Of a stretch of DNA of 64,000 bases, positions 1-64,000 are shown piece by piece. This stretch comes from Salinimonas iocasae (GTDB lineage: Bacteria; Pseudomonadota; Gammaproteobacteria; Enterobacterales; Alteromonadaceae): NCBI RefSeq assembly GCF_006228385.1, contig NZ_CP039852.1:248001-312000 (forward strand). The letters run 5' to 3'. The stretch's first letter is position 1, and every line of letters begins with the position of its first letter. The position numbers and the translations under genes were made by a program. The notes beneath the pieces were generated by a model. The model was given only the letters and a program-made list of their open reading frames with translations, was not told where the DNA came from and did not search any database.

Positions 1-446
1 GCCCATGCATGCAGACCCCAGTGGAAGAAGGTCAGTTTCATAGCCTGGCGTGCAGCCTCAACGTTTTCACCGTCACCCACGGGCGGGCTCATAAAGTGCA
101 TCACTGGTTCGGCGACACCAAAGAACATGAGGCCTATCCCCATACCCGCTGAAAACAGCATAGCAAACCAGGTAATATAGCCGTAATCCGGGGTGGAATG
201 ATCAGGCCCCAGCTTGATATCGCCAAACCGGGATAGCCCAAGATACACAACGGCGATCAAAATCAGCGCAACAGTAAGTACATAGAACCAGCTGGCATTC
301 TGTACAATCCCTGATTGTAAGCTATTGAACCAGTTTTCTGCCTGATTCGGCATCAGACTGGTCAGAAGGACCAACACGCCAATCAGTGAGATGGCGGTGT
401 AAAATACGGGTGGATTGAGTTTTCCCTGCGGTTTGCTATTTTGCAT
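1..446 (-). CDS. BCCT-family betaine/choline/carnitine transporter, N-terminal part
   Basis: Secondary transporter of the betaine-choline-carnitine family, expected in the inner membrane for uptake of compatible solutes such as glycine betaine. The reading frame runs off the left edge, so only about the first 148 residues are visible. They contain two early membrane segments, the glycine-rich stretch GMGIGLMFFGVAEP typical of the family, and the sequence WGLHAW, which matches the conserved helix that follows it. The chosen ATG is the first in frame and lies on the complement of bases 444-446. The substrate cannot be assigned from this fragment. No operon partner is visible; the next gene (LacI) lies on the same strand 205 bases upstream. 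Confidence 0.9.
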   Translation of the reverse strand, partial: MQNSKPQGKLNPPVFYTAISLIGVLVLLTSLMPNQAENWFNSLQSGIVQNASWFYVLTVALILIAVVYLGLSRFGDIKLGPDHSTPDYGYITWFAMLFSAGMGIGLMFFGVAEPVMHFMSPPVGDGENVEAARQAMKLTFFHWGLHAW

Positions 447-651
447 AAAAGCCCCGAAATTAAGCGTGAATTATTATTTTCTGGTCGCAACGGCTTATTA
501 GCGACACTTATTTTTCGTCAAAGACGCTTAGTATAAGATAAGGTCAATATGACTATTCACAGCTTCTTACGCAACGAAACGAGAAACAGCGCTATTTGTT
601 TTTATTGCAATTAATTTTGAAAATACGGACGCGGAGGGACGTCACCCCGGG

Positions 652-1653
652 TCACGCGTGTGCCCGGGTAGTTCCTCTGACGATGAGGTCGGGGGAGAGG
701 ATATGGGTCAGTGACTGGCGGGCATCGCCATAAGCCTGATTTAGGATCCAGCGCGCTGCCATTTCACCAATTTCTCTTACCGGATAATCGATAGTCGTTA
801 ATTTGGGAGTCAGGTAACTGGCATAATCGATGTTATCAAACCCAATGACAGAAACATCTTCGGGAACATTTTTACCCAGATTTCTCAGCGCGTTGATGGC
901 ACCGGTTGCCATTTCGTCGTTACCGCATGCGATGGCCGTGTAGTGGGCGTTTCGTCGCTGTAATTCATTTACACAGGCTTCACCGGAGTGCGCCTGGAAA
1001 TTACCTTCCACAATAAGCGAATCGTCTACCGGCAAACCGGCCTCTTCAAGAGCACGCTTATGCCCGTTCAGACGATTAATTCCATCCGCCTTGAACAACG
1101 CGCCGGCTGCATACGCAATCTCTGTATGCCCCTGATCAATCAGGTGCCTAGTTGCCAAATAACCGCCCGTCTCATTATCCAGACTGATGCACTGTTCGCC
1201 TATTTCCTCAATGTAGCGGTTTACAATAATCATAGGCACTTTTTGTTTTGCCAGCTGAATCAGGTAATCATCACTAACCGCCTCAACATGAAGAATCAGC
1301 GCATCACAGCGACGGCTTAACAGAGCATCGATTTCGTTTTGTTCCAGCTTATCGTCACTGTGCCCGGCCACCACAAACATATGCTTGTTTGCTTTGCGTA
1401 ATATGTGCTCTGAGCCAGCTACCATTGCCCCAAAGAAAGAACCATGCAGTTCAGGCACCACATAGCCGATGGTATTGGTTTTATTTGATGCCAGAGAGGC
1501 GGCGATAACATTGTGGCGGTAGCCAAGTTCTTCCATGGCATTAAGTACCAACTGACGCGTCTTTTCCTTAACGGTGTCAGTGTTGTTAATCACCCTGGAT
1601 ACAGTTGCAGACGATACACCTGCTTTTTCACTTACCTGTTTTATTGTAACCAT
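652..1653 (-). CDS. LacI-family transcriptional regulator
   Basis: DNA-binding repressor of 333 residues, the usual LacI length. The N-terminus (TIKQVSEKAGVSSATVSRVI) is a classic LacI helix-turn-helix. It is followed by a hinge helix around residues 50-60 and a periplasmic-binding-protein-like effector domain ending in the family pattern VIGFDNIDYASYLTPKLTT. The gene is last in a minus-strand run with a GPH sugar symporter (18-base gap) and a GH1 beta-glucosidase, so it most likely controls beta-glucoside or cello-oligosaccharide use. Its probable operators are the AAGCGCTT palindromes between the TonB receptor and the divergent sugar permease (13442-13871). Effector and operator assignments are inference from position. 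Confidence 0.92.
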   Translation of the reverse strand: MVTIKQVSEKAGVSSATVSRVINNTDTVKEKTRQLVLNAMEELGYRHNVIAASLASNKTNTIGYVVPELHGSFFGAMVAGSEHILRKANKHMFVVAGHSDDKLEQNEIDALLSRRCDALILHVEAVSDDYLIQLAKQKVPMIIVNRYIEEIGEQCISLDNETGGYLATRHLIDQGHTEIAYAAGALFKADGINRLNGHKRALEEAGLPVDDSLIVEGNFQAHSGEACVNELQRRNAHYTAIACGNDEMATGAINALRNLGKNVPEDVSVIGFDNIDYASYLTPKLTTIDYPVREIGEMAARWILNQAYGDARQSLTHILSPDLIVRGTTRAHA

Positions 1654-1671
1654 ATTGTCCTGTCCAGCGAA

Positions 1672-3048
1672 TTAGTCATGGCTGTGGGAAACCGGGCGTT
1701 CAGGGTAGGGGGACTGCGCCCCGGATGCCAGTTTCTGCTGAATTTCATCCAGTCTGTTGTTGTTCAGTGCATATCCGCGCATCAGATAAGCCACTGCTAA
1801 AGAAGCCAGCGCAGGACCAAGGCAAAATGACATAATAATTCCCTGCGCTACCTGAGTATTGGAGATTCCTGGCTGATAATTATATAGCGCCAGCAACCAG
1901 CCTGCGAGCGCCCCGCCTGTAGCCAGGCCTACTTTAATAAAAAAGACGACGGTTGAATAGGTAACACCGGTCATTCGCACGCCGGTTTTAAACTCTCCAT
2001 AATCAACCACATCCGCAATTTTTGCCCACAACAACGGGGTAGACATCTGAAAGACCAGGCCCCAGATAAACTGCAAGGTAATGGCGGCGTTCGGGGCATC
2101 CAGCGGTATAAAAAAATTTGAAAGACAAATCAGCGCACTGGCAACCTGCAGCCAGATATACAGTCTCACCTTGCCTATTTTCTGGCTACACTTGATTGCC
2201 AGCGCACAGCCGACAATGCTTCCCAGCATGCCTGCCGTGATAAATGGGGTAACCAGCTCAGGCAATCCTAGGGCATACTTCACATAGTAAATAGCCATGG
2301 TATTGCGCAGCGCTACGCCTGTAAGTACTAACATGGCTACGGCACACAAAATCCGGCACTGATCATTTCGCCATAAAAGTCTGATTTGCTTAGTCAGAGA
2401 GGGCATATTCGGTTCTGCCGGTTTAACCCGCTCGCGGGTGCCGGCAAAACATAACAGAAACAGCACCATGCCGACGGTGCCCATCAGTAACATGGTTAAC
2501 TGATAGCCGCGTGCGGTGTCTCCCTGACCGAGCAAGTCAACCAGAGGCAACATAAACGCGGTAACAATGAGCCCGCCGACCATCGCAAAAACAAAACGGT
2601 AAGCCTGAATGGAAACACGCTCGCTGGCCTGGGCGCTCATGACGCCGCCCAGTGCGGAATAAGGTATGTTGATGGCAGTATAGGTCAGCATCAAAAATGC
2701 GTAGGTCGCGTATGCGTAGACAAGCTTGCCGCTGTCGTTAAGGCCCTCCGGGGAGGTGAAAGCCAGAACACTGGCCAGTGCGAATGGCAGTGCCAGCCAC
2801 ATCAAATAGGGGCGGTAAGCGCCCCAGCGGGTTCGGGTAGCATCGGCCAGCGACCCCATTAGTGGGTCAGTGATAGCATCCATGACACGGATAACCAGAA
2901 ACATCGTGCCTACAGCAGCGGCGGGAATGCCGACAACATCGGTATAGTAGAACGTTAAAAACAGCATGACCGACTGAAAAATAAAGTTGCTGGCAGTGTC
3001 TCCCAGTCCGTATGCGATTTTTTCGCGAGCACTTACCATTAATGTCAT
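1672..3048 (-). CDS. GPH-family (MelB-like) sugar:cation symporter
   Basis: Inner-membrane sugar symporter of the glycoside-pentoside-hexuronide family. The protein has about 12 hydrophobic segments over 458 residues, starts with the family signature EKIAYGLGDTASNFIFQ, and carries the conserved loop RVMDAITDPLMGSLADATRT and a central ADVVDYGEFKTG motif. The first possible start in the frame lies inside the upstream glucosidase gene; the ATG at 3048 leaves a 10-base gap after that stop and gives the expected N-terminus. An ATG at 3039 is also possible. Position between GH1 beta-glucosidase and LacI suggests uptake of beta-glucosides or glucose oligomers into the cytoplasm, where the GH1 enzyme would cut them. 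Confidence 0.92.
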   Translation of the reverse strand: MTLMVSAREKIAYGLGDTASNFIFQSVMLFLTFYYTDVVGIPAAAVGTMFLVIRVMDAITDPLMGSLADATRTRWGAYRPYLMWLALPFALASVLAFTSPEGLNDSGKLVYAYATYAFLMLTYTAINIPYSALGGVMSAQASERVSIQAYRFVFAMVGGLIVTAFMLPLVDLLGQGDTARGYQLTMLLMGTVGMVLFLLCFAGTRERVKPAEPNMPSLTKQIRLLWRNDQCRILCAVAMLVLTGVALRNTMAIYYVKYALGLPELVTPFITAGMLGSIVGCALAIKCSQKIGKVRLYIWLQVASALICLSNFFIPLDAPNAAITLQFIWGLVFQMSTPLLWAKIADVVDYGEFKTGVRMTGVTYSTVVFFIKVGLATGGALAGWLLALYNYQPGISNTQVAQGIIMSFCLGPALASLAVAYLMRGYALNNNRLDEIQQKLASGAQSPYPERPVSHSHD

Positions 3049-3058
3049 ACCGCCGTTA

Positions 3059-4414
3059 TTAATCCTGCAGCTCTGCCTGAGCACTTCGTGTTGCGAGCAT
3101 CGATCTGAGGGCTTTAGCGCTTTGTTTTAACGTGCGCTGCTGGGTGGGGTAATCAACATATACAATGCCAAACCGCTTAGTATAACCAAGTGCCCACTCA
3201 AAATTATCCAGCAGGCTCCACACAAAATAGCCGGTAATATGCACCCCTTCGCGGGCCGCTTGATCCACTGCGCCCATATGGCTCTGTAAATATTCGATGC
3301 GCTTTACATCTTCTACTTTGCCATCAATCAGGGTGTCATCACAAGCCATTCCGTTCTCAGTAATTAATACCGGAGGCAGGGTAAAATCGCGATGAAGCTG
3401 CAACAGCAAATCTGTCAGGCCTTGTGGGTAGACCTCCCAGCCCATAGCCGTGGTCTGCACTTCCGACGCGGGCTCAAGTATTTCAAAACCTCTGTCATCA
3501 CCATGGCGGACCTTTGCGCGGGTATAGTAGTTCACGCCAAGATAGTCGTTTTCAGCACTGATAATTTGCATATCGCCCGATACGATTTCCGGTTTTTCTT
3601 CTTCGGGTAAGTCGTCTAGTAAGGCAGGATATTCACCGGTAAGCAGAGGCCGCACATACCAGTCATTGTGATGGGCATGGGCCAGTTTAACGGCGGTCTT
3701 ATCCGACGGGCTTTCTGAGGCCGGATAGTAAGGTGTAAAATTCAGAACGATACCTGATTCTGCGTCCGGTGCGCACTTTCGCAGTATGGGCATTGCCAGA
3801 CCATGGGCGAGCAACAAATGATGAACGGCTTTCTTCGAATAAGCCCGGCTTGCTTTACCCGGTGCATGGACGCCCGTTTCGTAGCCGAGATAGGCGCTGC
3901 AAAAAGGTTCGTTCAGGGTTGCATATGAATAAACTCTGTTGCCAAACGCCTTTGCAACCACTTCAGCATAGCGGGCAAATTCACGGGCGGTATCCCGGTT
4001 CAGCCAGCCTCCGCGATCTTCCAGGTATTGAGGCAAATCCCAGTGGTACAGCGTTACATAGGCTTTAATATTGTGGGCGTTCAGAAAGTCCAGCAGTTGC
4101 GTGTAAAACGCCAGCCCATCCTGATTAACGCTGCCATCATTGCGCATAATTCGTGGCCACGATACTGAGAACCGATAAGCATCCACGTTCAGTGAGGCAA
4201 CCAGCGCCATATCTTCCTGCCAGCGATTTACATGATCGCATGCCACCAAACCATTACTGTTATCAGCAATGGCACCGGGCTGGCGACAAAAAGTATCCCA
4301 GATGGAGGCCTCCCGCGCGTCTGCCGCGCCTTCAATCTGGAAGGAAGAAGTAGCTACTCCGATAGTAAAATCGGGGGATGCGAAGATAGAGCCCGCAGGC
4401 ACAGATAATTTCAT
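3059..4414 (-). CDS. GH1 beta-glucosidase
   Basis: Retaining beta-glucosidase of glycoside hydrolase family 1, about 451 residues, the usual length. No signal peptide is seen, so it should be cytoplasmic. The acid/base glutamate is in TLNEP (Glu169 counting from the ATG used here) and the nucleophile is in TENG (Glu353). The aglycone/sugar-binding WSLLDNFEWALGY is also intact. A TTG at 4429 is in frame, but the ATG at 4414 fits the family N-terminus better. It sits in a tight minus-strand run between a halogenase-like gene and a GPH symporter, and it would hydrolyse imported cellobiose or other beta-glucosides to glucose. No lesion is visible. Confidence 0.95.
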   Translation of the reverse strand: MKLSVPAGSIFASPDFTIGVATSSFQIEGAADAREASIWDTFCRQPGAIADNSNGLVACDHVNRWQEDMALVASLNVDAYRFSVSWPRIMRNDGSVNQDGLAFYTQLLDFLNAHNIKAYVTLYHWDLPQYLEDRGGWLNRDTAREFARYAEVVAKAFGNRVYSYATLNEPFCSAYLGYETGVHAPGKASRAYSKKAVHHLLLAHGLAMPILRKCAPDAESGIVLNFTPYYPASESPSDKTAVKLAHAHHNDWYVRPLLTGEYPALLDDLPEEEKPEIVSGDMQIISAENDYLGVNYYTRAKVRHGDDRGFEILEPASEVQTTAMGWEVYPQGLTDLLLQLHRDFTLPPVLITENGMACDDTLIDGKVEDVKRIEYLQSHMGAVDQAAREGVHITGYFVWSLLDNFEWALGYTKRFGIVYVDYPTQQRTLKQSAKALRSMLATRSAQAELQD

Positions 4415-4445
4415 GTTGCTCTCTGACAATACATTCTGCGTGCTG

Positions 4446-5923
4446 CTATTGGCAGAAACGCTTGAGATATTCCTCGTGAGGGGGGAGTTTTTCTACCGTC
4501 CGGCGGATTTGCGATGTAATTTGCGTCAATAGCGCCTCAAGTTCATCGCGACTCATTGTATCGACTATCGGATGGTAACTTTGCGGCATCAGACCCTGAC
4601 CAATCATCACCTGCTGCCAGGAGTCATCAAACAATTCGCTGCCTTCTCTGAATATCCGGCCGGTTTTTACGAACAGGTCGATTCTGTGGCGTAACGAAGC
4701 CGGCACATCCATCTGTCGGCAATGGCGCCAGAACGGGGTATCGGTTCGATTGGTCACATGATAATGCAAGATGATGAAATCGCGAATATGTTCAATATCA
4801 AAATCAGCCTGTTGATTAAACTCATTGATATCTTCCTGCACCACGCCGGCTTCCGGGAACATCCGAAGAAAACGTACAATTCCTTGCTGAATCAGGTGAA
4901 TACTGGTGGACTCAAGGGGCTCAAGAAAGCCACTGGCAAGGCCCAGCGCCAGACAGTTGCGGTTCCACTGTTTGCGTCGCCGCCCGGTTCTAAAATGTAT
5001 AACACGCGGGTCGTTAAGCGGTTTTCCATCAATGTTGCTCAGCAGCTTATCAATGGTCTCATCATCAGATTGATACTGACTGCAATAAACCATACCGTTA
5101 CCCACACGATGTTGCAGTGGAATACGCCACTGCCAGCCAGCTTCATGGGCTATGCAGCGGGTGTAAGGTAAAGGCTCACTGGTCGACTCGGTTTGCACAG
5201 CAACAGCGCTATCGCAGGGCAACCAGTGCGACCAGTCTTCATATCCGGTGTGCATGGCTTTTTCGATAAGCAGCCCCTTGAACCCGGTGCAATCAATGAA
5301 AAAGTCGCCCTCTATGCGCTGTCCGTTGTCTAAATCCAGGCTTTCAATAAAGCCGTCCTGCTGGCGCAGATTAACATTATTAATCTTCGCATCGATGCGG
5401 GTCAGGCCCTCTCTTTCAGATAGCTTGCGCAAAAATTTTGCATAGCTGGTGGCATCAATGTGGTAAGCGTAGTTCAAACCGTTATTCGGTAAATGGGCAA
5501 ATTTGTTAGCCTCGGCCGCCTGTCGCTCCAGGCAGTAATCGCCAAAGTCACCACTTAGGCCTTCCTGCAGACCGCGCAGCCAGAAATGCTGAAATCCCGC
5601 AGCCCAGCAATCTTTACCTGTCACGCCAAAAGCGTGCAAATAACTATGATTAAGATCTTTCCAGTTCTCAAAGTTAATGCCCAGCTTATAGGTAGCATTG
5701 GTCTCAGACATAAATTCCTGCTCACTGAGTTTGAGCAGCTTGTGGAAGAAAACCAGCGTAGGGATAGTTGCCTCACCTACGCCCACCGTTCCAATCTCTG
5801 AGCTTTCTACCAGGGTGACATCAACCTTGTTTTTCAGTACACGCGTCAGCGCTGCAGCTGCCATCCAGCCTGCAGTACCACCGCCGGCAATGACTACCCG
5901 GGTTTTTTTTGAGCCTGATTCAT
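4446..5923 (-). CDS. Flavin-dependent tryptophan-halogenase family protein, frameshifted at its 5' end
   Basis: PrnA-like FAD protein of the Trp_halogenase family, about 490 residues if whole. Visible halogenase marks are GVGEATIP, the lysine motif TYKLGINFENW and the WxWxIP motif GWQWRIPL, which in known members prevents monooxygenation. The FAD-binding GGGTAGW motif is present but lies upstream of the first in-frame ATG (5864). The natural start, ATG at 5923 preceded by AAGGTGA, enters a run of eight A residues (5903-5910) and then meets a stop in frame 0; one base must be lost or skipped to read through. It is therefore an indel mutant, a phase-variable gene, a slippage site, or a sequencing error. 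It follows a cupin gene by 12 bases. The substrate is unknown; homologues near TonB receptors may not halogenate tryptophan. Confidence 0.85.
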
Positions 5924-5935
5924 TTTATTCACCTT

Positions 5936-6937
5936 TTACTGCTTTAAGTGATTCGCCAGCCAGGCACGAAATTGCCTTTGGGTTTGCTCACTTTGCTCGC
6001 CCAACGGGCCTTTTAGCGCATCGGGAATATGGTCAAACCGGTTCTGATCCTGACCAAATACATAAAAATTAAACATAGATTGCCACGCCTGACGTTCCTT
6101 ATCAGGCAGTGATTTTAAAGCTAACAGCGCATGATAAAGCGCGTTCTCACTTCTTCCCAGATGCGCCGGTGCGTCGCGCCACCAGAAGTTTACTAACATG
6201 TTCATACTTTGTTGCCCCTCTATGTGGTGCCACCACATAGAGGGTATGAAGAGGGCATCACCAGGAAGTAGCTCAACCGTCTGCGCGTGTTCCAGTGCCT
6301 GTGAAAAACGTGGAAACTTCTCGAAGTCCGGTTTATGGAAATCTACCAGACTGACCGCCTGACCGGCCGGTGTAATGTGCAGCGGACCAACATACAAATT
6401 CTCTACCTGTTCTGGCGGAAACAACGTAACTTTGCGTTTACCGGCCGTAACACAGATTAGGTTATCCGGCGCATCATAATGTGCGGCAATACGACTTTTA
6501 TTGCCTATCCACAGCGTTGCCAGCGGCTCGGCGTCGTCCAGCGCGATGGGGTTTTCGGTCAAAAAGCCCGGCAGGCATTGTGCGACACTGGTAGAACCTA
6601 CGTAGAGCGAATCCGCATCCGGTGAATGCTGACGCTCAAGCAATGTATGCAATGCCGTAATAAACGGCTGGCGCTTGCGCGAAAAATTAAAGCCGTCCAT
6701 TTGTTCATTATAAAACATCCGGCCATCGTATCTGGCATCCAGGTGCAAGCTGTCAACCACCGTCCTGTTATCAAACCGGGCCAGATAATCAACGAGCGCT
6801 TCGTTGGACTGACCCGCGGCTTTTACCACCGGCCATTGTGCCACCAGGCCACGCATTACCTGCGGCGTTGACTGTTGACGCAAATGTGTCAGAAGTTCGC
6901 TTTCATCCGGACAGGGGGCGATGGCTACAGGTTGCAT
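5936..6937 (-). CDS. Cupin-like (JmjC-like, Cupin_8) Fe(II)/2-oxoglutarate oxygenase family protein
   Basis: Protein of 333 residues with the double-stranded beta-helix of the JmjC-like cupin_8 group. The iron ligands are readable as H-x-D in AHYDAPDN and a distal histidine in MWWHHIEG, with the expected strands between them. Members of this group are often hydroxylases of proteins or small molecules; no substrate can be named here. It starts one base after the SapC stop (TGATATG) and is followed by a halogenase-like flavoprotein, the arrangement often seen downstream of TonB receptors in Alteromonadales and Xanthomonadales. This context suggests a shared but unknown task linked to sugar uptake. 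Confidence 0.85.
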   Translation of the reverse strand: MQPVAIAPCPDESELLTHLRQQSTPQVMRGLVAQWPVVKAAGQSNEALVDYLARFDNRTVVDSLHLDARYDGRMFYNEQMDGFNFSRKRQPFITALHTLLERQHSPDADSLYVGSTSVAQCLPGFLTENPIALDDAEPLATLWIGNKSRIAAHYDAPDNLICVTAGKRKVTLFPPEQVENLYVGPLHITPAGQAVSLVDFHKPDFEKFPRFSQALEHAQTVELLPGDALFIPSMWWHHIEGQQSMNMLVNFWWRDAPAHLGRSENALYHALLALKSLPDKERQAWQSMFNFYVFGQDQNRFDHIPDALKGPLGEQSEQTQRQFRAWLANHLKQ

Positions 6938-6938
6938 A

Positions 6939-7640
6939 TCAAACGGCTTTTTTCTTACGAATAAGTGAAGACAACTGCGAGAGCGAAGCCAGCATCATGT
7001 AAACCGACTCAAGGCAGTCAGCATTGCGCAGGTCGACAATTTGATCGTTCGTCAGGTTGGCAAAAGTGTCTTCGTTGATAGTAAAAAAGCCAGCCAGGCG
7101 ATGGGTGCCTGAGTCTTCCATATCGATATCAAGAACAAAAGGTTCGATAAGGGATAAGGACTCGCATTTTTCAATGAACGTCTGATGCGCCTGCTGGCCT
7201 TCGTGCAGCGCGCTTAAAACATTACTGATATTATCTGTATATTCAGTAGTGCCACCGTGCGGAAGGAATACCGACTCGCCATCTTGCTCATTGACTCTGT
7301 CATCGTCCATATCAATATGAATAGAAAGCTGGTCAGGCTGCTGATCGTTGCGGCCAATCAGAAACGGACCTTTCTCAATAACCAGCGGCTTGTAACTTGC
7401 CATCCACTCGTCACCGTTTAAAAACAAATTCTCGCCCTGCTCAAATCCCAGCAGCGCAACCATCTGATAATTTCCCTCTTTGTCTTTTGCAAACATCAGC
7501 GGATAATGTGCCTGCGCAAGTCTCATCTCGGCGGGAAATACAGGTACACACATTTGGTCTTCATTATATTTTTCGCCATGTACCTGACGGATTTTTAAGT
7601 TTTTATGCTCAACATTATTAAGCAGAACATGATTTGCCAT
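6939..7640 (-). CDS. SapC family protein
   Basis: Protein of about 233 residues matching the SapC family, whose name comes from a Campylobacter S-layer-associated gene but whose function is not known. Recognisable features are the N-terminal CVPVFPAEMRLAQAHYPLMF and the stretch ALLGFEQGENLFLNGDEW. No membrane segment or signal peptide is seen. The ATG at 7640 has AGGAG five bases upstream and is preferred to a GTG at 7646. It lies 12 bases after one halogenase-like gene and one base before the cupin gene, so the genes are probably co-transcribed. The SapC-cupin-halogenase combination is a recurrent companion of carbohydrate TonB receptors. Confidence 0.88.
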   Translation of the reverse strand: MANHVLLNNVEHKNLKIRQVHGEKYNEDQMCVPVFPAEMRLAQAHYPLMFAKDKEGNYQMVALLGFEQGENLFLNGDEWMASYKPLVIEKGPFLIGRNDQQPDQLSIHIDMDDDRVNEQDGESVFLPHGGTTEYTDNISNVLSALHEGQQAHQTFIEKCESLSLIEPFVLDIDMEDSGTHRLAGFFTINEDTFANLTNDQIVDLRNADCLESVYMMLASLSQLSSLIRKKKAV

Positions 7641-7652
7641 GGTCACTCCTGT

Positions 7653-9203
7653 TTACCCGGCGCTTTTATGCCGGTACTGATTGAGGGCATTCAGATAATC
7701 ACGGTTTGAGGGCAAACCCGCAAGTAATTGTTGCTTTCGTTTTTCGTTTTGCTGAATGAACCGGTTTGTGTCGTCATTGTTTCGGTGAGGGGCTGACTGA
7801 GCGAAGCCCATCCCGTTCAGAATATATAAATAACTGGCCTGAGGAAAAACCTCATCCTGATACAAAAAGTCATGCTGGTTTATTGGGCGCCTGTGCCATA
7901 GATGCAGCCAGTCTTGTAGCTGATCAGAGGCACTGTCCAAGCTGCCCATTGCCCGCCAGTATTCACTGTCGGTACGCGCACTTAATACATAATGCAGTTT
8001 CAAAAAGTCGATGATCCGCTGCCATTTAGTGGCAAAGCTGCGATTAAACTGGCGACTAACGGGGGCCATATCTTGTCTGCTTTGAGGCAACTGGCGTGCG
8101 ATATGTAAAGCGGCTAACTCTGTCATCACCAGCGCCGATGCCTCTAATGGCTCGAAAAAGCCTGCCGATGTACCAACCGCAACGCAATTTTTAATCCACG
8201 GTGTTTCGCGGTAACCGGGCGTAAACGATATCTTTCTGATAGCATCAGCACTCACCGGTGAGGTGACTGTGTCGTTTTTAAGATATGACAGCAGAGTATC
8301 TTTTGCTTCATCGTCACTGCAGAAATCGCTGCTATACACACAACCCACCCCTTTGCGATGGGGCAGGGCGATATCCCAAATCCAACCATTGCGGTGCGCG
8401 GTAGATACAGTGGCAGAGGCGATGTCACAGCCAGCATCCGCATAGGGTGCCTGGACCGCCATTGCCGTGTCATTTTTCAGTACATGCGAGACGCTTTTAA
8501 AGGCGCTGCCATAGTGCTGGCCAATCAATCGTGCTGCAAAACCGCTGCAGTCGATAAACAGATCGCCATGGATTTCGCCCGCATCGGTGCGCAGCGCTGT
8601 GAGGTAGTTGTCTTTGTCGCGTTGGATATCCTGCACATGGGCGCTGATATGTTTAACACCTAAAATGTCAACACAGTGTTCACGTAACATGTCAGCGAAT
8701 TTGCTGGCATCCAGGTGATAACCATAATTTGCTACCGCCGCGTAGGCGGGAGTTTGAGGTTGTTTGGGCGCTTTTGAAGCAGAGCATAAAGCGGGCTGCG
8801 CGCAAAGCATATCTGCAAAGGCAGTTTCAGGTTGCTCCGCCGCCCACCAGTGAGCCAAATCACATTCGAAAAAGCCCGTAGGTAAATCAAATGGATGGTA
8901 GTAGGTGTCATCACCGTTGGTGCCGGTCCACTGTTTAAAACAAGTGCCCTGTTTGAAGGATGCATCGCAGCGGACAAGAAATTCAGTTTCACTGATACCA
9001 ACTCTGCGCAGGGTGTCGCGCATGGTCGGCCAGGTGCCTTCACCCACGCCTAATGTTTTTACCTGCGGCGATTCGACTACCGTAACAGTCAGGTCTTGTC
9101 GTTTGGCGATATCATGTTCAGCAGCAATAACGGCGGCCGTCAGCCAGCCCGCAGTACCACCGCCAAGCACAATGATGGAATTAACTGAGTCAGACTGATG
9201 CAC
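7653..9203 (-). CDS. Flavin-dependent tryptophan-halogenase family protein
   Basis: Intact PrnA-like flavoprotein of 516 residues. The N-terminal FAD-binding loop reads VLGGGTAGWLTA, followed by GVGEGTWPTM, the lysine-bearing SFKQGTCFKQW, DCSGFAARLIG, and NGWIWDIAL, a WxWxI motif lacking the usual proline directly after isoleucine. That last change means halogenase chemistry is not certain. It heads the run of genes downstream of the TonB receptor and is separated from it by two inverted repeats (9258-9335). An AGGAG lies about 11 bases upstream of the ATG. It shares the family but only limited detail with the second copy at 4446-5923, so they are not a recent duplication. Confidence 0.9.
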   Translation of the reverse strand: MHQSDSVNSIIVLGGGTAGWLTAAVIAAEHDIAKRQDLTVTVVESPQVKTLGVGEGTWPTMRDTLRRVGISETEFLVRCDASFKQGTCFKQWTGTNGDDTYYHPFDLPTGFFECDLAHWWAAEQPETAFADMLCAQPALCSASKAPKQPQTPAYAAVANYGYHLDASKFADMLREHCVDILGVKHISAHVQDIQRDKDNYLTALRTDAGEIHGDLFIDCSGFAARLIGQHYGSAFKSVSHVLKNDTAMAVQAPYADAGCDIASATVSTAHRNGWIWDIALPHRKGVGCVYSSDFCSDDEAKDTLLSYLKNDTVTSPVSADAIRKISFTPGYRETPWIKNCVAVGTSAGFFEPLEASALVMTELAALHIARQLPQSRQDMAPVSRQFNRSFATKWQRIIDFLKLHYVLSARTDSEYWRAMGSLDSASDQLQDWLHLWHRRPINQHDFLYQDEVFPQASYLYILNGMGFAQSAPHRNNDDTNRFIQQNEKRKQQLLAGLPSNRDYLNALNQYRHKSAG

Positions 9204-9257
9204 GGTAAACTCCTGACATGATAACGAATCGCAATCGCCGGATTCATAAACAAAAAT

Positions 9258-9335
9258 AACGCTGAGTAAACTACCGGTATCGGGTAACTTACTGAGCGTT
9301 ACTTAAAGGGCATCGCCGGAAGACCGACGATGCCA
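9258..9335 (-). promoter_or_regulatory. Two stem-loops between receptor and halogenase genes
   Basis: The gap between the receptor stop and the downstream operon holds an imperfect 43-base inverted repeat (9258-9300, arms beginning AACGCT and AGCGTT) and a second stem GGCATCG/CGATGCC (9308-9335). Neither is followed by a strong T run on the minus strand. They could act as an attenuator or an RNA-stability element that sets receptor expression above that of the downstream genes. This is inferred from position and symmetry only. Confidence 0.45.
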
Positions 9336-9356
9336 CATTAAGAGACGTTCTGCTAA

Positions 9357-9588
9357 TTAGAACGCGTAACGTACACCAATATTATAACGTGGTTCTACGT
9401 CAGCGATGTTAACCAGCATATTCGGATGACGTTGGTGAGAACGCTGATACTCACCTGTCACGTTGATACCTTCAACAAACACTTCCAGATTTTCGTTAAC
9501 CGCATAGCGAACGTTAACATCTAACTGGTCGTAGGCTTCAACATATGTTGGGTTCTGACCACCGTTACCATCAACGGTTGCTGCCAGG
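9357..9588 (-). pseudogene. TonB-dependent receptor, C-terminal fragment cut off by IS30-family insertion
   Basis: This is the 3' end of the receptor gene whose 5' part lies at 10678-13405. It encodes the last strands of the beta-barrel, including NPTYVEAYDQLDVNVRYAV and a C-terminus ending in aromatic phenylalanine (IGVRYAF), as outer-membrane barrels do. It has no start or promoter of its own. Removing bases 9587-10677 (insertion plus one CC copy) rejoins the frame as Asp-Lys-Phe-Leu-Ala-Ala and gives a receptor of about 985 residues. Confidence 0.9.
9587..9588. repeat. Putative 2-bp target duplication (left copy) of the IS30-family element
   Basis: GG on the plus strand here and at 10678-10679. 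A two-base duplication fits IS30-family transposition, and deleting the element with one copy restores the receptor frame exactly (2958 bases in total). Confidence 0.6.
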
Positions 9589-9617
9589 CGCGAATTCAAC
9601 TCCGAAGTGCACCACTC
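9589..9617 (+). repeat. IS30-family left terminal inverted repeat
   Basis: Starts CGCGAATTCA and ends AAGTGCACCACTC; pairs with 10649-10677 read on the other strand with mismatches concentrated in the central six bases. Confidence 0.8.
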
Positions 9618-9623
9618 GCTAAA

Positions 9624-10574
9624 TTAGGCAGCCTTGCGTAATTCATTGAATACCGCAACAGGTTGCCTGAAGCCGAGGCACTTTCTCGGTCTGGCATTTA
9701 ATGCCCGCTCTATTTCACTAATTTGCCTATCCGATACCGTCCGTAAATCGGTGCCTTTCCGGATGTACTGGCGCAGTAAACCGTTGAAGTTCTCATTCAG
9801 TCCGCGTTCCCATGATGAGTACGGATTCGCGAAGTAGATATTGGTTTTGAGCTTCTCAGCGACCAGCGCGTGGTCACAGAATTCGCTGCCGTTGTCCGCT
9901 GTGATTGTTCGGACATGACCTCGATATTTCCAGAGCATCCCAACCATGGCTCGGGCCACGTCTGCTGCGCTTTTCGCTGGCACTTTGCGTATCAGGTAAA
10001 GCTTACTTTTGCGCTCGACTAAACTAACAATCGCGCCCGTTCCTTGCTTGCCCAGAACCGTGTCAGCTTCCCAGTCACCGAACCGCTTTTTCTTGTTCAC
10101 GATAGCGGGACGATGCTCAATGCCAACGCGATTCGGGATAATTATCCGCTTCGCACGGTCACCTTTACGATACCTTCTGTGACTCTGGCGCAGCTGTTTG
10201 TACAACCTACCGCCACGTAATTTATCACGCTGGACGTAGCGATAAATCCATTCGTGACTGACGTGATGACCGATGATTTTACCTACACCAGCAATCTGCT
10301 CAGGGCTCCATTTCTGGTTCAGCCCGAACTCAACAAAGGTAATCGTCAGTTCAGATATCCTGAACTTTGCGGCCTGGCTGCGGCGCTTCAGTGCTTTTGC
10401 CTGAGCGACTTCCGGCAAATAGTGGTTATCCCGAATTCTATTGCGATTTACTTCCCGGCTGATTGTGCTGTGACTCACGCTCAGACGTTTTCCGATCTCC
10501 CGATAACTGAAACCCTCGCGTAAGTAGGCCTCAATCTGGTATCGTTGTCCCTCGATCAACTGCTTGTAACTCAT
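9624..10574 (-). CDS. IS30-family transposase
   Basis: DDE transposase of 316 residues. The N-terminal helix-turn-helix (YREIGKRLSVSHSTISREV) is the IS30 HTH_38 type. The catalytic acids are visible as D in DWEADTVLG, D in TADNGSEF and E in ERGLNENFNGLLR, with normal IS30 spacing. The frame is complete from ATG to stop and is transcribed in the same direction as the interrupted receptor. It should be able to move the element by copy-out/paste-in style transposition with a short target duplication. Confidence 0.95.
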   Translation of the reverse strand: MSYKQLIEGQRYQIEAYLREGFSYREIGKRLSVSHSTISREVNRNRIRDNHYLPEVAQAKALKRRSQAAKFRISELTITFVEFGLNQKWSPEQIAGVGKIIGHHVSHEWIYRYVQRDKLRGGRLYKQLRQSHRRYRKGDRAKRIIIPNRVGIEHRPAIVNKKKRFGDWEADTVLGKQGTGAIVSLVERKSKLYLIRKVPAKSAADVARAMVGMLWKYRGHVRTITADNGSEFCDHALVAEKLKTNIYFANPYSSWERGLNENFNGLLRQYIRKGTDLRTVSDRQISEIERALNARPRKCLGFRQPVAVFNELRKAA

Positions 10575-10648
10575 GGTAATACTCTAATTGTTTGGCGACT
10601 TTAGAATACCACCAACAGGCAGTTGATCATCTATCACCCGTTAACCAT

Positions 10649-10677
10649 GAGTGGTGCACTTATTATCTGAATTCGGG
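10649..10677 (-). repeat. IS30-family right terminal inverted repeat
   Basis: Read on the minus strand it starts CCCGAATTCA and ends AAGTGCACCACTC, matching the left end. Confidence 0.8.
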
Positions 10678-13405
10678 GGAACTTGTCACGCCAGTTCCAC
10701 GCTGCACGCACTTCCCATGCATCCATCTCGTAGAACAATACCGCGTTAGCAGTGTCGCTCAGACCTAACAGTACGAACTGTGTTTCAGTGCTGTAGTTAT
10801 CATATTCCACATCACCGTCTACCATGGTGTAGTTCACGATAGCGCCGAAACCAGTATCACCGAAGATGTGCTGTACCGCAAACTCCATACCGTCTACTGA
10901 ACGGCTGGCGTCAGAGTTAACCGGCTGAGTAACAGTAATTGGCAGAAGCGGATCTTCACCATCCAGACCAATAATTTCACCGGCTTCGTTGGTATAACCC
11001 TGGCTGATGAAATAATCACGGATTGCACCTAAATCGTCACCTACCGCTGCTACAGCTTCGTCGTAACGCGGACCACCGATTGGGGTTGCGATATCGAACA
11101 AGGTGTCAGTATACGTGTCAGTACCGATAAAGTTGTCTACTTCTTTGTCGAAGTAAGCAACAGATACGTAGCTGCCTTCACCGTAATAATATTCAGTAGA
11201 AATATCGATGTTAGTTGATTCGAACGGTAGCAGGTTCGGGTTACCCGCGCCGCCGGTACCGCCATTGAATCGTGCAAGCTGGTTTACAGTCAGACCACCC
11301 TGGATATCTGCGTAGCCAGGACGCGTAATAGTTTTGCTGTATGACGCACGTACAAACCAATCTTCCAGTACTTCAACTTTGAAATCTACAGAAGGCAGGA
11401 AGTGGTCGTAGCCACCATCCAGAGAGGTGAACTGATAGTCTCCTGGTACCAGACCAAATTCGTTGGCACCATCCCAACGCAGGTAGGCAATTTCCGGAAC
11501 CTGTGCAGTAGAGTCTACAGTTGTATCTTCATAGCGTGCACCGATAGACAACCAGGCTGGCATGTTGCCAATATCGAACTGCATGTTAGCCTGCAGGTAA
11601 GCAGCCCACTGTTCTTCTGTCGTACGACGGTCAACCTGGTAGTTAGGGTCCATACAAAGAGTTGTGCCACACGGACCAAGGTTGTCGCCATTTTCAACAG
11701 CAATTGAAGAAATTGCACTGATCAGGTCGCCCAGGTTTGAACCATAGTAGAACGGCTCAAGGTCGGCACCATTGCTGCCCAGTACATCGTCGAAACGACC
11801 AGGCAGATTTTCCTGCATGAAGATATCATCCGGATAATCTTCCGGTGTACCGTAGCCGCCCCATGTATCGCGCTGTGCAACAGAGTAAGCTGAACGGTTT
11901 TTCACTTCGATGGCAGATAAACCAAAATCGATGCTGGTGATTACGCCTTCGTCCAGGTAGTAATTACCGCGGAACTGAAGCTGATCAATTTCAGACTTCA
12001 TATAGCTGTTACGGATAGATGTGCCCGATGTCAGCATACGGTCTGCACTTAGACCATTTACGCCGTCAGCATAAGTGATGTCCATCACAGGGAAGTCCTG
12101 TGAATAGTCTACTTCAGTCAGTACACGGTCGAACTGAACCGCGGAAACAACGTTGTTGCTGCCCAGGTTATTCTTGGGACCGGCTTCTGCGTCAGATACG
12201 TGGTAGTCCACTTCCAGCGTTAGGTTATCGGTCGCCATCCACTCAACGTTCAGACCGATGGAGTTGTTTTCGTTAACCGCAGTGTAATCGCTGGTACCCA
12301 GACCGATATCACAGCAAGTTGAATCAGCATAAATTACCGGACCCATTACTGAGCCTTCGGTATTAGTGCCTGGCGTGTATTCACCGTATGCTGGCAGGCC
12401 GTTAAACCATGTAGACAGCTGCTGACGCATTGTGCGCGTTTCAAGCTCTGAGTATGTGTAATCAAGTGTCGCTGTCAGATCGTCGATAGGACGATATTGC
12501 AGAGTCAGCTGACCATTGGTACGGGTACGACGGATTTCATCGAAGTTGTACGCCAGGTTACGTGGTACAGAGTACAGGTCGTTCGGACCCGGGATGTTGG
12601 TGAAACTGCCGTCACGGGGTAGTGAACCCCAGTCACCGCCGTCACCGCGAATGGTATACCAGCCATTACCGGTTTCAGCGACTGCTGCACCGGCGTCACG
12701 GTCCTGGTAAGAACCAATTAACTGGATACCGAATGTATCATCAGCGAATGTCTGGCTGTAGATACCAGAAACTTCTGGCGTAATAGTGCTGCCGGTTTCT
12801 GTAGAGTTGTCTATAACACCTTTGGCGCCAACACTGGCTTTAAGACCAGGGTTACTTAATGGCTTAGCTGTTACCAGGTTTACAGTAGAACCGATACCAC
12901 CGGTAGGCTGCGACGCCAGGCTGGTTTTAAAGACTTCTACTGCAGAAACGCCTTCTGACGGCAAGTTGGCAAAGTCAAAAGAGCGAGAAGATGATGCGCT
13001 GGTCGCTTCAATATTTGCCGCCGGCATTTGACGACCATTCAGCGTTACCAGGTTATAGTCAGGGCCGAAACCACGAACGGTAATACGGCTACCTTCACCG
13101 TTGCTTCTGTCGATTGCAACACCGGTGATACGCTGTAGCGATTCTGCAAGGTTTGTATCCGGGAATTTACCAATATCTTCAGCTGAGATAGCGTCTACCA
13201 CACCTGATGCTGCTCTCTTTGTCAGCATTGCTTTGGTCAAACTTTCACGGATACCGCTAACTTCGATTACCTCAAAGTTACCTGCTTCAATTTCTTGATC
13301 ATCGGCTTGCGCTTCCTGAGCCATAGCCTGATGCGATAACATCGCACCCATCGCAAGCGACAAGCATGTCGCAATACGTGTTTTGTTAAATGTAGTAGTT
13401 TTCAT
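10678..13405 (-). pseudogene. TonB-dependent receptor, N-terminal and barrel part, interrupted by IS30-family element
   Basis: Outer-membrane TonB-dependent receptor for oligosaccharide uptake, now split. The ATG at 13405 starts a signal peptide (MKTTTFNKTRIATCLSLAMG, cleavage near AMAQE). This is followed by a TonB-box-like region (FEVIEVSGIRESL) and the plug signature of the carbohydrate-linked receptor subgroup (AEDIGKFPDTNLAESLQRI). Beta-barrel sequence continues until the frame enters the insertion sequence and stops 15 codons later. The missing last 76 or so residues include the C-terminal barrel strand needed for BAM-mediated assembly, so the truncated product is unlikely to work. The insertion also separates the promoter from the downstream halogenase-SapC-GH1 genes. 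Four LacI-type palindromes lie upstream. Confidence 0.92.
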
Positions 13406-13441
13406 GTGTTTCCCCAGCCTGATTAACAACGTCCGCTTTCT

Positions 13442-13455
13442 TGTAAGCGCTTACA
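13442..13455. promoter_or_regulatory. LacI-type operator, perfect palindrome
   Basis: TGTAAGCGCTTACA, a perfect 14-base palindrome with the central CG typical of LacI-family sites, 37 bases upstream of the receptor start. It is probably bound by the LacI regulator at 652-1653. Confidence 0.7.
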
Positions 13456-13560
13456 GGTAAAAGTACTCTGTTACGCCGGTTTTCCCTTTGGTCCCTGTTA
13501 CAAAATGAACGTAAAACGCATTTATCACAAAAAGCCACCTTCAGCGGACATGGGTAAAAG

Positions 13561-13572
13561 AAAGCGCTTACA
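13561..13572. promoter_or_regulatory. LacI-type operator, partial palindrome
   Basis: AAAGCGCTTACA, sharing the AAGCGCTTACA half of the perfect site, about 155 bases upstream of the receptor start. Confidence 0.5.
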
Positions 13573-13590
13573 AAAATGTATCTTACGCTT

Positions 13591-13604
13591 TGTAAGCGCT
13601 TTCA
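13591..13604. promoter_or_regulatory. LacI-type operator, one mismatch
   Basis: TGTAAGCGCTTTCA, differing from the perfect palindrome by one base; about 30 bases from the previous site, roughly three helical turns, which would allow side-by-side binding. Confidence 0.6.
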
Positions 13605-13857
13605 GCGTAATGTACGAATATCGAACTTGTAATGCAAGTGTTTTTAAGTTGTTAATTAAAAAATCACCAACCCAAAATGTTAATAATTGTGTAAAAAGCC
13701 AGCGCGAATAGACGAACATTTAAACACCATAACCCCGCAAAGATCCTTCTAAGTCTAGTTAAACGCACATATTTTGCGCTCTCCTGAGATTAAATTATCG
13801 TTAATGATGATGCTCTGCTTCTTATCGATAACTGCGTATAACTAAGTTAATTCAAAA

Positions 13858-13871
13858 TGTAAGCGCTTGCA
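13858..13871. promoter_or_regulatory. LacI-type operator before the FHS permease gene
   Basis: TGTAAGCGCTTGCA, one mismatch from the perfect palindrome, 126 bases upstream of the permease ATG. It ties the divergent permease-GH3 genes to the same regulator. Confidence 0.6.
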
Positions 13872-13996
13872 TTTTATGTGCGTAACTCTATACTGCCCAA
13901 CAAACCATTAACAAGTGAAGCAACGGTATTAACTTAGGGACGCAACCTAAGCTTTTGCCACTACAGCACTTTTTACCTAATTATAAGGTTCGTTGT

Positions 13997-15244
13997 ATGA
14001 GTCACCAGTCACAGGCAATTGCATCTGATAGGCCCTCGACTTCACAATTCGCATTGTGGGCACTAACTTCTTTATTCTTCATGTGGGGTTTTATCACCGC
14101 CATGAACGATATTCTTATTCCACACCTTAAAGCGCTGTTTGCGCTTAGCTATACCAAGGCAATGTTGGTACAGTTTTGCTTCTTCGGTGCCTACTTTTTA
14201 GTGTCTATTCCCGCGGGTAAACTGGTAAGTAAAGTGGGTTATCAAAAAGGAATCGGCGTCGGGTTGATTACAGCCGCTATCGGTTGCGTCATGTTTATAC
14301 CGTCGGCTTTTTTAACTCAATACTGGATGTTCCTGGCTTCACTTTTTGTGCTTGCATCAGGTGTAACCGTTCTGCAGGTTGCTGCTAATCCGCTGGTTAC
14401 GGTAATGGGCGACCCGGATACTGCATCAAGCCGTCTGACTATGACTCAGGGCTTCAATTCCCTCGGCACCACCGTGGCGCCCATCATTGGCGGCATGTTG
14501 CTGTTCTCCTCGCACGATGCAATGGAGACTCAGGTGCAGGCGGACTCAGTGGTGTTGCCCTATCTTGCACTTGCCGCAGTGCTGGCAATCATGGCCGCGA
14601 TTATGGTGAAAATCTCGCTGCCCACACCTCAGCATGATGATGTTGAACTTGCTACCTCCGCCGACAGCTCCGTGCTGAAACACCGTCATCTGGCGCTGGG
14701 AGTTGTGGGACTGTTTACCTATGTGGGTGCCGAAGTAGCTATTGGTAGCTTTTTGGTCAACTATCTGGGTTTGGAAAATGTAATGGGCATGAGTGAAGCA
14801 CAGGCTTCTTCTTATATTGCTTATTATTGGGGCGGCGCAATGGTCGGGCGTTTCATTGGTGCTGTTATTATGCAAAAAATTGATCCGGGCAAGCTGCTGG
14901 CGTTTAACAGTTTGCTGTCGTGCGCGTTGATTATTATCTCTGTAATCAGTGACGGCTCGGTCGCAATGTGGACCATTCTGGCAGTAGGTCTGTGTAACTC
15001 AATTATGTTCCCAACAATTTTCAGTCTGGCCCTGAAAGGGCTAGGCAGCCAGGCTGCCCAGGGTTCGGGTATGCTGTGTCTGGCTATCGTAGGCGGCGCG
15101 ATAGTGCCGTTGGTGCAAGGTGCATTAGCCGATGCCTTCGGCCTGCAGTTATCGTTCCTACTTCCGGTACTTTGCTACCTGTATATCGCGTTCTATGGCG
15201 TGATTGGTTCAATACCGGCAACCAGCAAGGAGTCACATTCATGA
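13997..15244 (+). CDS. FHS-family glucose/galactose (fucose permease-like) MFS transporter
   Basis: Inner-membrane sugar:proton symporter of about 415 residues with roughly 12 membrane segments, related to GluP/FucP. Family motifs include [18 protein letters not shown] near the N-terminus, [17 protein letters not shown], and [14 protein letters not shown]. The frame opens earlier, but the ATG at 13997, with AAGGTT upstream, gives the family start. Its stop overlaps the start of the GH3 glucosidase (ATGA), implying translational coupling and import of the glucose released by that enzyme. It is divergent from the TonB receptor, and the shared intergenic region holds LacI-type operators. Confidence 0.92.
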
Positions 15245-17787
15245 AACCAGTCTATAAACAGTCGCTGAGCCTTATTGCCGCGGCACTAATAATAAGCGGC
15301 TGCCAGCAAAAAGAGGCTGAGACAGCAACTGGTAGTGCTACAAAAACCGCATCGGCGACAATGCCGCCATCAGCAGATGCAAAAGTGCCTGACTACTGGC
15401 CTGAAATCACTTTTGAGACAGAAAACAGTGATGAGGTTGAGGCGAAAGTGGAAGCACTATTGGCTGACATGACACTGGAGCAAAAGGTTGCGCAAATTAT
15501 GCAGCCGGAAATTCGCGATGTTACCGTTGAAGACATGCGCAAATATGGCTTTGGCTCATATCTCAACGGTGGTGGTTCTTTCCCTGATGGTAACAAGCAA
15601 GCGACGCTGGAAGACTGGATTACGCTGGCTGATAAGATGTATGAAGCCTCAGTAGATGACTCACTGGACGGCAGCACCATTCCTACTATGTGGGGAACGG
15701 ATGCGGTACACGGACACAACAATGTTATCGGCGCAACATTGTTCCCGCACAATATTGGTCTGGGCGCAATGCATGAGCCTGAACTGATGAAGCAGATCGC
15801 CACGGCAACAGCACGGGAAGTACGAGCGACCGGCATCGACTGGATTTTTGCACCGACAGTGGCTACCGCGCGGGATGACCGCTGGGGACGTACCTATGAG
15901 TCCTACTCAGAAGACCCTGAAATTGTAGGCCAGTATGCACGGGCTATTGTCAGTGGTCTGCAAGGTGACATCAGCGATGGCAACATTGATGAAGAGCATG
16001 TGGTTTCGACAGTTAAGCACTTTGTAGGTGATGGTGGTACCGATGGTGGTGACGATCAGGGCAATAACCTGGCGGATGAAGAAACCCTTTATCGTATTCA
16101 TGCCCAGGGTTATGTGCATGGCCTGAATGCCGGTGCTCAATCTGTTATGGCATCTTTTAATAGCTGGCACGGCAAAAAGATTCATGGCAGCAAGTACCTG
16201 CTAACGAACGTGTTGAAAGAAAAGATGGGCTTTGACGGCTTTGTTGTGGGTGACTGGAATGGTCACGGCCAGATAGAAGGTTGTACTAATGAAAGCTGCC
16301 CGCAGGCAATTAATGCCGGGCTTGACGTTTACATGGTGCCAACCGATGCATGGAAGCCATTATTTGAAAACACAGTAGCGCAGGTTAAAAGCGGTGAGAT
16401 TTCGCAAGAGCGTCTTGATGATGCTGTGCGTCGTGTGCTTCGCGTGAAAGTAAGGGTTGGCCTGTTCGATTTGCCATCTCCGGCCAACAGAGCGCTATCA
16501 GCAAAATCAGATGTTATTGGCTCTGATGAGCATCGCGCTGTTGCCCGTGAGGCGGTCAGAAAGTCTCTGGTTATGCTAAAGAACCAGAATAATGTGTTAC
16601 CGCTTTCTCCTGACATGAATGTGTTAGTTGCCGGTGATGCGGCCGATAATATCGGTAAGCAGTCGGGCGGCTGGACCATTACCTGGCAGGGTACCGGTAA
16701 TAAAAACAGTGATTTCCCCGGTGCTACCTCTATATATGGCGGTATTGAACAAGCGGTAAAAGCTGCCGGCGGAACGGCGACATTGTCTGAAGATGGCAGT
16801 TTTGAGCAAAAGCCTGACGTGGCTATCGTCGTGTTCGGCGAAAACCCTTACGCAGAAGGTAACGGCGACTTGTCGAACCTGGAATACCAGCGCGGCGACA
16901 AAACTGACCTGGCGCTTCTTCGCCAGTTGAAGTCTCAGAATATTCCGGTGGTTTCAGTATTTATCACTGGCCGACCGCTATGGACCAATCCTGAAATAAA
17001 CGCCAGTGACGCATTTGTTGTTGCCTGGTTACCTGGCTCAGAAGGGCAGGGCGTTGCAGATGTGCTGTTCACTGATAACAATGGTGACGTTGATTATCCG
17101 ATGCAGGGTAAGCTTTCATTCTCATGGCCTGCGAAGCCAACGCAAATCGTGAACAAAGATGATGGTCAGAAAGCGCAGTTTGACTATGGCTATGGCCTTC
17201 GCTATGGCGAAGAGGACCCCATCGATGCACCACTTTCCGAAGAAGCTGGCGCAGATGAAGACCTGGTGCTTGCGCATGAAATCTTTGTGCGTGATATCCA
17301 GAAGCCGTGGCATCTTGAGGTACTGGATGCAGATGGCCAGCATGTTATGACCAGTAACACGATGTCAGTAAAAGGCGCGGATGTTCGCACCACTGATCGT
17401 AATGTGCAGGAAGACACGCTGGAACTGACCTTCAAAGATAAAGCAACAGTTCGTTTTGCTGCTCAGTTCCCCGAAGATCTGCGTGACTATCTCACTGAGA
17501 GTGCAGCTATCCACATGGCGGTTCAGCTATCAAAAGCCGATGCCGATGTTCAGGTGAGCATGATGTGTGGTGAAGACTGCGAAGGCAGCGTTGCACTTAA
17601 GGATTTTGCTCAACAGAGCACGCAGTGGCAGAAAGTTGCTATTCCTACCCAGTGTTTAAAAGATGCTGGCGTAGCCTTTGATGAGGTTTTCTCAGTACTT
17701 GGCTTCAACGCATCAGCCCCGGTAACACTGAAAGTTTCTGATATTCGTATCGAACCTTCGATGCAGGATGTACCAACCTGCCCGTAA
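15241..17787 (+). CDS. GH3 exo-beta-glucosidase, lipoprotein
   Basis: Family 3 glycoside hydrolase of 848 residues that removes glucose from the non-reducing end of beta-glucans or cello-oligosaccharides. The N-terminus is a lipoprotein signal (hydrophobic segment ending IISGC), so the enzyme is likely anchored in the envelope. The nucleophile aspartate is in [10 protein letters not shown] (about Asp338). Conserved [17 protein letters not shown] and the C-terminal alpha/beta domain ([14 protein letters not shown]) follow, with an extra beta domain after about residue 660 as in marine ExoP-like enzymes. The ATG overlaps the permease stop by four bases. A rho-independent terminator follows. No damage is visible. 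Confidence 0.93.
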
Positions 17788-17814
17788 CAGGCATGTTGTT
17801 ATTTCGCTAAGTCA

Positions 17815-17844
17815 AAAGCTCCGACAATGTTCGGAGCTTTTTTT
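17815..17844 (+). terminator. Rho-independent terminator after GH3 gene
   Basis: Stem AAAGCTCCGA / TCGGAGCTTT with a 6-base loop and a T run, starting 28 bases after the stop. Confidence 0.9.
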
Positions 17845-17981
17845 GGGCCTGAAATGATAAACTTGTCACCGATAAAGTCTCCGGCTGCACTGACAAGACG
17901 CGCAGGTAAACGATTAAAAGCTGCATTCTGCGAACATATCCGTAGAATACTGCGCCTGAGAATTTCACTGCCCGGGACATA

Positions 17982-19190
17982 ATGCACACTTCACCATCAT
18001 CATCAGCCACTTCTTCTGGCTTTCCGTTGTTTTTGTTTTTCGCCATTATGATGGTGGCAGCTAATCTGCGCGCACCGTTTACCGGTGTGGCGCCGCTACT
18101 GACAGATTTGCAAACCAGCTTATCCATCAATGCCAGTACCGCCGGCCTGATGATTACCCTCCCGCTGATAGTCTTTATGGTGGTATCTCCGCTTATTCCA
18201 CGCTTGTCCAGACGCTACGGCATGGAGCGAATGTTGTTGGCAGCGTTAGTGCTGATTGGCATTGGTATAGCAGCCCGGTCGGCAGGGGGACTGTTCTGGC
18301 TGTTTTCCGGTACCGTTATTATCGGGGCGGGCATAGCTGCCGGGAATGTATTGCTTCCCGGGGTAGTAAAGTCACGCTTTCCCAACCATATTGCCTTGCT
18401 GACATCTGCCTATGTGCTGGCTATGGGGATCATGGCGGCGCTATGGTCTGCACTTGTCATCCCCATTGCGGATGCCTCATGGGGTGACTGGCAAATTGCG
18501 CTGCTGGCGATGTTAGTCATGCCTGTTATTTCAGGCATATTGTGGCTTACCCAGCTAAAGGGTACCCGTAAACCTGAACCGGGCAGTGTTAAAAAGCCGG
18601 GCCGTTCTATTTTCAGATCGCTGCTTACCTGGCAGGTGTGTGGTTTTTTTGCCTGCAATTCGTTTTTATATTATTCGGTGGTCAGCTGGTTACCGGCCGT
18701 GGTGGGTGAAGCTGGCTTCAGCGATGCCCAGGCGGGCTCAATTCATGGTGTTTTTCAGTTTGCAGGCGCCTTACCTGGTCTGGTGATTGTACCGGCAATG
18801 GCGAGACTGTCAGATCAGCGGGGATTAAGCGCAACCATGACGGCAGTGAACCTGGCTGGCTTTGCCGGCATCATGGTGCTGCCATCTTTGGCATATCTTT
18901 GGGCTGCGCTACTGGGCTTTGGTATTGGAGCGAACTTTATTCTTGCGCTGTCATTTTTAGGCTTACGGGCACGCAACGGCGACCAGGCGGCTTCTTTATC
19001 CAGTGCAGCGCAAACGCTGGGCTACTGTATTGCTGCCACCGGCCCGTTACTGCTTGGCGCTATTTATGATGCGTTAGGGGAATGGCAATTAGCGTTATGG
19101 GTCTGTGTCATTTTCAGTATTGCGCAGGCACTGCTGGGCACACGGGTCGGAAGAAACGTTTTGTTACCGGCTGACACTGCGGCTGGATAG
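17982..19190 (+). CDS. CynX/NimT-family MFS transporter
   Basis: Inner-membrane major-facilitator protein of 402 residues with about 12 hydrophobic segments. The N-terminal AANLRAPFTGVAPLL and the glycine-rich IIGAGIAAGNVLLPGVVKSRF match the CynX/NimT (YeaN) group, named for cyanate and 2-nitroimidazole transporters. The real substrate is unknown. It stands alone between a terminator and an acyltransferase gene on the same strand, 99 bases apart, with no enzyme partner that would reveal its cargo. Confidence 0.88.
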   Translation: MHTSPSSSATSSGFPLFLFFAIMMVAANLRAPFTGVAPLLTDLQTSLSINASTAGLMITLPLIVFMVVSPLIPRLSRRYGMERMLLAALVLIGIGIAARSAGGLFWLFSGTVIIGAGIAAGNVLLPGVVKSRFPNHIALLTSAYVLAMGIMAALWSALVIPIADASWGDWQIALLAMLVMPVISGILWLTQLKGTRKPEPGSVKKPGRSIFRSLLTWQVCGFFACNSFLYYSVVSWLPAVVGEAGFSDAQAGSIHGVFQFAGALPGLVIVPAMARLSDQRGLSATMTAVNLAGFAGIMVLPSLAYLWAALLGFGIGANFILALSFLGLRARNGDQAASLSSAAQTLGYCIAATGPLLLGAIYDALGEWQLALWVCVIFSIAQALLGTRVGRNVLLPADTAAG

Positions 19191-19289
19191 CAGGCGCGCG
19201 CCGGACAGGGCAGGATGAACCTGCCCGCGCTTACCAGAGTATCAGTTCTATCTATTTTTGACCGGTGATGTGTATAGCGTCACGGCACG

Positions 19290-21227
19290 ATGTCTGGTAG
19301 TAAATCCTTGAATTTCCGATACGACATTAACGGCCTCAGGGCTATTGCGGTTATTGCCGTTGTAATCTTTCACTTTGATCCTTCCTGGCTGCCGGGTGGC
19401 TTTGCCGGTGTCGATGTCTTTTTTGTCATTTCCGGCTTTTTGATGACAAGCATCATCTTTCGCGGCTTTGAGAAATCTTCGTTTAGTCTCATCAAATTTT
19501 ATATCGCGCGGGCTAACCGCATTATACCCGCGCTGGCAATGTTGTGTCTGACGGTTGTGCTTGCCGGTTGGTTTCTGCTTTTTCCAGAAGAATACGAAGC
19601 GTTAGGTAAGCACGCTGCCAGCAGTATTACCTTTATCTCCAATTTTGTTTACTGGCAGGAGGCCGGGTATTTTGATGCGGCATCTCATGAAAAGTGGCTG
19701 CTGCATACCTGGTCGCTGGCGGTAGAGTGGCAGTTCTACCTGATTTACCCGCTGATATTACTGGCTCTTAAACCTCTGCTGGGAATTGATAAACTGCGTC
19801 ATGGTGTACTGGTAATGACACTGGCGCTTCTGATATTCAGTATTTCAACATCAGCCTTGTGGCCCAGCGCCTCCTATTACTTACTGGCAACCCGTTCCTG
19901 GGAGTTGCTGGCCGGCGGACTGGTATTTCTCTATCCGGTTAAACTGCACAAAAACGCCGCCCGGGTTGTAGCCTGGACAGGTATCCTGCTTATCGGTCTG
20001 GCCTATGCAATCGTCGATGCTACCTATGCCTGGCCTGGTACGTGGGCAATCGTGCCTGTGCTGGGAACTGCAATGGTCATTATGGCGGGAGTGCAGAATA
20101 GCTGGCTGACCAATAACTGGCTGTTCCAGCCCCTTGGGCGATGGTCTTACTCTATCTACCTGTGGCACTGGCCGTTAGTGGTTTTCGGTTATCGCTACGA
20201 TATTGCGTACTGGTGGGTAGCTGGCATTATTCTCTCTGTCGTGTTCGGATTTCTCAGTTATCGGTTTATTGAGAATATCCGCTGGCAGCGCATTGAGTCG
20301 CTTACTGCTGTATGGCGCGCAAAGCCAGTATGGATTGGCGCACTGGCGATGGTAGCAGGGCTTACAATAATGACTCAGCAGGGACTGTCAGGCCGGTTTA
20401 CACCTGACATGCAGTCTTTGCTGGCCTCAATGAGCCCGAGCCCCTATCGCGAAAAATGCCATATCGATGAATACGATAACCCTCGCGATGCCTGTGAGTA
20501 TGAAAATGAGAATGTTACCTGGGCGGTATTTGGTGACAGTCATAGCGTTGAATTGGCCTATGCGCTTGCCAAGCGTCTGGATGAACAGAACGAAGGGATA
20601 AAGCACTATACCTTTTCCGGATGCGCACCGTCACTGTTGCAGGAAAACGGAACCAGCCGGTGTACCCGCTGGTACAAAGAAGCGGTAGCAGACATTATCA
20701 GCGATGACAGAATAGACAATGTGCTTATTAATCACCGTTATTCCTGGACCCTGTTTGGTGACCATATCCCTGATTATCCGGCAGTACCGGCGGATGCTAA
20801 CCCTGAACGCACCGCGCGTATTCTGCGCTCGTTTGATGCCGCAATAAATAAACTTGCCAGCCATAAGTCGCAGGTTGTTATCATGTATCCGGTACCGGAG
20901 ATTGCCAGGACCGTGCCGCTGCTGGTGGCATCGAAGGACCTGTTCAATGAAAGCACCGACCAGGTCATAGGCACATCCAAAGCTTACTACCAAAAGCGCA
21001 ACGCAGTGATTCTTAAACACTTAAACAGCGCCAACTATCCTGACAGTGTGAAGGTTATCCGCCCCGGGGATACCTGGTGCGATGAAGCGAAGTGTTACGC
21101 TGTTAATGGCGGTAAGGCGCTGTATTTTGACAGTAACCACCCTTCGGTTTACGGAGCGCAGGCTTTGATATCCCTGATGCCTCAGGCGTGGCTGGATAAA
21201 CCCGGGTCAAACACCGGCGCGTTATAA
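19290..21227 (+). CDS. OafA-like acyltransferase with C-terminal SGNH domain
   Basis: Membrane O-acyltransferase of 645 residues. The N-terminal acyltransferase-3 domain begins FRYDINGLRAIAVIAVVIFH and has about ten membrane segments up to roughly residue 365; the histidine of the FHF motif and the R in NGLRAIAV are family hallmarks. The C-terminal soluble part is an SGNH hydrolase/transferase domain, with GDSH near residue 416 and SNHPS near 620 as the serine and histidine blocks. Such fusions acetylate surface polysaccharide (LPS O-antigen or capsule) in the periplasm. It converges with and overlaps a hexapeptide acetyltransferase by 46 bases. Confidence 0.9.
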   Translation: MSGSKSLNFRYDINGLRAIAVIAVVIFHFDPSWLPGGFAGVDVFFVISGFLMTSIIFRGFEKSSFSLIKFYIARANRIIPALAMLCLTVVLAGWFLLFPEEYEALGKHAASSITFISNFVYWQEAGYFDAASHEKWLLHTWSLAVEWQFYLIYPLILLALKPLLGIDKLRHGVLVMTLALLIFSISTSALWPSASYYLLATRSWELLAGGLVFLYPVKLHKNAARVVAWTGILLIGLAYAIVDATYAWPGTWAIVPVLGTAMVIMAGVQNSWLTNNWLFQPLGRWSYSIYLWHWPLVVFGYRYDIAYWWVAGIILSVVFGFLSYRFIENIRWQRIESLTAVWRAKPVWIGALAMVAGLTIMTQQGLSGRFTPDMQSLLASMSPSPYREKCHIDEYDNPRDACEYENENVTWAVFGDSHSVELAYALAKRLDEQNEGIKHYTFSGCAPSLLQENGTSRCTRWYKEAVADIISDDRIDNVLINHRYSWTLFGDHIPDYPAVPADANPERTARILRSFDAAINKLASHKSQVVIMYPVPEIARTVPLLVASKDLFNESTDQVIGTSKAYYQKRNAVILKHLNSANYPDSVKVIRPGDTWCDEAKCYAVNGGKALYFDSNHPSVYGAQALISLMPQAWLDKPGSNTGAL

Positions 21228-21733
21228 AAGCGGCTGTTGGCTGGCACTTGCTGTGCTACAGCACTGTTGGCACCGATAATAGCAGCAGCCCCGATCCGGG
21301 CGCCAGGAAGTAGCAGACAGTTAGCGCCAATCCACGCGTGGTCCTCAATAATCACCGGTGCGGACGATGTTGTATAATCAGCTATCGGACCGCTACTGAT
21401 AATGACATTGGGGCCTATGAACACCCCTTTGCCAATGCAGATGTTCTGGTAGCCCAACAACGCACAGTTATGGTTAAAGAAGGTGCCTTCATCAATAGTG
21501 ACGGTGTCAGGCGCTTCGCAAAAAAAGGCAGGCTCAATAAAAAATGTGGCCGGGTCGGTAAATAAGTGACGAAACGTGGTACTGCGCTTATGTTCGCCCG
21601 CCTGGGCTATTTCTTGTTCCAGCGAATGGTGCCGGTCGACAATGGGTTGGTTCTGGCTGATAGCCTGAAAATAGCGGATATCGCCATGACGACGTTCTGG
21701 TTGCGCTGTTACGTTGCTTTGATTATGGTGCAT
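21182..21733 (-). CDS. Left-handed beta-helix (hexapeptide) O-acetyltransferase, maltose/NodL-like
   Basis: Protein of 183 residues with hexapeptide repeats in the C-terminal half (VTIDEGTFFNHNCALLG, ICIGKGVFIGPNVII, HAWIGANCLLLPGARIG), the fold of acetyl-CoA-dependent sugar acetyltransferases such as Maa and NodL. The N-terminal about 70 residues form the helical lid of the family. The acceptor is unknown. Its 3' end overlaps the acyltransferase gene tail to tail by 46 bases, and it diverges from the histidine phosphatase gene with 31 bases between starts. Confidence 0.85.
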   Translation of the reverse strand: MHHNQSNVTAQPERRHGDIRYFQAISQNQPIVDRHHSLEQEIAQAGEHKRSTTFRHLFTDPATFFIEPAFFCEAPDTVTIDEGTFFNHNCALLGYQNICIGKGVFIGPNVIISSGPIADYTTSSAPVIIEDHAWIGANCLLLPGARIGAAAIIGANSAVAQQVPANSRFYNAPVFDPGLSSHA

Positions 21734-21764
21734 AACGAATCATCCGCAATATATCGATAAGTGA

Positions 21765-22331
21765 ATGTCTGACAGGGAAATTGTGCTGGTCCGTCATGGG
21801 CGTCCGGCGTCTGAAAATAACGACAGGTTGTCCAGCAGTGGGTTCGCCCGCTGGGTAAAAAACTATAACCGCTGCGATTTACACCCTGACAGCCAGCCAC
21901 GGTGCCAGCGTGACTTTAGCCAACACTATACCATTTCCAGCGCACTGCATCGTGCCCGATTGTCGGCACAGCGTTATACCGGTCAACCCGCAACAGAGTC
22001 TAACGCTGCGTTTAATGAAATGGACATTCCCCGCTACCGGTTACCGTTTACGCTGAACGCATGGACGTGGGTGTATCTGAATCGTGCGATGTGGATTGCC
22101 GGCCGGCGCGGTCCCTTTGAGTCATTTTCCCAAGCCAGACGCAGGGTCGAACAGGCATGTGAATTGCTTGTCGAGAGAGCTGAAACGCATCACAAGGTTG
22201 TGTTATTTGCCCATGCGATGACCAATCGCTTTTTGAGTCGCTATTTAACGCGCCGTGGCTGGCAGGTTATCGAAAAAGATCATCGTTACTGGGGGGTTAT
22301 TATCCTGCGTGAGCCGGCGAGCCGGCAGTAA
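21765..22331 (+). CDS. Histidine phosphatase family protein
   Basis: Phosphoglycerate-mutase-like phosphatase of 188 residues. The catalytic RHG is in IVLVRHGRPAS at residues 6-16, and the second histidine is in VLFAHAMTNRF. The first block and the second half are clear, while the middle is divergent from SixA and CobC. The substrate is unknown. No signal peptide is seen, so it should be cytoplasmic. The gene stands alone on its strand. Confidence 0.85.
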   Translation: MSDREIVLVRHGRPASENNDRLSSSGFARWVKNYNRCDLHPDSQPRCQRDFSQHYTISSALHRARLSAQRYTGQPATESNAAFNEMDIPRYRLPFTLNAWTWVYLNRAMWIAGRRGPFESFSQARRRVEQACELLVERAETHHKVVLFAHAMTNRFLSRYLTRRGWQVIEKDHRYWGVIILREPASRQ

Positions 22332-22406
22332 AGTATGCTGTCCTATGACATAGTATTAAACTTATGTGCCAGTAACGCCGATACATAGCCTACTATAGCT
22401 GATAGA

Positions 22407-22928
22407 GTGAAGTTGCCATTGGTTAATAACAGACAATTTGGTTTAGCATCTGCACAGGGTGGTGTGCAACTGAATGTGATCATCGCCATTGTCTTTGCAA
22501 CGGTTCTGGCTGGGCTTATCTGGTATTTCGACCAGTCTGATCCGGGCTTCCATCGCCAGGCCCTGAAGAAAATGGCCACGCGGTTACAGCATAATGCTGG
22601 CTACGCTCACTGGCAGTGGCAGTCAGAAAAACAACCACCACGTATAATGATGGTTCATTATGATGCGCAGGACAGAGAAAAATCGAGACGTCCCCTGGCC
22701 ATGGCCAGCTTTGGTTATCCCAGGGTGGCTGACGAAGACGACGCCTGCGATACACTGTGGTTGCAGTTACTCGATGAACCAATGGAAGTAGAAGGATTCA
22801 GAGTGAAAGGGCGCTATGTGCGCGGCGATCTGGAAAATGGTGAGGCCGTAAATGCATATTGTCGATTTTCTATTAGCTCTGGCGACCGGTTTGATTATAT
22901 TATTCGCACCGGAAAAATCGACTGGTAG
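22407..22928 (+). CDS. Predicted single-pass membrane protein, possibly MSHA-locus (MshF-like)
   Basis: Protein of 173 residues with one N-terminal membrane segment (about residues 20-42, LNVIIAIVFATVLAGLIWYF) and a soluble remainder, the architecture of accessory type IV pilus proteins. In several Gammaproteobacteria the MSHA pilus genes lie just upstream of mreB, and this gene is directly upstream of mreB. That position, not sequence identity, is why MshF-like is suggested. No other pilus gene is in view, so it may be a relic or an unrelated membrane protein. Confidence 0.5.
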   Translation: MKLPLVNNRQFGLASAQGGVQLNVIIAIVFATVLAGLIWYFDQSDPGFHRQALKKMATRLQHNAGYAHWQWQSEKQPPRIMMVHYDAQDREKSRRPLAMASFGYPRVADEDDACDTLWLQLLDEPMEVEGFRVKGRYVRGDLENGEAVNAYCRFSISSGDRFDYIIRTGKIDW

Positions 22929-23095
22929 CCGTAGTTTTACCCGCATGGTAAAAGTTAACAAAAATTTGGCCCGGTCTTAATTTGCTCGCTGTCTGGAAAG
23001 GTAAGTTGTCACTAGCCTGAGACGAAGCAAATTTAATGGGGAAAAAAGTGTGTTGAGAGTGGTCTTGACTTGCCCAAACCACCCCCCGTTGTTAA

Positions 23096-24229
<1,134 letters not shown>

Positions 24230-24268
24230 CATCAGGCAGGCAGCAATTACGCTGCCTGTTGGTTCTTA

Positions 24269-25156
24269 ATGGATACCATATTTACCCGCGGCCCATCGCT
24301 GAACAACCGACTTGCGCTTGCTATAGCCTTGTCGGTTTTGTTGATCTTTGCAGACCACAAACTTGATGCTTTTCAGTCTACCCGGGTGTACCTGAACTCC
24401 ATCATGAGTCCGCTGCAATACATAGCGAATTTGCCTAAAGTATTGCTTAACGAAAGTGCGCAACGCCTCACCTCCCATCAGGCCTTACTGGCCGATAATG
24501 AGCGGCTGACCAATCAGAACCTTAAAATGAGTGAGCAGCTTCAGCGGTTCAATGTGTTACAGGCTGAAAATGCTGAGCTGAGAAAACTGCTGGATGTGCC
24601 GGTAAAACCCCAGGTGCGTAAAATGGTGGCCGAGCTGATGGCGGTGGACAACAATCCGTTCAGTCAGCAAATCATGATCAACAAGGGTGCGCTGGATGGT
24701 GTTTATCTTTCACAGTCGGTTTTAGATGATCGCGGTATTGTCGGGCAGGTAATGGAAGTAGGCACAACGAACAGTCGTGTGGTGCTAATTTCTGATGTCA
24801 CTCACGCTATTCCGGTTCGGTCATTACGTAACAACATTCGCTTTGTTGCAACGGGCAACGGCGCGTTTGATGAACTGTTTTTAGAGCACGTCCCCCACAG
24901 TGTCGATGTTCAGGAGGGCGATATGCTGGTGTCATCAGGCTTAGGCGAAGTCTTCCCGGAAGGCTATCCGGTCGCCCGTGTTTCCTCCGTTGTGCATGAT
25001 GAGGGACGACCATTTGCCACTGTTACTGCACAACCACTTGCCAGACTCGACCGCCTCAAACATCTGTTGTTGCTATGGCCGCAACAAGAGCCTGATACCG
25101 AAACTGAACAGCAGGCGCAAGAATCATCACGTGCTGCTACGCAGCAGGGAGAGTAG
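24269..25156 (+). CDS. mreC: Rod shape-determining protein MreC
   Basis: Bitopic inner-membrane protein of 295 residues that links MreB to the elongasome in the periplasm. There is one membrane segment near residues 14-32 (LALAIALSVLLIFAD), then a coiled-coil (about 65-110, LLADNERLTNQNLKMSEQL) and the beta-domain with QIMINKGALDGVYLSQSVLDD. The C-terminus is a glutamine/glutamate-rich tail. It sits between mreB and mreD with short gaps, so they are probably translated from one message. Confidence 0.97.
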   Translation: MDTIFTRGPSLNNRLALAIALSVLLIFADHKLDAFQSTRVYLNSIMSPLQYIANLPKVLLNESAQRLTSHQALLADNERLTNQNLKMSEQLQRFNVLQAENAELRKLLDVPVKPQVRKMVAELMAVDNNPFSQQIMINKGALDGVYLSQSVLDDRGIVGQVMEVGTTNSRVVLISDVTHAIPVRSLRNNIRFVATGNGAFDELFLEHVPHSVDVQEGDMLVSSGLGEVFPEGYPVARVSSVVHDEGRPFATVTAQPLARLDRLKHLLLLWPQQEPDTETEQQAQESSRAATQQGE

Positions 25157-25164
25157 TCACCATT

Positions 25165-25644
25165 ATGTTGCGGGCCCGTCACTACGTTATTACATCAACC
25201 ATTCTGGTTGCCCTGGTTTTACAAATTATGCCGCTGCCTATTCAGGCAGATTTATACAGACCTGACTGGGTGCTGATTGTACTTGCGTACTGGACAATGG
25301 CGTTGCCACACAGGGTGAATGTTGGTGTTGCCTTCTTAGCTGGTCTGGCTATGGATATTCTATTGGGGACTGCTTTAGGAATTCACAGCCTGGCATTAAG
25401 TGCCTCGGTGTATGTTTTGGCGGCCAATTATCAGCGTTTGCGCAACTATTCGGTCTGGCAACAGGCGATCATCATCGGCTTGTTATGTTCTTTGTATCAC
25501 CTGGTCTTGTTCTGGCTGCAACACTTGTTGACGGACATACCGTTTCAGTTTGCCTATTTATGGCCAATTTTCAGTTCAATGATACTGTGGCCCTGGATAT
25601 TCTGGCTGCTGAGAAAGTTACGCCGACAGTTAACAATTACCTGA
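25165..25644 (+). CDS. mreD: Rod shape-determining protein MreD
   Basis: Small polytopic membrane protein of 159 residues with five or so hydrophobic segments, including the family stretch RPDWVLIVLAYWTMALPHRV and GLAMDILLGTALG. It works with MreC in the elongasome. It starts eight bases after the mreC stop and is followed after 18 bases by maf, the classic order in Gammaproteobacteria. Confidence 0.96.
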   Translation: MLRARHYVITSTILVALVLQIMPLPIQADLYRPDWVLIVLAYWTMALPHRVNVGVAFLAGLAMDILLGTALGIHSLALSASVYVLAANYQRLRNYSVWQQAIIIGLLCSLYHLVLFWLQHLLTDIPFQFAYLWPIFSSMILWPWIFWLLRKLRRQLTIT

Positions 25645-25662
25645 ATCAGGGACTCGTTTATC

Positions 25663-26241
25663 ATGACCCTCATCCTTGCATCCGCGTCACCCCGCCGAAC
25701 GGCGCTGTTAAATCAGATGGGATTTACCCATACTCAAATGCCGGTGGATATCGATGAATCTGCTAAAAGTGGCGAGACGCCGAAAGCGATGGTAGAGAGG
25801 CTGGCCGCAGAAAAAGCGTTGACCGCCTTTGGTCGTTTAGGTGATGCGCAACGCCGTGATGCCATCATACTGGCATCAGATACGCTGATTGCCTTTGAGG
25901 GAGAAAGCCTGGGCAAACCAGCAGATGAGGAAGATTGCATCGCCATGCTACAGCGACTTTCCGGTCAGGTGCATGAGGTACTGACGTCTATCAGCGTGAT
26001 GGATGCACAGCGCCAGATTACACAAACCATAACAACCGAAGTGCATTTTGCGCCGGTTAGTGAAGCACAGTGTCGTCAATACTGGGCTACCGGCGAACCG
26101 GCAGACAAAGCCGGCAGTTATGCTATCCAAGGAATAGGCGGTCAGTTTGTAAAATCTGTTAAAGGTAGTGTAAGTGCAGTGATTGGTCTGCCATTATATG
26201 AAACACGATGCCTGTTAAACGAATTCGGGGTGGATGCATGA
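25663..26241 (+). CDS. maf: Maf-family nucleotide pyrophosphatase (YhdE-like)
   Basis: Protein of 192 residues in the Maf/Ham1 fold that hydrolyses non-canonical or excess nucleoside triphosphates (dTTP/UTP for the YhdE branch) to monophosphates. The N-terminal SASPRR motif, the IDES stretch and the SDT motif are intact. The stop overlaps the start of rng by four bases (ATGA), so the two are coupled. It is in the conserved mreBCD-maf-rng cluster. Confidence 0.95.
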   Translation: MTLILASASPRRTALLNQMGFTHTQMPVDIDESAKSGETPKAMVERLAAEKALTAFGRLGDAQRRDAIILASDTLIAFEGESLGKPADEEDCIAMLQRLSGQVHEVLTSISVMDAQRQITQTITTEVHFAPVSEAQCRQYWATGEPADKAGSYAIQGIGGQFVKSVKGSVSAVIGLPLYETRCLLNEFGVDA

Positions 26242-27704
26242 GTGGTGAGTTGCTGATAAACGTCACACCATCAGAGTCGCGGGTGGCACTGATTGAAAAT
26301 GGCATATTGCAGGAAATACACGTAGAGCGACATACCAAAAAAGGCCTGGTCGGTAACATGTACCGCGGTAAGGTCAGTCGGGTATTGCCGGGCATGCAGG
26401 CGGCATTTGTTGATATTGGCCTGGAAAAAGCCGCGTTTTTACACGCATCAGACATCGTTCTGCATAACGAGATTGTCGGTGAAGTGACTGCCAGCCATAT
26501 TCAGAAGCAGGACATCCGCGAACTGGTGCGCGAAGGGCAGGAAATAGTGGTGCAGGTGGTTAAAGATCCTATCGGTACCAAGGGCGCACGCCTGACCACT
26601 GACATTACCATTCCCTCAAGGTATCTGGTGTTCATGCCCAGTGTGACCCATGTGGGCGTGTCTCAGCGCATCGAAGATGAGAACGAACGCGAACGCCTGA
26701 AAACATTGATGGAAGAATTTTGCGACGATGACGGTGGATTTATCCTGCGTACCGCGGCAGAAGGCGTAAGTAAGACAGAGCTGTCTCAGGATGCGGCGTT
26801 CTTGCGCCGGCTGTGGAATAAAATTCAACAGCGAATGAAAAAGAAAAAGTCGAATGTGCTTTATGAAGATCTGCCGCTGGCAAGACGGGTTATCCGCGAC
26901 TTTGTCGGCACTGAGCTTGACCGTATTCGCATCGACTCAAAATTGTCCTTTCATGAGCTTGAAGAATTCACCAAAGAATATGTGCCTGAATTAAGTAATA
27001 AGCTGGATTATTACCGCGGCGACCGCCCTATATTCGACCTGTATGATGTTGAAAACGAGGTGCAGCGCGCGCTTGAGCGCAGAGTCGATTTGAAATCAGG
27101 TGGCTACCTGATTATCGACCAGACCGAGGCCATGACAACCATCGACATCAATACCGGTGCTTTTGTCGGTCACCGAAACCTCGAAGAAACTATTTTTAAC
27201 ACCAATATCGAAGCCACGCTGGCCATTGCTCGGCAGTTACGGCTGCGAAATCTCGGCGGTATGATTCTTATCGACTTTATCGATATGACTGAACCTGATC
27301 ATAAACGACGGGTCTTACATAGTCTGGAAGTGGCTACCAGTAAAGATCGCGCCAAAATAAACATCCATGGCTTTACGGCATTAGGGCTTATTGAAATGAC
27401 CCGTAAACGCACCCGTGAAAGCCTTGAACATGTGTTATGTGGTGACTGCCCGGTATGTAAGGGCCGTGGTACCATGAAAACGATTGAGACTATCTGTTTT
27501 GAAATCATGCGCGAGATTGTGCGGGTCAATCGTGCTTATGATGCCGATAAGTTTGTTGTTTATGCATCGCCGCATGTGGCCGAAGCACTGTTAGGTGAGG
27601 AATCGCACATGCTGGCCGAGCTTGAAGTGTTTGTTTCCAAGCAAATCAAAGTGCAGACCGAGCCGCTTTATAATCAGGACAAATATGACGTTGTCATGAT
27701 GTAG
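26238..27704 (+). CDS. rng: Ribonuclease G
   Basis: Endoribonuclease of 488 residues that trims 16S rRNA 5' ends and degrades mRNAs. There is an S1 domain near the N-terminus (GNMYRGKVSRVLPGMQAAFVD), catalytic aspartates in TIDINTGAFVG and ILIDFIDM, and the zinc-link CPVC. It lacks the long C-terminal scaffold of RNase E, so RNase G is the better name. The ATG at 26238 overlaps the maf stop. Bases 27705-27759 to the next gene hold no other feature. Confidence 0.96.
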   Translation: MSGELLINVTPSESRVALIENGILQEIHVERHTKKGLVGNMYRGKVSRVLPGMQAAFVDIGLEKAAFLHASDIVLHNEIVGEVTASHIQKQDIRELVREGQEIVVQVVKDPIGTKGARLTTDITIPSRYLVFMPSVTHVGVSQRIEDENERERLKTLMEEFCDDDGGFILRTAAEGVSKTELSQDAAFLRRLWNKIQQRMKKKKSNVLYEDLPLARRVIRDFVGTELDRIRIDSKLSFHELEEFTKEYVPELSNKLDYYRGDRPIFDLYDVENEVQRALERRVDLKSGGYLIIDQTEAMTTIDINTGAFVGHRNLEETIFNTNIEATLAIARQLRLRNLGGMILIDFIDMTEPDHKRRVLHSLEVATSKDRAKINIHGFTALGLIEMTRKRTRESLEHVLCGDCPVCKGRGTMKTIETICFEIMREIVRVNRAYDADKFVVYASPHVAEALLGEESHMLAELEVFVSKQIKVQTEPLYNQDKYDVVMM

Positions 27705-27759
27705 AGAGTGTCTGGCTGACATCATCTGTCAGCTCATTAGCAGTAAGTGAAAGAGTCGC

Positions 27760-30700
27760 GTGGGAAAGAAAAGAGAAATCGCAGGTAAAGCCGTCACCTG
27801 GACGGCGAAAAAGCTATGGCTGGGGCTGGCGGTCTTTCTGGTACTCTTTGCTGTACTGCTGAGCGTGCTGCGCTACTCATTACCTTACCTGGATAATAAG
27901 AAGCCGTTACTGGAAGAATATATCAACCAGCAATACGGCGTTGCGCTTTCCATTGGTACCCTGAAAGCTGACTGGCTGCAAAGCGGCCCGAGCATTGTTC
28001 TTGAGGATGTTAAACTTCAAAGCAACGCTCAGTCTCCTATTGCAATGGATATCGACAATATCGATATCGAGCTGAATTTCTGGCAGTCACTGACAACCGG
28101 GCAGCTTTCCTCGAAGCAGTTTAATCTGGATGGCGTAGCGCTGATTGTTGATACCACTCGCCTAAACAGTGATGAGCAGCCTTCCGACTATCCCGTTATT
28201 GATGCCCTCCACGATTTGTTTCTGGAACAGCTTGAGCGTTTTTCGCTGCGTGATGGTGTAGTGACGCTGTTGAAGGAAGATACTGAGCAGGTCATTGAAG
28301 TCAGCGAACTGTCCTGGCTGAATCGCAACGGGCAGCACCGTGGTGCAGGGGCATTCCGTGTGCAGGAACTAGCCAGTAATGCAGCAACGTTTCTTATTGA
28401 TCTTGATGGCGGCAAAGACAACCTTCGCGGCACGCTTTATGCGCAAGCCGAGGATGTTGATATTTCGCCCTGGGTGAGTGGCAAGCTGCAAACCCGACGG
28501 CCACTTAAAGAAAGCCGCGCTAATCTGGAAGCCTGGGCAGAAGTAGAAAACAGTAAAATAAGCGCGGTATTCACACAGATTCATGACAGTCGCCTGACCT
28601 GGGGCGGGCAGGATAATGTTACGGTCAGTACTGGTATTCTCGGTGGGAGCTTTCAGGCTCTGCCTAAAAATGATCACTGGTATTTTCGGATTGACCAGTT
28701 AGAAGTCGTATCAAATAAGCAGCGCCTGGTAACCGATTTGGTTGGTCGCTGGTCACAGGGTGACGGGCTCCTGATAAACACCGTTAAGCCGACCCCGGTG
28801 AATCCGTTTCTTGTTCTATTGCCTTTGTTCACTGACGATACCGCGGATGATGATGTCAGGGACTTCGCCCCCACCGGTCAACTGGCTACTCTGCAGATGA
28901 AAGCTGGTCAGGCTGGCCTCGCGGTAACGGCTAAATTACTGGATGTCAGCTGGCAGCAGCATGACGGGATCCCGGGGCTGCAGCAGCTCGATATTGATAT
29001 TAACTGGAATAACAGTCAGGGGGCTGTGCGTGTTCAAAGCCGCGATGCGATGCTGCTTACTGATACGCTGCTACCGGAAAATATTGGCCTGAATCAGCTC
29101 GATGCCAATATCTATATCTACCCGCTCCAGACGAACGGACAACAGAACTGGATGCTCAGTTATGATGACCTGATACTTGATACGGCAGTGGCAAAGGTAA
29201 CCCAAAGTCTGCGCTTGAATCTTTCTGATGCTGATCTCAGTCTGTTTACCACGGTGAGTGATATGCCGGTTGATAGCGCGAAGAAGCTGTTTCCGGCAAC
29301 CCTCATGGGTAAAAACACCGCCGACTATCTCACCCGTGCCCTGACCGGGAAAGGAGAAGTCGCCAATACACGGATCCTGTGGCACGGGAAACCCGGCAAC
29401 TTTCCGTTTTCTGATAACTCCGGGGTTTTTCAGGCTTACACCTTCTTGCAGGAGAGCGCGTTTGACTTCTCCAAGCAGTGGCCTGCGCTCGATGACATGA
29501 ATATGGCATTAGAGTTTGAAAATAACGGGTTGGTAATGAAAGCGCCCGCTGCCACACTGGCTGGCATTCAGCTTAGTGATTTAGAAGCTTCTATTATTCC
29601 GCTGTCAGGTACCGCGAATCTCAACATTGCCGCCACAGGCAACGGCACCGGCGAACAATTAAGTGCGCTGATGATGCAAAGTTCACTTTCTGAGTCATTA
29701 GGCAATGTGTTATCCGAAGAGGTACAAATCAGCGGGCCTGTGAGTACAAACCTGACCCTGACTATTCCTCTGGATAGCGCCAATGTCGTGGCCAAGGGCA
29801 CCGCCAGCCTCAATGGTAATGTGGTCAAGCTGCCACGACTGAATATGACGCTGAATGACGCCCGTGGCGACATTGCCTTTTTAAATGAAAATATCAATAC
29901 AGAATCAATGCAGGCCTCTTTGTTAGGGCAGCCGTTGTCGCTGGCGGTTACCGGCGGGAAAAAAGATGACGGCTACGGGGTCGATATCGGCGCTAAAGGA
30001 CACTGGGACCTTGGTGCACTTTCCAGCCGTTTTAGCGACAAGCTTGGCGGCTATCTGTCGGGTGACAGTGACTGGCAGGCCAATGTATCGGTACAGCTAC
30101 CGGCTGAGGGTTTTACCTATACGGCCAGCATCACCTCAACCCTTGAAAATACGCAGTCTGGCTTGCCCGCACCGTTTGATAAACCCGCTGATACCGTCAA
30201 ACGGTTTGCCATTTCCAGCGTAGGGGATGCAAAAGCGTCAACGATAAAAGCCTTACTGGGTGACGATATTGCATTTGACGGCATTCTGCCTCATCAGGAA
30301 ATGCAGTTTTCCCGGGCTCATCTGGCACTGGGTAAAAGTGACTTTACCGGTCGCGGTATTGGGTTAAGCGTTTCGGCGAACTTGCCTCGCATCGATGCCG
30401 GTAGCTGGTACTCCGTCATTGACGAGCTTATCTCAGAACAGACAGACACCGAAGACGAGCAGCCAGCACTGTTTGCGGTACCTCAGCGGCTTTTTATAAT
30501 GACTGATGAGCTCATCGTTGCGGGCCAGACACTGACCAATGTTGATATCACCGCCAAGCAAAACAGTAATAACTGGTTGCTGGATATTGATACCAAGCAG
30601 GCGCGGGCAAATGTCAGTATTTATGAAGATTTCCTGAAAAGAGGTATCCGGGTAGAAGCTGATTATATTAACTTACCCGAGTGGACAACACCTGAACCGT

Positions 30701-31638
30701 CAGAAGAGGCGACTTCGGTTAAGTGGTCGGCCGAAAGTCTGCCGCCGGTTTATGCGTTTTGTCAGCAGTGTACGTTGCTGGGCAATGCCCTGGGGCAGGT
30801 AACCCTGGATGTGGTGCGCGGCGATAACGGCATGGTGATTCGCCAACTCAGTACCAGTAACAAACATACCCAGATTAATGCCACCGGTAACTGGAATACA
30901 CAAACACAAACTACAACCCTGACCGGGACACTTCAAAGTGATGACGTGGGGCGTATGCTGCAGGACCTAAACGTCAATTCCGGTATTAAAGACTCGGCCG
31001 CCTCAATCGCGTTTAGCCTGGACTGGCCCGAGTCGCCCATGGACTTTTCCGTTGAGCAGCTAAATGGCGATATAAACTGGCGCCTTACCGACGGATACCT
31101 GAGCGAGCTCAGTGACAAAGGCTCTCGCATATTTACTTTGTTTAGCCTTAACTCGCTGGTTCGCAAGCTCAGTCTGGATTTCAGAGATGTTTTTGCCAAA
31201 GGCTTTTTCTATGATGATATGAGCGGCACCTTATCGATTGCAGATGGCCGGGCAACGACGGACGATACTGTTATTGATGGTGGTGCAGGCGAAATTACTA
31301 TCAAAGGGGTGACGAATCTGGCGGCTCAAAAATTAAATTATGATGTGTCGTTTACCCCTAATGTGACCGGTAACCTGCCGGTTCTGGTCTATTTTCTGGC
31401 ATCGCCGCCTACTGCACTCGCCGCGCTGGCTATCGACCAGGTGTTGACGTCGGCCAAAGTAATCTCCAATGTTAATTACAAGGTAAGAGGTACCTGGGAC
31501 AATCCTGAATTCACTGAGGTTGGGCGAGACAGTAAAGAAGTGACGTTGCCGGCAAGACAAAAAAATAAGAATGAAAAGCCGACGCCGCTGTCAAAACCCG
31601 ACCTGGAAAGATTAAATCTGGAGGTACAAGATGGTTAA
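27760..31638 (+). CDS. yhdP: YhdP-family AsmA-like envelope lipid-transport protein
   Basis: Very long protein of 1292 residues with one N-terminal membrane anchor (about 19-42, LGLAVFLVLFAVLLSVL) and a huge periplasmic part. This is the architecture of YhdP, a member of the AsmA-like bridge proteins thought to carry phospholipids to the outer membrane. The stretch near the C-terminus (NVTGNLPVLVYFLASPPTALAAL is within it) is typical of the family. The start is GTG. It follows rng in the conserved order, and its 3' end overlaps the nitrilase-like gene by eight bases. Confidence 0.93.
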   Translation: MGKKREIAGKAVTWTAKKLWLGLAVFLVLFAVLLSVLRYSLPYLDNKKPLLEEYINQQYGVALSIGTLKADWLQSGPSIVLEDVKLQSNAQSPIAMDIDNIDIELNFWQSLTTGQLSSKQFNLDGVALIVDTTRLNSDEQPSDYPVIDALHDLFLEQLERFSLRDGVVTLLKEDTEQVIEVSELSWLNRNGQHRGAGAFRVQELASNAATFLIDLDGGKDNLRGTLYAQAEDVDISPWVSGKLQTRRPLKESRANLEAWAEVENSKISAVFTQIHDSRLTWGGQDNVTVSTGILGGSFQALPKNDHWYFRIDQLEVVSNKQRLVTDLVGRWSQGDGLLINTVKPTPVNPFLVLLPLFTDDTADDDVRDFAPTGQLATLQMKAGQAGLAVTAKLLDVSWQQHDGIPGLQQLDIDINWNNSQGAVRVQSRDAMLLTDTLLPENIGLNQLDANIYIYPLQTNGQQNWMLSYDDLILDTAVAKVTQSLRLNLSDADLSLFTTVSDMPVDSAKKLFPATLMGKNTADYLTRALTGKGEVANTRILWHGKPGNFPFSDNSGVFQAYTFLQESAFDFSKQWPALDDMNMALEFENNGLVMKAPAATLAGIQLSDLEASIIPLSGTANLNIAATGNGTGEQLSALMMQSSLSESLGNVLSEEVQISGPVSTNLTLTIPLDSANVVAKGTASLNGNVVKLPRLNMTLNDARGDIAFLNENINTESMQASLLGQPLSLAVTGGKKDDGYGVDIGAKGHWDLGALSSRFSDKLGGYLSGDSDWQANVSVQLPAEGFTYTASITSTLENTQSGLPAPFDKPADTVKRFAISSVGDAKASTIKALLGDDIAFDGILPHQEMQFSRAHLALGKSDFTGRGIGLSVSANLPRIDAGSWYSVIDELISEQTDTEDEQPALFAVPQRLFIMTDELIVAGQTLTNVDITAKQNSNNWLLDIDTKQARANVSIYEDFLKRGIRVEADYINLPEWTTPEPSEEATSVKWSAESLPPVYAFCQQCTLLGNALGQVTLDVVRGDNGMVIRQLSTSNKHTQINATGNWNTQTQTTTLTGTLQSDDVGRMLQDLNVNSGIKDSAASIAFSLDWPESPMDFSVEQLNGDINWRLTDGYLSELSDKGSRIFTLFSLNSLVRKLSLDFRDVFAKGFFYDDMSGTLSIADGRATTDDTVIDGGAGEITIKGVTNLAAQKLNYDVSFTPNVTGNLPVLVYFLASPPTALAALAIDQVLTSAKVISNVNYKVRGTWDNPEFTEVGRDSKEVTLPARQKNKNEKPTPLSKPDLERLNLEVQDG

Positions 31639-32452
31639 TCTGGTCGCCGTTCAAATGACGAGTCAGCCTGATATTGACGAAAACCTGGCATACGTAGAAA
31701 AACAGCTGGATACGCTGGATACCAGTGAGCCGACGCTGGTGGTATTACCCGAATGCTTTGCACGCTTTGGTACCCGCGACCGTGAATTGCTGGATGTGGC
31801 TGAGGCGCGCTATAGCGGTAAAATCGGCCAGGCTATGCAGGATATGGCTAAAAAGTATGGCGTTTATCTGGTGACCGGTACCTTCCCGCTGGTTTCTGAG
31901 GAACCGGACAAATTTACTGCGTCCTGTCTTTTAGTCGGGCCGGATGGCAATGTTATCGATGAATACAAGAAAATTCATATGTTTGACGTAGCCATTAAGG
32001 ACAATACTGGTAGCTACCAGGAGTCTAAATATACCCAGGCGGGTGATCGGGTCGTGGTTTGCGATACGCCGATAGGGCGAATCGGGCTGGCAGTGTGTTA
32101 TGATGTACGCTTTCCAGGGCTATTCAATGCTATGGGTGATGTCGATATTCTGGTATTACCTGCTGCATTTACCCAGCATACCGGCAATGCGCACTGGCAT
32201 ACACTGGTCCGGGCACGGGCAATTGAAAAACAATGCTTTGTTGTCGCGCCGAACCAAACCGGTGAACATGCCAACGGACGCCAGACATTCGGGCACAGTG
32301 TTATTTATTCGCCGTGGGGTGATACGCTGGCCGAACTAGGCGCGCAATTAGGTACCGCTCAGGCACGGGTTTCTGTCAGCGACAGAGAAGAGCTCAAAAT
32401 GAGTATGCCGGTAAGCCAACATAACCAATTCAGGAGCGATTTTGTCAAATAA
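31631..32452 (+). CDS. Carbon-nitrogen hydrolase, deaminated-glutathione amidase-like
   Basis: Nitrilase-superfamily amidase of 273 residues. The catalytic triad is readable as Glu41 (VLPECF), Lys114 (YKKIHMFD) and Cys156 (AVCYDVRFP). The DVRFPGLF sequence and length match the Nit1 branch, known to repair deaminated glutathione, though related amidases are hard to tell apart. It overlaps yhdP upstream and tldD downstream by a few bases, so translation is coupled across the three genes. Confidence 0.88.
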
Positions 32453-33884
32453 CGTAGCTAGCCATTTACTGACTGATTCGGGACTGGACATGTCCGCGCT
32501 GGAAAAGGCGCTGGGCCAGATTCACAGTCATGACACCGATTACGCTGACCTGTACTTTCAGTCTAGTCAGCACGAAAGCTGGGTGCTGGAAGACGGCATC
32601 ATTAAAGAAGGCAGTTATAACATTGAGCGAGGCGTGGGTGTAAGAGCCATCAGTGGTGAAAAAACCGGTTTCGCGTACTCTGATGAAATCAGCAATGAAG
32701 CACTAACCAAAGCCTGCAAGGCTGCACGAACGATTGCGCCGGCTGGTGGCAAAACCGCTGTAAGCGGGTTTGGTGAACAGCAATATCCGAACCGTTATCA
32801 GGCTGACAACCCTCTGCTGGGTATGGAAGAGGCCGAGAAAGTCGCGTTACTTAAGGCGGTTGACGCGTATGTCAGACGTCAGGAGCCTGAGATTAACCAG
32901 GTTGTGGTCAGTCTGACAGGGGTGTACGAAGAAGTGCTGGTGGCTGCCAGCGACGGCACCTTTGCCACTGACATCCGACCGTTGGTGAGGCTAAACTGTT
33001 CTGTGCTGATGGAAAACGGTGACCGTCGGGAGCGCGGCAGTTCAGGTGCAGGCGGACGGCACACCTATTCGTTTTTCCAGTCTGACGACAACGGCAGACC
33101 CGTTTACGAGCAACTGGCGGACGATGCGCTGCACATGGCCCGGGTTAATATGCAGGCAGTTGCATCACCGGCGGGCACTATGCCGGTGGTACTAGGCAGT
33201 GGCTGGCCTGGTGTGTTGTTGCATGAGGCGGTAGGTCACGGCCTGGAAGGTGATTTCAACCGCAAAGGTGCATCTACGTTCAGTGGTAAAATGGGTCAGC
33301 GGGTCGCCGCTAAAGGCGTGACCATTGTGGATGACGGCACCTTGCAGGATCGCCGTGGCTCACTGTCAGTAGATGATGAGGGTACACCGACGCAGCGTAA
33401 TGTATTGATTGAAGATGGTATTCTTACCGGCTATATGCAGGATAAAATGAACGCGCGTCTGATGGGTGTTAAGCCCACCGGAAATGGTCGTCGTGAGTCG
33501 TTTGCGCACTTGCCAATGCCGCGCATGACTAATACTTACATGCTGGCCGGACAGTACGATCCTCAGGAAATTATTCAAACCATCGATAAAGGCATCTATG
33601 CACCAAACTTTGCCGGTGGTCAGGTAGATATCACATCCGGTAAATTTGTGTTCTCAAGCGCAGAAGCGTATCTGATTGAAAATGGCAAAATTACCGCGCC
33701 GGTAAAAGGCGCCACGTTGATCGGAAATGGTCCTGAAGTAATGCAGAAAGTGTCGATGATTGGTAATGATGTGGCGCTTGATCGCGGCGTTGGTGTTTGT
33801 GGTAAAGACGGCCAGTCAGTACCGGTAGGCGTTGGTCAGCCAACACTGAAAGTCGATGAGCTTACGGTTGGCGGCACCGCCTGA
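32442..33884 (+). CDS. tldD: Metalloprotease TldD
   Basis: Protein of 480 residues that pairs with TldE/PmbA in a zinc protease that trims modified peptides and antitoxins. The zinc-binding HEAVGHG lies at residues 261-267, inside the family block [15 protein letters not shown]. The start is a TTG preceded at good spacing by CAGGAG and overlapping the amidase gene by 11 bases. The partner PmbA is encoded nearby at 34589-35920. A strong terminator follows. Confidence 0.96.
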
Positions 33885-33907
33885 TGCAAGACTGATTATC
33901 AATTAAT

Positions 33908-33946
33908 AAAAAGCCCCGCAGTGAATACTCCTGCGGGGCTTTTTTT
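33908..33946. terminator. Bidirectional rho-independent terminator between tldD and darP
   Basis: Stem AAGCCCCGCAG / CTGCGGGGCTT with A and T runs on either side; serves the convergent genes. Confidence 0.92.
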
Positions 33947-33965
33947 GTGATCAGCGTCAGGGTGA

Positions 33966-34517
33966 TTATTCTGGTTCCATATGTGCTTTCAGATACTGGA
34001 ACAATTCCCGGTATGCTTTAGGTGGCGCGTTTTTTTCACGCTCTTTTTTAACCTGTCGGTGTAGCTGACGCAGTTTTTGCCGGTCCATTTCAGGGTAGCT
34101 TTCAAGCAATGGCTGAATAGCATCGTCGCCCTGCTCAATAATGTCTTCACGGGCTTTCTCCATGGCGTGGAATGCCGCATTGGTTTCCTGATGCTGGTGA
34201 GTAAGTTTGTCCATTGCCTCATTGATAGGCGTCACATCCCGCTGACGCAACAGCTTTCCAATGTACTGAATTTGGCGCCGGTAGCCTTCCTTTTTGCGAT
34301 TCATCGCGCGCGCCTGCATCACGGCCTCTTCCAGCTGTTCGTCCATTGGAATGGTTTGCAGGTGAGCCGGTGACAACAAAATAAGTTCTTCACCGCGCTT
34401 TTGCATAAGCGCCGACTGACGCTTTAGCTCAGTTTTACTGACCCACTCCTCAGATTCGTCCGCCTGAATATCATCAAAGTCAGAATCTTCGGGTGAATGA
34501 TGCTTATGGTCGCTCAT
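33966..34517 (-). CDS. darP: Ribosome biogenesis factor DarP (YjgA)
   Basis: Small charged protein of 183 residues, mostly helical, of the YjgA/DarP family associated with late 50S subunit assembly. The pattern SKTELKRQSALMQKRGEEL and the helix with AMNRKKEGYRRQIQYIGKLLR are typical. Its start lies close to that of pmbA, and the two genes are divergent with 71 bases between starts. This darP-pmbA pairing is conserved in Gammaproteobacteria. Confidence 0.95.
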   Translation of the reverse strand: MSDHKHHSPEDSDFDDIQADESEEWVSKTELKRQSALMQKRGEELILLSPAHLQTIPMDEQLEEAVMQARAMNRKKEGYRRQIQYIGKLLRQRDVTPINEAMDKLTHQHQETNAAFHAMEKAREDIIEQGDDAIQPLLESYPEMDRQKLRQLHRQVKKEREKNAPPKAYRELFQYLKAHMEPE

Positions 34518-34588
34518 TGGTATCTCTAAGTGTTACACTGATAATACTTATAATTGTGACACACAACTTCGGGATAGCGAAACTGACT

Positions 34589-35920
34589 ATGCAAATTGAC
34601 CAGCAAATCGCGGAAATACAAAATATTGTTGATGATGTACTTACCATGGCGAAGGCAAAAGGGGCGACCCAGGCTGAAGCGAGTATGTCGAAGGTGCAGG
34701 GTATTGCGGTTTCATCCCGAATGAAAGAAGTAGAAAATGTCGAGTTTACTAACGATGGCGGACTGGGTATCAGTGTGTATGTGGGTAAACACAAAGGCAG
34801 CGCATCAACCGCAGATTTAAGCAAAGATGCGTTAGCCCTGACGGTGGAGAAGGCCATCGATATTGCTCGCTACACCAGCGAAGACCCGTGTACCGGTCTG
34901 GCTGACGCAGAACTCATGGCGACATCGTTTCCGGACCTTGAGCTGTACCATCCGCAGGAACTGGACCCGCAAAGAGCTATGCAGATTGCTATTGAGGCAG
35001 AAACCGCGGCATTGGATTTTGACCCCCGCGTAGTGAATTCCGATGGTGCGAATTACAACGCCAATCATGGTATGCGGGTATATGGTAATACGCACGGTAT
35101 CAACGCCGGTTACCCGAGCAGTCGCTACAGCTTAAGCTGCATGACTATTGCCGCAGAAGATGACGATATGCAACGTGACTATGCGTATACCGTCAGCCGT
35201 CGTCCGGATGGCCTGAAAAGCGCAGTTTCAGTAGGTGAAGAGGCTGCAGATAACACGGTATCCCGTTTAGGCTCACGTAAAATAAACACGGCCAATGTAC
35301 CTGTGCTTCTGCATAAAGATGTCGCCTCCTCGCTGTTTGGTCACTATGTCAGTGCCATTAGTGGCGGTAATCTGTATCGCCGGTCCAGCTTCCTGCTTGA
35401 TAAGCTGGGTGCACAGGTCTTTCCGAAATGGCTGAATATTGAAGAATTGCCGCACCTGAAAGGCGGGCTGGCCAGTTCAAACTTTGATGCCGAAGGCGTT
35501 GCTACCCGCGATCTGCAGGTTGTGGAAGATGGCAAACTAGCGCATTACCTTTACACCACCTACTCAGCGCGCAAAATGAAAAAGACCCCCACCGGACACG
35601 CTGGTGGCATTCATAACTGGGTAGTCGGGCATACCGGCCATGACGACAAAGCGTTACTGGAAGAAATGGGCACCGGTTTACTGGTAACAGAACTGATGGG
35701 GCAGGGCGTAAGCGTCGTCACGGGTGACTATTCGCGCGGCGCAGCGGGTTACTGGGTTGAAAATGGCGTTATTCAGTACCCGGTACATGAGGTTACAATC
35801 GCTGGAAATCTGAAAGACATGTTTGCGAATATCCGCGCAATTGGTAAAGAACGTGATGTACGCGGTGGCGTTCAGACCGGCTCTGTGCTTATTGACAATA
35901 TGAAGGTTGCCGGAAGTTAG
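34589..35920 (+). CDS. pmbA: Metalloprotease PmbA (TldE)
   Basis: TldE partner of TldD, 443 residues, needed for microcin B17 maturation and antitoxin turnover in E. coli. It lacks the HExxxH zinc site, as PmbA proteins do. The blocks GLGISVYVGKHKGSAST and GAAGYWVENGVIQYPVHEVT are typical of the family. The longer frame from 34493 overlaps darP; the ATG at 34589 gives the family N-terminus. A terminator follows and is shared with convergent arcA. Confidence 0.96.
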   Translation: MQIDQQIAEIQNIVDDVLTMAKAKGATQAEASMSKVQGIAVSSRMKEVENVEFTNDGGLGISVYVGKHKGSASTADLSKDALALTVEKAIDIARYTSEDPCTGLADAELMATSFPDLELYHPQELDPQRAMQIAIEAETAALDFDPRVVNSDGANYNANHGMRVYGNTHGINAGYPSSRYSLSCMTIAAEDDDMQRDYAYTVSRRPDGLKSAVSVGEEAADNTVSRLGSRKINTANVPVLLHKDVASSLFGHYVSAISGGNLYRRSSFLLDKLGAQVFPKWLNIEELPHLKGGLASSNFDAEGVATRDLQVVEDGKLAHYLYTTYSARKMKKTPTGHAGGIHNWVVGHTGHDDKALLEEMGTGLLVTELMGQGVSVVTGDYSRGAAGYWVENGVIQYPVHEVTIAGNLKDMFANIRAIGKERDVRGGVQTGSVLIDNMKVAGS

Positions 35921-35935
35921 TGTTTAGCTAAGGCC

Positions 35936-35968
35936 AAAAAAAAAGCGCAGTAAATACTGCGCTTTTTT
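35936..35968. terminator. Bidirectional rho-independent terminator between pmbA and arcA
   Basis: Stem AAAAGCGCAG / CTGCGCTTTT with a 6-base loop, flanked by A and T runs. Confidence 0.9.
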
Positions 35969-35982
35969 ATGTGTACCGAATA

Positions 35983-36690
35983 TTAACCATCAACGGAACC
36001 GCAGAAGCGATAACCTTCACCGTGAATGGTTACAATCAATTCCTCATCGCTCGGCTCAGACTCAAAATGCTTACGGATACGACGGATTGTTACATCAACC
36101 GTTCTGTCATTCGGGCGTAGCTCACGTCCGGTCATTTCCATAATCAGCTGTTCACGGGTAAGAATTTTGCCCGGATTGCTCAGGAACAGATGCAATGCTC
36201 TGAATTCACTGCGCGGCAGGCGAAACTCTTTACCATTAGGTGAAATCAGCGAGCGACTGTCACCGTCCAGCGTCCAGCCATTAAAGCTGACACGGCTTGG
36301 TAAGTCGTCATCTTCCGCTGTATTGGTAGTACGAGACAGCAGGTTGCGTGCACGAATAGTCAGCTCACGAGGATTAAACGGCTTGGTCAGGTAATCATCA
36401 GCACCGATTTCCAGACCCAGTATACGGTCAACATCGTTATCTCTGCCGGTTAAGAAAATTAAGCCAACATTTTTACGGTCGCGTACTTCCCGGGCCAGAA
36501 TCAATCCATTCTTACCTGGTAAGTTAATATCCATGATGACCAGATTGATGGAGTGATTCTCGAAAAAATCATGCATTTGGTCGCCATTTTCGGCTTCAAA
36601 AACGTTATAGCCTTCAGCTTCGAACAAGCTTTTGAGGGTGGTACGGGTGACCACTTCATCTTCAACAATTAATACATTTGGCGTCTGCAT
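35983..36690 (-). CDS. arcA: Two-component response regulator ArcA
   Basis: OmpR-type regulator of 235 residues that controls respiration genes in response to redox state. The receiver has the acidic pair ED at residues 10-11, the phospho-acceptor Asp54 ([12 protein letters not shown]) and the lysine in [10 protein letters not shown]. The C-terminal winged helix contains [20 protein letters not shown]. Similarity to ArcA extends over the whole length. A histidine kinase gene lies 145 bases upstream on the same strand; it is not an ArcB-type hybrid kinase. Confidence 0.94.
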
Positions 36691-36835
36691 GGTGTTTCAC
36701 ACTCTTTTACAATCGGTTAAAGCAATATTCTGGTTTAAGTGTATTATTCGTTACTTTCTTTTCAAGTTTGTTACGAATAAAACCTGACCTACGGTATAAG
36801 GGTTTGTAACTAAATTACAAGGTCCGGACTCTCGA

Positions 36836-38479
36836 CTATTCAGTTTCATTTCCGGCATTTGCTGTTTCGACAGGAAAAACTATCAGAAATTCCACGCCTT
36901 TTCCTTCTTCACTGGAAAGTGTGATAGACCCGTTCAATCCCTGAGTGACAAGATTGTACACCAGGTGCATACCCAGCCCCGAACCGCCTTGCCCGCGTCG
37001 GGTAGTAACGAAGGGGTCAAAGATACGCTTACGTATCTCGTCCGGAATTCCCTTGCCATTATCTTTATACACCAGTTTTAGCGTACTGGCTGTCATTAGA
37101 TCCGCCGTGATATCTATCGTGCCACTTTCTGTATCGTCAAAGCCGTGGACTACGGAGTTTACAATCAGGTTGATCAATATCTGGTTTATCGGGCCTGCTT
37201 TTGTTTCAACGTGTAAGGTAGGGTCGCAGTGTACGTTGATTTTATGATGATGCTTTTTAAGCTGAGGCCTCAGCGATAGTAGTATCTCATTAATTAACTG
37301 TGAAACGCAAAAAGTTCGGCTGGATTCAGTGGTTTGATCTACAGCAACCTGCTTAAAACTGGAAATCAGTTCAGCAGCCCGGTTCAGATTCCGGTAAATA
37401 ATATTCAGATTTTCCTGGCTGTCGCTTAAGAACCTGTCCAGCGCGCTGGCTTTAAGCGTTCTGTTTTCAAAATCCTTCTGGATATCGCCAATTTGGTCCA
37501 GCATCATGGTTGATGCTGTTACGCCCAGGCCGATTGGTGTATTTACCTCGTGCGCTACGCCCGCCACCATGTCACCCAGCGACGCCATTTTTTCATTCTC
37601 TACTATCTGGCGCTGATACTGGTGTAGTTTTTCCAGTGTCTGAATCAGCTCCTGGTTGGCATCTTTTAATGCTACGGTGCGCTGGCTTACGATATCCTCA
37701 AGACTGGCATTCAGCTGGCGATGCTGTTCTTCAGCTTCGTGTTGCTTTTGCACATAGTCCTGCATGCGGGCCAGTAATACGTTAACCGCATCGGTGAGGA
37801 TATTAAGCTCATTTATGCTGGAGGTGGGCGTGCGCGCCGAATAGTCTCGCAACCGGGCGGTTCTTTGTAAAAAGTCTGCCATTGACTCAATAGGCCCGAC
37901 AATAACGCTCTGTAGCCGCAACGCTAATATGAATGTTAGTACCATCATCACAAACATCACGCCCAGGTTCAGCAAAATAGCCTGGCCTACCAGACTATTA
38001 AATTTAGCTGCAGATGCGCTTAAATAGATATATCCGACATAATTATCGTTGTAGGTGACGGGGCGCGCTACTTCAACAGTGGCATCGCCCATAGAAGGGG
38101 TTTTAAGTAGGTGTATCCGGCGCGATTGATCCTGAATGGGCGGCTCACCCACTTTGTGATAACTGGACAAAAAGCTTAAATCATCAGAGCGATTCGGGTT
38201 ATACCAGTAGGCATGCACGTGGGTGACAATTTCAGATTGTGCGGCGCTGTTAAGGTGGCGCATCGTCGCCTTTTCATCACCGCTGGCGATATCCTGCGCC
38301 GCATTTTCGCTGATGATATTGGCCAGCATAACGACGGTTTCCTCAAGATCCTCCCGGTACGAGCTGATTTGCAGATACAACGATAAGCTAGTTGCCAGAA
38401 CCAGAGTAATAGTGGCAATCGCCATGATTACCCACAGAAACAAACTGCGTATGGAAAGCCGTGCCGATGTGGCTGTCAT
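36836..38479 (-). CDS. Sensor histidine kinase with periplasmic sensor and HAMP domain
   Basis: Membrane kinase of 547 residues. Two membrane segments (about 12-36 and 164-190) enclose a periplasmic sensor of about 125 residues. A HAMP domain (about 190-245), a coiled-coil, a HisKA-like helix with phospho-acceptor His310 (GVAHEVNTPIG) and an HATPase domain (DNGKGIP, GGSGLGMHLVYNLV) follow. It has no receiver or HPt domain, so it is not a classical ArcB. Its closeness to arcA could make it an ArcA partner or be chance; no cognate regulator is otherwise visible. Confidence 0.9.
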   Translation of the reverse strand: MTATSARLSIRSLFLWVIMAIATITLVLATSLSLYLQISSYREDLEETVVMLANIISENAAQDIASGDEKATMRHLNSAAQSEIVTHVHAYWYNPNRSDDLSFLSSYHKVGEPPIQDQSRRIHLLKTPSMGDATVEVARPVTYNDNYVGYIYLSASAAKFNSLVGQAILLNLGVMFVMMVLTFILALRLQSVIVGPIESMADFLQRTARLRDYSARTPTSSINELNILTDAVNVLLARMQDYVQKQHEAEEQHRQLNASLEDIVSQRTVALKDANQELIQTLEKLHQYQRQIVENEKMASLGDMVAGVAHEVNTPIGLGVTASTMMLDQIGDIQKDFENRTLKASALDRFLSDSQENLNIIYRNLNRAAELISSFKQVAVDQTTESSRTFCVSQLINEILLSLRPQLKKHHHKINVHCDPTLHVETKAGPINQILINLIVNSVVHGFDDTESGTIDITADLMTASTLKLVYKDNGKGIPDEIRKRIFDPFVTTRRGQGGSGLGMHLVYNLVTQGLNGSITLSSEEGKGVEFLIVFPVETANAGNETE

Positions 38480-38546
38480 TCTTGTTGTTTAACCGCGTCT
38501 GAGTGCAAAGCAACGAATATATCTATAGTGGCGCAATATGTCTGAA

Positions 38547-38577
38547 AAAGAAAGCGCGCACCCTGGAAAGTGCGCGG
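38547..38577 (-). terminator. Terminator downstream of glgA
   Basis: On the minus strand the stem CGCGCAC / GTGCGCG is followed by CTTTCTTTTTC, placed five bases past the glgA stop. Confidence 0.75.
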
Positions 38578-38581
38578 GATT

Positions 38582-40009
38582 CTACTGTATAAGTGCCTGA
38601 TACAATTTACTATATTCGTCAGCTGCTGTTTGCCAGGTAAAGCGTGTTTGCATACCGCGAACCTGCATAGATCGAAAGCGCTCGGGATGTTCATAATAAA
38701 ACAGCAGGGCCCGGCGTATGCAGGATAATAAGGCGTCAGGCGTAGGCTCGTAAAACACGAAGCCGGTGGCATTGTCACCATAATTTATTGGATCATAAAC
38801 GGTGTCTTTTAATCCACCGACCGCCCTGACAACTGGAATGGTGCCATAGGCCAGGCTATACATCTGGTTTAAACCACACGGCTCAAATTGGGAAGGCATT
38901 AGAAAGAAATCAGCGCCGGCTTCCACAAGATGAGCATGCTCAGTACTGAAGCCGTTAATAAATGCAAACTGGTCAGGGTGGTTGTGTGCATACTCATTGA
39001 GATCCATACACACTGATGGATCACCGGTACCCACGATGACTAACTGAATATTATGATCCATCAGGTCATTCAGAACAGGTAGCAGATAGCCGAAGCCTTT
39101 TTGCTCTGTTAAGCGGCACACCATCCCCAGCACAGGAACGTGGTCTTTTTCAGGTAAACCCGCAACCTTTTGAAGCGCCGCTTTGCAGCGAGACTTCGGC
39201 AGCAGGTTTTCGCTATCAAAATTTTCCGGCAGGTAACTATCGGTGGCCGGATTCCATTGCCCATAGTCGCAACCATTTAAAATGCCGACCAAATCCTGCT
39301 GGCGGCCAACCAGTCTGTCGTGCAGACCGTGACTGCCCAGATTGGTCAGCAGCTCCTGCGCGTAGTTCGGGCTAACCGTGGTAATTTTATCCGCATACTC
39401 AATGCCGGTTTGCAGCATGTTGATATACCCGCCATGTACCTGGCTTAATATCGCCGGATGATGACGTAAAAACGGAATGTCATCTAGCTTGTTGACCCCC
39501 TGGAAAGCGGCGTTGTGTATCGTAAAGACAGTGCGCGTATTGTCGAAATAGCCACTTTTATCGCTGCGCAACATAAAGGGCAGCATCGCGGTATGCCAGT
39601 CATGACAATGCACCACGTCCGGTTCCAGTGCCAGTGACTGGATAGCCATCAGTGCAGCGCCGCAGAAGAAACTGAAGCGTTCGCCATTATCCTGATAGGC
39701 TTCGTAGGCATTGCTGTAAAGACCGTCACGGTCAAAGTATTCAGGGTAATCGATAAAGTGAATGGTGATGTCATTCCAGCTAAGCTGCCGGACTTTGAAG
39801 TGATACACCTGACTTTCTGCAAACAGGGTTTGCTGTGGCAGCGACTCAGCCAGCTTGTATTCTTCGGCTATCGCTTTGTAATAGGGCATAACGATACTCA
39901 CGTTATGACCTGATGCTTTTAGGGCGAGAGGCAGCGCCTTGCCAACGTCGGCAAGCCCACCGGTTTTAACCAGCTCTTCTACTTCTGATATTGCAAATAC
40001 AATGTTCAC
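38582..40009 (-). CDS. glgA: Glycogen synthase GlgA
   Basis: ADP-glucose-dependent glycogen/starch synthase of 475 residues, GT5 family. The N-terminal ADP-glucose site KTGGLADVGKALP starts at residue 16, and the C-terminal domain has the family stretch FLMPSQFEPCGLNQMYSLAYG. No other glycogen gene adjoins it here, which is unusual because glgC/glgB often cluster with glgA. It is flanked downstream by a terminator and upstream by 118 bases without a gene. Confidence 0.96.
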   Translation of the reverse strand: MNIVFAISEVEELVKTGGLADVGKALPLALKASGHNVSIVMPYYKAIAEEYKLAESLPQQTLFAESQVYHFKVRQLSWNDITIHFIDYPEYFDRDGLYSNAYEAYQDNGERFSFFCGAALMAIQSLALEPDVVHCHDWHTAMLPFMLRSDKSGYFDNTRTVFTIHNAAFQGVNKLDDIPFLRHHPAILSQVHGGYINMLQTGIEYADKITTVSPNYAQELLTNLGSHGLHDRLVGRQQDLVGILNGCDYGQWNPATDSYLPENFDSENLLPKSRCKAALQKVAGLPEKDHVPVLGMVCRLTEQKGFGYLLPVLNDLMDHNIQLVIVGTGDPSVCMDLNEYAHNHPDQFAFINGFSTEHAHLVEAGADFFLMPSQFEPCGLNQMYSLAYGTIPVVRAVGGLKDTVYDPINYGDNATGFVFYEPTPDALLSCIRRALLFYYEHPERFRSMQVRGMQTRFTWQTAADEYSKLYQALIQ

Positions 40010-40127
40010 CTGGCTTCACTCCATGTTTTGGCAGGATGGTGCCACCAAAATCACCGAATACTGATAACACAATCAGCGGCCTGTTTTGTCATGATAAAAA
40101 TCTAACACACCCGGTCCCCTGCGGCTA

Positions 40128-41210
40128 TCAGACCAGCGCAAGATAGACCGAGAATTGTGAAGTTTGTGCCAGTGTCCGCACCTGCCCGAAAGTGTCTGAG
40201 AGCAGCCCCGGATAAGGCAAAAAGCGGTTTGCAACCATGTACATACTGCCCCGGGTAGTTAATACCCGCTTGGCGTCTGTGATAAAACGCCGGGTGATGC
40301 TGTAATCGGTTTTAACCCCGGTATGAAAGGGTGGGTTAGTCACAATATGCTGAAATTTGTCATTAACACCGTGTAGGCCGTTTGCCGCAATTAACGTAGC
40401 AACCTGATCGTTAGCATGCAGTGTTCGGGCAGCACAGAACAGTGCCAGCGCGTTAACATCCAGCATGGTCAGTGACAGATGCGGGTACTGCTTCAGCAAA
40501 TTCGCACCGATAACACCGGCACCACAGGCGAAATCCAGAATATCGCCGCGCAGGTTTGAAGGAAGCTTTTCCAGCAATAACCGGGTGCCGGTATCCAGTT
40601 CTTTATAACTGAAAACCCCCGGCATGGAGGTCACTTCCCACTCGCACCCGTCTAATTCGTATGTCTGGGCATCAAGCCACTGGTCAATGTTAAATTCGCC
40701 GCGCTGCTCAACATGAATGTTAATCAGGCTGCAATGGCGGGCAGAATCAATCTTGCTGACAGTGCCGTATTTTTCTGCCAGTTTCCCCGCGCTTTTAATG
40801 CCGCCCTTGTTCTCACCGACCAGATAAATTTGTCCGTCGGCGGGTAACACCGCACTGGCCATCTGCAACAACATAGCCAGGTGTGCCTTAGATTTGGGTA
40901 AGTAAATCAGGACGTGCGAGTATGATTTGGTCGTATCTACAAATGGTGAGAAAGTATGTAAGTGCTTGCTTACTTTCTGCTCTATCGAAAAACCTGTAGT
41001 CTTAGAAGCCACATCGCGGCTATCTAATTCGTGAGACTGAATCACCTTGGCGCTTTCCGAAAAGATGTCAAAATACTGATGCAGAATGTCGGTTTCTTTA
41101 TCAGCAATCAAATCGCAGAAATACGCATCTGTCGGATTGATAATTAACCACTGACCATCATCAAACAGGGAAAGGTTGCGCTCCAGCAACTGGCTTTGTG
41201 CAGATAACAT
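40128..41210 (-). CDS. rsmC: 16S rRNA (guanine-N2)-methyltransferase RsmC
   Basis: SAM-dependent enzyme of 360 residues that methylates G1207 of 16S rRNA. The C-terminal Rossmann domain has motif I (ILDFACGAGVIGANL) and the N-methyltransferase NPPFHTG. The C-terminal ANRFLPYPGLLSDTFG matches RsmC rather than RlmG. The N-terminal half is the duplicated, degenerate methyltransferase-like domain normal in this family. Its ATG overlaps the trmB stop (TAATG). Confidence 0.9.
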   Translation of the reverse strand: MLSAQSQLLERNLSLFDDGQWLIINPTDAYFCDLIADKETDILHQYFDIFSESAKVIQSHELDSRDVASKTTGFSIEQKVSKHLHTFSPFVDTTKSYSHVLIYLPKSKAHLAMLLQMASAVLPADGQIYLVGENKGGIKSAGKLAEKYGTVSKIDSARHCSLINIHVEQRGEFNIDQWLDAQTYELDGCEWEVTSMPGVFSYKELDTGTRLLLEKLPSNLRGDILDFACGAGVIGANLLKQYPHLSLTMLDVNALALFCAARTLHANDQVATLIAANGLHGVNDKFQHIVTNPPFHTGVKTDYSITRRFITDAKRVLTTRGSMYMVANRFLPYPGLLSDTFGQVRTLAQTSQFSVYLALV

Positions 41211-41929
41211 TAGCTAATCCGTTCGTAAATTAAATCCCATACCCCATGACCCAGCTTCTGTCCGCGGGTCTCAAATTTGGTGATAGGGCGGTAATCAGGG
41301 CGGGGTACATAATTGCCTTCATCAGCCGTATTTTTGTAGCCGGCAGCACTGTTCATTACCTCGGCCATATGCTCAGCATAGTTTTCCCAGTCGGTCGCCA
41401 TGTGAAAATGTCCGCCAATAGCCAGCTTACTTCGCACAGTTTGGGCAAACTCTGGCTGTACAATACGGCGCTTATGGTGACGCTTTTTATGCCACGGGTC
41501 TGGAAAATAAAGCTGAATTCGCGACAGACTGCTATCAGGCAGCATGTTATTGAATACTTCTACCGCATCATGCTCCATCACTCGCAGATTGGTCAGGCCC
41601 TGTTCGCCGGCTTCTGACAAACAGGCGCCGACGCCGGGGCGATGTACTTCAATCCCGATAAAATTCATATCCGGCGCATTGGCAGCCATCTCTACCAGAG
41701 ATTTACCCATACCAAAGCCGATTTCCAGCACTACTGGTGCATCGCGTCCGAATACCTGCTTTAGATCAACGGGCTCACCGGTATACTCGATGCCCATCGT
41801 CGGCCAGAATTCCTCAAGCGCTCTGGCCTGTGCTTTGGTGGTTCTGCCTTCACGCTTAACAAAACTTTTTACTTTGCTGACGTAAACACCAGCCGCTTCT
41901 GCTTCTTCCTGACTTTTATACTGACCCAT
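41210..41929 (-). CDS. trmB: tRNA (guanine-N7-)-methyltransferase TrmB
   Basis: Enzyme of about 239 residues that makes m7G46 in tRNA. The SAM motif [12 protein letters not shown] and the catalytic region [18 protein letters not shown] are diagnostic. An upstream in-frame start at 41944 adds five residues; ATG 41929 (MGQYKS) is preferred. It is coupled to rsmC by a one-base stop/start overlap. Confidence 0.96.
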
Positions 41930-42021
41930 ATCCGCACCCAACAACGGTTAATATATAAGATGGCGCGCATTATCCAGCCAAATTGCAACTTTGCAATTAA
42001 TTCGCCGGGCGCGAGAGTATT

Positions 42022-42729
42022 TTACACCGATTTGTGCAAAATGTGTTGCAGCGCAGAGGCTGTATCCGCAGGTTTTTCCAGCAGCATCATATGGCCGGCA
42101 TTTTCAATGGGATAAAGCGTGCAGTCGTTAAGCTGTGCAGCAACAGCGCTGACAACCTCAAAAGGTGCAATCATATCCTGCTTTGCCGCCAGCATGTGAG
42201 TGCGAAAAGGCGCATTGCGTAAATCTGCAACCAGGTCTTCTCGCGGCGTGGTGGCATGGGTATGTGCTAATAGCGTACCTTTGCCCAAATCTTCGCCCAT
42301 GTCGGCGACAACACCGGCGACATCATCACGGGATAGTGCATCAGGATGCACAAACTTTTGCAGATATTTAGCACTGCGTGGCGTAAAGGGGCCATTTTTC
42401 AGGAAGGTGAGCAACTGCTTGCGGCGCTTGAGTTCTTCAACGCCCAGCCCCTGAGGGTTATAACCGATAAGAGTTAGCGAGGCGACACTGGACGGGTTTT
42501 GTAATGCCCATTTGCTGGCAATGTATCCACCCATTGAATACCCGACAAGATGCACCTTCTCATCAGGCAGTACGCGATCCGCAGTGAGTGCTAGCATATC
42601 ATCAAGGGAGGTCGCCCATTGCAGCGGCACGTAGCGGCGCTGGGCCAGCGACAGCTGTTTCCAGACCGGTAACCAAACGCGCTCATCACAAAGGGTTCCG
42701 GGTAAAAATAAAACCGGCTCGTTAAACAC
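42022..42729 (-). CDS. Alpha/beta hydrolase
   Basis: Serine hydrolase of 235 residues. The nucleophile elbow is GYSMGGY, with the serine near residue 66, and the catalytic histidine is in ENAGHMML near residue 214. The N-terminal [13 protein letters not shown] supplies the oxyanion-hole loop. It resembles small BioH/MenH-like esterases, but no pathway partner adjoins it, so the substrate is left open. It is divergent from mutY with 83 bases between starts. Confidence 0.85.
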
Positions 42730-42812
42730 CGCTTACTCCGTTCTTGTTAACTGTTTATGCAGGCATGGTATCATACCGCTTCTTTACTTCAGTGATACAG
42801 GTTTTGCGATTC

Positions 42813-43856
42813 ATGAGCTCATCGTTTGCCGACAAGGTACTGGCCTGGTTTGATTTACACGGACGCAAACATCTGCCCTGGCAGCAACAGGTAACGCCCT
42901 ACAAAGTCTGGGTATCGGAAATTATGTTGCAACAAACCCAGGTAACCACCGTTATTCCGTACTTTACCCGCTTTATGGAAAGCTTTCCGGATGTTCAGGC
43001 GCTGGCAGCAGCTGGTCAGGATGAGGTACTGCATCACTGGACGGGGCTGGGCTACTATGCACGAGCCCGTAATCTGCATAAAGCCGCGCAGGCTATAGTG
43101 GATAATCACGGCGGCGAGTTTCCGACAACGCTTGACGAGGTAATGGCGCTACCGGGGATAGGACGTTCGACGGCAGGTGCGGTACTTTCACTGGCGTGCG
43201 GGCAGGAGCACCCTATTCTTGATGGCAATGTAAAGCGTGTTCTGGCTCGTTATTACGCGGTGGAGGGGTGGCCGGGCAAAAAACCGGTAGAAAATACCTT
43301 GTGGGATTATGCGCAGCGCAATACGCCAGCTAAGCGATGCAACCACTATACGCAGGCGATGATGGACTTAGGGGCGATGATTTGCACGCGCAGCAAACCC
43401 GATTGCGATCACTGCCCGCTACAGGATAACTGCCTGGCGTACGCACAGGGCAGGCAGGCAGAGTTTCCGGGTAAAAAACCTAAAAAAGTATTACCGGTAA
43501 AAACAACCAATATGTTTGCCGTGCTTAACGGACCGGCAGTTATGCTGGTTCAGCGGCCATCACAGGGCCTGTGGGGTGGCTTATATGGATTAGTGGAAAG
43601 CGAAAGCCATCATCAACAGGTAGCTGCAGAGCTGGGAGTAGATGATTATCAGATAGAAGCCCTGCCAGAATTCAGGCACACTTTCAGTCACTTTCATCTG
43701 GATATATCACCGTTTGTAATTATCGGTGCGGCAGCAAAAACGCGCAAGGTCGATGAAGCGCGTCAGGTAAAATGGTTTCCATTACATGAACCCATTGAAG
43801 TTGGGCTGGCCGCCCCGACTAAAAAGATTATCAGCCAAATTCAAACCATGTTGTAA
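42813..43856 (+). CDS. mutY: A/G-specific adenine glycosylase MutY
   Basis: Base-excision repair enzyme of 347 residues that removes adenine opposite 8-oxoguanine. The helix-hairpin-helix region has [17 protein letters not shown], the catalytic aspartate is in [12 protein letters not shown], and the iron-sulfur ligands follow as C-x6-C-x2-C-x5-C ([17 protein letters not shown]). A Nudix-like C-terminal domain for 8-oxoG recognition completes it. The ATG at 42813 fits the family start; the longer frame adds an unlikely leader. It precedes yggX, the usual gammaproteobacterial pair. Confidence 0.97.
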
Positions 43857-43885
43857 GTCACACTTGCAGCCAGTAAGGAACTATT

Positions 43886-44158
43886 ATGAGCAGAACCGTA
43901 TATTGCCAGCGACTGGAAAAAGACGCAGAAGGCCTGGATTTTCAGCTATACCCTGGTGAACTGGGTAAGCGTATTTATGACAATATCTCTAAAGAGGCCT
44001 GGGCCGAGTGGCAGAAAAAGCAGACGATGTTGATAAATGAGAACAAGCTGAATATGATGGAACCTAATGCACGTAAGTTCCTTGAAGAGCAAATGGTTGC
44101 TTATTTGTTTGAAGGGCAGGAACCAACAATTGAAGGGTATGTTCCGCCTGAAAAATAA
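43886..44158 (+). CDS. yggX: Fe(2+)-trafficking protein YggX
   Basis: Small protein of 90 residues that protects iron-sulfur clusters from oxidative damage. The N-terminal cysteine in [10 protein letters not shown] and the sequence [15 protein letters not shown] are diagnostic. It starts 29 bases after mutY and is probably in the same message. The next feature is the tRNA-Phe gene that hosts the island. Confidence 0.97.
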
Positions 44159-44217
44159 GCAAAAAAGCGCATTTTGTGCAAAGTCTGTGCAAACAGACAA
44201 AGTTTTCAAAAAAGGTG

Positions 44218-44248
44218 TTGACTTGGAACGCGGAAATCCGTTTAATAC
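44218..44248 (+). promoter_or_regulatory. Probable sigma-70 promoter of tRNA-Phe
   Basis: TTGACT at 44218-44223, a 17-base spacer and TTTAAT at 44241-44246, followed by a GC-containing discriminator, about 40 bases before the mature tRNA. Confidence 0.65.
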
Positions 44249-44296
44249 GCACCCACAGCGAGAGAGTCAGTTAACGCCAAAACGCTAACCAGTTTT

Positions 44297-44372
44297 GCCC
44301 AGATAGCTCAGTCGGTAGAGCAGTGGATTGAAAATCCTCGTGTCGGTGGTTCGATTCCGCCTCTGGGCACCA
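44297..44372 (+). tRNA. tRNA-Phe (anticodon GAA), CCA encoded
   Basis: A 76-base cloverleaf: acceptor stem GCCCAGA/TCTGGGC, D-arm GCTCAGTCGGTAGAGC, anticodon loop TTGAAAA with GAA, T-arm with GGTTCGATTCC, and encoded CCA. Its 3' two-thirds (from 44325) are the left attachment copy of the island, and the element rebuilds the gene perfectly, so the tRNA stays functional. Confidence 0.97.
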
Positions 44373-44373
44373 T
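44325..44373 (+). repeat. attL: left 49-bp direct repeat of the tRNA-Phe island
   Basis: Runs from the anticodon stem to one base past CCA. It is identical to 54298-54346. Tyrosine integrases of islands commonly use this kind of tRNA 3' segment. Confidence 0.93.
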
Positions 44374-44381
44374 TCTTAAGA

Positions 44382-44413
44382 AACCCTGATCAGAAATGGT
44401 CGGGGTTTTTTCT
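44382..44413 (+). terminator. Terminator after tRNA-Phe, supplied by the island
   Basis: Hairpin AACCCTGATCA / TGGTCGGGGTT (with G-U pairs) and a T6 run directly downstream of attL. The original tRNA terminator appears to be the one at 54352-54382. Confidence 0.8.
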
Positions 44414-44414
44414 T

Positions 44415-44812
44415 TTATATCAGCATATTATGCGGCGATTCAAATCCAACCGTTTCTTCCCAATTTCTGCTAACCCTTAAAATATCACCATACTTTTTCA
44501 GGGTTGCATACCGCGTTCAATCCCACGTAAATAGTGGTGTTAAGCAATAAGGGTGCACGCTATCCGTAGTGCAAAAAACTATGCAATTTTCTAGCACCAA
44601 TCCCATCATATGTTCTGTGCAGAGCTGCAACTGTTGATATACCGCTACGTAGATAACAATCTAAAGAAAAATAATCCAATTATCCTTCTGCATCCTGCGT
44701 GTTTAGAGGTGTTGGGTGTATTGGATAAAAAAATAATTCAAGTTAAGTAAATTACTCATGTATCTTAATGATCATCATACGATTTTCAAAATTTCATTAT
44801 TGGATTATTTGA
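44415..44812. other. AT-rich non-coding start of the island
   Basis: About 400 bases with no convincing reading frame. They should hold the promoter of the gene at 44813 and possibly integrase or replication-protein binding sites; I found no clear iterons. Confidence 0.4.
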
Positions 44813-45619
44813 ATGGATATACACGAAGAGATCGCGCGTTTAGTTGATAATCATATGGATGGGTGGTTGTTCGAGTGTGTGAGCGATAACCAATTACTTC
44901 AGATGCTGGAACACTGCATTGATGAGTTAATTCATAGCTCTATAGAAGATGTTGAGAGTGTACTACTGAAGATTAAACATAACGCAATCGAACCCAATAT
45001 TTCTGTGAACACGTTGTTAGTATCTGTTTTTTGCAGTGGTAACAATATGGCTAGTGATATCGAAGTAATGCAACGCTCAGGTACGGAGCTCATTAACAAC
45101 AAAAATAGAACAAAATTTTCTGTGGATGGTCAGATTGTGCATTCATTAGCTGATGCATATATTCCATCGGTAATTTGGGTTCTGATCGGGTTAAGAAAGA
45201 AGGGGCTAGGAGAAGCTGAATCTGAGTTCTGGAAAGGTATTGAATCGCTCTACTACCAGTTACCTTTGATTCGCGTTTTAACATTACTTAACAGTGAATT
45301 TGATATACAGAGAAAGAAACATTCCAACAAAACCAATCTGCAAAGTAGAGCGTTAAAGGAAGATGCTGAACCTTTCAACGTTGAACGAAAAAAAATCGTA
45401 CAACGCATTGCGAAGGATACTTTAACCAAAGAGCGACACTTAACTATTAAGCAATGCATATCAAAGATTAAACCACTTGTAAGTGAACAGCTGGATAGCG
45501 CTGTAGTGGAGAAAACGTTACAGGTAGATCCGTCGATAGATTACGCAAAAATCTCAAAGCAAATGTACGAACGGTGGGTAGAAGAAATCTATGATGAGTT
45601 TAAACCCACACTCCTGTAG
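44813..45619 (+). CDS. Unknown protein, first gene of the island
   Basis: Protein of 268 residues that I do not recognise. It begins MDIHEEIARLVDNHMDGWLF, is mostly helical and acidic in its first half, and is lysine-rich and basic in the second (FDIQRKKHSNKTNLQSRALK and TKERHLTIKQCISKIKPL). This gives a possible DNA-binding C-terminal part. It has no membrane segment or signal peptide. It precedes the primase-helicase gene by 87 bases on the same strand, so a role in replication control is possible but unproven. Confidence 0.75.
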   Translation: MDIHEEIARLVDNHMDGWLFECVSDNQLLQMLEHCIDELIHSSIEDVESVLLKIKHNAIEPNISVNTLLVSVFCSGNNMASDIEVMQRSGTELINNKNRTKFSVDGQIVHSLADAYIPSVIWVLIGLRKKGLGEAESEFWKGIESLYYQLPLIRVLTLLNSEFDIQRKKHSNKTNLQSRALKEDAEPFNVERKKIVQRIAKDTLTKERHLTIKQCISKIKPLVSEQLDSAVVEKTLQVDPSIDYAKISKQMYERWVEEIYDEFKPTLL

Positions 45620-45706
45620 TAATGTCAATCCCCCAGCTAGCTGGGGGGATATAGCAACCACACTTAACCATTCATCATGATGGCTCAATTTATTTACGGA
45701 GTCGTT

Positions 45707-48214
45707 ATGAAATTATTTAATAGTCCTCAAGCTAAACATGATACCCACCCGCTGACCATTGCGATTGTAAGGTCGATATATGATAACCAAATCACGACAG
45801 ATAAGGTTCAACAAGTAACATGGTCGGAATTTAAACAAGAATTGCTAAATGAACACGATGTTCGAGATACTAAAGATGGTATTGCAGTAATTCCCTGTGG
45901 ATTTTTTTCTTGTAGTGATGAAAAAGCAGAGATAATTGAAAGAGAAACCGATGAGTCAGGTGATCTAGTTTTAAGACGCTGCGCTGAAAACGTTACTGAA
46001 TACACTATGTTGGTTATCGATATCGATGATGGAGCCTCAGTAGATGAAATCGTGGAGTTCTTTAGCGAATATGAATGTGTAGTTGCATCCAGCCACAACC
46101 ATATGGTTGATGATGTGGTTAAAGTTCGAGTTTATCTACCACTTATAACCCCCGTACCCCATGAAGAAATAAGACGTCGCAAAAATAAATTAATGGCGTT
46201 TTTGCCAAACCCTGACCCTTGCACGTTTGGAGCGAGTAGAGCGTTTTTACTTCCTTCTGTACCTCTTGAACGACAACAATATGCATTTATTGAAAAAGTG
46301 CATGGTGAATTGTTTGATGTGATGCAGTTTGCACCTGATGAAGATATACCAATACCTTCCGTTAGATCAGATGATGAGAACGAACCGTTGACACCGCAAG
46401 TACGCGAATTAATCATACGTGAGCTTAAAAACGTAGGGCGTATCGAGTACGACACGTTTTACAAGCTAGCAGCGAGCATGCATAACAGTGGTTTTTCTTT
46501 ACACGATTTTTTGGAAGTTGCACCAACTTTAAAACCCGCGTACTCAAACCGCGCAGTTGAATCTCAGTGGTGGTATTCACAACAACTGAAGCAACTACAA
46601 ACCGGTACACTTATCCATCTCCTGAATGAATTAGGTATTAAGATTCCGGGGTTAGCGAAGAAGGCAAAGAAGCAACTGAACAACCTCAATAGAAAACTTG
46701 AGAAAGCTAAACAGCAGCTGGAAAAGTACCTAGAACGTAATGATTTAAGCGATGATGAACGTGAAGAAAAAGAGGAATTCGAATCGCTCTACAATAGCCT
46801 GCTAGATAAAAAGGAAGCAGTGTTAAAAGCTGAAAATGAAGCGAATAACCGGTTAAACCACCTGCTGGATAACATCGAGCTGTACTACGTTGCAGATGTA
46901 GATAAATTGTTGGAATACAAACCTGACCAAGGTACGTGGCTAGATTACAAGATTCCTGCTTTTCTAAACCATTATCCGTTTATTTCAGATGCAGGGGGTA
47001 AACAGCTTTTAATGATGAAACTTGAAGAGCGTGGAGCATTACGTAAAACCGTATGTATATCTGCAAAACCACAACCCAACTATGTTTTAAACAAATTTAG
47101 AAAAGACCATTGGGTGCAGCCAAGTAAAGGTGAGTACCACGAAATTTTTGATATTTTTATACGATCTTTAGGTGATACAAAGCAGGAAAACATCGATCAC
47201 ATTAAAGAGGTAGTAGCGTGGAAGTACCTGCACCCGGAAGATTATTCACTGCCATGTTTAGTGATTTATGGGCAAGGTGGCGCAGGTAAAACCTCGTTTG
47301 TGACCACCTTGCTAGCGACCATATTTGGAAAGCATCAGGTTATTGCAGTGCAACAAGATGCGATGAAAAACTTCAATGGTGTGGTAGCAGGTAAAGTGGC
47401 CGTTTCACTTGAAGAGTCGGTATGGGATAAAGCCGATAAAAACCATTTAAAAGCCATTATTGGACAACGAACGGTGATGGTGAACGAAAAATATGGACGG
47501 CAATATGATGCGGATAACGTATCACTTTATGTGGTAGGTGGTAACGGTGCATTAGGAGCAGTGCGTTTAGGTCGGGACCAATCCGATAGACGCTTTTCGA
47601 TTCTTAAAGTAACCCGTTCAATTATTGACCATGTGATGATTGTTAAATCTTTGAAGCGTGATGATGCTATTGAATGGTGGGAGCGGAATAAAAAACACCT
47701 TGAAAACAAAGAGCAGGTAGCGTGCTGGCTTGGTTCGATTATCCCACTTGTGGAAGATATGGAAACGCCACCTGTTGCATTACACGGTAAAGATTACCAA
47801 GCACTGTTGAAAGCCCAAGCCGGACCATTTGAAGAAATAGTAGATCTGGTTTTTGATCAACCACAGTTCGAGTTCATCAATGGCAAGGAAGTGTACGAAC
47901 TCTATCAGTTGCTATGTGTAGAAAACGGTTACGGCAGACCGATGGTTAAATCATCGTTTGATAGCCGTTTAGAAAACGAACTCACCCTGCGGCACCCCCA
48001 CATTAAATTTAGAACGGTAAAAGTTATAGATTTAAACGGTAAACCTACTACCAATCGTGGTTGGGTACTCGATTCATTAAGCTGTGTAGAAAGAAAACAT
48101 TATTTTGTTATCGATCATGAACACATCAGAGGAAAACGCATCATTAACGAAAAGCCGTTTAGTGATGAATACGTGACCCAAAATCCATCCCACCAAGATT
48201 TGATGGATGAGTGA
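45707..48214 (+). CDS. Primase / superfamily-3 helicase-like replication protein
   Basis: Protein of 835 residues that probably initiates replication of the island. The N-terminal part resembles a degenerate archaeo-eukaryotic-type primase (TMLVIDIDDGASVDEIVEFF near residue 104, and a conserved basic stretch after VKVRVYLPL). A primase C-terminal-like helical region (about 225-310) and a charged coiled-coil (about 320-390) follow. The C-terminal SF3 helicase has Walker A GQGGAGKTS near residue 522, Walker B in KVAVSLEES, and sensor NVSLYVVGGN with an arginine finger region SDRRF. The ATG at 45707 has ACGGAG upstream and is preferred to 45677. SF3 helicases of this kind are found in phages, plasmids and satellites. 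Confidence 0.85.
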   Translation: MKLFNSPQAKHDTHPLTIAIVRSIYDNQITTDKVQQVTWSEFKQELLNEHDVRDTKDGIAVIPCGFFSCSDEKAEIIERETDESGDLVLRRCAENVTEYTMLVIDIDDGASVDEIVEFFSEYECVVASSHNHMVDDVVKVRVYLPLITPVPHEEIRRRKNKLMAFLPNPDPCTFGASRAFLLPSVPLERQQYAFIEKVHGELFDVMQFAPDEDIPIPSVRSDDENEPLTPQVRELIIRELKNVGRIEYDTFYKLAASMHNSGFSLHDFLEVAPTLKPAYSNRAVESQWWYSQQLKQLQTGTLIHLLNELGIKIPGLAKKAKKQLNNLNRKLEKAKQQLEKYLERNDLSDDEREEKEEFESLYNSLLDKKEAVLKAENEANNRLNHLLDNIELYYVADVDKLLEYKPDQGTWLDYKIPAFLNHYPFISDAGGKQLLMMKLEERGALRKTVCISAKPQPNYVLNKFRKDHWVQPSKGEYHEIFDIFIRSLGDTKQENIDHIKEVVAWKYLHPEDYSLPCLVIYGQGGAGKTSFVTTLLATIFGKHQVIAVQQDAMKNFNGVVAGKVAVSLEESVWDKADKNHLKAIIGQRTVMVNEKYGRQYDADNVSLYVVGGNGALGAVRLGRDQSDRRFSILKVTRSIIDHVMIVKSLKRDDAIEWWERNKKHLENKEQVACWLGSIIPLVEDMETPPVALHGKDYQALLKAQAGPFEEIVDLVFDQPQFEFINGKEVYELYQLLCVENGYGRPMVKSSFDSRLENELTLRHPHIKFRTVKVIDLNGKPTTNRGWVLDSLSCVERKHYFVIDHEHIRGKRIINEKPFSDEYVTQNPSHQDLMDE

Positions 48215-48364
48215 AAAATAATTGGATAGCGGTGATTTAAAAAAAACACTGCATCCCCTATCCGCAAAAAATTTTTGATAACAGTTATTTTTTATCTCAC
48301 CACCTAACCCGTTGAGCTAATCCGTGGGGTGTTGGACGGTATCTGCGGTGAGAAGGAGTCAAAG

Positions 48365-49435
48365 ATGTCCGTTTTAAAACAGAAAAATGGTTTTTACCAA
48401 ATACGTTTCCAGTTTAGTGGAAAGAAGTATCAACGTAGTGCAAAAACGAAGAATAAAGCAAAAGCAATGGAGCTTGAACGTAAGTGGAGAAATGAACTGC
48501 TTGATAACCAGCAGCATGAAAAAAGTGAAGAAATATCGCTGTATAACGCAATTGATCTGTTTGTAACCAGCAAATCAGGAATGAAAACACTAGATGATGT
48601 GAAATCAAAGGTTCGTACCGTAAAACGTTATTTTACCGATAAACCGGTGCATGAACTAACAACCCGTGATGTTGAGATGTTTGTTAATAAACGCAAAGCA
48701 GAAGGTAAAGCTGCACAAACGATCGAACACAGCATTATCCAGCTTAGAGGGTGCGTTAGTTATGCTAAACGGTTGGGGTATCGAGTAGGTGAAATTGAGT
48801 TTCCCAAGTTAAAAGTGGACAACAAGCGCATCCGATGTTTAACACCAGATGAAGAAAAGCGCTTATTAAAGGAACTCGAACCCAACAACCCTGATTATTG
48901 TAGTTCCGTTACCCCAATGGAAGATCGTACCCAGCTACTACAACAACGGCAGGATAATTATGATTTAGTTATATGTTTGTTGGACACAGGTGCTCGTTAC
49001 TCTGAAATAGCTCAGATGTGCTTTAAACAGGTTGATTTGCAAAGCAGAACAATTCATTTGGTAAGAACCAAAACTAACAATGAATCCACTTTGTTAATGA
49101 GTAATCGCGTGTATCAAGTGCTTAAAAGACGTTACGACAACAGAGCGCAAGATAAGTGGGTGTTTACTGATAAATCAGGTAACCAGCCCCGGCAACACGC
49201 TACCATATCTATTCGTAAAGCTATCGATAACGCGGGTATAGAAAATTTTAAAGTACATGATTTTCGCCATACCTGTGCAAGCCGATTGGTGCAAAACGGA
49301 TTAACCATTCAGGAAGTTGCGATGGTATTGGGTCATCGCAACTTATCTACCACCTTGCGTTATGCACACCATGAGCAAAAGCAAGTGGCTACCAAGATGA
49401 AAAACGTACTTGATTCTATTAACGATGCAGCATGA
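48365..49435 (+). CDS. Tyrosine recombinase / site-specific integrase
   Basis: Integrase of 356 residues, presumably acting at the tRNA-Phe repeats. An N-terminal arm-binding domain (MSVLKQKNGFYQIRFQFSGK) and a SAM-like core-binding domain precede the catalytic domain. Catalytic residues are Arg211 (DTGARYSEI), Lys236, His298 and Arg301 (VHDFRHTCASRL), His324 (LGHRNLSTT) and Tyr333. The ATG at 48365 follows GAAGGAG. It is unusual in lying about 4 kb from attL and 5 kb from attR. No excisionase is recognised. Confidence 0.93.
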   Translation: MSVLKQKNGFYQIRFQFSGKKYQRSAKTKNKAKAMELERKWRNELLDNQQHEKSEEISLYNAIDLFVTSKSGMKTLDDVKSKVRTVKRYFTDKPVHELTTRDVEMFVNKRKAEGKAAQTIEHSIIQLRGCVSYAKRLGYRVGEIEFPKLKVDNKRIRCLTPDEEKRLLKELEPNNPDYCSSVTPMEDRTQLLQQRQDNYDLVICLLDTGARYSEIAQMCFKQVDLQSRTIHLVRTKTNNESTLLMSNRVYQVLKRRYDNRAQDKWVFTDKSGNQPRQHATISIRKAIDNAGIENFKVHDFRHTCASRLVQNGLTIQEVAMVLGHRNLSTTLRYAHHEQKQVATKMKNVLDSINDAA

Positions 49436-49443
49436 GGTGATAA

Positions 49444-49644
49444 ATGGCACGAATGTTATTGCAAAAACCAAATGGTGAAGCACTAGCTTGGTTAGATGTG
49501 TATCCAGATGGGAAAAAGCAGATTCATTTACCTTGTGGAACCCCGCTTGGATTCTATAACCCTAAAAGCAATACGACGCACCGAATGAGTGGCGCACTTG
49601 TGGGAAGGGGGGATTTGATGGCTTCTCTGATTTATAAAAGCTAA
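49444..49644 (+). CDS. Small unknown protein downstream of integrase
   Basis: A 66-residue protein beginning MARMLLQKPNGEALAWLDVY, starting eight bases after the integrase stop with GAGGTGATAA upstream. It has a beta-rich look (GKKQIHLPCGTPLGFYNP) and no membrane segment. Its tight coupling to the integrase makes it a candidate recombination or regulatory factor, but I cannot match it to a family. Confidence 0.65.
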   Translation: MARMLLQKPNGEALAWLDVYPDGKKQIHLPCGTPLGFYNPKSNTTHRMSGALVGRGDLMASLIYKS

Positions 49645-49658
49645 AGGAAGCGATAAAC

Positions 49659-49901
49659 ATGAATACTGAAGAAATCGGAATTATTGCTACTGTACCATAC
49701 GTTGAAATCCTGGATGGAGAGATTGCGGTTCATGCATTCAATAGAAAGCTTAACTATTATCAGTTGGAAAACCTAACGGAGCACAAGCAGATCCTTAGGG
49801 TTGTGTATCAGTTACTTGAGAAGGAGTGGATAGATAAAAAACTGGTGATGGAATTTATAAAACTAACTGCTGAATACCATGGTATTACTTACCGAAACTG
49901 A
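49659..49901 (+). CDS. Small unknown protein of the island
   Basis: An 80-residue protein with AAGGAAG upstream of its ATG. The sequence suggests a short beta start (IGIIATVPYVEILDGEIAVH) followed by helices. No family is recognised. It follows the previous small gene by 14 bases, so integrase and the two small genes probably form one operon. Confidence 0.6.
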   Translation: MNTEEIGIIATVPYVEILDGEIAVHAFNRKLNYYQLENLTEHKQILRVVYQLLEKEWIDKKLVMEFIKLTAEYHGITYRN

Positions 49902-50075
49902 TGGGGCTACAAAGGATACTGTTCGAGGATTTGGTGCGCTCAGTATCCCGCTTACTAAAAAAAGTTTACGGATTTGGATTGTAATGAGCTGGAAACAGGG
50001 ACGTTGTTTTAAGTGCGTACAGAACTGGAGAAAGGGGGCGACTTTTTAACCATGAATCACTTTTTTTAAAAAAAG
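49902..50075. other. Non-coding gap between convergent island genes
   Basis: No reading frame or clear terminator hairpin was found; it separates the integrase operon from two small minus-strand frames. Confidence 0.3.
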
Positions 50076-50297
50076 CTATTTTTTAATATTACGAATTGAA
50101 TTAAAGTAGTGATTTATAATTAATTCTACCATCCGCTGAAGCTGTTGTTCCGATAAAGATTCAAATCCTGCAATATTATCCAAGCACTGATAAGCGATTT
50201 CTCGGACATCATCGGTACAGAGATTAGAGCTAGCATCTTCATGAATTGCAATAGCGATACATTGAAGCTGTTCGGTAGAAAGCAAATATGTATTCAT
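50076..50297 (-). CDS. Small unknown helical protein
   Basis: A 73-residue protein from the ATG at 50297 (MNTYLLSTEQLQCIAIAIHE); a longer start at 50327 is possible. It is almost all helical and acidic (LCTDDVREIAYQCLDNIAGF). No family is recognised. It is the only clear gene facing away from the methyltransferase in this part of the island, and may be regulatory. Confidence 0.5.
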   Translation of the reverse strand: MNTYLLSTEQLQCIAIAIHEDASSNLCTDDVREIAYQCLDNIAGFESLSEQQLQRMVELIINHYFNSIRNIKK

Positions 50298-50336
50298 GCA
50301 CACACCGTCCAACCAACTAGCCGCCAATACAACAAA

Positions 50337-50438
50337 TTACTTCAGTTTATTGGGTTTAACAGGCTTCTTGCACTTCCTTGGTTTGGAAGATTTCTTAGGT
50401 TTGATAGGTTTAATTGGCTTTAAATCTCGAAGTTTCAT
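50337..50438 (-). CDS. Possible Lys/Pro-rich microprotein
   Basis: A 33-codon frame reading MKLRDLKPIKPIKPKKSSKP and onward to a TAA, with repeated Lys-Pro pairs and a net charge of about +14. It lies 39 bases upstream of the previous small gene on the same strand. There is no strong ribosome site. The periodic composition is unusual for non-coding DNA here, but it could be chance. Confidence 0.3.
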   Translation of the reverse strand: MKLRDLKPIKPIKPKKSSKPRKCKKPVKPNKLK

Positions 50439-50515
50439 ATAAATCAGTGGGTTATGCTAAATCATTGTGCTGTATTTATGTGAGGGAACAGTGAGACTTT
50501 AGCAAAGTGGTGCGA

Positions 50516-50545
50516 TGGGGTGGTGTAACCATGTTCACCACCCCA
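50516..50545. terminator. Near-perfect hairpin upstream of the methyltransferase promoter
   Basis: Stem TGGGGTGGTG / CACCACCCCA with a further AAC/GTT pairing inside, followed by CAGTTTT. It may end transcription from the left or serve as a regulatory site for the R-M genes. Confidence 0.45.
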
Positions 50546-50617
50546 CAGTTTTAGCAGCCTACAGTAGGATACTTAATCCTATTGTTTGTGCTACACAGCA
50601 ACTGCGCGCAGGACATA

Positions 50618-50626
50618 TGGTATAAT
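50618..50626 (+). promoter_or_regulatory. Extended -10 promoter of the methyltransferase gene
   Basis: TGGTATAAT (extended -10) at 50618-50626 with a weak -35 region. It predicts a transcript start near 50633, too close to the TTG at 50641 for that to be the start codon. Confidence 0.5.
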
Positions 50627-50656
50627 ATCATTGACTCAGATTGGTAAAAATTTATA

Positions 50657-50698
50657 ATGTGCTGTATAAAAAAACAGCCTTTGGTGTTAACGTTTTGA
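50657..50698 (+). CDS. Possible leader peptide coupled to the methyltransferase
   Basis: A 13-codon frame (ATG at 50657, peptide MCCIKKQPLVLTF) whose TGA overlaps a TTG start of the methyltransferase frame as TTGA. This is the only ATG near the start of that gene. It may couple or limit methyltransferase translation; there is no further proof. Confidence 0.3.
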   Translation: MCCIKKQPLVLTF

Positions 50699-52908
50699 AA
50701 AAGAACAAATTTAATGTAGCCTCTTTTTTTTCTGGTGCTGGTGGCCTAGATATAGGCTTTGAAGCAGCAGGTTTCAATATAGTGTTTGCATCAGATATTA
50801 TGGAGCAAGCTTGTCAAACCTACTCTAGAAACTTCACTCACTCCAAATTTTTTAAAAACGATATTTCTTTGATAACTAATCAAGATTTAGATAAGTTGAA
50901 GGCTGATAACGACATCGACGTAGTTATTGGTGGCCCTCCCTGTCAGGGCTTTTCGAATATGGGGAATAAAAATTCTGCAGACCCGAGAAATTATCTTTTT
51001 CAATGTTATCGGAAAGTTATTGAGCATCTTCAACCTACGTGCTTTCTTTTTGAAAATGTAAAGGGCTTTCGAACAATGTTTGAGGGGCGGTTCTTTGAGA
51101 AGGTAATTAACGAATTCTCTGCAATTGGTTACAATATTCATTACTCTCTATTAAATGCTAACGACTACGGAGTTCCTCAGAAAAGAGAAAGAATTTTCTT
51201 GTTCGGGACTAAAGTTGATAGACCATTTAAATTTCCCACCAAAGAATCAACTAGCTTTGATAATTTGAGAGCATATGCAAACGTCGGTGAAGCATTAAAT
51301 GATTTAATAGATAAAGATGAGAGTGTCCCTAACCATATTCCGTTAAAACATAGTGACACTGTTATAAAACGATATGAATTAATACCTGAAGGCGGAAAGC
51401 TTCCTAAACCTGAAGATTTGCCTGTCGAAATTAGAAGGAAGAACTTTGGCAATACCTACACGAGATTATCTAGATTTGAACCATCTAGTACAATAGTTCC
51501 GGGTAATAATGCCCTTCCTGTTCATCCAGTTTTGAACAGAAGCTTGACCCCTCGAGAGGCCGCGCGCATACAGACTTTCCCTGATAATTATATTTTCTAC
51601 GGGGATCGTCGCTCTCAATGTATTTTAGTAGGTAACGCGGTACCACCGCTTCTAGGTGCTAAATTAGCGAGAAACGTAGCATTCCATCTTAATGGAGTAG
51701 ATATCTTAGGTGAAGAGCCTGAAAAAACCATCAATAGAGGAGATGTGTATACGTTAAACAGAAAAGGCAAAGCTTCCAGAGCTAGTTTAAGATTTGCTGA
51801 TTTATTTTGCGGTGTAGGGGGGTTTACAGAAGGATTGAAAGCAGCTGGTCTAACGTCTGTGTTAAGTGCTGACTTTGATCAATATGCAGTTGATGCGCAT
51901 CGTTTAAATCACCAAGAAGAATGCGTGAAGGCTGATTTATCCAATGAGTTTGACAGAGCAAAGATTATTAAAAAGCTAAAGGTAGAGAGTGTCGATCTAA
52001 TTGTTGGTGGGCCACCATGCCAAGGGTTTTCTATTTTTGGAAACCGAAGATTCGTTAACACTAAAAAGCACGATCTGAGTAAAGATGAACGCAATGATCT
52101 TGTACACTCTTTCGCAGAGATTGTTGTTAGTGTTAGACCAAAATGGTTTATGATGGAAAATGTACCTGGAATACTATCAGCACATAATGGAAAGTATGTT
52201 AACGAGGTTAAATCTTACTTCGAAAATCACGGATACAGGGTCGAATTTAAAATAATCAATTGCGCCGATTATGGTGTTCCACAGTTAAGAAAAAGGTTCT
52301 TAATGATAGGTACTAATACTGATCTAGTAATTCCGTGGCCGAAGGCAAAGTTTTTTGCTGAACCCGAGGATTGGCAACAGGCACATAGGACTGTTGGACT
52401 AGCTCTTTCAGGGTTAGATACGGAAGATTCGTACTTTCGATTCAAAAACCATAATCCCCCAAAGCATACGAAAGTTGTTTCAGATAGATTCGGATTTATT
52501 GAAGAGGGAAAGAAGCTTGAAATTGAGAAATTACCGAGCCATCTGAAGATTGGGACAAAAACTGGAAAACCAATAAAAAACTTTAGTCATGTTTTTAAAC
52601 GATTGGACCGAAAAAAGCCCTCAAATACAATTGTTCCTGGACATAATGCTTTCCCTGTTCATCCGCGGTTAAATAGAACTTTAACAGTCAGAGAGGCGGC
52701 TAGAATTCAATCTTTTCATGATAATTACGAGTTTGTTGGGCCTATAATAAATCAGTGCTTACAAGTTGGAAATGCTTTCCCTCCTCTTGTTGCTCAACTG
52801 TTCGGAGAAAGACTGAGAACAGTTGTGAACAAAAATTGGAAAAGCGGTGAATCAACTCAATTAGCATTATATTCTATGTTAGAAGAATTAGACGCTAATT
52901 ATTTATAG
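50695..52908 (+). CDS. Double-domain DNA (cytosine-5-)-methyltransferase
   Basis: Modification enzyme with two complete 5mC methyltransferase domains fused head to tail (about 737 residues from TTG 50695). Domain 1 has motif I FFSGAGGLDIGF, catalytic GGPPCQGFSNMG, FENVKG, QKRERIF and terminal RSQCILVGNAVPPLL. Domain 2 has FADLFCGVGGFTEGL, GGPPCQGFSIFG, MENVPG, QLRKRFL and NQCLQVGNAFPPLV. No ATG lies at the start; TTG 50641, GTG 50659 and TTG 50695 are candidates, and the last gives the usual K-K-N-K-F-N-V start. Two domains could methylate the two strands of an asymmetric site, as fused adenine enzymes such as M.FokI do. It overlaps the convergent nuclease gene by six bases. Confidence 0.93.
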   Translation: MKKNKFNVASFFSGAGGLDIGFEAAGFNIVFASDIMEQACQTYSRNFTHSKFFKNDISLITNQDLDKLKADNDIDVVIGGPPCQGFSNMGNKNSADPRNYLFQCYRKVIEHLQPTCFLFENVKGFRTMFEGRFFEKVINEFSAIGYNIHYSLLNANDYGVPQKRERIFLFGTKVDRPFKFPTKESTSFDNLRAYANVGEALNDLIDKDESVPNHIPLKHSDTVIKRYELIPEGGKLPKPEDLPVEIRRKNFGNTYTRLSRFEPSSTIVPGNNALPVHPVLNRSLTPREAARIQTFPDNYIFYGDRRSQCILVGNAVPPLLGAKLARNVAFHLNGVDILGEEPEKTINRGDVYTLNRKGKASRASLRFADLFCGVGGFTEGLKAAGLTSVLSADFDQYAVDAHRLNHQEECVKADLSNEFDRAKIIKKLKVESVDLIVGGPPCQGFSIFGNRRFVNTKKHDLSKDERNDLVHSFAEIVVSVRPKWFMMENVPGILSAHNGKYVNEVKSYFENHGYRVEFKIINCADYGVPQLRKRFLMIGTNTDLVIPWPKAKFFAEPEDWQQAHRTVGLALSGLDTEDSYFRFKNHNPPKHTKVVSDRFGFIEEGKKLEIEKLPSHLKIGTKTGKPIKNFSHVFKRLDRKKPSNTIVPGHNAFPVHPRLNRTLTVREAARIQSFHDNYEFVGPIINQCLQVGNAFPPLVAQLFGERLRTVVNKNWKSGESTQLALYSMLEELDANYL

Positions 52909-54162
52909 ATCCGGTAGTGAGCTTATTTCAGTTATTTTTTTCCAATTGAAGCAAATCTCGGGTTTTGCGTTAGGTAATTTTTTAGTAATACCCAAAGCTC
53001 TCCAAAGTAGGTCCTCATATTTTAAGAAAGGCGTATTGCTTGCATTTCCCACAATACGTCTTGGATTTCTTTTTATCATGCCTTTATCAATGTATCTAAC
53101 TTCGAGCTCTTGTTGGATTTCAACATATGATTTTATACCTCTAAACTCGTTGCACAAATCTTCTAGATCCATAATTACGTCTAACTGATTTCCCGTAAAT
53201 AAAACGAGTTTAGTGAAGTAATCGTAAAAAATTTTACTAGTGGGCCCATGCACAGTTCCTAAGTGGTAAATTTTAAATCCTAGGTCAGTTAGTTCTCCCT
53301 CGGAATCAATAACCTGAACATGTTTCAGAAAGCTGAGAAAGTTTTTTCTAATTGATTGATATAGAGTATCACCAGCAGTTGCAGGGTCAGTTCTTTGTTT
53401 CAATGACTCTTGTGCTTGAGTTTTATCTACTCCAGATTTTTTTTTGATTTTTTTTATTAACTTACTACCAAAATCAATGTTTTTAGTCCCAGCTAAAGTC
53501 TTAATTGGCTTTCCCCTTATATCCAGTATCGGGGGAGTGACTAGATTATCAATATTAGAAACGGGGAAAAGCTTTTCCTTCCAGCAGGTTTCAAAAGCAT
53601 CAGAATGAATCTTTTTTGTCTTGTGTTGATAGTAGTAATCTAGAATAAGGTGAAATAGTTCGATTGGTAGGTCTTGATGCTTTGCCCAAAACCTAGTGCT
53701 ACCTATTTTCGATTTGTCGACATTATTATTCCTCATATCGACGTTATGAAGGAGCTCAACACTATCAGGATTGTCTACGTCAAAGGAAATTAAGCCCACT
53801 GGAAGGTGTCCAACTATTTGTGAATCAAATAGTGAGCTCATAAATTTAGAAATATCAAAGTCTTCTAAGAAATTGGGGATTATTAAAAATGATATATTGC
53901 TACTATTTAGATAAGCAATAGATTGACCCAGTCCGGTAAGAATACCCCTTTTGGTTTCAGTAGGGGGTTTGAACTCAAATGAAATTATTAAATCCGAAGC
54001 ATCACACCTAAAGCCTGCATCTGGTGAAGGAAAATTTGAGCTTACTCCCGTTCTATAAAATTCCGGACCAGAATTGTTTAACGATTTCCAATCTCCACAT
54101 TTAAATTTTGCCAATATTGCGTCTGTTGTCTTTTTTGTGAGGACATGATGATTGAGTGACAT
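52903..54162 (-). CDS. Putative restriction endonuclease (PD-(D/E)xK type)
   Basis: Protein of 419 residues convergent with the double methyltransferase. A PD-(D/E)xK-like core is visible near the N-terminus: Pro47-Asp48, then Glu63 and Lys65 in SFEFKPP, with Gln80 and Tyr84 in GLGQSIAYL fitting the helix after the active site. The remainder is helical with a basic middle (KLIKKIKKKSGVDK) that may bind DNA. I do not recognise a named restriction family, so function rests on the motif and on being the methyltransferase's partner. The tail-to-tail six-base overlap fits a Type II or IIS R-M pair. Confidence 0.75.
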   Translation of the reverse strand: MSLNHHVLTKKTTDAILAKFKCGDWKSLNNSGPEFYRTGVSSNFPSPDAGFRCDASDLIISFEFKPPTETKRGILTGLGQSIAYLNSSNISFLIIPNFLEDFDISKFMSSLFDSQIVGHLPVGLISFDVDNPDSVELLHNVDMRNNNVDKSKIGSTRFWAKHQDLPIELFHLILDYYYQHKTKKIHSDAFETCWKEKLFPVSNIDNLVTPPILDIRGKPIKTLAGTKNIDFGSKLIKKIKKKSGVDKTQAQESLKQRTDPATAGDTLYQSIRKNFLSFLKHVQVIDSEGELTDLGFKIYHLGTVHGPTSKIFYDYFTKLVLFTGNQLDVIMDLEDLCNEFRGIKSYVEIQQELEVRYIDKGMIKRNPRRIVGNASNTPFLKYEDLLWRALGITKKLPNAKPEICFNWKKITEISSLPDL

Positions 54163-54297
54163 ACACTAACTCTTCCGTGAAATTGAAACTACCCACAATA
54201 GTTTGCCATGATATATATCTAGTGTAAATTTTTATGATATGTAAGTTTATTATATTAAATATTACTGAATATCAATTGGTTACGTAGTGATAACAGC
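54163..54297. other. Non-coding right end of the island
   Basis: AT-rich, 135 bases, holding the promoter of the nuclease gene; nothing else is recognised. Confidence 0.4.
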
Positions 54298-54346
54298 GGA
54301 TTGAAAATCCTCGTGTCGGTGGTTCGATTCCGCCTCTGGGCACCAT
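54298..54346 (+). repeat. attR: right 49-bp direct repeat of the tRNA-Phe island
   Basis: Identical to 44325-44373. It is not a functional tRNA because the 5' part is missing. Confidence 0.93.
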
Positions 54347-54351
54347 CATTG

Positions 54352-54382
54352 AAGGCCTTGCAGCAATGCGAGGCCTTTTTTG
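54352..54382 (+). terminator. Original tRNA-Phe terminator, displaced by the island
   Basis: Stem AAGGCCT / AGGCCTT with a T run directly after attR, where the native downstream region of the tRNA is expected. Confidence 0.85.
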
Positions 54383-54819
54383 TTTGTGCTACCGTTTAGT
54401 TAAAGCAATACGCCTATGGCGGTATGTAGTTATGAATAGGCTAACGAACACTGCTTTAATCTCACTTTTATCTTCAGTTGGCTCTGCTTCACTTAAGCCG
54501 TTCTGCTTTCTTCAGTATTCCACGCCAATCCAAAACGTAAATCAGCCTGCTGATAGTCGTCGATATTCAACCAAGAATTAAAATTTTATTTGTATCTGCC
54601 ATTACGCTTATCCGCAAAAACTACCATCTCTGTTGGAGAGGCGTTTTGGGGTATTTAGTGAGTAGCGTGAAATACACCACTTTGTCTTTTCACTTTTATC
54701 AGAAGGGCTTATCGCGTAATCTTTGGGAAAGACTAAATTAAATATCCCAAAGCGGGGCTGGGAACCACACCATTTTGGGATCTATTAATATGTTATGTTT
54801 CTTAAGGATATTAAATAAT
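54383..54819. other. Intergenic region between island and first cassette
   Basis: About 440 bases. I see no integron integrase, no clear attI and no credible gene; a 71-codon frame at 54366-54581 overlaps the terminator and has no family-like features. A short inverted repeat (ATCCCAAAG and TTTTGGGAT, 54740-54781) lies just before the first cassette. Confidence 0.4.
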
Positions 54820-55098
54820 ATGCCGCTAGAAGATCATTACGCTGGCGATGAAGCGTTTGAAAAATATTCAAATTGTTTTAACTCGTTCTGGGGTAGCTTT
54901 GAGCATCAGGAAGAGTTATTAAATATGGTAGATGGTGACTTTTTGATTGCTAAACCGATAGCATACCACTTGGGTTCAAACTTTAGGGAATGGATGCATA
55001 GCCGGCCTCCTGTACTTGAAGGCTCGTCGCCCATCGAATGCATGGAAACGAAGCAAGGCAGAAACAGATTAAAGTGCTGTTTACATAGAATGTCTTAG
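54820..55098 (+). CDS. Cassette 1: orphan MbcA/ParS/Xre antitoxin-like protein
   Basis: Protein of 92 residues from the ATG at 54820 (MPLEDHYAGDEAFEK), with AAGGA about 11 bases upstream. The C-terminal FREWMHSRPPVLEGSSPIE and the Gly-Arg after it match the toxin-binding domain of the MbcA/ParS/Xre (DUF2384) antitoxins, which pair with RES-domain toxins. The N-terminal DNA-binding helix normally present is not evident, and no RES toxin adjoins. It may therefore be a solitary antitoxin or a degraded half of a pair. Confidence 0.65.
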   Translation: MPLEDHYAGDEAFEKYSNCFNSFWGSFEHQEELLNMVDGDFLIAKPIAYHLGSNFREWMHSRPPVLEGSSPIECMETKQGRNRLKCCLHRMS

Positions 55099-55107
55099 CA
55101 GTAACAC

Positions 55108-55205
55108 ATAACAATCCAAGTAAGCGGGACAATTATACGTGGGCTCCCGTCACTTCGTTCCGTATTATAGCCCACGTGTAATTGCCCCTTCTTGGGGCGT
55201 TAGCA
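55108..55205 (+). repeat. attC site 1
   Basis: 98 bases; starts ACATAAC (approximate), ends GTTAGCA, with arms ACGTGGGCT / AGCCCACGT inside. Closely similar to attC 4. Confidence 0.85.
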
Positions 55206-55215
55206 GTCATCGTCT

Positions 55216-55578
55216 ATGAATCAACTAAAAAGAAATTTTGTATTGAGCAAAGAATTCTCAGAAAACTCTTTCATTAGCATTTTTCATGAAAGCCAAACTT
55301 GGAACGATGTTGAGTACTTTAAACTAGAGAATTATCTTTACGAGGAATGCGAGAAGCACTCGAGCATTAGCGCCATTCCGAGAGAAGTTCTATTGCCAGC
55401 AACTCGTATCTACAGTTACTTATCAAATGCTATCGGCTGTCATCTTGACCCAAATGATGGTTTTGAAATAATTGGCATCAGCCAAAATCAGTTATATCAA
55501 AGACGCGAAAGATTGCAGCTGGTATTTGAAGGATTTTTCCAAGGTGAAATGCCAGCTAAAAAAAATCTTGGATATTAA
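55216..55578 (+). CDS. Cassette 2: small protein, possible Imm41-like immunity protein
   Basis: Protein of 120 residues starting MNQLKRNFVLSKEFSENSFI. The pattern with SFISIFHESQTWNDVEYF, HLDPNDGFEI and FFQGEMPAKKN recalls the Imm41 group of contact-toxin immunity proteins, but this is from memory of the pattern and needs a profile search. It has no signal peptide. No cognate toxin is in the window. Confidence 0.55.
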   Translation: MNQLKRNFVLSKEFSENSFISIFHESQTWNDVEYFKLENYLYEECEKHSSISAIPREVLLPATRIYSYLSNAIGCHLDPNDGFEIIGISQNQLYQRRERLQLVFEGFFQGEMPAKKNLGY

Positions 55579-55591
55579 ACTAAATATGACT

Positions 55592-55693
55592 GCTAACAAA
55601 AAAATTAAAACGCGCGCTGGGCGCGCTGGGACAAAAACACTGTGCCGCTAAAAGCTTAGCACAGTGTTTTTGCCCTTTATTTAGAAGTTAGTT
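55592..55693 (+). repeat. attC site 2
   Basis: 102 bases; GCTAAC start, GTTAGTT end; inner arms AACACTGTGC / GCACAGTGTT. Confidence 0.85.
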
Positions 55694-55700
55694 CGCATCT

Positions 55701-56198
55701 ATGAAGTTCAAGGATCTTAGTCAAAACTCAAAAGCATCATTAGCCTTTACCGGTATGATGATTTTTGTGTTATTAATCTTAAAACCTGCTCCAAGTTTCG
55801 ACGATTTAACTGAATTGTCAGGAAAATTAGAGTGGTTTGAAAGTATAGGCAAACATAGGGACACTCTCCGTTTTAAGCTTAAGGAGCACAAGGAAAAGTT
55901 CGTCTATCATTCTGTTGCAGGCTCAATTGGCTCGGTAACTGATGCCCTCAACAAAGAAAACGCAACACTTAAAATTGCCTTCGATCCCAATGACTCGGAT
56001 TCAGCAATTTGGGAGTTCGAAGATTTTCACCCTGTTTACCAAGTTATCAGCGACAACCACTTAATTAAAAGTTATCGTTCAACCGTGTCAAAATATAAAA
56101 GCAACAGTGAGCTAGGTATTTGGTTGTTAATAGGTGGCTTACTGGCTTCATGTCTATTTATAGTAATGGATTGGAGCATCGCGAAAGATGCGAACTAA
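55701..56198 (+). CDS. Cassette 3: membrane protein of unknown function
   Basis: Protein of 165 residues with a membrane segment near each end (about 12-28, SLAFTGMMIFVLLIL, and 137-158, LGIWLLIGGLLASCLFIVMD) enclosing about 105 soluble residues. That topology resembles DUF3592-like membrane proteins, but I cannot name it. Its stop falls inside the first box of attC 3. Confidence 0.75.
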   Translation: MKFKDLSQNSKASLAFTGMMIFVLLILKPAPSFDDLTELSGKLEWFESIGKHRDTLRFKLKEHKEKFVYHSVAGSIGSVTDALNKENATLKIAFDPNDSDSAIWEFEDFHPVYQVISDNHLIKSYRSTVSKYKSNSELGIWLLIGGLLASCLFIVMDWSIAKDAN

Positions 56199-56298
56199 CA
56201 AAAACTTAAACACGCCCGCAGTGGCGGGCTGGGACATAAACACAGCGCCGCTTCGCGATTGTAGCGCTGTGTTTATGCCAGTTAAGTAAAAGTTAGGT
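56193..56298 (+). repeat. attC site 3
   Basis: 106 bases; AACTAAC start, GTTAGGT end; inner arms AAACACAGCGC / GCGCTGTGTTT. Confidence 0.85.
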
Positions 56299-56313
56299 AT
56301 GCAAGGAAGTTAC

Positions 56314-56805
56314 GTGGAAATTAAATACACAAATACAAAGGAAGATTTGCTGGCGTTTAATGAACACCATTTGGCGAATAGCCAAGTTTATCAGCGGCGC
56401 AGAATTATAAACCTTTATGTTACTCCTTTCGTCGTATTGCTGGTTTTCTGCTTACTGGCATTTTTTACTGGAAAAACGAGTTATTACGCTGGGGGTGTTC
56501 TAGGAGCATTGGCTTCTTACTTATGGACGTTTGTTGCTTACAAACGATACGCTAAAAAATGTTCTGAAGTATTTCAAAAGGAAGTTTTTTGCGAACATAA
56601 GGTTGTTATTTCTGATGTTGGGGTAAATGAATCAACTGCTAATAGTAGCAGCCAGTTTACTTGGGATGCGCTGGATAAAATTGAGACTAATGAAGACTAT
56701 ATTTTCATTTATAACACTCCGGCAACAGCGTTTGTGATTCCAAAACGGGAAATAGGTAAAGACTCTTTTGAAGCAGTAAAACTAGCACTGGATAATGCGC
56801 TGTAG
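56314..56805 (+). CDS. Cassette 4: YcxB-like membrane protein
   Basis: Protein of about 163 residues. An ATG at 56299 lies directly at the attC edge; the GTG at 56314 has AAGGA at good spacing and is preferred. Two membrane segments (about residues 33-75) are followed by a soluble domain with FTWDALDKIETNEDYIFIY and AFVIPKREI, which matches the YcxB-like C-terminal domain. The function of that domain is unknown. Confidence 0.75.
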   Translation: MEIKYTNTKEDLLAFNEHHLANSQVYQRRRIINLYVTPFVVLLVFCLLAFFTGKTSYYAGGVLGALASYLWTFVAYKRYAKKCSEVFQKEVFCEHKVVISDVGVNESTANSSSQFTWDALDKIETNEDYIFIYNTPATAFVIPKREIGKDSFEAVKLALDNAL

Positions 56806-56810
56806 TGCAT

Positions 56811-56910
56811 ACCTAACAAACCAAGTCAGCGGGACACTAACACGTAGGCTCCCGTCACTTCGTTCCGTAATTTAGCCTACGTGTTATTGCCCCTGCTTGG
56901 GGCGTTAGGT
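56811..56910 (+). repeat. attC site 4
   Basis: 100 bases; ACCTAAC start, GTTAGGT end; arms ACACGTAGGCT / AGCCTACGTGT. Confidence 0.9.
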
Positions 56911-56917
56911 TTCTATA

Positions 56918-57331
56918 ATGACTGTCGTTCCTTCATTCTTTCTGACAGGGCTTGTCACTTGTATTGGTTTTCTAATTAGCACTTTTGTACCAGCTATTCT
57001 TTTAAGGTGGCTTGGAAAGCAATATCCACTATTAAAAGTAACCAATCCATTTCGTGCTATTTATATAACAGCAATAATTGCGCTTGCTGTTCGTGCTCTT
57101 ATTGCTGCACCTCAAATAGCTATCGCGTCAAATGTACACGGTATCCAAATCTTAGTGCCTCCATATCTTATTTGCTTTTTCATTGTTGGCTTCATAGTTT
57201 TTAGCAAACAGCTTGAAGGGGAACATTATGGGAAAAAGGAAGCAATTTCCTCCGCTGGAATTTCGCTAGGGTGTGTTTTGTGGTATTTACTAGTTGAATT
57301 GGCCGTTTATACGTACATTTCACAAACCTAA
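56918..57331 (+). CDS. Cassette 5: polytopic membrane protein
   Basis: Protein of 137 residues with four hydrophobic segments (starting near residues 5, 47, 78 and 113). No family is recognised. The start is ATG, 8 bases after attC 4, and the stop is inside the first box of attC 5. Confidence 0.7.
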   Translation: MTVVPSFFLTGLVTCIGFLISTFVPAILLRWLGKQYPLLKVTNPFRAIYITAIIALAVRALIAAPQIAIASNVHGIQILVPPYLICFFIVGFIVFSKQLEGEHYGKKEAISSAGISLGCVLWYLLVELAVYTYISQT

Positions 57332-57442
57332 CAAGCGCATCAACACTCGCTCCGCTCGCGGGGGACAAATACACGTAGGCTCCCCTCGCGTTGCTCGGTA
57401 TTATACCCTACGTGTATTTGCCCGTTATGCGGGAAGTTATGT
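57326..57442 (+). repeat. attC site 5
   Basis: 117 bases; ACCTAAC start, GTTATGT end; arms ACACGTAGG / CCTACGTGT. Confidence 0.85.
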
Positions 57443-57453
57443 GTCTAGGAGAG

Positions 57454-57708
57454 ATGGGCATCTTTGAAGTCTTTATGTTGGCGTATTTGCCCATTGGTAC
57501 ACTTTTATTAAATAAGTGGCGAAAACGTATTTATTATTCAAATGCCAAGCGAAGAGGTCTATATCTATTAGTCTCAATTGCGATGGCTGCATTGCCATTC
57601 ATTTACGTTAGTAGCATTCAAGAAGAGCGTTCAGCTTTAGGTGTTGTGCTTGCTGGCACTGGCTTATTCTGGTTCGCTATTGTTGGTTCTCGTAGTTCAG
57701 CCACATAA
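57454..57708 (+). CDS. Cassette 6: small membrane protein
   Basis: Protein of 84 residues from ATG 57454; an ATG inside attC at 57439 is also possible. There are three hydrophobic stretches (VFMLAYLPIGTLLL, LYLLVSIAMAALPFIYV, LGVVLAGTGLFWFAIV). No family is recognised. Its stop lies in the first box of attC 6. Confidence 0.6.
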   Translation: MGIFEVFMLAYLPIGTLLLNKWRKRIYYSNAKRRGLYLLVSIAMAALPFIYVSSIQEERSALGVVLAGTGLFWFAIVGSRSSAT

Positions 57709-57818
57709 CAAGCGCATAAACTCTCGCTGCGCTCGCTAGGGACAAAAACACGTAGGCTCCCTTCGCTTCGCTCGGTATTATAGCCTACGTATTTTTGCCC
57801 GTTATGCGGGTGTTAGCA
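57703..57818 (+). repeat. attC site 6
   Basis: 116 bases; ACATAAC start, GTTAGCA end; arms ACGTAGGCT / AGCCTACGT. Confidence 0.85.
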
Positions 57819-57834
57819 ATACAAGGAGAGTCTG

Positions 57835-58539
57835 TTGAAGTATTCGTTAATTATTTTATTCGTCTATTCTTTTTCACTATCTGCGAATATTTTTGAGGAT
57901 ATTTCGTGTGGGAAATATGATGCTTCAATTTACCCTAGCAAAACAGAATTTAAAGGAAGTGTGGAAAGTGAAATAACAGAAATAGGCATTGAAGAATTTT
58001 TTAATGAGGTAGACAAAATTGATCCATCAGAGCCTCAATGGTTATTCTCATTAGTTGATCGAGAAACGGGGAAATATAAAAAATCATTTCCTAGAAAGGC
58101 ACCTAATAGTAATAGTGGTGTTGTGATTGAACACCAAACTATTCAACCTCATCTTATTTATCGTGTCGGGGATAATATTCTTGCGAGTAGTAATAATGGT
58201 GAGTTTGGTGGTTCATTGGTTTTAATCGACAAAAATAATAAAGTTACACTCATTGAAGAAATGAATATCGAAGATATTTATGAAATGCCTTTTGGTCTAG
58301 TTATTACATCTGGACTAGCACATATGTCATGGAATTACGGTGATATTTATTTAGTAAATGAATACTTTCAACTTGAAAAGCTATATAGCTTAGTAGGTAT
58401 GCCACAGTCTTCTTGGTTATTAGAAAATGGTGATCTACTTATTAATAGTTACCCTTCAGGCTCTCAAGTTTTAACAAAAAATGGCTATATGAAGCGTGTG
58501 CAATGTATTGCTAACAAGTCGTTAAAGCAGGACAAATAA
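57835..58539 (+). CDS. Cassette 7: exported protein of unknown function
   Basis: Protein of 234 residues with a TTG start preceded by AAGGAGAG. The N-terminus is a signal peptide (LIILFVYSFSLSANIFED). The body is beta-rich with repeated strand-like stretches (VGDNILASSNNGEFGGSLVLI), suggesting a propeller-like fold. The last ten codons read into attC 7, so its C-terminus is encoded by the recombination site. Function unknown. Confidence 0.7.
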   Translation: MKYSLIILFVYSFSLSANIFEDISCGKYDASIYPSKTEFKGSVESEITEIGIEEFFNEVDKIDPSEPQWLFSLVDRETGKYKKSFPRKAPNSNSGVVIEHQTIQPHLIYRVGDNILASSNNGEFGGSLVLIDKNNKVTLIEEMNIEDIYEMPFGLVITSGLAHMSWNYGDIYLVNEYFQLEKLYSLVGMPQSSWLLENGDLLINSYPSGSQVLTKNGYMKRVQCIANKSLKQDK

Positions 58540-58608
58540 CAGTTGGCTTTTGCTCCTGCGTCGCTTATTTTAGCCAACAATTATTTGCCTCTTAACGAGG
58601 CGTTAGGT
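58509..58608 (+). repeat. attC site 7 (overlaps the end of cassette 7 gene)
   Basis: 100 bases; TGCTAAC start, GTTAGGT end; arms AACAGTTGGCT / AGCCAACAATT (imperfect). Confidence 0.85.
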
Positions 58609-58612
58609 GTCT

Positions 58613-59335
58613 ATGAGCATTCGAAAAATACCAAACTCCTTTCGCTACTCAGAGGAGCTTTTTACTGAGTACAGCCGGACTAGCCTCGAAAACGCTCACG
58701 ATCTTATAGAAGAGGCTGAGTTACTGCTCAAGCAAGGAAAATTAGCACGGGCATATTTCATTGCCATTGCCGCTATAGAGGAGATAGGGAAGTCATTCAT
58801 TGCATATGATGCGCAAGGGCGGAATCTGAACGACTCTGCAGTTACCGCTAAAATTAGATACTCTCTTGAAAATCACTCTAAAAAGATAAGCTCTGCCTTT
58901 CACGCTTCAGTGATCAGCCATAGCGATATAAAAAATGAGTTAATGACGTTTGTGGACATCATGATTGCGCTGAAGAATGGTCGAGAGCCATCAATGTACA
59001 CAGATATAAATTATTCCACGGGCGAGATTCAAACGCCTGGGCGAGTAGTTTCACCACGTGCCGCGAATGACTGTGTTCAACTGGCAAAGCATTGCTACTA
59101 CAAAAATATCGAGCATCAAAAAACACGGCCCCCTACTGTAAGGTCCCAAAGCGAAGATCATTTTTACGGAATGAAGGATGGAAAGGTTAATCAGCTGTTC
59201 AACACGGAGGACTTTTGGTGGTTTCATATCTCAAGGATGGAGGCTGGGAATCAGGATGTTTCGGAGTCCATACTCGAATATCAAAGGGAGTACTTGAGCA
59301 AAGGGAAACGGTTTAAGCCGGAAGATGCCGAGTAG
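58613..59335 (+). CDS. Cassette 8: AbiV-family HEPN protein, probable phage defence
   Basis: Protein of 240 residues. The first half (NAHDLIEEAELLLKQGKLAR, then FIAIAAIEEIGKSFIAYDAQ) matches AbiV-type abortive infection proteins, HEPN-fold proteins first known from lactococcal phage defence. The EEIGK segment is the family signature. The classic RNase R-x4-6-H of many HEPN toxins is not obvious, so its chemistry is uncertain. ATG 58613 is preferred to GTG 58607, which lies in attC. Confidence 0.75.
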   Translation: MSIRKIPNSFRYSEELFTEYSRTSLENAHDLIEEAELLLKQGKLARAYFIAIAAIEEIGKSFIAYDAQGRNLNDSAVTAKIRYSLENHSKKISSAFHASVISHSDIKNELMTFVDIMIALKNGREPSMYTDINYSTGEIQTPGRVVSPRAANDCVQLAKHCYYKNIEHQKTRPPTVRSQSEDHFYGMKDGKVNQLFNTEDFWWFHISRMEAGNQDVSESILEYQREYLSKGKRFKPEDAE

Positions 59336-59339
59336 TGGC

Positions 59340-59399
59340 ACCTAACAATTCGCGTCACGCGGACGCACTAAAGTGCGCCGGTGCGCTCTGGCGTTAATC
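59340..59399 (+). repeat. attC site 8 (short form)
   Basis: 60 bases only; ACCTAAC start, GTTAATC end; arms GCGCACTTT-like region (CGCACTAAAGTGCG). Unlike the other ten, it has the compact form seen in clinical integrons. Confidence 0.8.
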
Positions 59400-59414
59400 A
59401 CCAAAGGACATTGG

Positions 59415-60008
59415 ATGTTTTCAAATTTCATTAAACAATTTTCTTCAGTTCTCTATGTGCAGATCTGGGAAGATCGCTTGAAAGTTACTGATGTGACTAA
59501 TAATGAGTCATTCGACGATGCGCCAATTGTTGTTATTCAGACTCAAGAAAAGGGAAAAAAGGTCATTTCCGGTATAGGAAAGAAAGCTGCAAACTCAGTG
59601 AAAGAAAATGAAGTCGCAATTAATCCTTTTTCGCATCCCAGAGCGCTTCTCTCTGATTTCTATGTTGGTGAAAAGTTGCTCCAGCATGCTTTTAAAAATC
59701 TATCTAATATCAAAAATCTTCGTCCCCGCCCCAAGGTGGTTATGCATCCTATGGAAAAGACTGAGGGTGGATTAACAGCAATTGAAGAACGAGCATTTAG
59801 AGAGCTAGCGCTTGGAGCAGGAGCAATAGAAATCAAAATTCACGTTGGGAAACCTCTAAACATTCATGGGTTTCAATTCGAAGAATTTCAAGGACAAAAG
59901 AAATCGGACCCATCTGGTGAAGAGAAGAGCCAATATTCCAGCAATGTAGCCACGTTTCTAGTTTATCTTGTTATAGTAATTTTGGCGCTTTGGTATTTTG
60001 GTGACTAA
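59415..60008 (+). CDS. Cassette 9: membrane-anchored partial MreB homologue
   Basis: Protein of 197 residues, ATG with AAGGA upstream. Residues about 65-148 align without large gaps with MreB: DFYVGEKLLQHAF against host [23 protein letters not shown] against [10 protein letters not shown], and RAFRELALGAGAIEI against [15 protein letters not shown]. The N-terminus (MFSNFIKQFSSVLYVQIW) parallels MreB's, but the phosphate-1 loop DLGTANT is gone. The protein ends before phosphate-2. It then has a polar linker and a C-terminal membrane segment (VATFLVYLVIVILALWYFG). It thus keeps the first actin subdomains, cannot bind ATP normally, and is tethered to the membrane. A role in altering MreB filaments is inference. 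Confidence 0.8.
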   Translation: MFSNFIKQFSSVLYVQIWEDRLKVTDVTNNESFDDAPIVVIQTQEKGKKVISGIGKKAANSVKENEVAINPFSHPRALLSDFYVGEKLLQHAFKNLSNIKNLRPRPKVVMHPMEKTEGGLTAIEERAFRELALGAGAIEIKIHVGKPLNIHGFQFEEFQGQKKSDPSGEEKSQYSSNVATFLVYLVIVILALWYFGD

Positions 60009-60111
60009 CAAAACAATAAACACGCTGCGCTGGGACAACTACTCGCAGGCTCCCGTCGCTAGCGCTCCTATTTTACCCTGCAAGTAATTGCCCGTTATTG
60101 GGGCGTTAGGT
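60003..60111 (+). repeat. attC site 9
   Basis: 109 bases; GACTAAC start, GTTAGGT end; arms ACTCGCAGG / CCTGCAAGT (imperfect). Confidence 0.85.
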
Positions 60112-60119
60112 GCTTGGTT

Positions 60120-60548
60120 GTGAATTTTAGATTCTTACTATTAATAATGCTCTCTTTGCCAGTAGCTTCCGATGAGTTAGAGCTAGTATTTCGAGAATCC
60201 CATTTTCTGGGCCAGTATCGTCATGAGATTTATATAAATACTGGGCAATATATTTACATTGATGACCATTTCAAACTTGATAGTGATAGTAAATGGGTGC
60301 CCAAGACTCCTACTCTAAAGACAAAATTTTTAAATACAGACGAACAAGCTGACCTAATAAATCAGCTAACTAAATTGGGTGTTAACAACTGGAAATCAGA
60401 ATACCCTGAAAATGATATTGCTTTAATTTGCGACGGGCTATCATTCACTTTCTACCTTAAGTCAGACAAACTTAATGTGTATTCGTCAGGAGGTTGTCGC
60501 TTCCCACTAAATTACGAAAAAGTCAGGCAAACATTGGAAAACTTGTGA
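60120..60548 (+). CDS. Cassette 10: small exported protein
   Basis: Protein of 142 residues from GTG 60120 (a TTG at 60114 is also in frame). It has a short signal peptide (FRFLLLIMLSLPVASDE) and a mature part with two cysteines (ALICDGLSF and SSGGCRFP) that may form a disulfide. No family is recognised. Confidence 0.65.
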   Translation: MNFRFLLLIMLSLPVASDELELVFRESHFLGQYRHEIYINTGQYIYIDDHFKLDSDSKWVPKTPTLKTKFLNTDEQADLINQLTKLGVNNWKSEYPENDIALICDGLSFTFYLKSDKLNVYSSGGCRFPLNYEKVRQTLENL

Positions 60549-60552
60549 ACGC

Positions 60553-60658
60553 ACCTAACAAGAAAATTAAGTCACTCACTTCGTTCGCTGGGACGCATAC
60601 ACGTGGGCTGCTTCGCATTTTAACCCACGCGTCTGCGCCCCTTATTTAAAAGTTATGT
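60553..60658 (+). repeat. attC site 10
   Basis: 106 bases; ACCTAAC start, GTTATGT end; arms ACGTGGG / CCCACGC. Confidence 0.85.
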
Positions 60659-60673
60659 TTCTCGGAAGATATT

Positions 60674-61123
60674 TTGGAAAATTTAGTAAAAGTCAGCATT
60701 ACGCTGACATCGGATAACATTCAAAATGCCAGTACAGAAACTTTGTGGGCAGAGCCTCTGGGCAACGATCATTACAGACTTCAGAACTCGCCGTCCGCGG
60801 CTTATGGTTTTAGCTATCTTGATGTTGTAAAAGCAATAGGTAACGAAACTCCAGAGGTTGTAGAAATTGTTGAAAACTCGGGTCATTCAACTTATCGAGT
60901 ACTACTAGAAGCTGGAGTTCTAGAAAGCGATAGATTTGGGCAATTTTGGCAGAAACTTGAAAACATTGGTTGTACTTATGAAGGATCTCAATCAAAGTTG
61001 CTAAGTATTGATGTACCACCTTCAACCGATATATTTACCGCTTATTCAATATTAGAATCCGGTGAATCTGCGGGAGTGTGGGAGTTTGAAGAGGCAAAAT
61101 GTGCTCATAGCACCGAAACATAA
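60674..61123 (+). CDS. Cassette 11: DUF4265-like protein
   Basis: Protein of 149 residues with a TTG start. The stretches ETLWAEPLGNDHYRLQNSP and GFSYLDVVKA match the DUF4265 pattern, a family common in cassettes and polymorphic-toxin immunity settings. It has no membrane segment and is presumably cytoplasmic. Function unknown. Confidence 0.7.
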   Translation: MENLVKVSITLTSDNIQNASTETLWAEPLGNDHYRLQNSPSAAYGFSYLDVVKAIGNETPEVVEIVENSGHSTYRVLLEAGVLESDRFGQFWQKLENIGCTYEGSQSKLLSIDVPPSTDIFTAYSILESGESAGVWEFEEAKCAHSTET

Positions 61124-61233
61124 CAAACCACTCAAGGCTCTCGCTTCGCTCGCTGGGACGCTAACACATGGGCTGCGTCACTCCGTTCCTTATTTTAGCC
61201 CATGTGTTATCGCCCCTTAGTGGGAAGTTAGGT
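61118..61233 (+). repeat. attC site 11, last in the array
   Basis: 116 bases; AACATAAC start, GTTAGGT end; arms AACACATGGGCT / AGCCCATGTGTT. Confidence 0.85.
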
Positions 61234-61248
61234 TCAGGGAGGAGCTCA

Positions 61249-61596
61249 TTGGCATTATTTAAAATTGCAGCTATTTTAGCAATCTTATCGTTGGCTGGTT
61301 GTCTTGTTGCAAACGAGAAAGCATTTATTGCTCATAAGGCAGATGATTACCAACGTGAAATACTTATCTCACTCAAGTTGCTATCAGAATACGCGTACGG
61401 TTGTAACGAGAAAAAATTCGGTAATTTTTTGGCATATGCTGAGCACTCCGTATCAGCATATGAAAGGAAAGTTAAAGATTTAGAAATCCCTTTGTATTTT
61501 TTCGACGAGGATTTTATGAATCAGCATAAAAAATTTGTGGGTAAGTATAACTCTGACTTAAACATAGCTAAGGCCACTATTAACAACTGCAAATGA
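61249..61596 (+). CDS. Cassette 12: lipoprotein, no downstream attC
   Basis: Protein of 115 residues with a TTG start preceded by AGGGAGGAG. The N-terminus is a lipobox signal (LAILSLAGC). The mature part is helical and charged. No family is recognised. Lack of an attC after its stop marks the broken end of the array. Confidence 0.65.
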   Translation: MALFKIAAILAILSLAGCLVANEKAFIAHKADDYQREILISLKLLSEYAYGCNEKKFGNFLAYAEHSVSAYERKVKDLEIPLYFFDEDFMNQHKKFVGKYNSDLNIAKATINNCK

Positions 61597-61716
61597 ACTT
61601 AGTATCAACTCCCAAGTGCAACATTGATCTCACATCATTAGCTTGAAAATGACTGTAATATCTGAATACCTATAAATCATATACAATTCTGTTACACGTA
61701 AAAAAAGGATTTTTAA

Positions 61717-62001
61717 ATGAAGTGTTTCGTGTTCTTAGCTCTCTGCATTCCACTGCTAAATGCTTGTATCGTTGTGCCGCAAACTGATACCGCCAAGATA
61801 AACAAATGCGAAATTTCCTCAGATCGTAAAACGCTGAAAGTCATCAACGGATTTGAAGATACCAATACGTTTTACTCAATCAGTGGCCTGATGCTTCTTC
61901 CAATAACGGGTGTTGTTTCCGGTACTTATGTTGCTATCAATAATGTTTACCACCTTGGTGAGGAAACGCTGGTTTGCAGAACGAAAGATGCCGCTATATG
62001 A
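61717..62001 (+). CDS. Small lipoprotein
   Basis: Protein of 94 residues. MKCFVFLALCIPLLNAC is a lipoprotein signal with lipobox LLNAC. The short mature part contains one hydrophobic glycine-rich stretch (SISGLMLLPITGVVSGTYVA). AAAAGGA lies before the ATG. No family is recognised, and it is not part of the cassette array. Confidence 0.65.
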   Translation: MKCFVFLALCIPLLNACIVVPQTDTAKINKCEISSDRKTLKVINGFEDTNTFYSISGLMLLPITGVVSGTYVAINNVYHLGEETLVCRTKDAAI

Positions 62002-62016
62002 CTCGTATCTCTGTAA

Positions 62017-62175
62017 ACCTCCCTTATTAAAATAGCGGAATACCTCTTAAGAGTTCTTCGGTTTACAAAACGGGGCGGTGAGCCTGAGGAAGTTGCCGCC
62101 GCAATAGCATGGTTACTGTCAGATGAAGCGTCGTATGTCACAGGGTCGTTTATTGATATTGCTGGTGGTAAATAA
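62017..62175 (+). pseudogene. 3' remnant of a short-chain dehydrogenase/reductase gene
   Basis: The frame ends with GGEPEEVAAAIAWLLSDEAS followed by YVTGSFIDIAGGK and a stop, the standard C-terminus of classical SDR enzymes. About the first 200 residues, including the NAD site and the YxxxK motif, are missing, and there is no start codon. It is probably a scar left when the accessory region was inserted or deleted. Confidence 0.85.
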
Positions 62176-62360
62176 GCGCTGATGCCCGCATGTGAATAGT
62201 GACTTTATAAGTGTGATCTAAATCAGAAGCTGCCCTTGTTCAGCGCACTCATCAAGGTTTTGCTGCTGGCGCTTGAAATATGAACAGTAATGCATATTAA
62301 TATAAAACAGGCGATGGTCGTAAAGCTGCCGCGCACATGTTTACTCTACAGGGAAATTCA
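62176..62360. other. Intergenic, no feature recognised
   Basis: 185 bases with no gene; should hold the promoter of the next gene. Confidence 0.3.
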
Positions 62361-62723
62361 ATGATCAAGTGGGAAGATTTGAGCTGGCAACAAAAGGCGG
62401 CGTTTTGGGTTGCTATAGGTATAGTGGGCTGGTTTTCACCGGAAATTGCGCTGCTGTTTCATTTTGGTGGCATTGAAGTTGTTTTTGCCTTCATAGCGTT
62501 TTACTTCATTCCTATCCTAAGGCAGATTCAGGCACATTATTATAAGTTCAGACGAGCGCTAACCCTCGCCATTGTTACTTACCAGTCCAGTGCTTCTGCG
62601 AAACCCAGGGTTTATTTCACACAAGCAGTGTTTTGCTCAGCAGCCTTTGCGCTAACCGGTTCAGTGGCGCTTGCTGCAGTATTTTTTATGCCGGGTATGC
62701 TGATGAGTAACGTACTGACTTAA
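62361..62723 (+). CDS. Small membrane protein of unknown function
   Basis: Protein of 120 residues from ATG 62361 with AGGGAAA upstream; the frame is open from 62337. There are two to four hydrophobic segments (AAFWVAIGIVGWFSPEIALL, VVFAFIAFYFIPIL and two near the C-terminus). No family is recognised. Confidence 0.65.
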   Translation: MIKWEDLSWQQKAAFWVAIGIVGWFSPEIALLFHFGGIEVVFAFIAFYFIPILRQIQAHYYKFRRALTLAIVTYQSSASAKPRVYFTQAVFCSAAFALTGSVALAAVFFMPGMLMSNVLT

Positions 62724-62888
62724 AAGGCGTCAGCGAAAAAAAGTGAAGGCCTAAGGTGCTGTTTCTGCTGTTCTAGCATACCGATATTTCTGGTTGTACT
62801 TATCAAATTTCACTTCTCGTAGCGACCCGCATCACTTTTGTGGTTAATTGTGGCAAATGTGTTTCTGACCATAAGGTTAGGGTGATTT

Positions 62889-64000
62889 GTGACTACAATG
62901 CAATTTATGACTGGTTTGATAGCGTCATGGATGGTTTTCTCCGGCGTTGCTGCTACCTCAGTCGACCAACAGACACTGAATGAAGCAGACTCTAAGAATG
63001 ATCAGTGGCTCGCTCACGGCAAAAATTACAGCGAAACCCGCCATAGTCCCCTGAAACAGATAAATACCGACACGGTAAAAGATCTGGTATTACTGAATAA
63101 AACGGTACTGCCGGACTGGCGAGGTGTTGAGGCTACACCACTGCTGATTGATGGCATAATTTATGTCACCGGCCCCTGGAGTAAAGTCTTCGCCGTTGAT
63201 GCTAAATCCGGTGAAATTCAATGGTCCTACGACCCTGAAGTTCCCCGGCAGGCGGCAATTAACGGCTGCTGTGATGTGGTTAACCGTGGCGTTGCTGCGT
63301 GGCACGATAAGCTATTTTTTGGCACTTTCGATGGCAGACTTATCGCGCTCGACAGAAAGACCGGCAAAAAAGTGTGGGAGCAGCTAACGGTTGATAATAG
63401 TAAGCCATACACCATCACAGGTGCGCCGCGGGTTGTAAACGGGCTGGTGTTTATTGGTAATGGTGGTGCTGAGTTTGGTGTGCGAGGCTATTTCTCCGCC
63501 TACGATGCTGACTCCGGTGAAATGCAGTGGCGCTTTTATACGGTGCCGGGAAACCCGGACGAAGGCTTTGAGAATGAAGCGATGCGCAAAGCCGCCGATA
63601 CCTGGACCGGACAATGGTGGAAGTACGGCGGGGGCGGTACGGTCTGGGATTCAATGGCCTATGATCCTGAGCTTGACCTGTTGTATGTTGGAACGGGTAA
63701 TGGCTCACCCTGGGATCGACACCAGCGCAGCCCTGAAGGCGGCGATAATTTATATCTCTCATCTATTCTTGCCATTAAACCTAAGACCGGTGAGCTGAAG
63801 TGGCATTACCAGACAACGCCGGGCGACTCCTGGGATTTCACGGCGACCCAACACATGATTCTGGCTGATATTGAAATTGAAGGACAGACTCGAAAAGTAC
63901 TGATGCAGGCCCCAAAAAATGGCTATTTTTATGTTATCGACAGGGTCAGTGGAGAGCTGATTAGTGCCGATGCATTCACCTACATGAATTGGTCTACCCA
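62889..64000 (+). CDS. PQQ-dependent alcohol dehydrogenase, N-terminal part
   Basis: Quinoprotein dehydrogenase running off the right edge (about 370 residues visible). The start is GTG 62889 with AGGGTGA upstream; ATG 62898 is the alternative. A signal peptide ([13 protein letters not shown]) sends it to the periplasm. The propeller begins [16 protein letters not shown], the vicinal cysteines of the active site are in [10 protein letters not shown], and tryptophan-docking repeats such as [13 protein letters not shown] and [13 protein letters not shown] are visible. It oxidises alcohols with PQQ and calcium. Whether it has a C-terminal cytochrome domain cannot be seen. Confidence 0.93.

Follow-up and report, generated by a model that had tools for sequence, protein, structure and literature searches.

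The window analysed here, a stretch of 64,000 nucleotides of Salinimonas iocasae DNA, carries on its plus strand a gene that runs from an ATG at 59415 to a stop codon ending at 60008 (59415..60008), just where an earlier sequence-only reading had placed it, and that encodes a 197-aa protein. This product, referred to below as half-MreB, is laid out as a helix, MreB-like subdomains IA and IB, and a second helix, without a nucleotide site. The ATG is preferred over a longer GTG start at 59373 because the GTG sits within an attC site. Bounded by the core sites G^TTAATC and G^TTAGGT, the gene cassette spans 59394..60105 on the plus strand, with 21 bases between its core site and the ATG. The attC of the preceding cassette, 60 nt in length (59340..59399, plus strand) and with core sites paired at 6/7 positions, was missed by the attC model and was listed on the complementary strand in core-site pairing, while that of the half-MreB cassette itself (60003..60111, plus strand) was matched by the model at E 2.6e-16, being one of its 14 model-building sites. 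Both belong to a CALIN, an attC array without an adjacent integron integrase (54792..61233, plus strand, its left end read by eye), that comprises ten model sites and the short site at 59340. Sites of this genome, among them nine of the ten in the window array, went into building the model; the array site at 58509-58608, outside the model-building set, was recovered at E 4.2e-9. Rfam gave no attC match in 44000-64000. No integrase lies beside the array, and the only match over the IntI cut-off was found at C1:3344167-3345105 (443 bits); a second integron-integrase-like gene of the same genome, at C1:1457764-1458468, contains two stop codons. The earlier description of an integron cassette therefore stands as regards attC core sites on both sides of one ORF, with the qualification that the array is without an adjacent integrase.

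The cassette just upstream (58607..59335, plus strand) encodes a HEPN AbiV protein (Pfam PF18728, E 9.6e-26; PADLOC AbiV, E 1.7e-9), and other cassettes of the array match Imm41, DUF4265 and YcxB in Pfam. The Imm41-type cassette at 55216-55578 has a close copy, judged by eye, at L096:2841-3209, where it is the second cassette beside the integron integrase of this genome, and these copies suggest cassette exchange between the window array and the integrase-bearing array. The first ORF of the array (54820-55098) weakly resembles the C-terminal domain of an Xre/MbcA/ParS antitoxin, at a score under the cut-off (E 8e-4). Upstream of the array lie a tRNA gene (44297-44369), an 845-aa ORF (45677-48214), a tyrosine-recombinase-like ORF with weak integrase matches (48329-49435) and, slightly below the gathering score, a partial tRNA match (54277-54334, 27.6 bits), and together these suggest an integrated element of ~10 kb (44297-54334) that ends right before the attC array. 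Also within this putative element are an ORF resembling a restriction enzyme (52903-54162) and a gene for a 755-aa protein (50641-52908) that contains two C5-methylase stretches. The neighbours of half-MreB genes vary from locus to locus: with the shared synteny of close species set aside, no conserved operon partner was found, a few protein families recur in two to four loci, at differing distances, and nothing conserved nearby points to a role in the cell wall.

A chromosomal, full-length MreB encoded in the same window (23186..24229, plus strand) is both a relative of half-MreB and its presumed target. By BLASTP the two proteins share 41 of 109 residues (38%, E 3e-15), and a profile of 43 relatives is colinear with residues 1-141 of the window MreB over 137 columns, without rearrangement (E 8.5e-20). 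The alignment to the first 150 residues of MreB that had been claimed from the letters thus survives as colinearity with residues 1-141, although its clearest part covers only half-MreB residues 36-142. The predicted structure has an actin-type IA/IB fold like that of MreB, with a strong structural match, where the absence of such a match had been named as grounds for giving the idea up. The order of residues 1-141, the IA/IB fold and counterparts of the N-terminal and dimerisation helices are accordingly what half-MreB has in common with MreB (PF06723, TIGR00904). MreB, in contrast, possesses four features that half-MreB lacks. Its phosphate-1 motif, D16-L-G18-T19, is replaced by Q16-I-W18-E19 (codons 16-19, QIWE; 59460..59471, plus strand), and this replacement is near-invariant among 143 relatives (Q in 138/140, W in 139/140 and E in 134/140). 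Similarity then stops at about residue 141 of the 347 in MreB, and the catalytic glutamate of the IDEP motif, phosphate 2 and domain II are all absent; on the destroyed phosphate-1 loop and on the loss of everything from phosphate 2 onwards, the initial reading was right. Scores against Pfam MreB_Mbl (PF06723; 22.9 bits, cut-off 27) and TIGR00904 (26.7 bits, cut-off 365.75) fall below threshold. Because defining features of an MreB were looked for and not found, half-MreB is not an MreB.

What has been kept is unevenly distributed. Codons 1-9, MFSNFIKQF (59415..59441, plus strand), are colinear with MreB residues 1-9 and probably correspond to the amphipathic helix through which Gram-negative MreB binds the membrane, a role described in an extract of PMC4051119. 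Averaged over 28 members, identity to the window MreB is highest in residues 121-137 (0.64); it then falls from the N-terminal helix (residues 1-10) and residues 71-97 (0.38 each) through the loop and strand after residue 97 (0.32), IB (0.30), the part behind residue 137 (0.29) and the turn (0.21) to b3 (0.12) and the phosphate-1 region (residues 11-27; 0.05). The peak, codons 121-137 (59775..59825, plus strand), aligns with the main dimerisation helix of MreB and is identical to residues 119-135 of the window MreB at 12 of 17 positions. The family has two signatures, NPFSHPR (codons 70-76; 59622..59642, plus strand) and HPMEKTEGGLT (codons 111-121; 59745..59777, plus strand), the latter being longer than its MreB counterpart owing to a 4-residue insertion in that region seen in both BLASTP and profile alignments. 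The protein ends in a membrane-type helix (codons 172-197; 59928..60005, plus strand) that is supported by hydropathy, with a strongly hydrophobic best 19-residue Kyte-Doolittle mean of 2.4, and by the structure model, where residues 172-196 form a helix. This added C-terminal helix had been noticed from the letters, but it is a trait of a subgroup only, since it occurs in 92 of 100 sequences at least 180 aa long, compared with 3 of 43 shorter ones.

In NCBIfam the best match of half-MreB is the YjaA family stress response protein (NF041448; 58.8 bits, E 5.6e-16, below the cut-off of 125), with MreB second (E 7.4e-7). In hhalign, E. coli YjaA (b4011) is matched with a probability of 98.2 and E 4.1e-14, and 43 of 43 members of a set of relatives (A2) match NF041448. 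The two proteins have FFVAEKxLQ-type and EGGL[ST]xxE stretches in common; they differ in that YjaA, at 127 aa, is without most of the IB stretch and without the tail helix, whereas half-MreB keeps IB and adds the tail. By these alignments half-MreB is clearly related to YjaA, though it lies under the YjaA family cut-off, and the single gene first singled out in the window, while real, belongs to a larger family of which YjaA is part. Roughly one in two complete E. coli genomes has yjaA, a gene used in phylogroup PCR. Extracts of two papers describe YjaA as a stress-response protein (PMC3050900; PMC13313352), and the first of them cites yjaA in peroxide, cadmium and acid stress (PMC3050900). 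Further reduction is seen in an IA-only cassette protein (L096:2265-2714, with relatives P0146-P0151) that sits beside the integron integrase of the same genome as the window and is without both IB and the tail; dN/dS in one pair of these IA-only relatives is 0.46, which indicates weaker constraint.

The family itself is large. In a first search, 294 of 477 candidates passed E 1e-3, and a profile search gave 651 matches among 7492; the best 120 from each search were inspected, and the remainder may include short or partial MreBs. Across 143 sequences (P0002-P0144), N70-R76, H111-G119, E124, E130 and G136 are highly conserved. In four pairs of genes dN/dS was 0.206, 0.100, 0.149 and 0.114, and in six more it was 0.094, 0.27, 0.112, 0.093, 0.103 and 0.097, with dS saturated in the three comparisons of the window gene, L100 and L101 with one another; another pair has no synonymous difference. 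The half-MreB family is thus under purifying selection, with dN/dS of 0.09-0.27 across ten pairs. That the gene is a degraded MreB duplicate without function could be suggested by its broken copies, namely one with a frameshift in Paraglaciecola chathamensis (L046; best segment 83% identical) and three with stop codons (L044, G028:C1:3979834-3980421 and G434:C55:126420-127007), and the existence of these copies does indicate that the gene can be lost; selection at this strength, the near-invariant private motifs and hundreds of relatives nevertheless make such a remnant extremely improbable. A broken full-length MreB was likewise rejected, on the basis of the short homologues, the separate MreB branch and the dN/dS constraint, and the homologues seen are short proteins rather than full-length MreBs broken in this assembly alone. 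One metagenomic protein of 393 aa (P0125), on a contig of 1456 bases, joins an amidohydrolase domain to half-MreB and could be either a fusion or a read-through.

In a tree of 50 rows, built by a quick method without an inferred root and with MreBs taken only from the window's order, 15 MreBs come together on one branch with support 100, whose stem is 1.8 changes per column long. The 25 halves do not form one clade in it, their label needing three changes, and MreB and YjaA-like rows interleave with them at unsure forks; on this quick tree a single origin of the halves is no more than possible. Repeated recent truncation of each host's MreB was rejected, given that the MreBs form one branch and the halves are not grouped with their hosts' MreB. 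Distribution is patchy. With the own genome counted each time, the gene was found in 8 of 59 genomes of the genus, matches at E 1e-30 or better were found in 6 of 40 relatives, and 4 of 369 in the class were positive at E 1e-24, one of these four being an open frame of YjaA size (127 aa). Such patchiness implies that cells do well without half-MreB.

Mobility of the gene elsewhere is less evident than in the window. A Colwellia member (L055), outside the model set, has attC on both sides (E 3.3e-7 and 9.9e-9), the P. chathamensis copy has one directly upstream (E 2e-9) and a near-identical cassette start behind a different attC sequence, a third locus (L060) has one upstream (E 6.1e-5), and two more (L090 and L041) have core sites or remnants read by eye. 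A first, insensitive motif-and-fold screen placed attC upstream of 6/59 members, downstream of 6/59 and on both sides of one, as compared with 4.8%, 4.4% and 0.2% of 480 control ORFs. In a count of end motifs, which left out the window copy, L096, L097, loci L012-L016 and L045, downstream core-like sites accompanied 7/55 members versus 2.4% of 544 control ORFs, upstream sites 13/55 versus 11.2%, and sites on both sides 2/55 versus 5/544. Seven more genomes of the genus have the gene (one copy broken); they contain attC sites, but none of those listed flanks it. Most members outside the window are therefore not in recognisable cassettes, and the attC enrichment is modest. A viral or phage origin was also considered and rejected: a scan of viral contigs gave no close relative, a phage collection gave two weak matches only, at 39% coverage and with one in a 691-kb bacterial contig, and the best matches in a viral structure library were Hsp70-type proteins (E 2.5e-4). 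Among plasmids, 12 records had weak partial matches, none at 80% coverage.

Extracts of PMC4051119 call the MreB helix that matches residues 121-137 of half-MreB the "main dimerisation helix" of double filaments, and an extract of PMC5624674 defines this helix as well. As the former source relates in part, V118E in Caulobacter MreB yields single protofilaments, and E. coli cells with MreB V121E stay spherical (PMC4051119). V121 corresponds to I123 of half-MreB, where 141 of 143 relatives have I, V or L, and F84, a surface-exposed residue on the flat side of MreB (PMC5624674, in extract), corresponds to F82, which is F in 140 of 143. As a fold control, DnaK of the same genome agrees with MreB at 4 of the 17 helix positions, compared with 12 for half-MreB and 7 for E. 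coli YjaA, in an ungapped comparison with the DnaK anchor placed by the analyst's own judgement. Similarity to MreB in the dimerisation helix, as judged from these alignments, is above what a shared fold would lead one to expect. The helix also packs on the core, and its conservation may be structural.

The reading favoured here, with a confidence that stops a little short of even, is that half-MreB is a membrane-held, nucleotide-independent copy of one MreB face that pairs with MreB and tunes its double filaments. The N-terminal helix, joined in this subgroup by the tail helix, would anchor the protein to the inner membrane, and its dimerisation helix would pair with the flat side of the host MreB. 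Without a nucleotide site and domain II, half-MreB should not take part in the end-to-end contacts of a protofilament, and for this reason it might instead replace the partner protofilament, thereby limiting or tuning the antiparallel double filaments by which MreB drives elongation. A lateral contact is favoured over end-capping because the best-preserved surface is the lateral dimerisation helix. The effect would probably be a mild, conditional adjustment of shape or growth under stress and not that of a killing toxin.

Other findings fit this reading less comfortably. The private motifs NPFSHPR and HPMEKxEGG, together with W18 and E19, could mark some other binding or active surface, and the serine that IA-only relatives (those of cassette-1) carry at the V121 position, the patchy distribution and the lack of a cell-wall neighbour also count against pairing with MreB. 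The protein may have an independent role, in which it would pair with itself through the old dimerisation helix as a membrane dimer, with the private motifs serving a non-MreB ligand or envelope protein. The strongest conservation within the family does lie largely in motifs absent from MreB, the long stem sets the 15 sampled MreBs apart, YjaA is described in connection with stress, and a literature search for yjaA with MreB brought up a single, unrelated paper. It would be odd, however, for the segment closest to MreB to be the filament-pairing helix if MreB were irrelevant, and we regard this role as unlikely, though worth keeping in sight.

A main rival arises because part of the kept face is used by MreB poisons. 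By displaying part of the MreB flat side while itself being dispensable, half-MreB could act as a decoy that shields the real MreB by soaking up toxins or phage proteins directed at that side, such as CbtA-like toxins, prophage KilR or phage inhibitors. According to an extract of PMC5624674, substitutions at F84, I126, V173, D192, E196 and E262 on the flat side of MreB disrupt CbtA binding. F84 and I126 fall within the retained half, as F82 and F128 of half-MreB, but the other four of these six sites lie beyond it, and V121E is without effect on CbtA binding (PMC5624674, same extract). Similarly, KilR associates with MreBCD, but its toxicity is not relieved by extra MreBCD, as an extract of PMC12482147 has it. 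Phage defence is often found among integron cassettes (PMC12690207, in part) and the cassette just upstream encodes AbiV, although this neighbour is one cassette of a reshufflable array and the sole PADLOC match among seven proteins scanned is a weak Csn2 (E 0.037) in one relative. On balance, a decoy is conceivable but improbable.

The same AbiV neighbour, and the existence of MreB inhibitors such as CbtA, A22 and KilR (extracts of PMC5624674 and PMC12482147), could also be taken to favour the suggestion made in the sequence-only reading, that half-MreB caps filament ends or, on expression, stops growth as a growth-arrest or abortive-infection factor. This suggestion has not fared well, and we consider it quite improbable, for the half-MreB cassette contains no second ORF of at least 60 aa as a possible antitoxin, the window protein has no match to a PADLOC family at E 0.1, no partner gene is conserved across loci, and the best-kept helix is a lateral one. 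The first two of these results, with the description of YjaA as a stress-response protein, are also the reasons for preferring a regulator over a poison. CbtA (YeeV) itself offers a useful comparison: in an extract of PMC5624674 this small protein is proposed to target the flat side of MreB and to disturb its double filaments, and half-MreB perhaps works, by analogy, like CbtA or A22 at the filament-pairing face. CbtA and half-MreB differ in that CbtA is the toxin of a toxin-antitoxin pair and also hits FtsZ, whereas half-MreB is related to MreB itself.

MamK, BeeR and other actin-like filaments are full two-domain, nucleotide-binding actins, and half-MreB differs from them in this respect. 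A closer parallel in terms of cargo is provided by accessory peptide deformylase cassettes, in which, as part of PMC12690207 describes, a core-gene paralogue occurs in chromosomal integrons and CALINs as half-MreB does; most of those deformylases keep their catalytic residues, while half-MreB has lost its nucleotide loop. The same extract states that a systematic scan for essential or core genes in cassettes is not yet done (PMC12690207). The earlier remark that no such system has been described agrees with the literature searched, in which the titles and abstract openings listed (preprints and most subscription journals excepted) held no half-MreB, MreB-derived cassette or YjaA-MreB homology; in extracts of PMC3262767 and PMC7716436, mreB is used only as a typing gene.

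It is possible, although we put it forward as a doubtful proposition, that these proteins make up an undescribed class of half-actins in Gammaproteobacteria that derives from MreB, has shed its nucleotide loop and domain II, keeps its membrane and dimerisation helices and replaces the second protofilament, with YjaA as a trimmed member and with integrons spreading MreB regulators. The sources that name these proteins mostly say "rod shape-determining protein (MreB)", a name that hides both the missing nucleotide loop and a separate family. The link to MreB gives the little-understood yjaA of E. coli a testable target. If they do bind MreB, half-MreBs would be natural regulators of MreB double filaments, and a derivative of an essential cytoskeletal gene would, if this is true, join the cargo of integrons.
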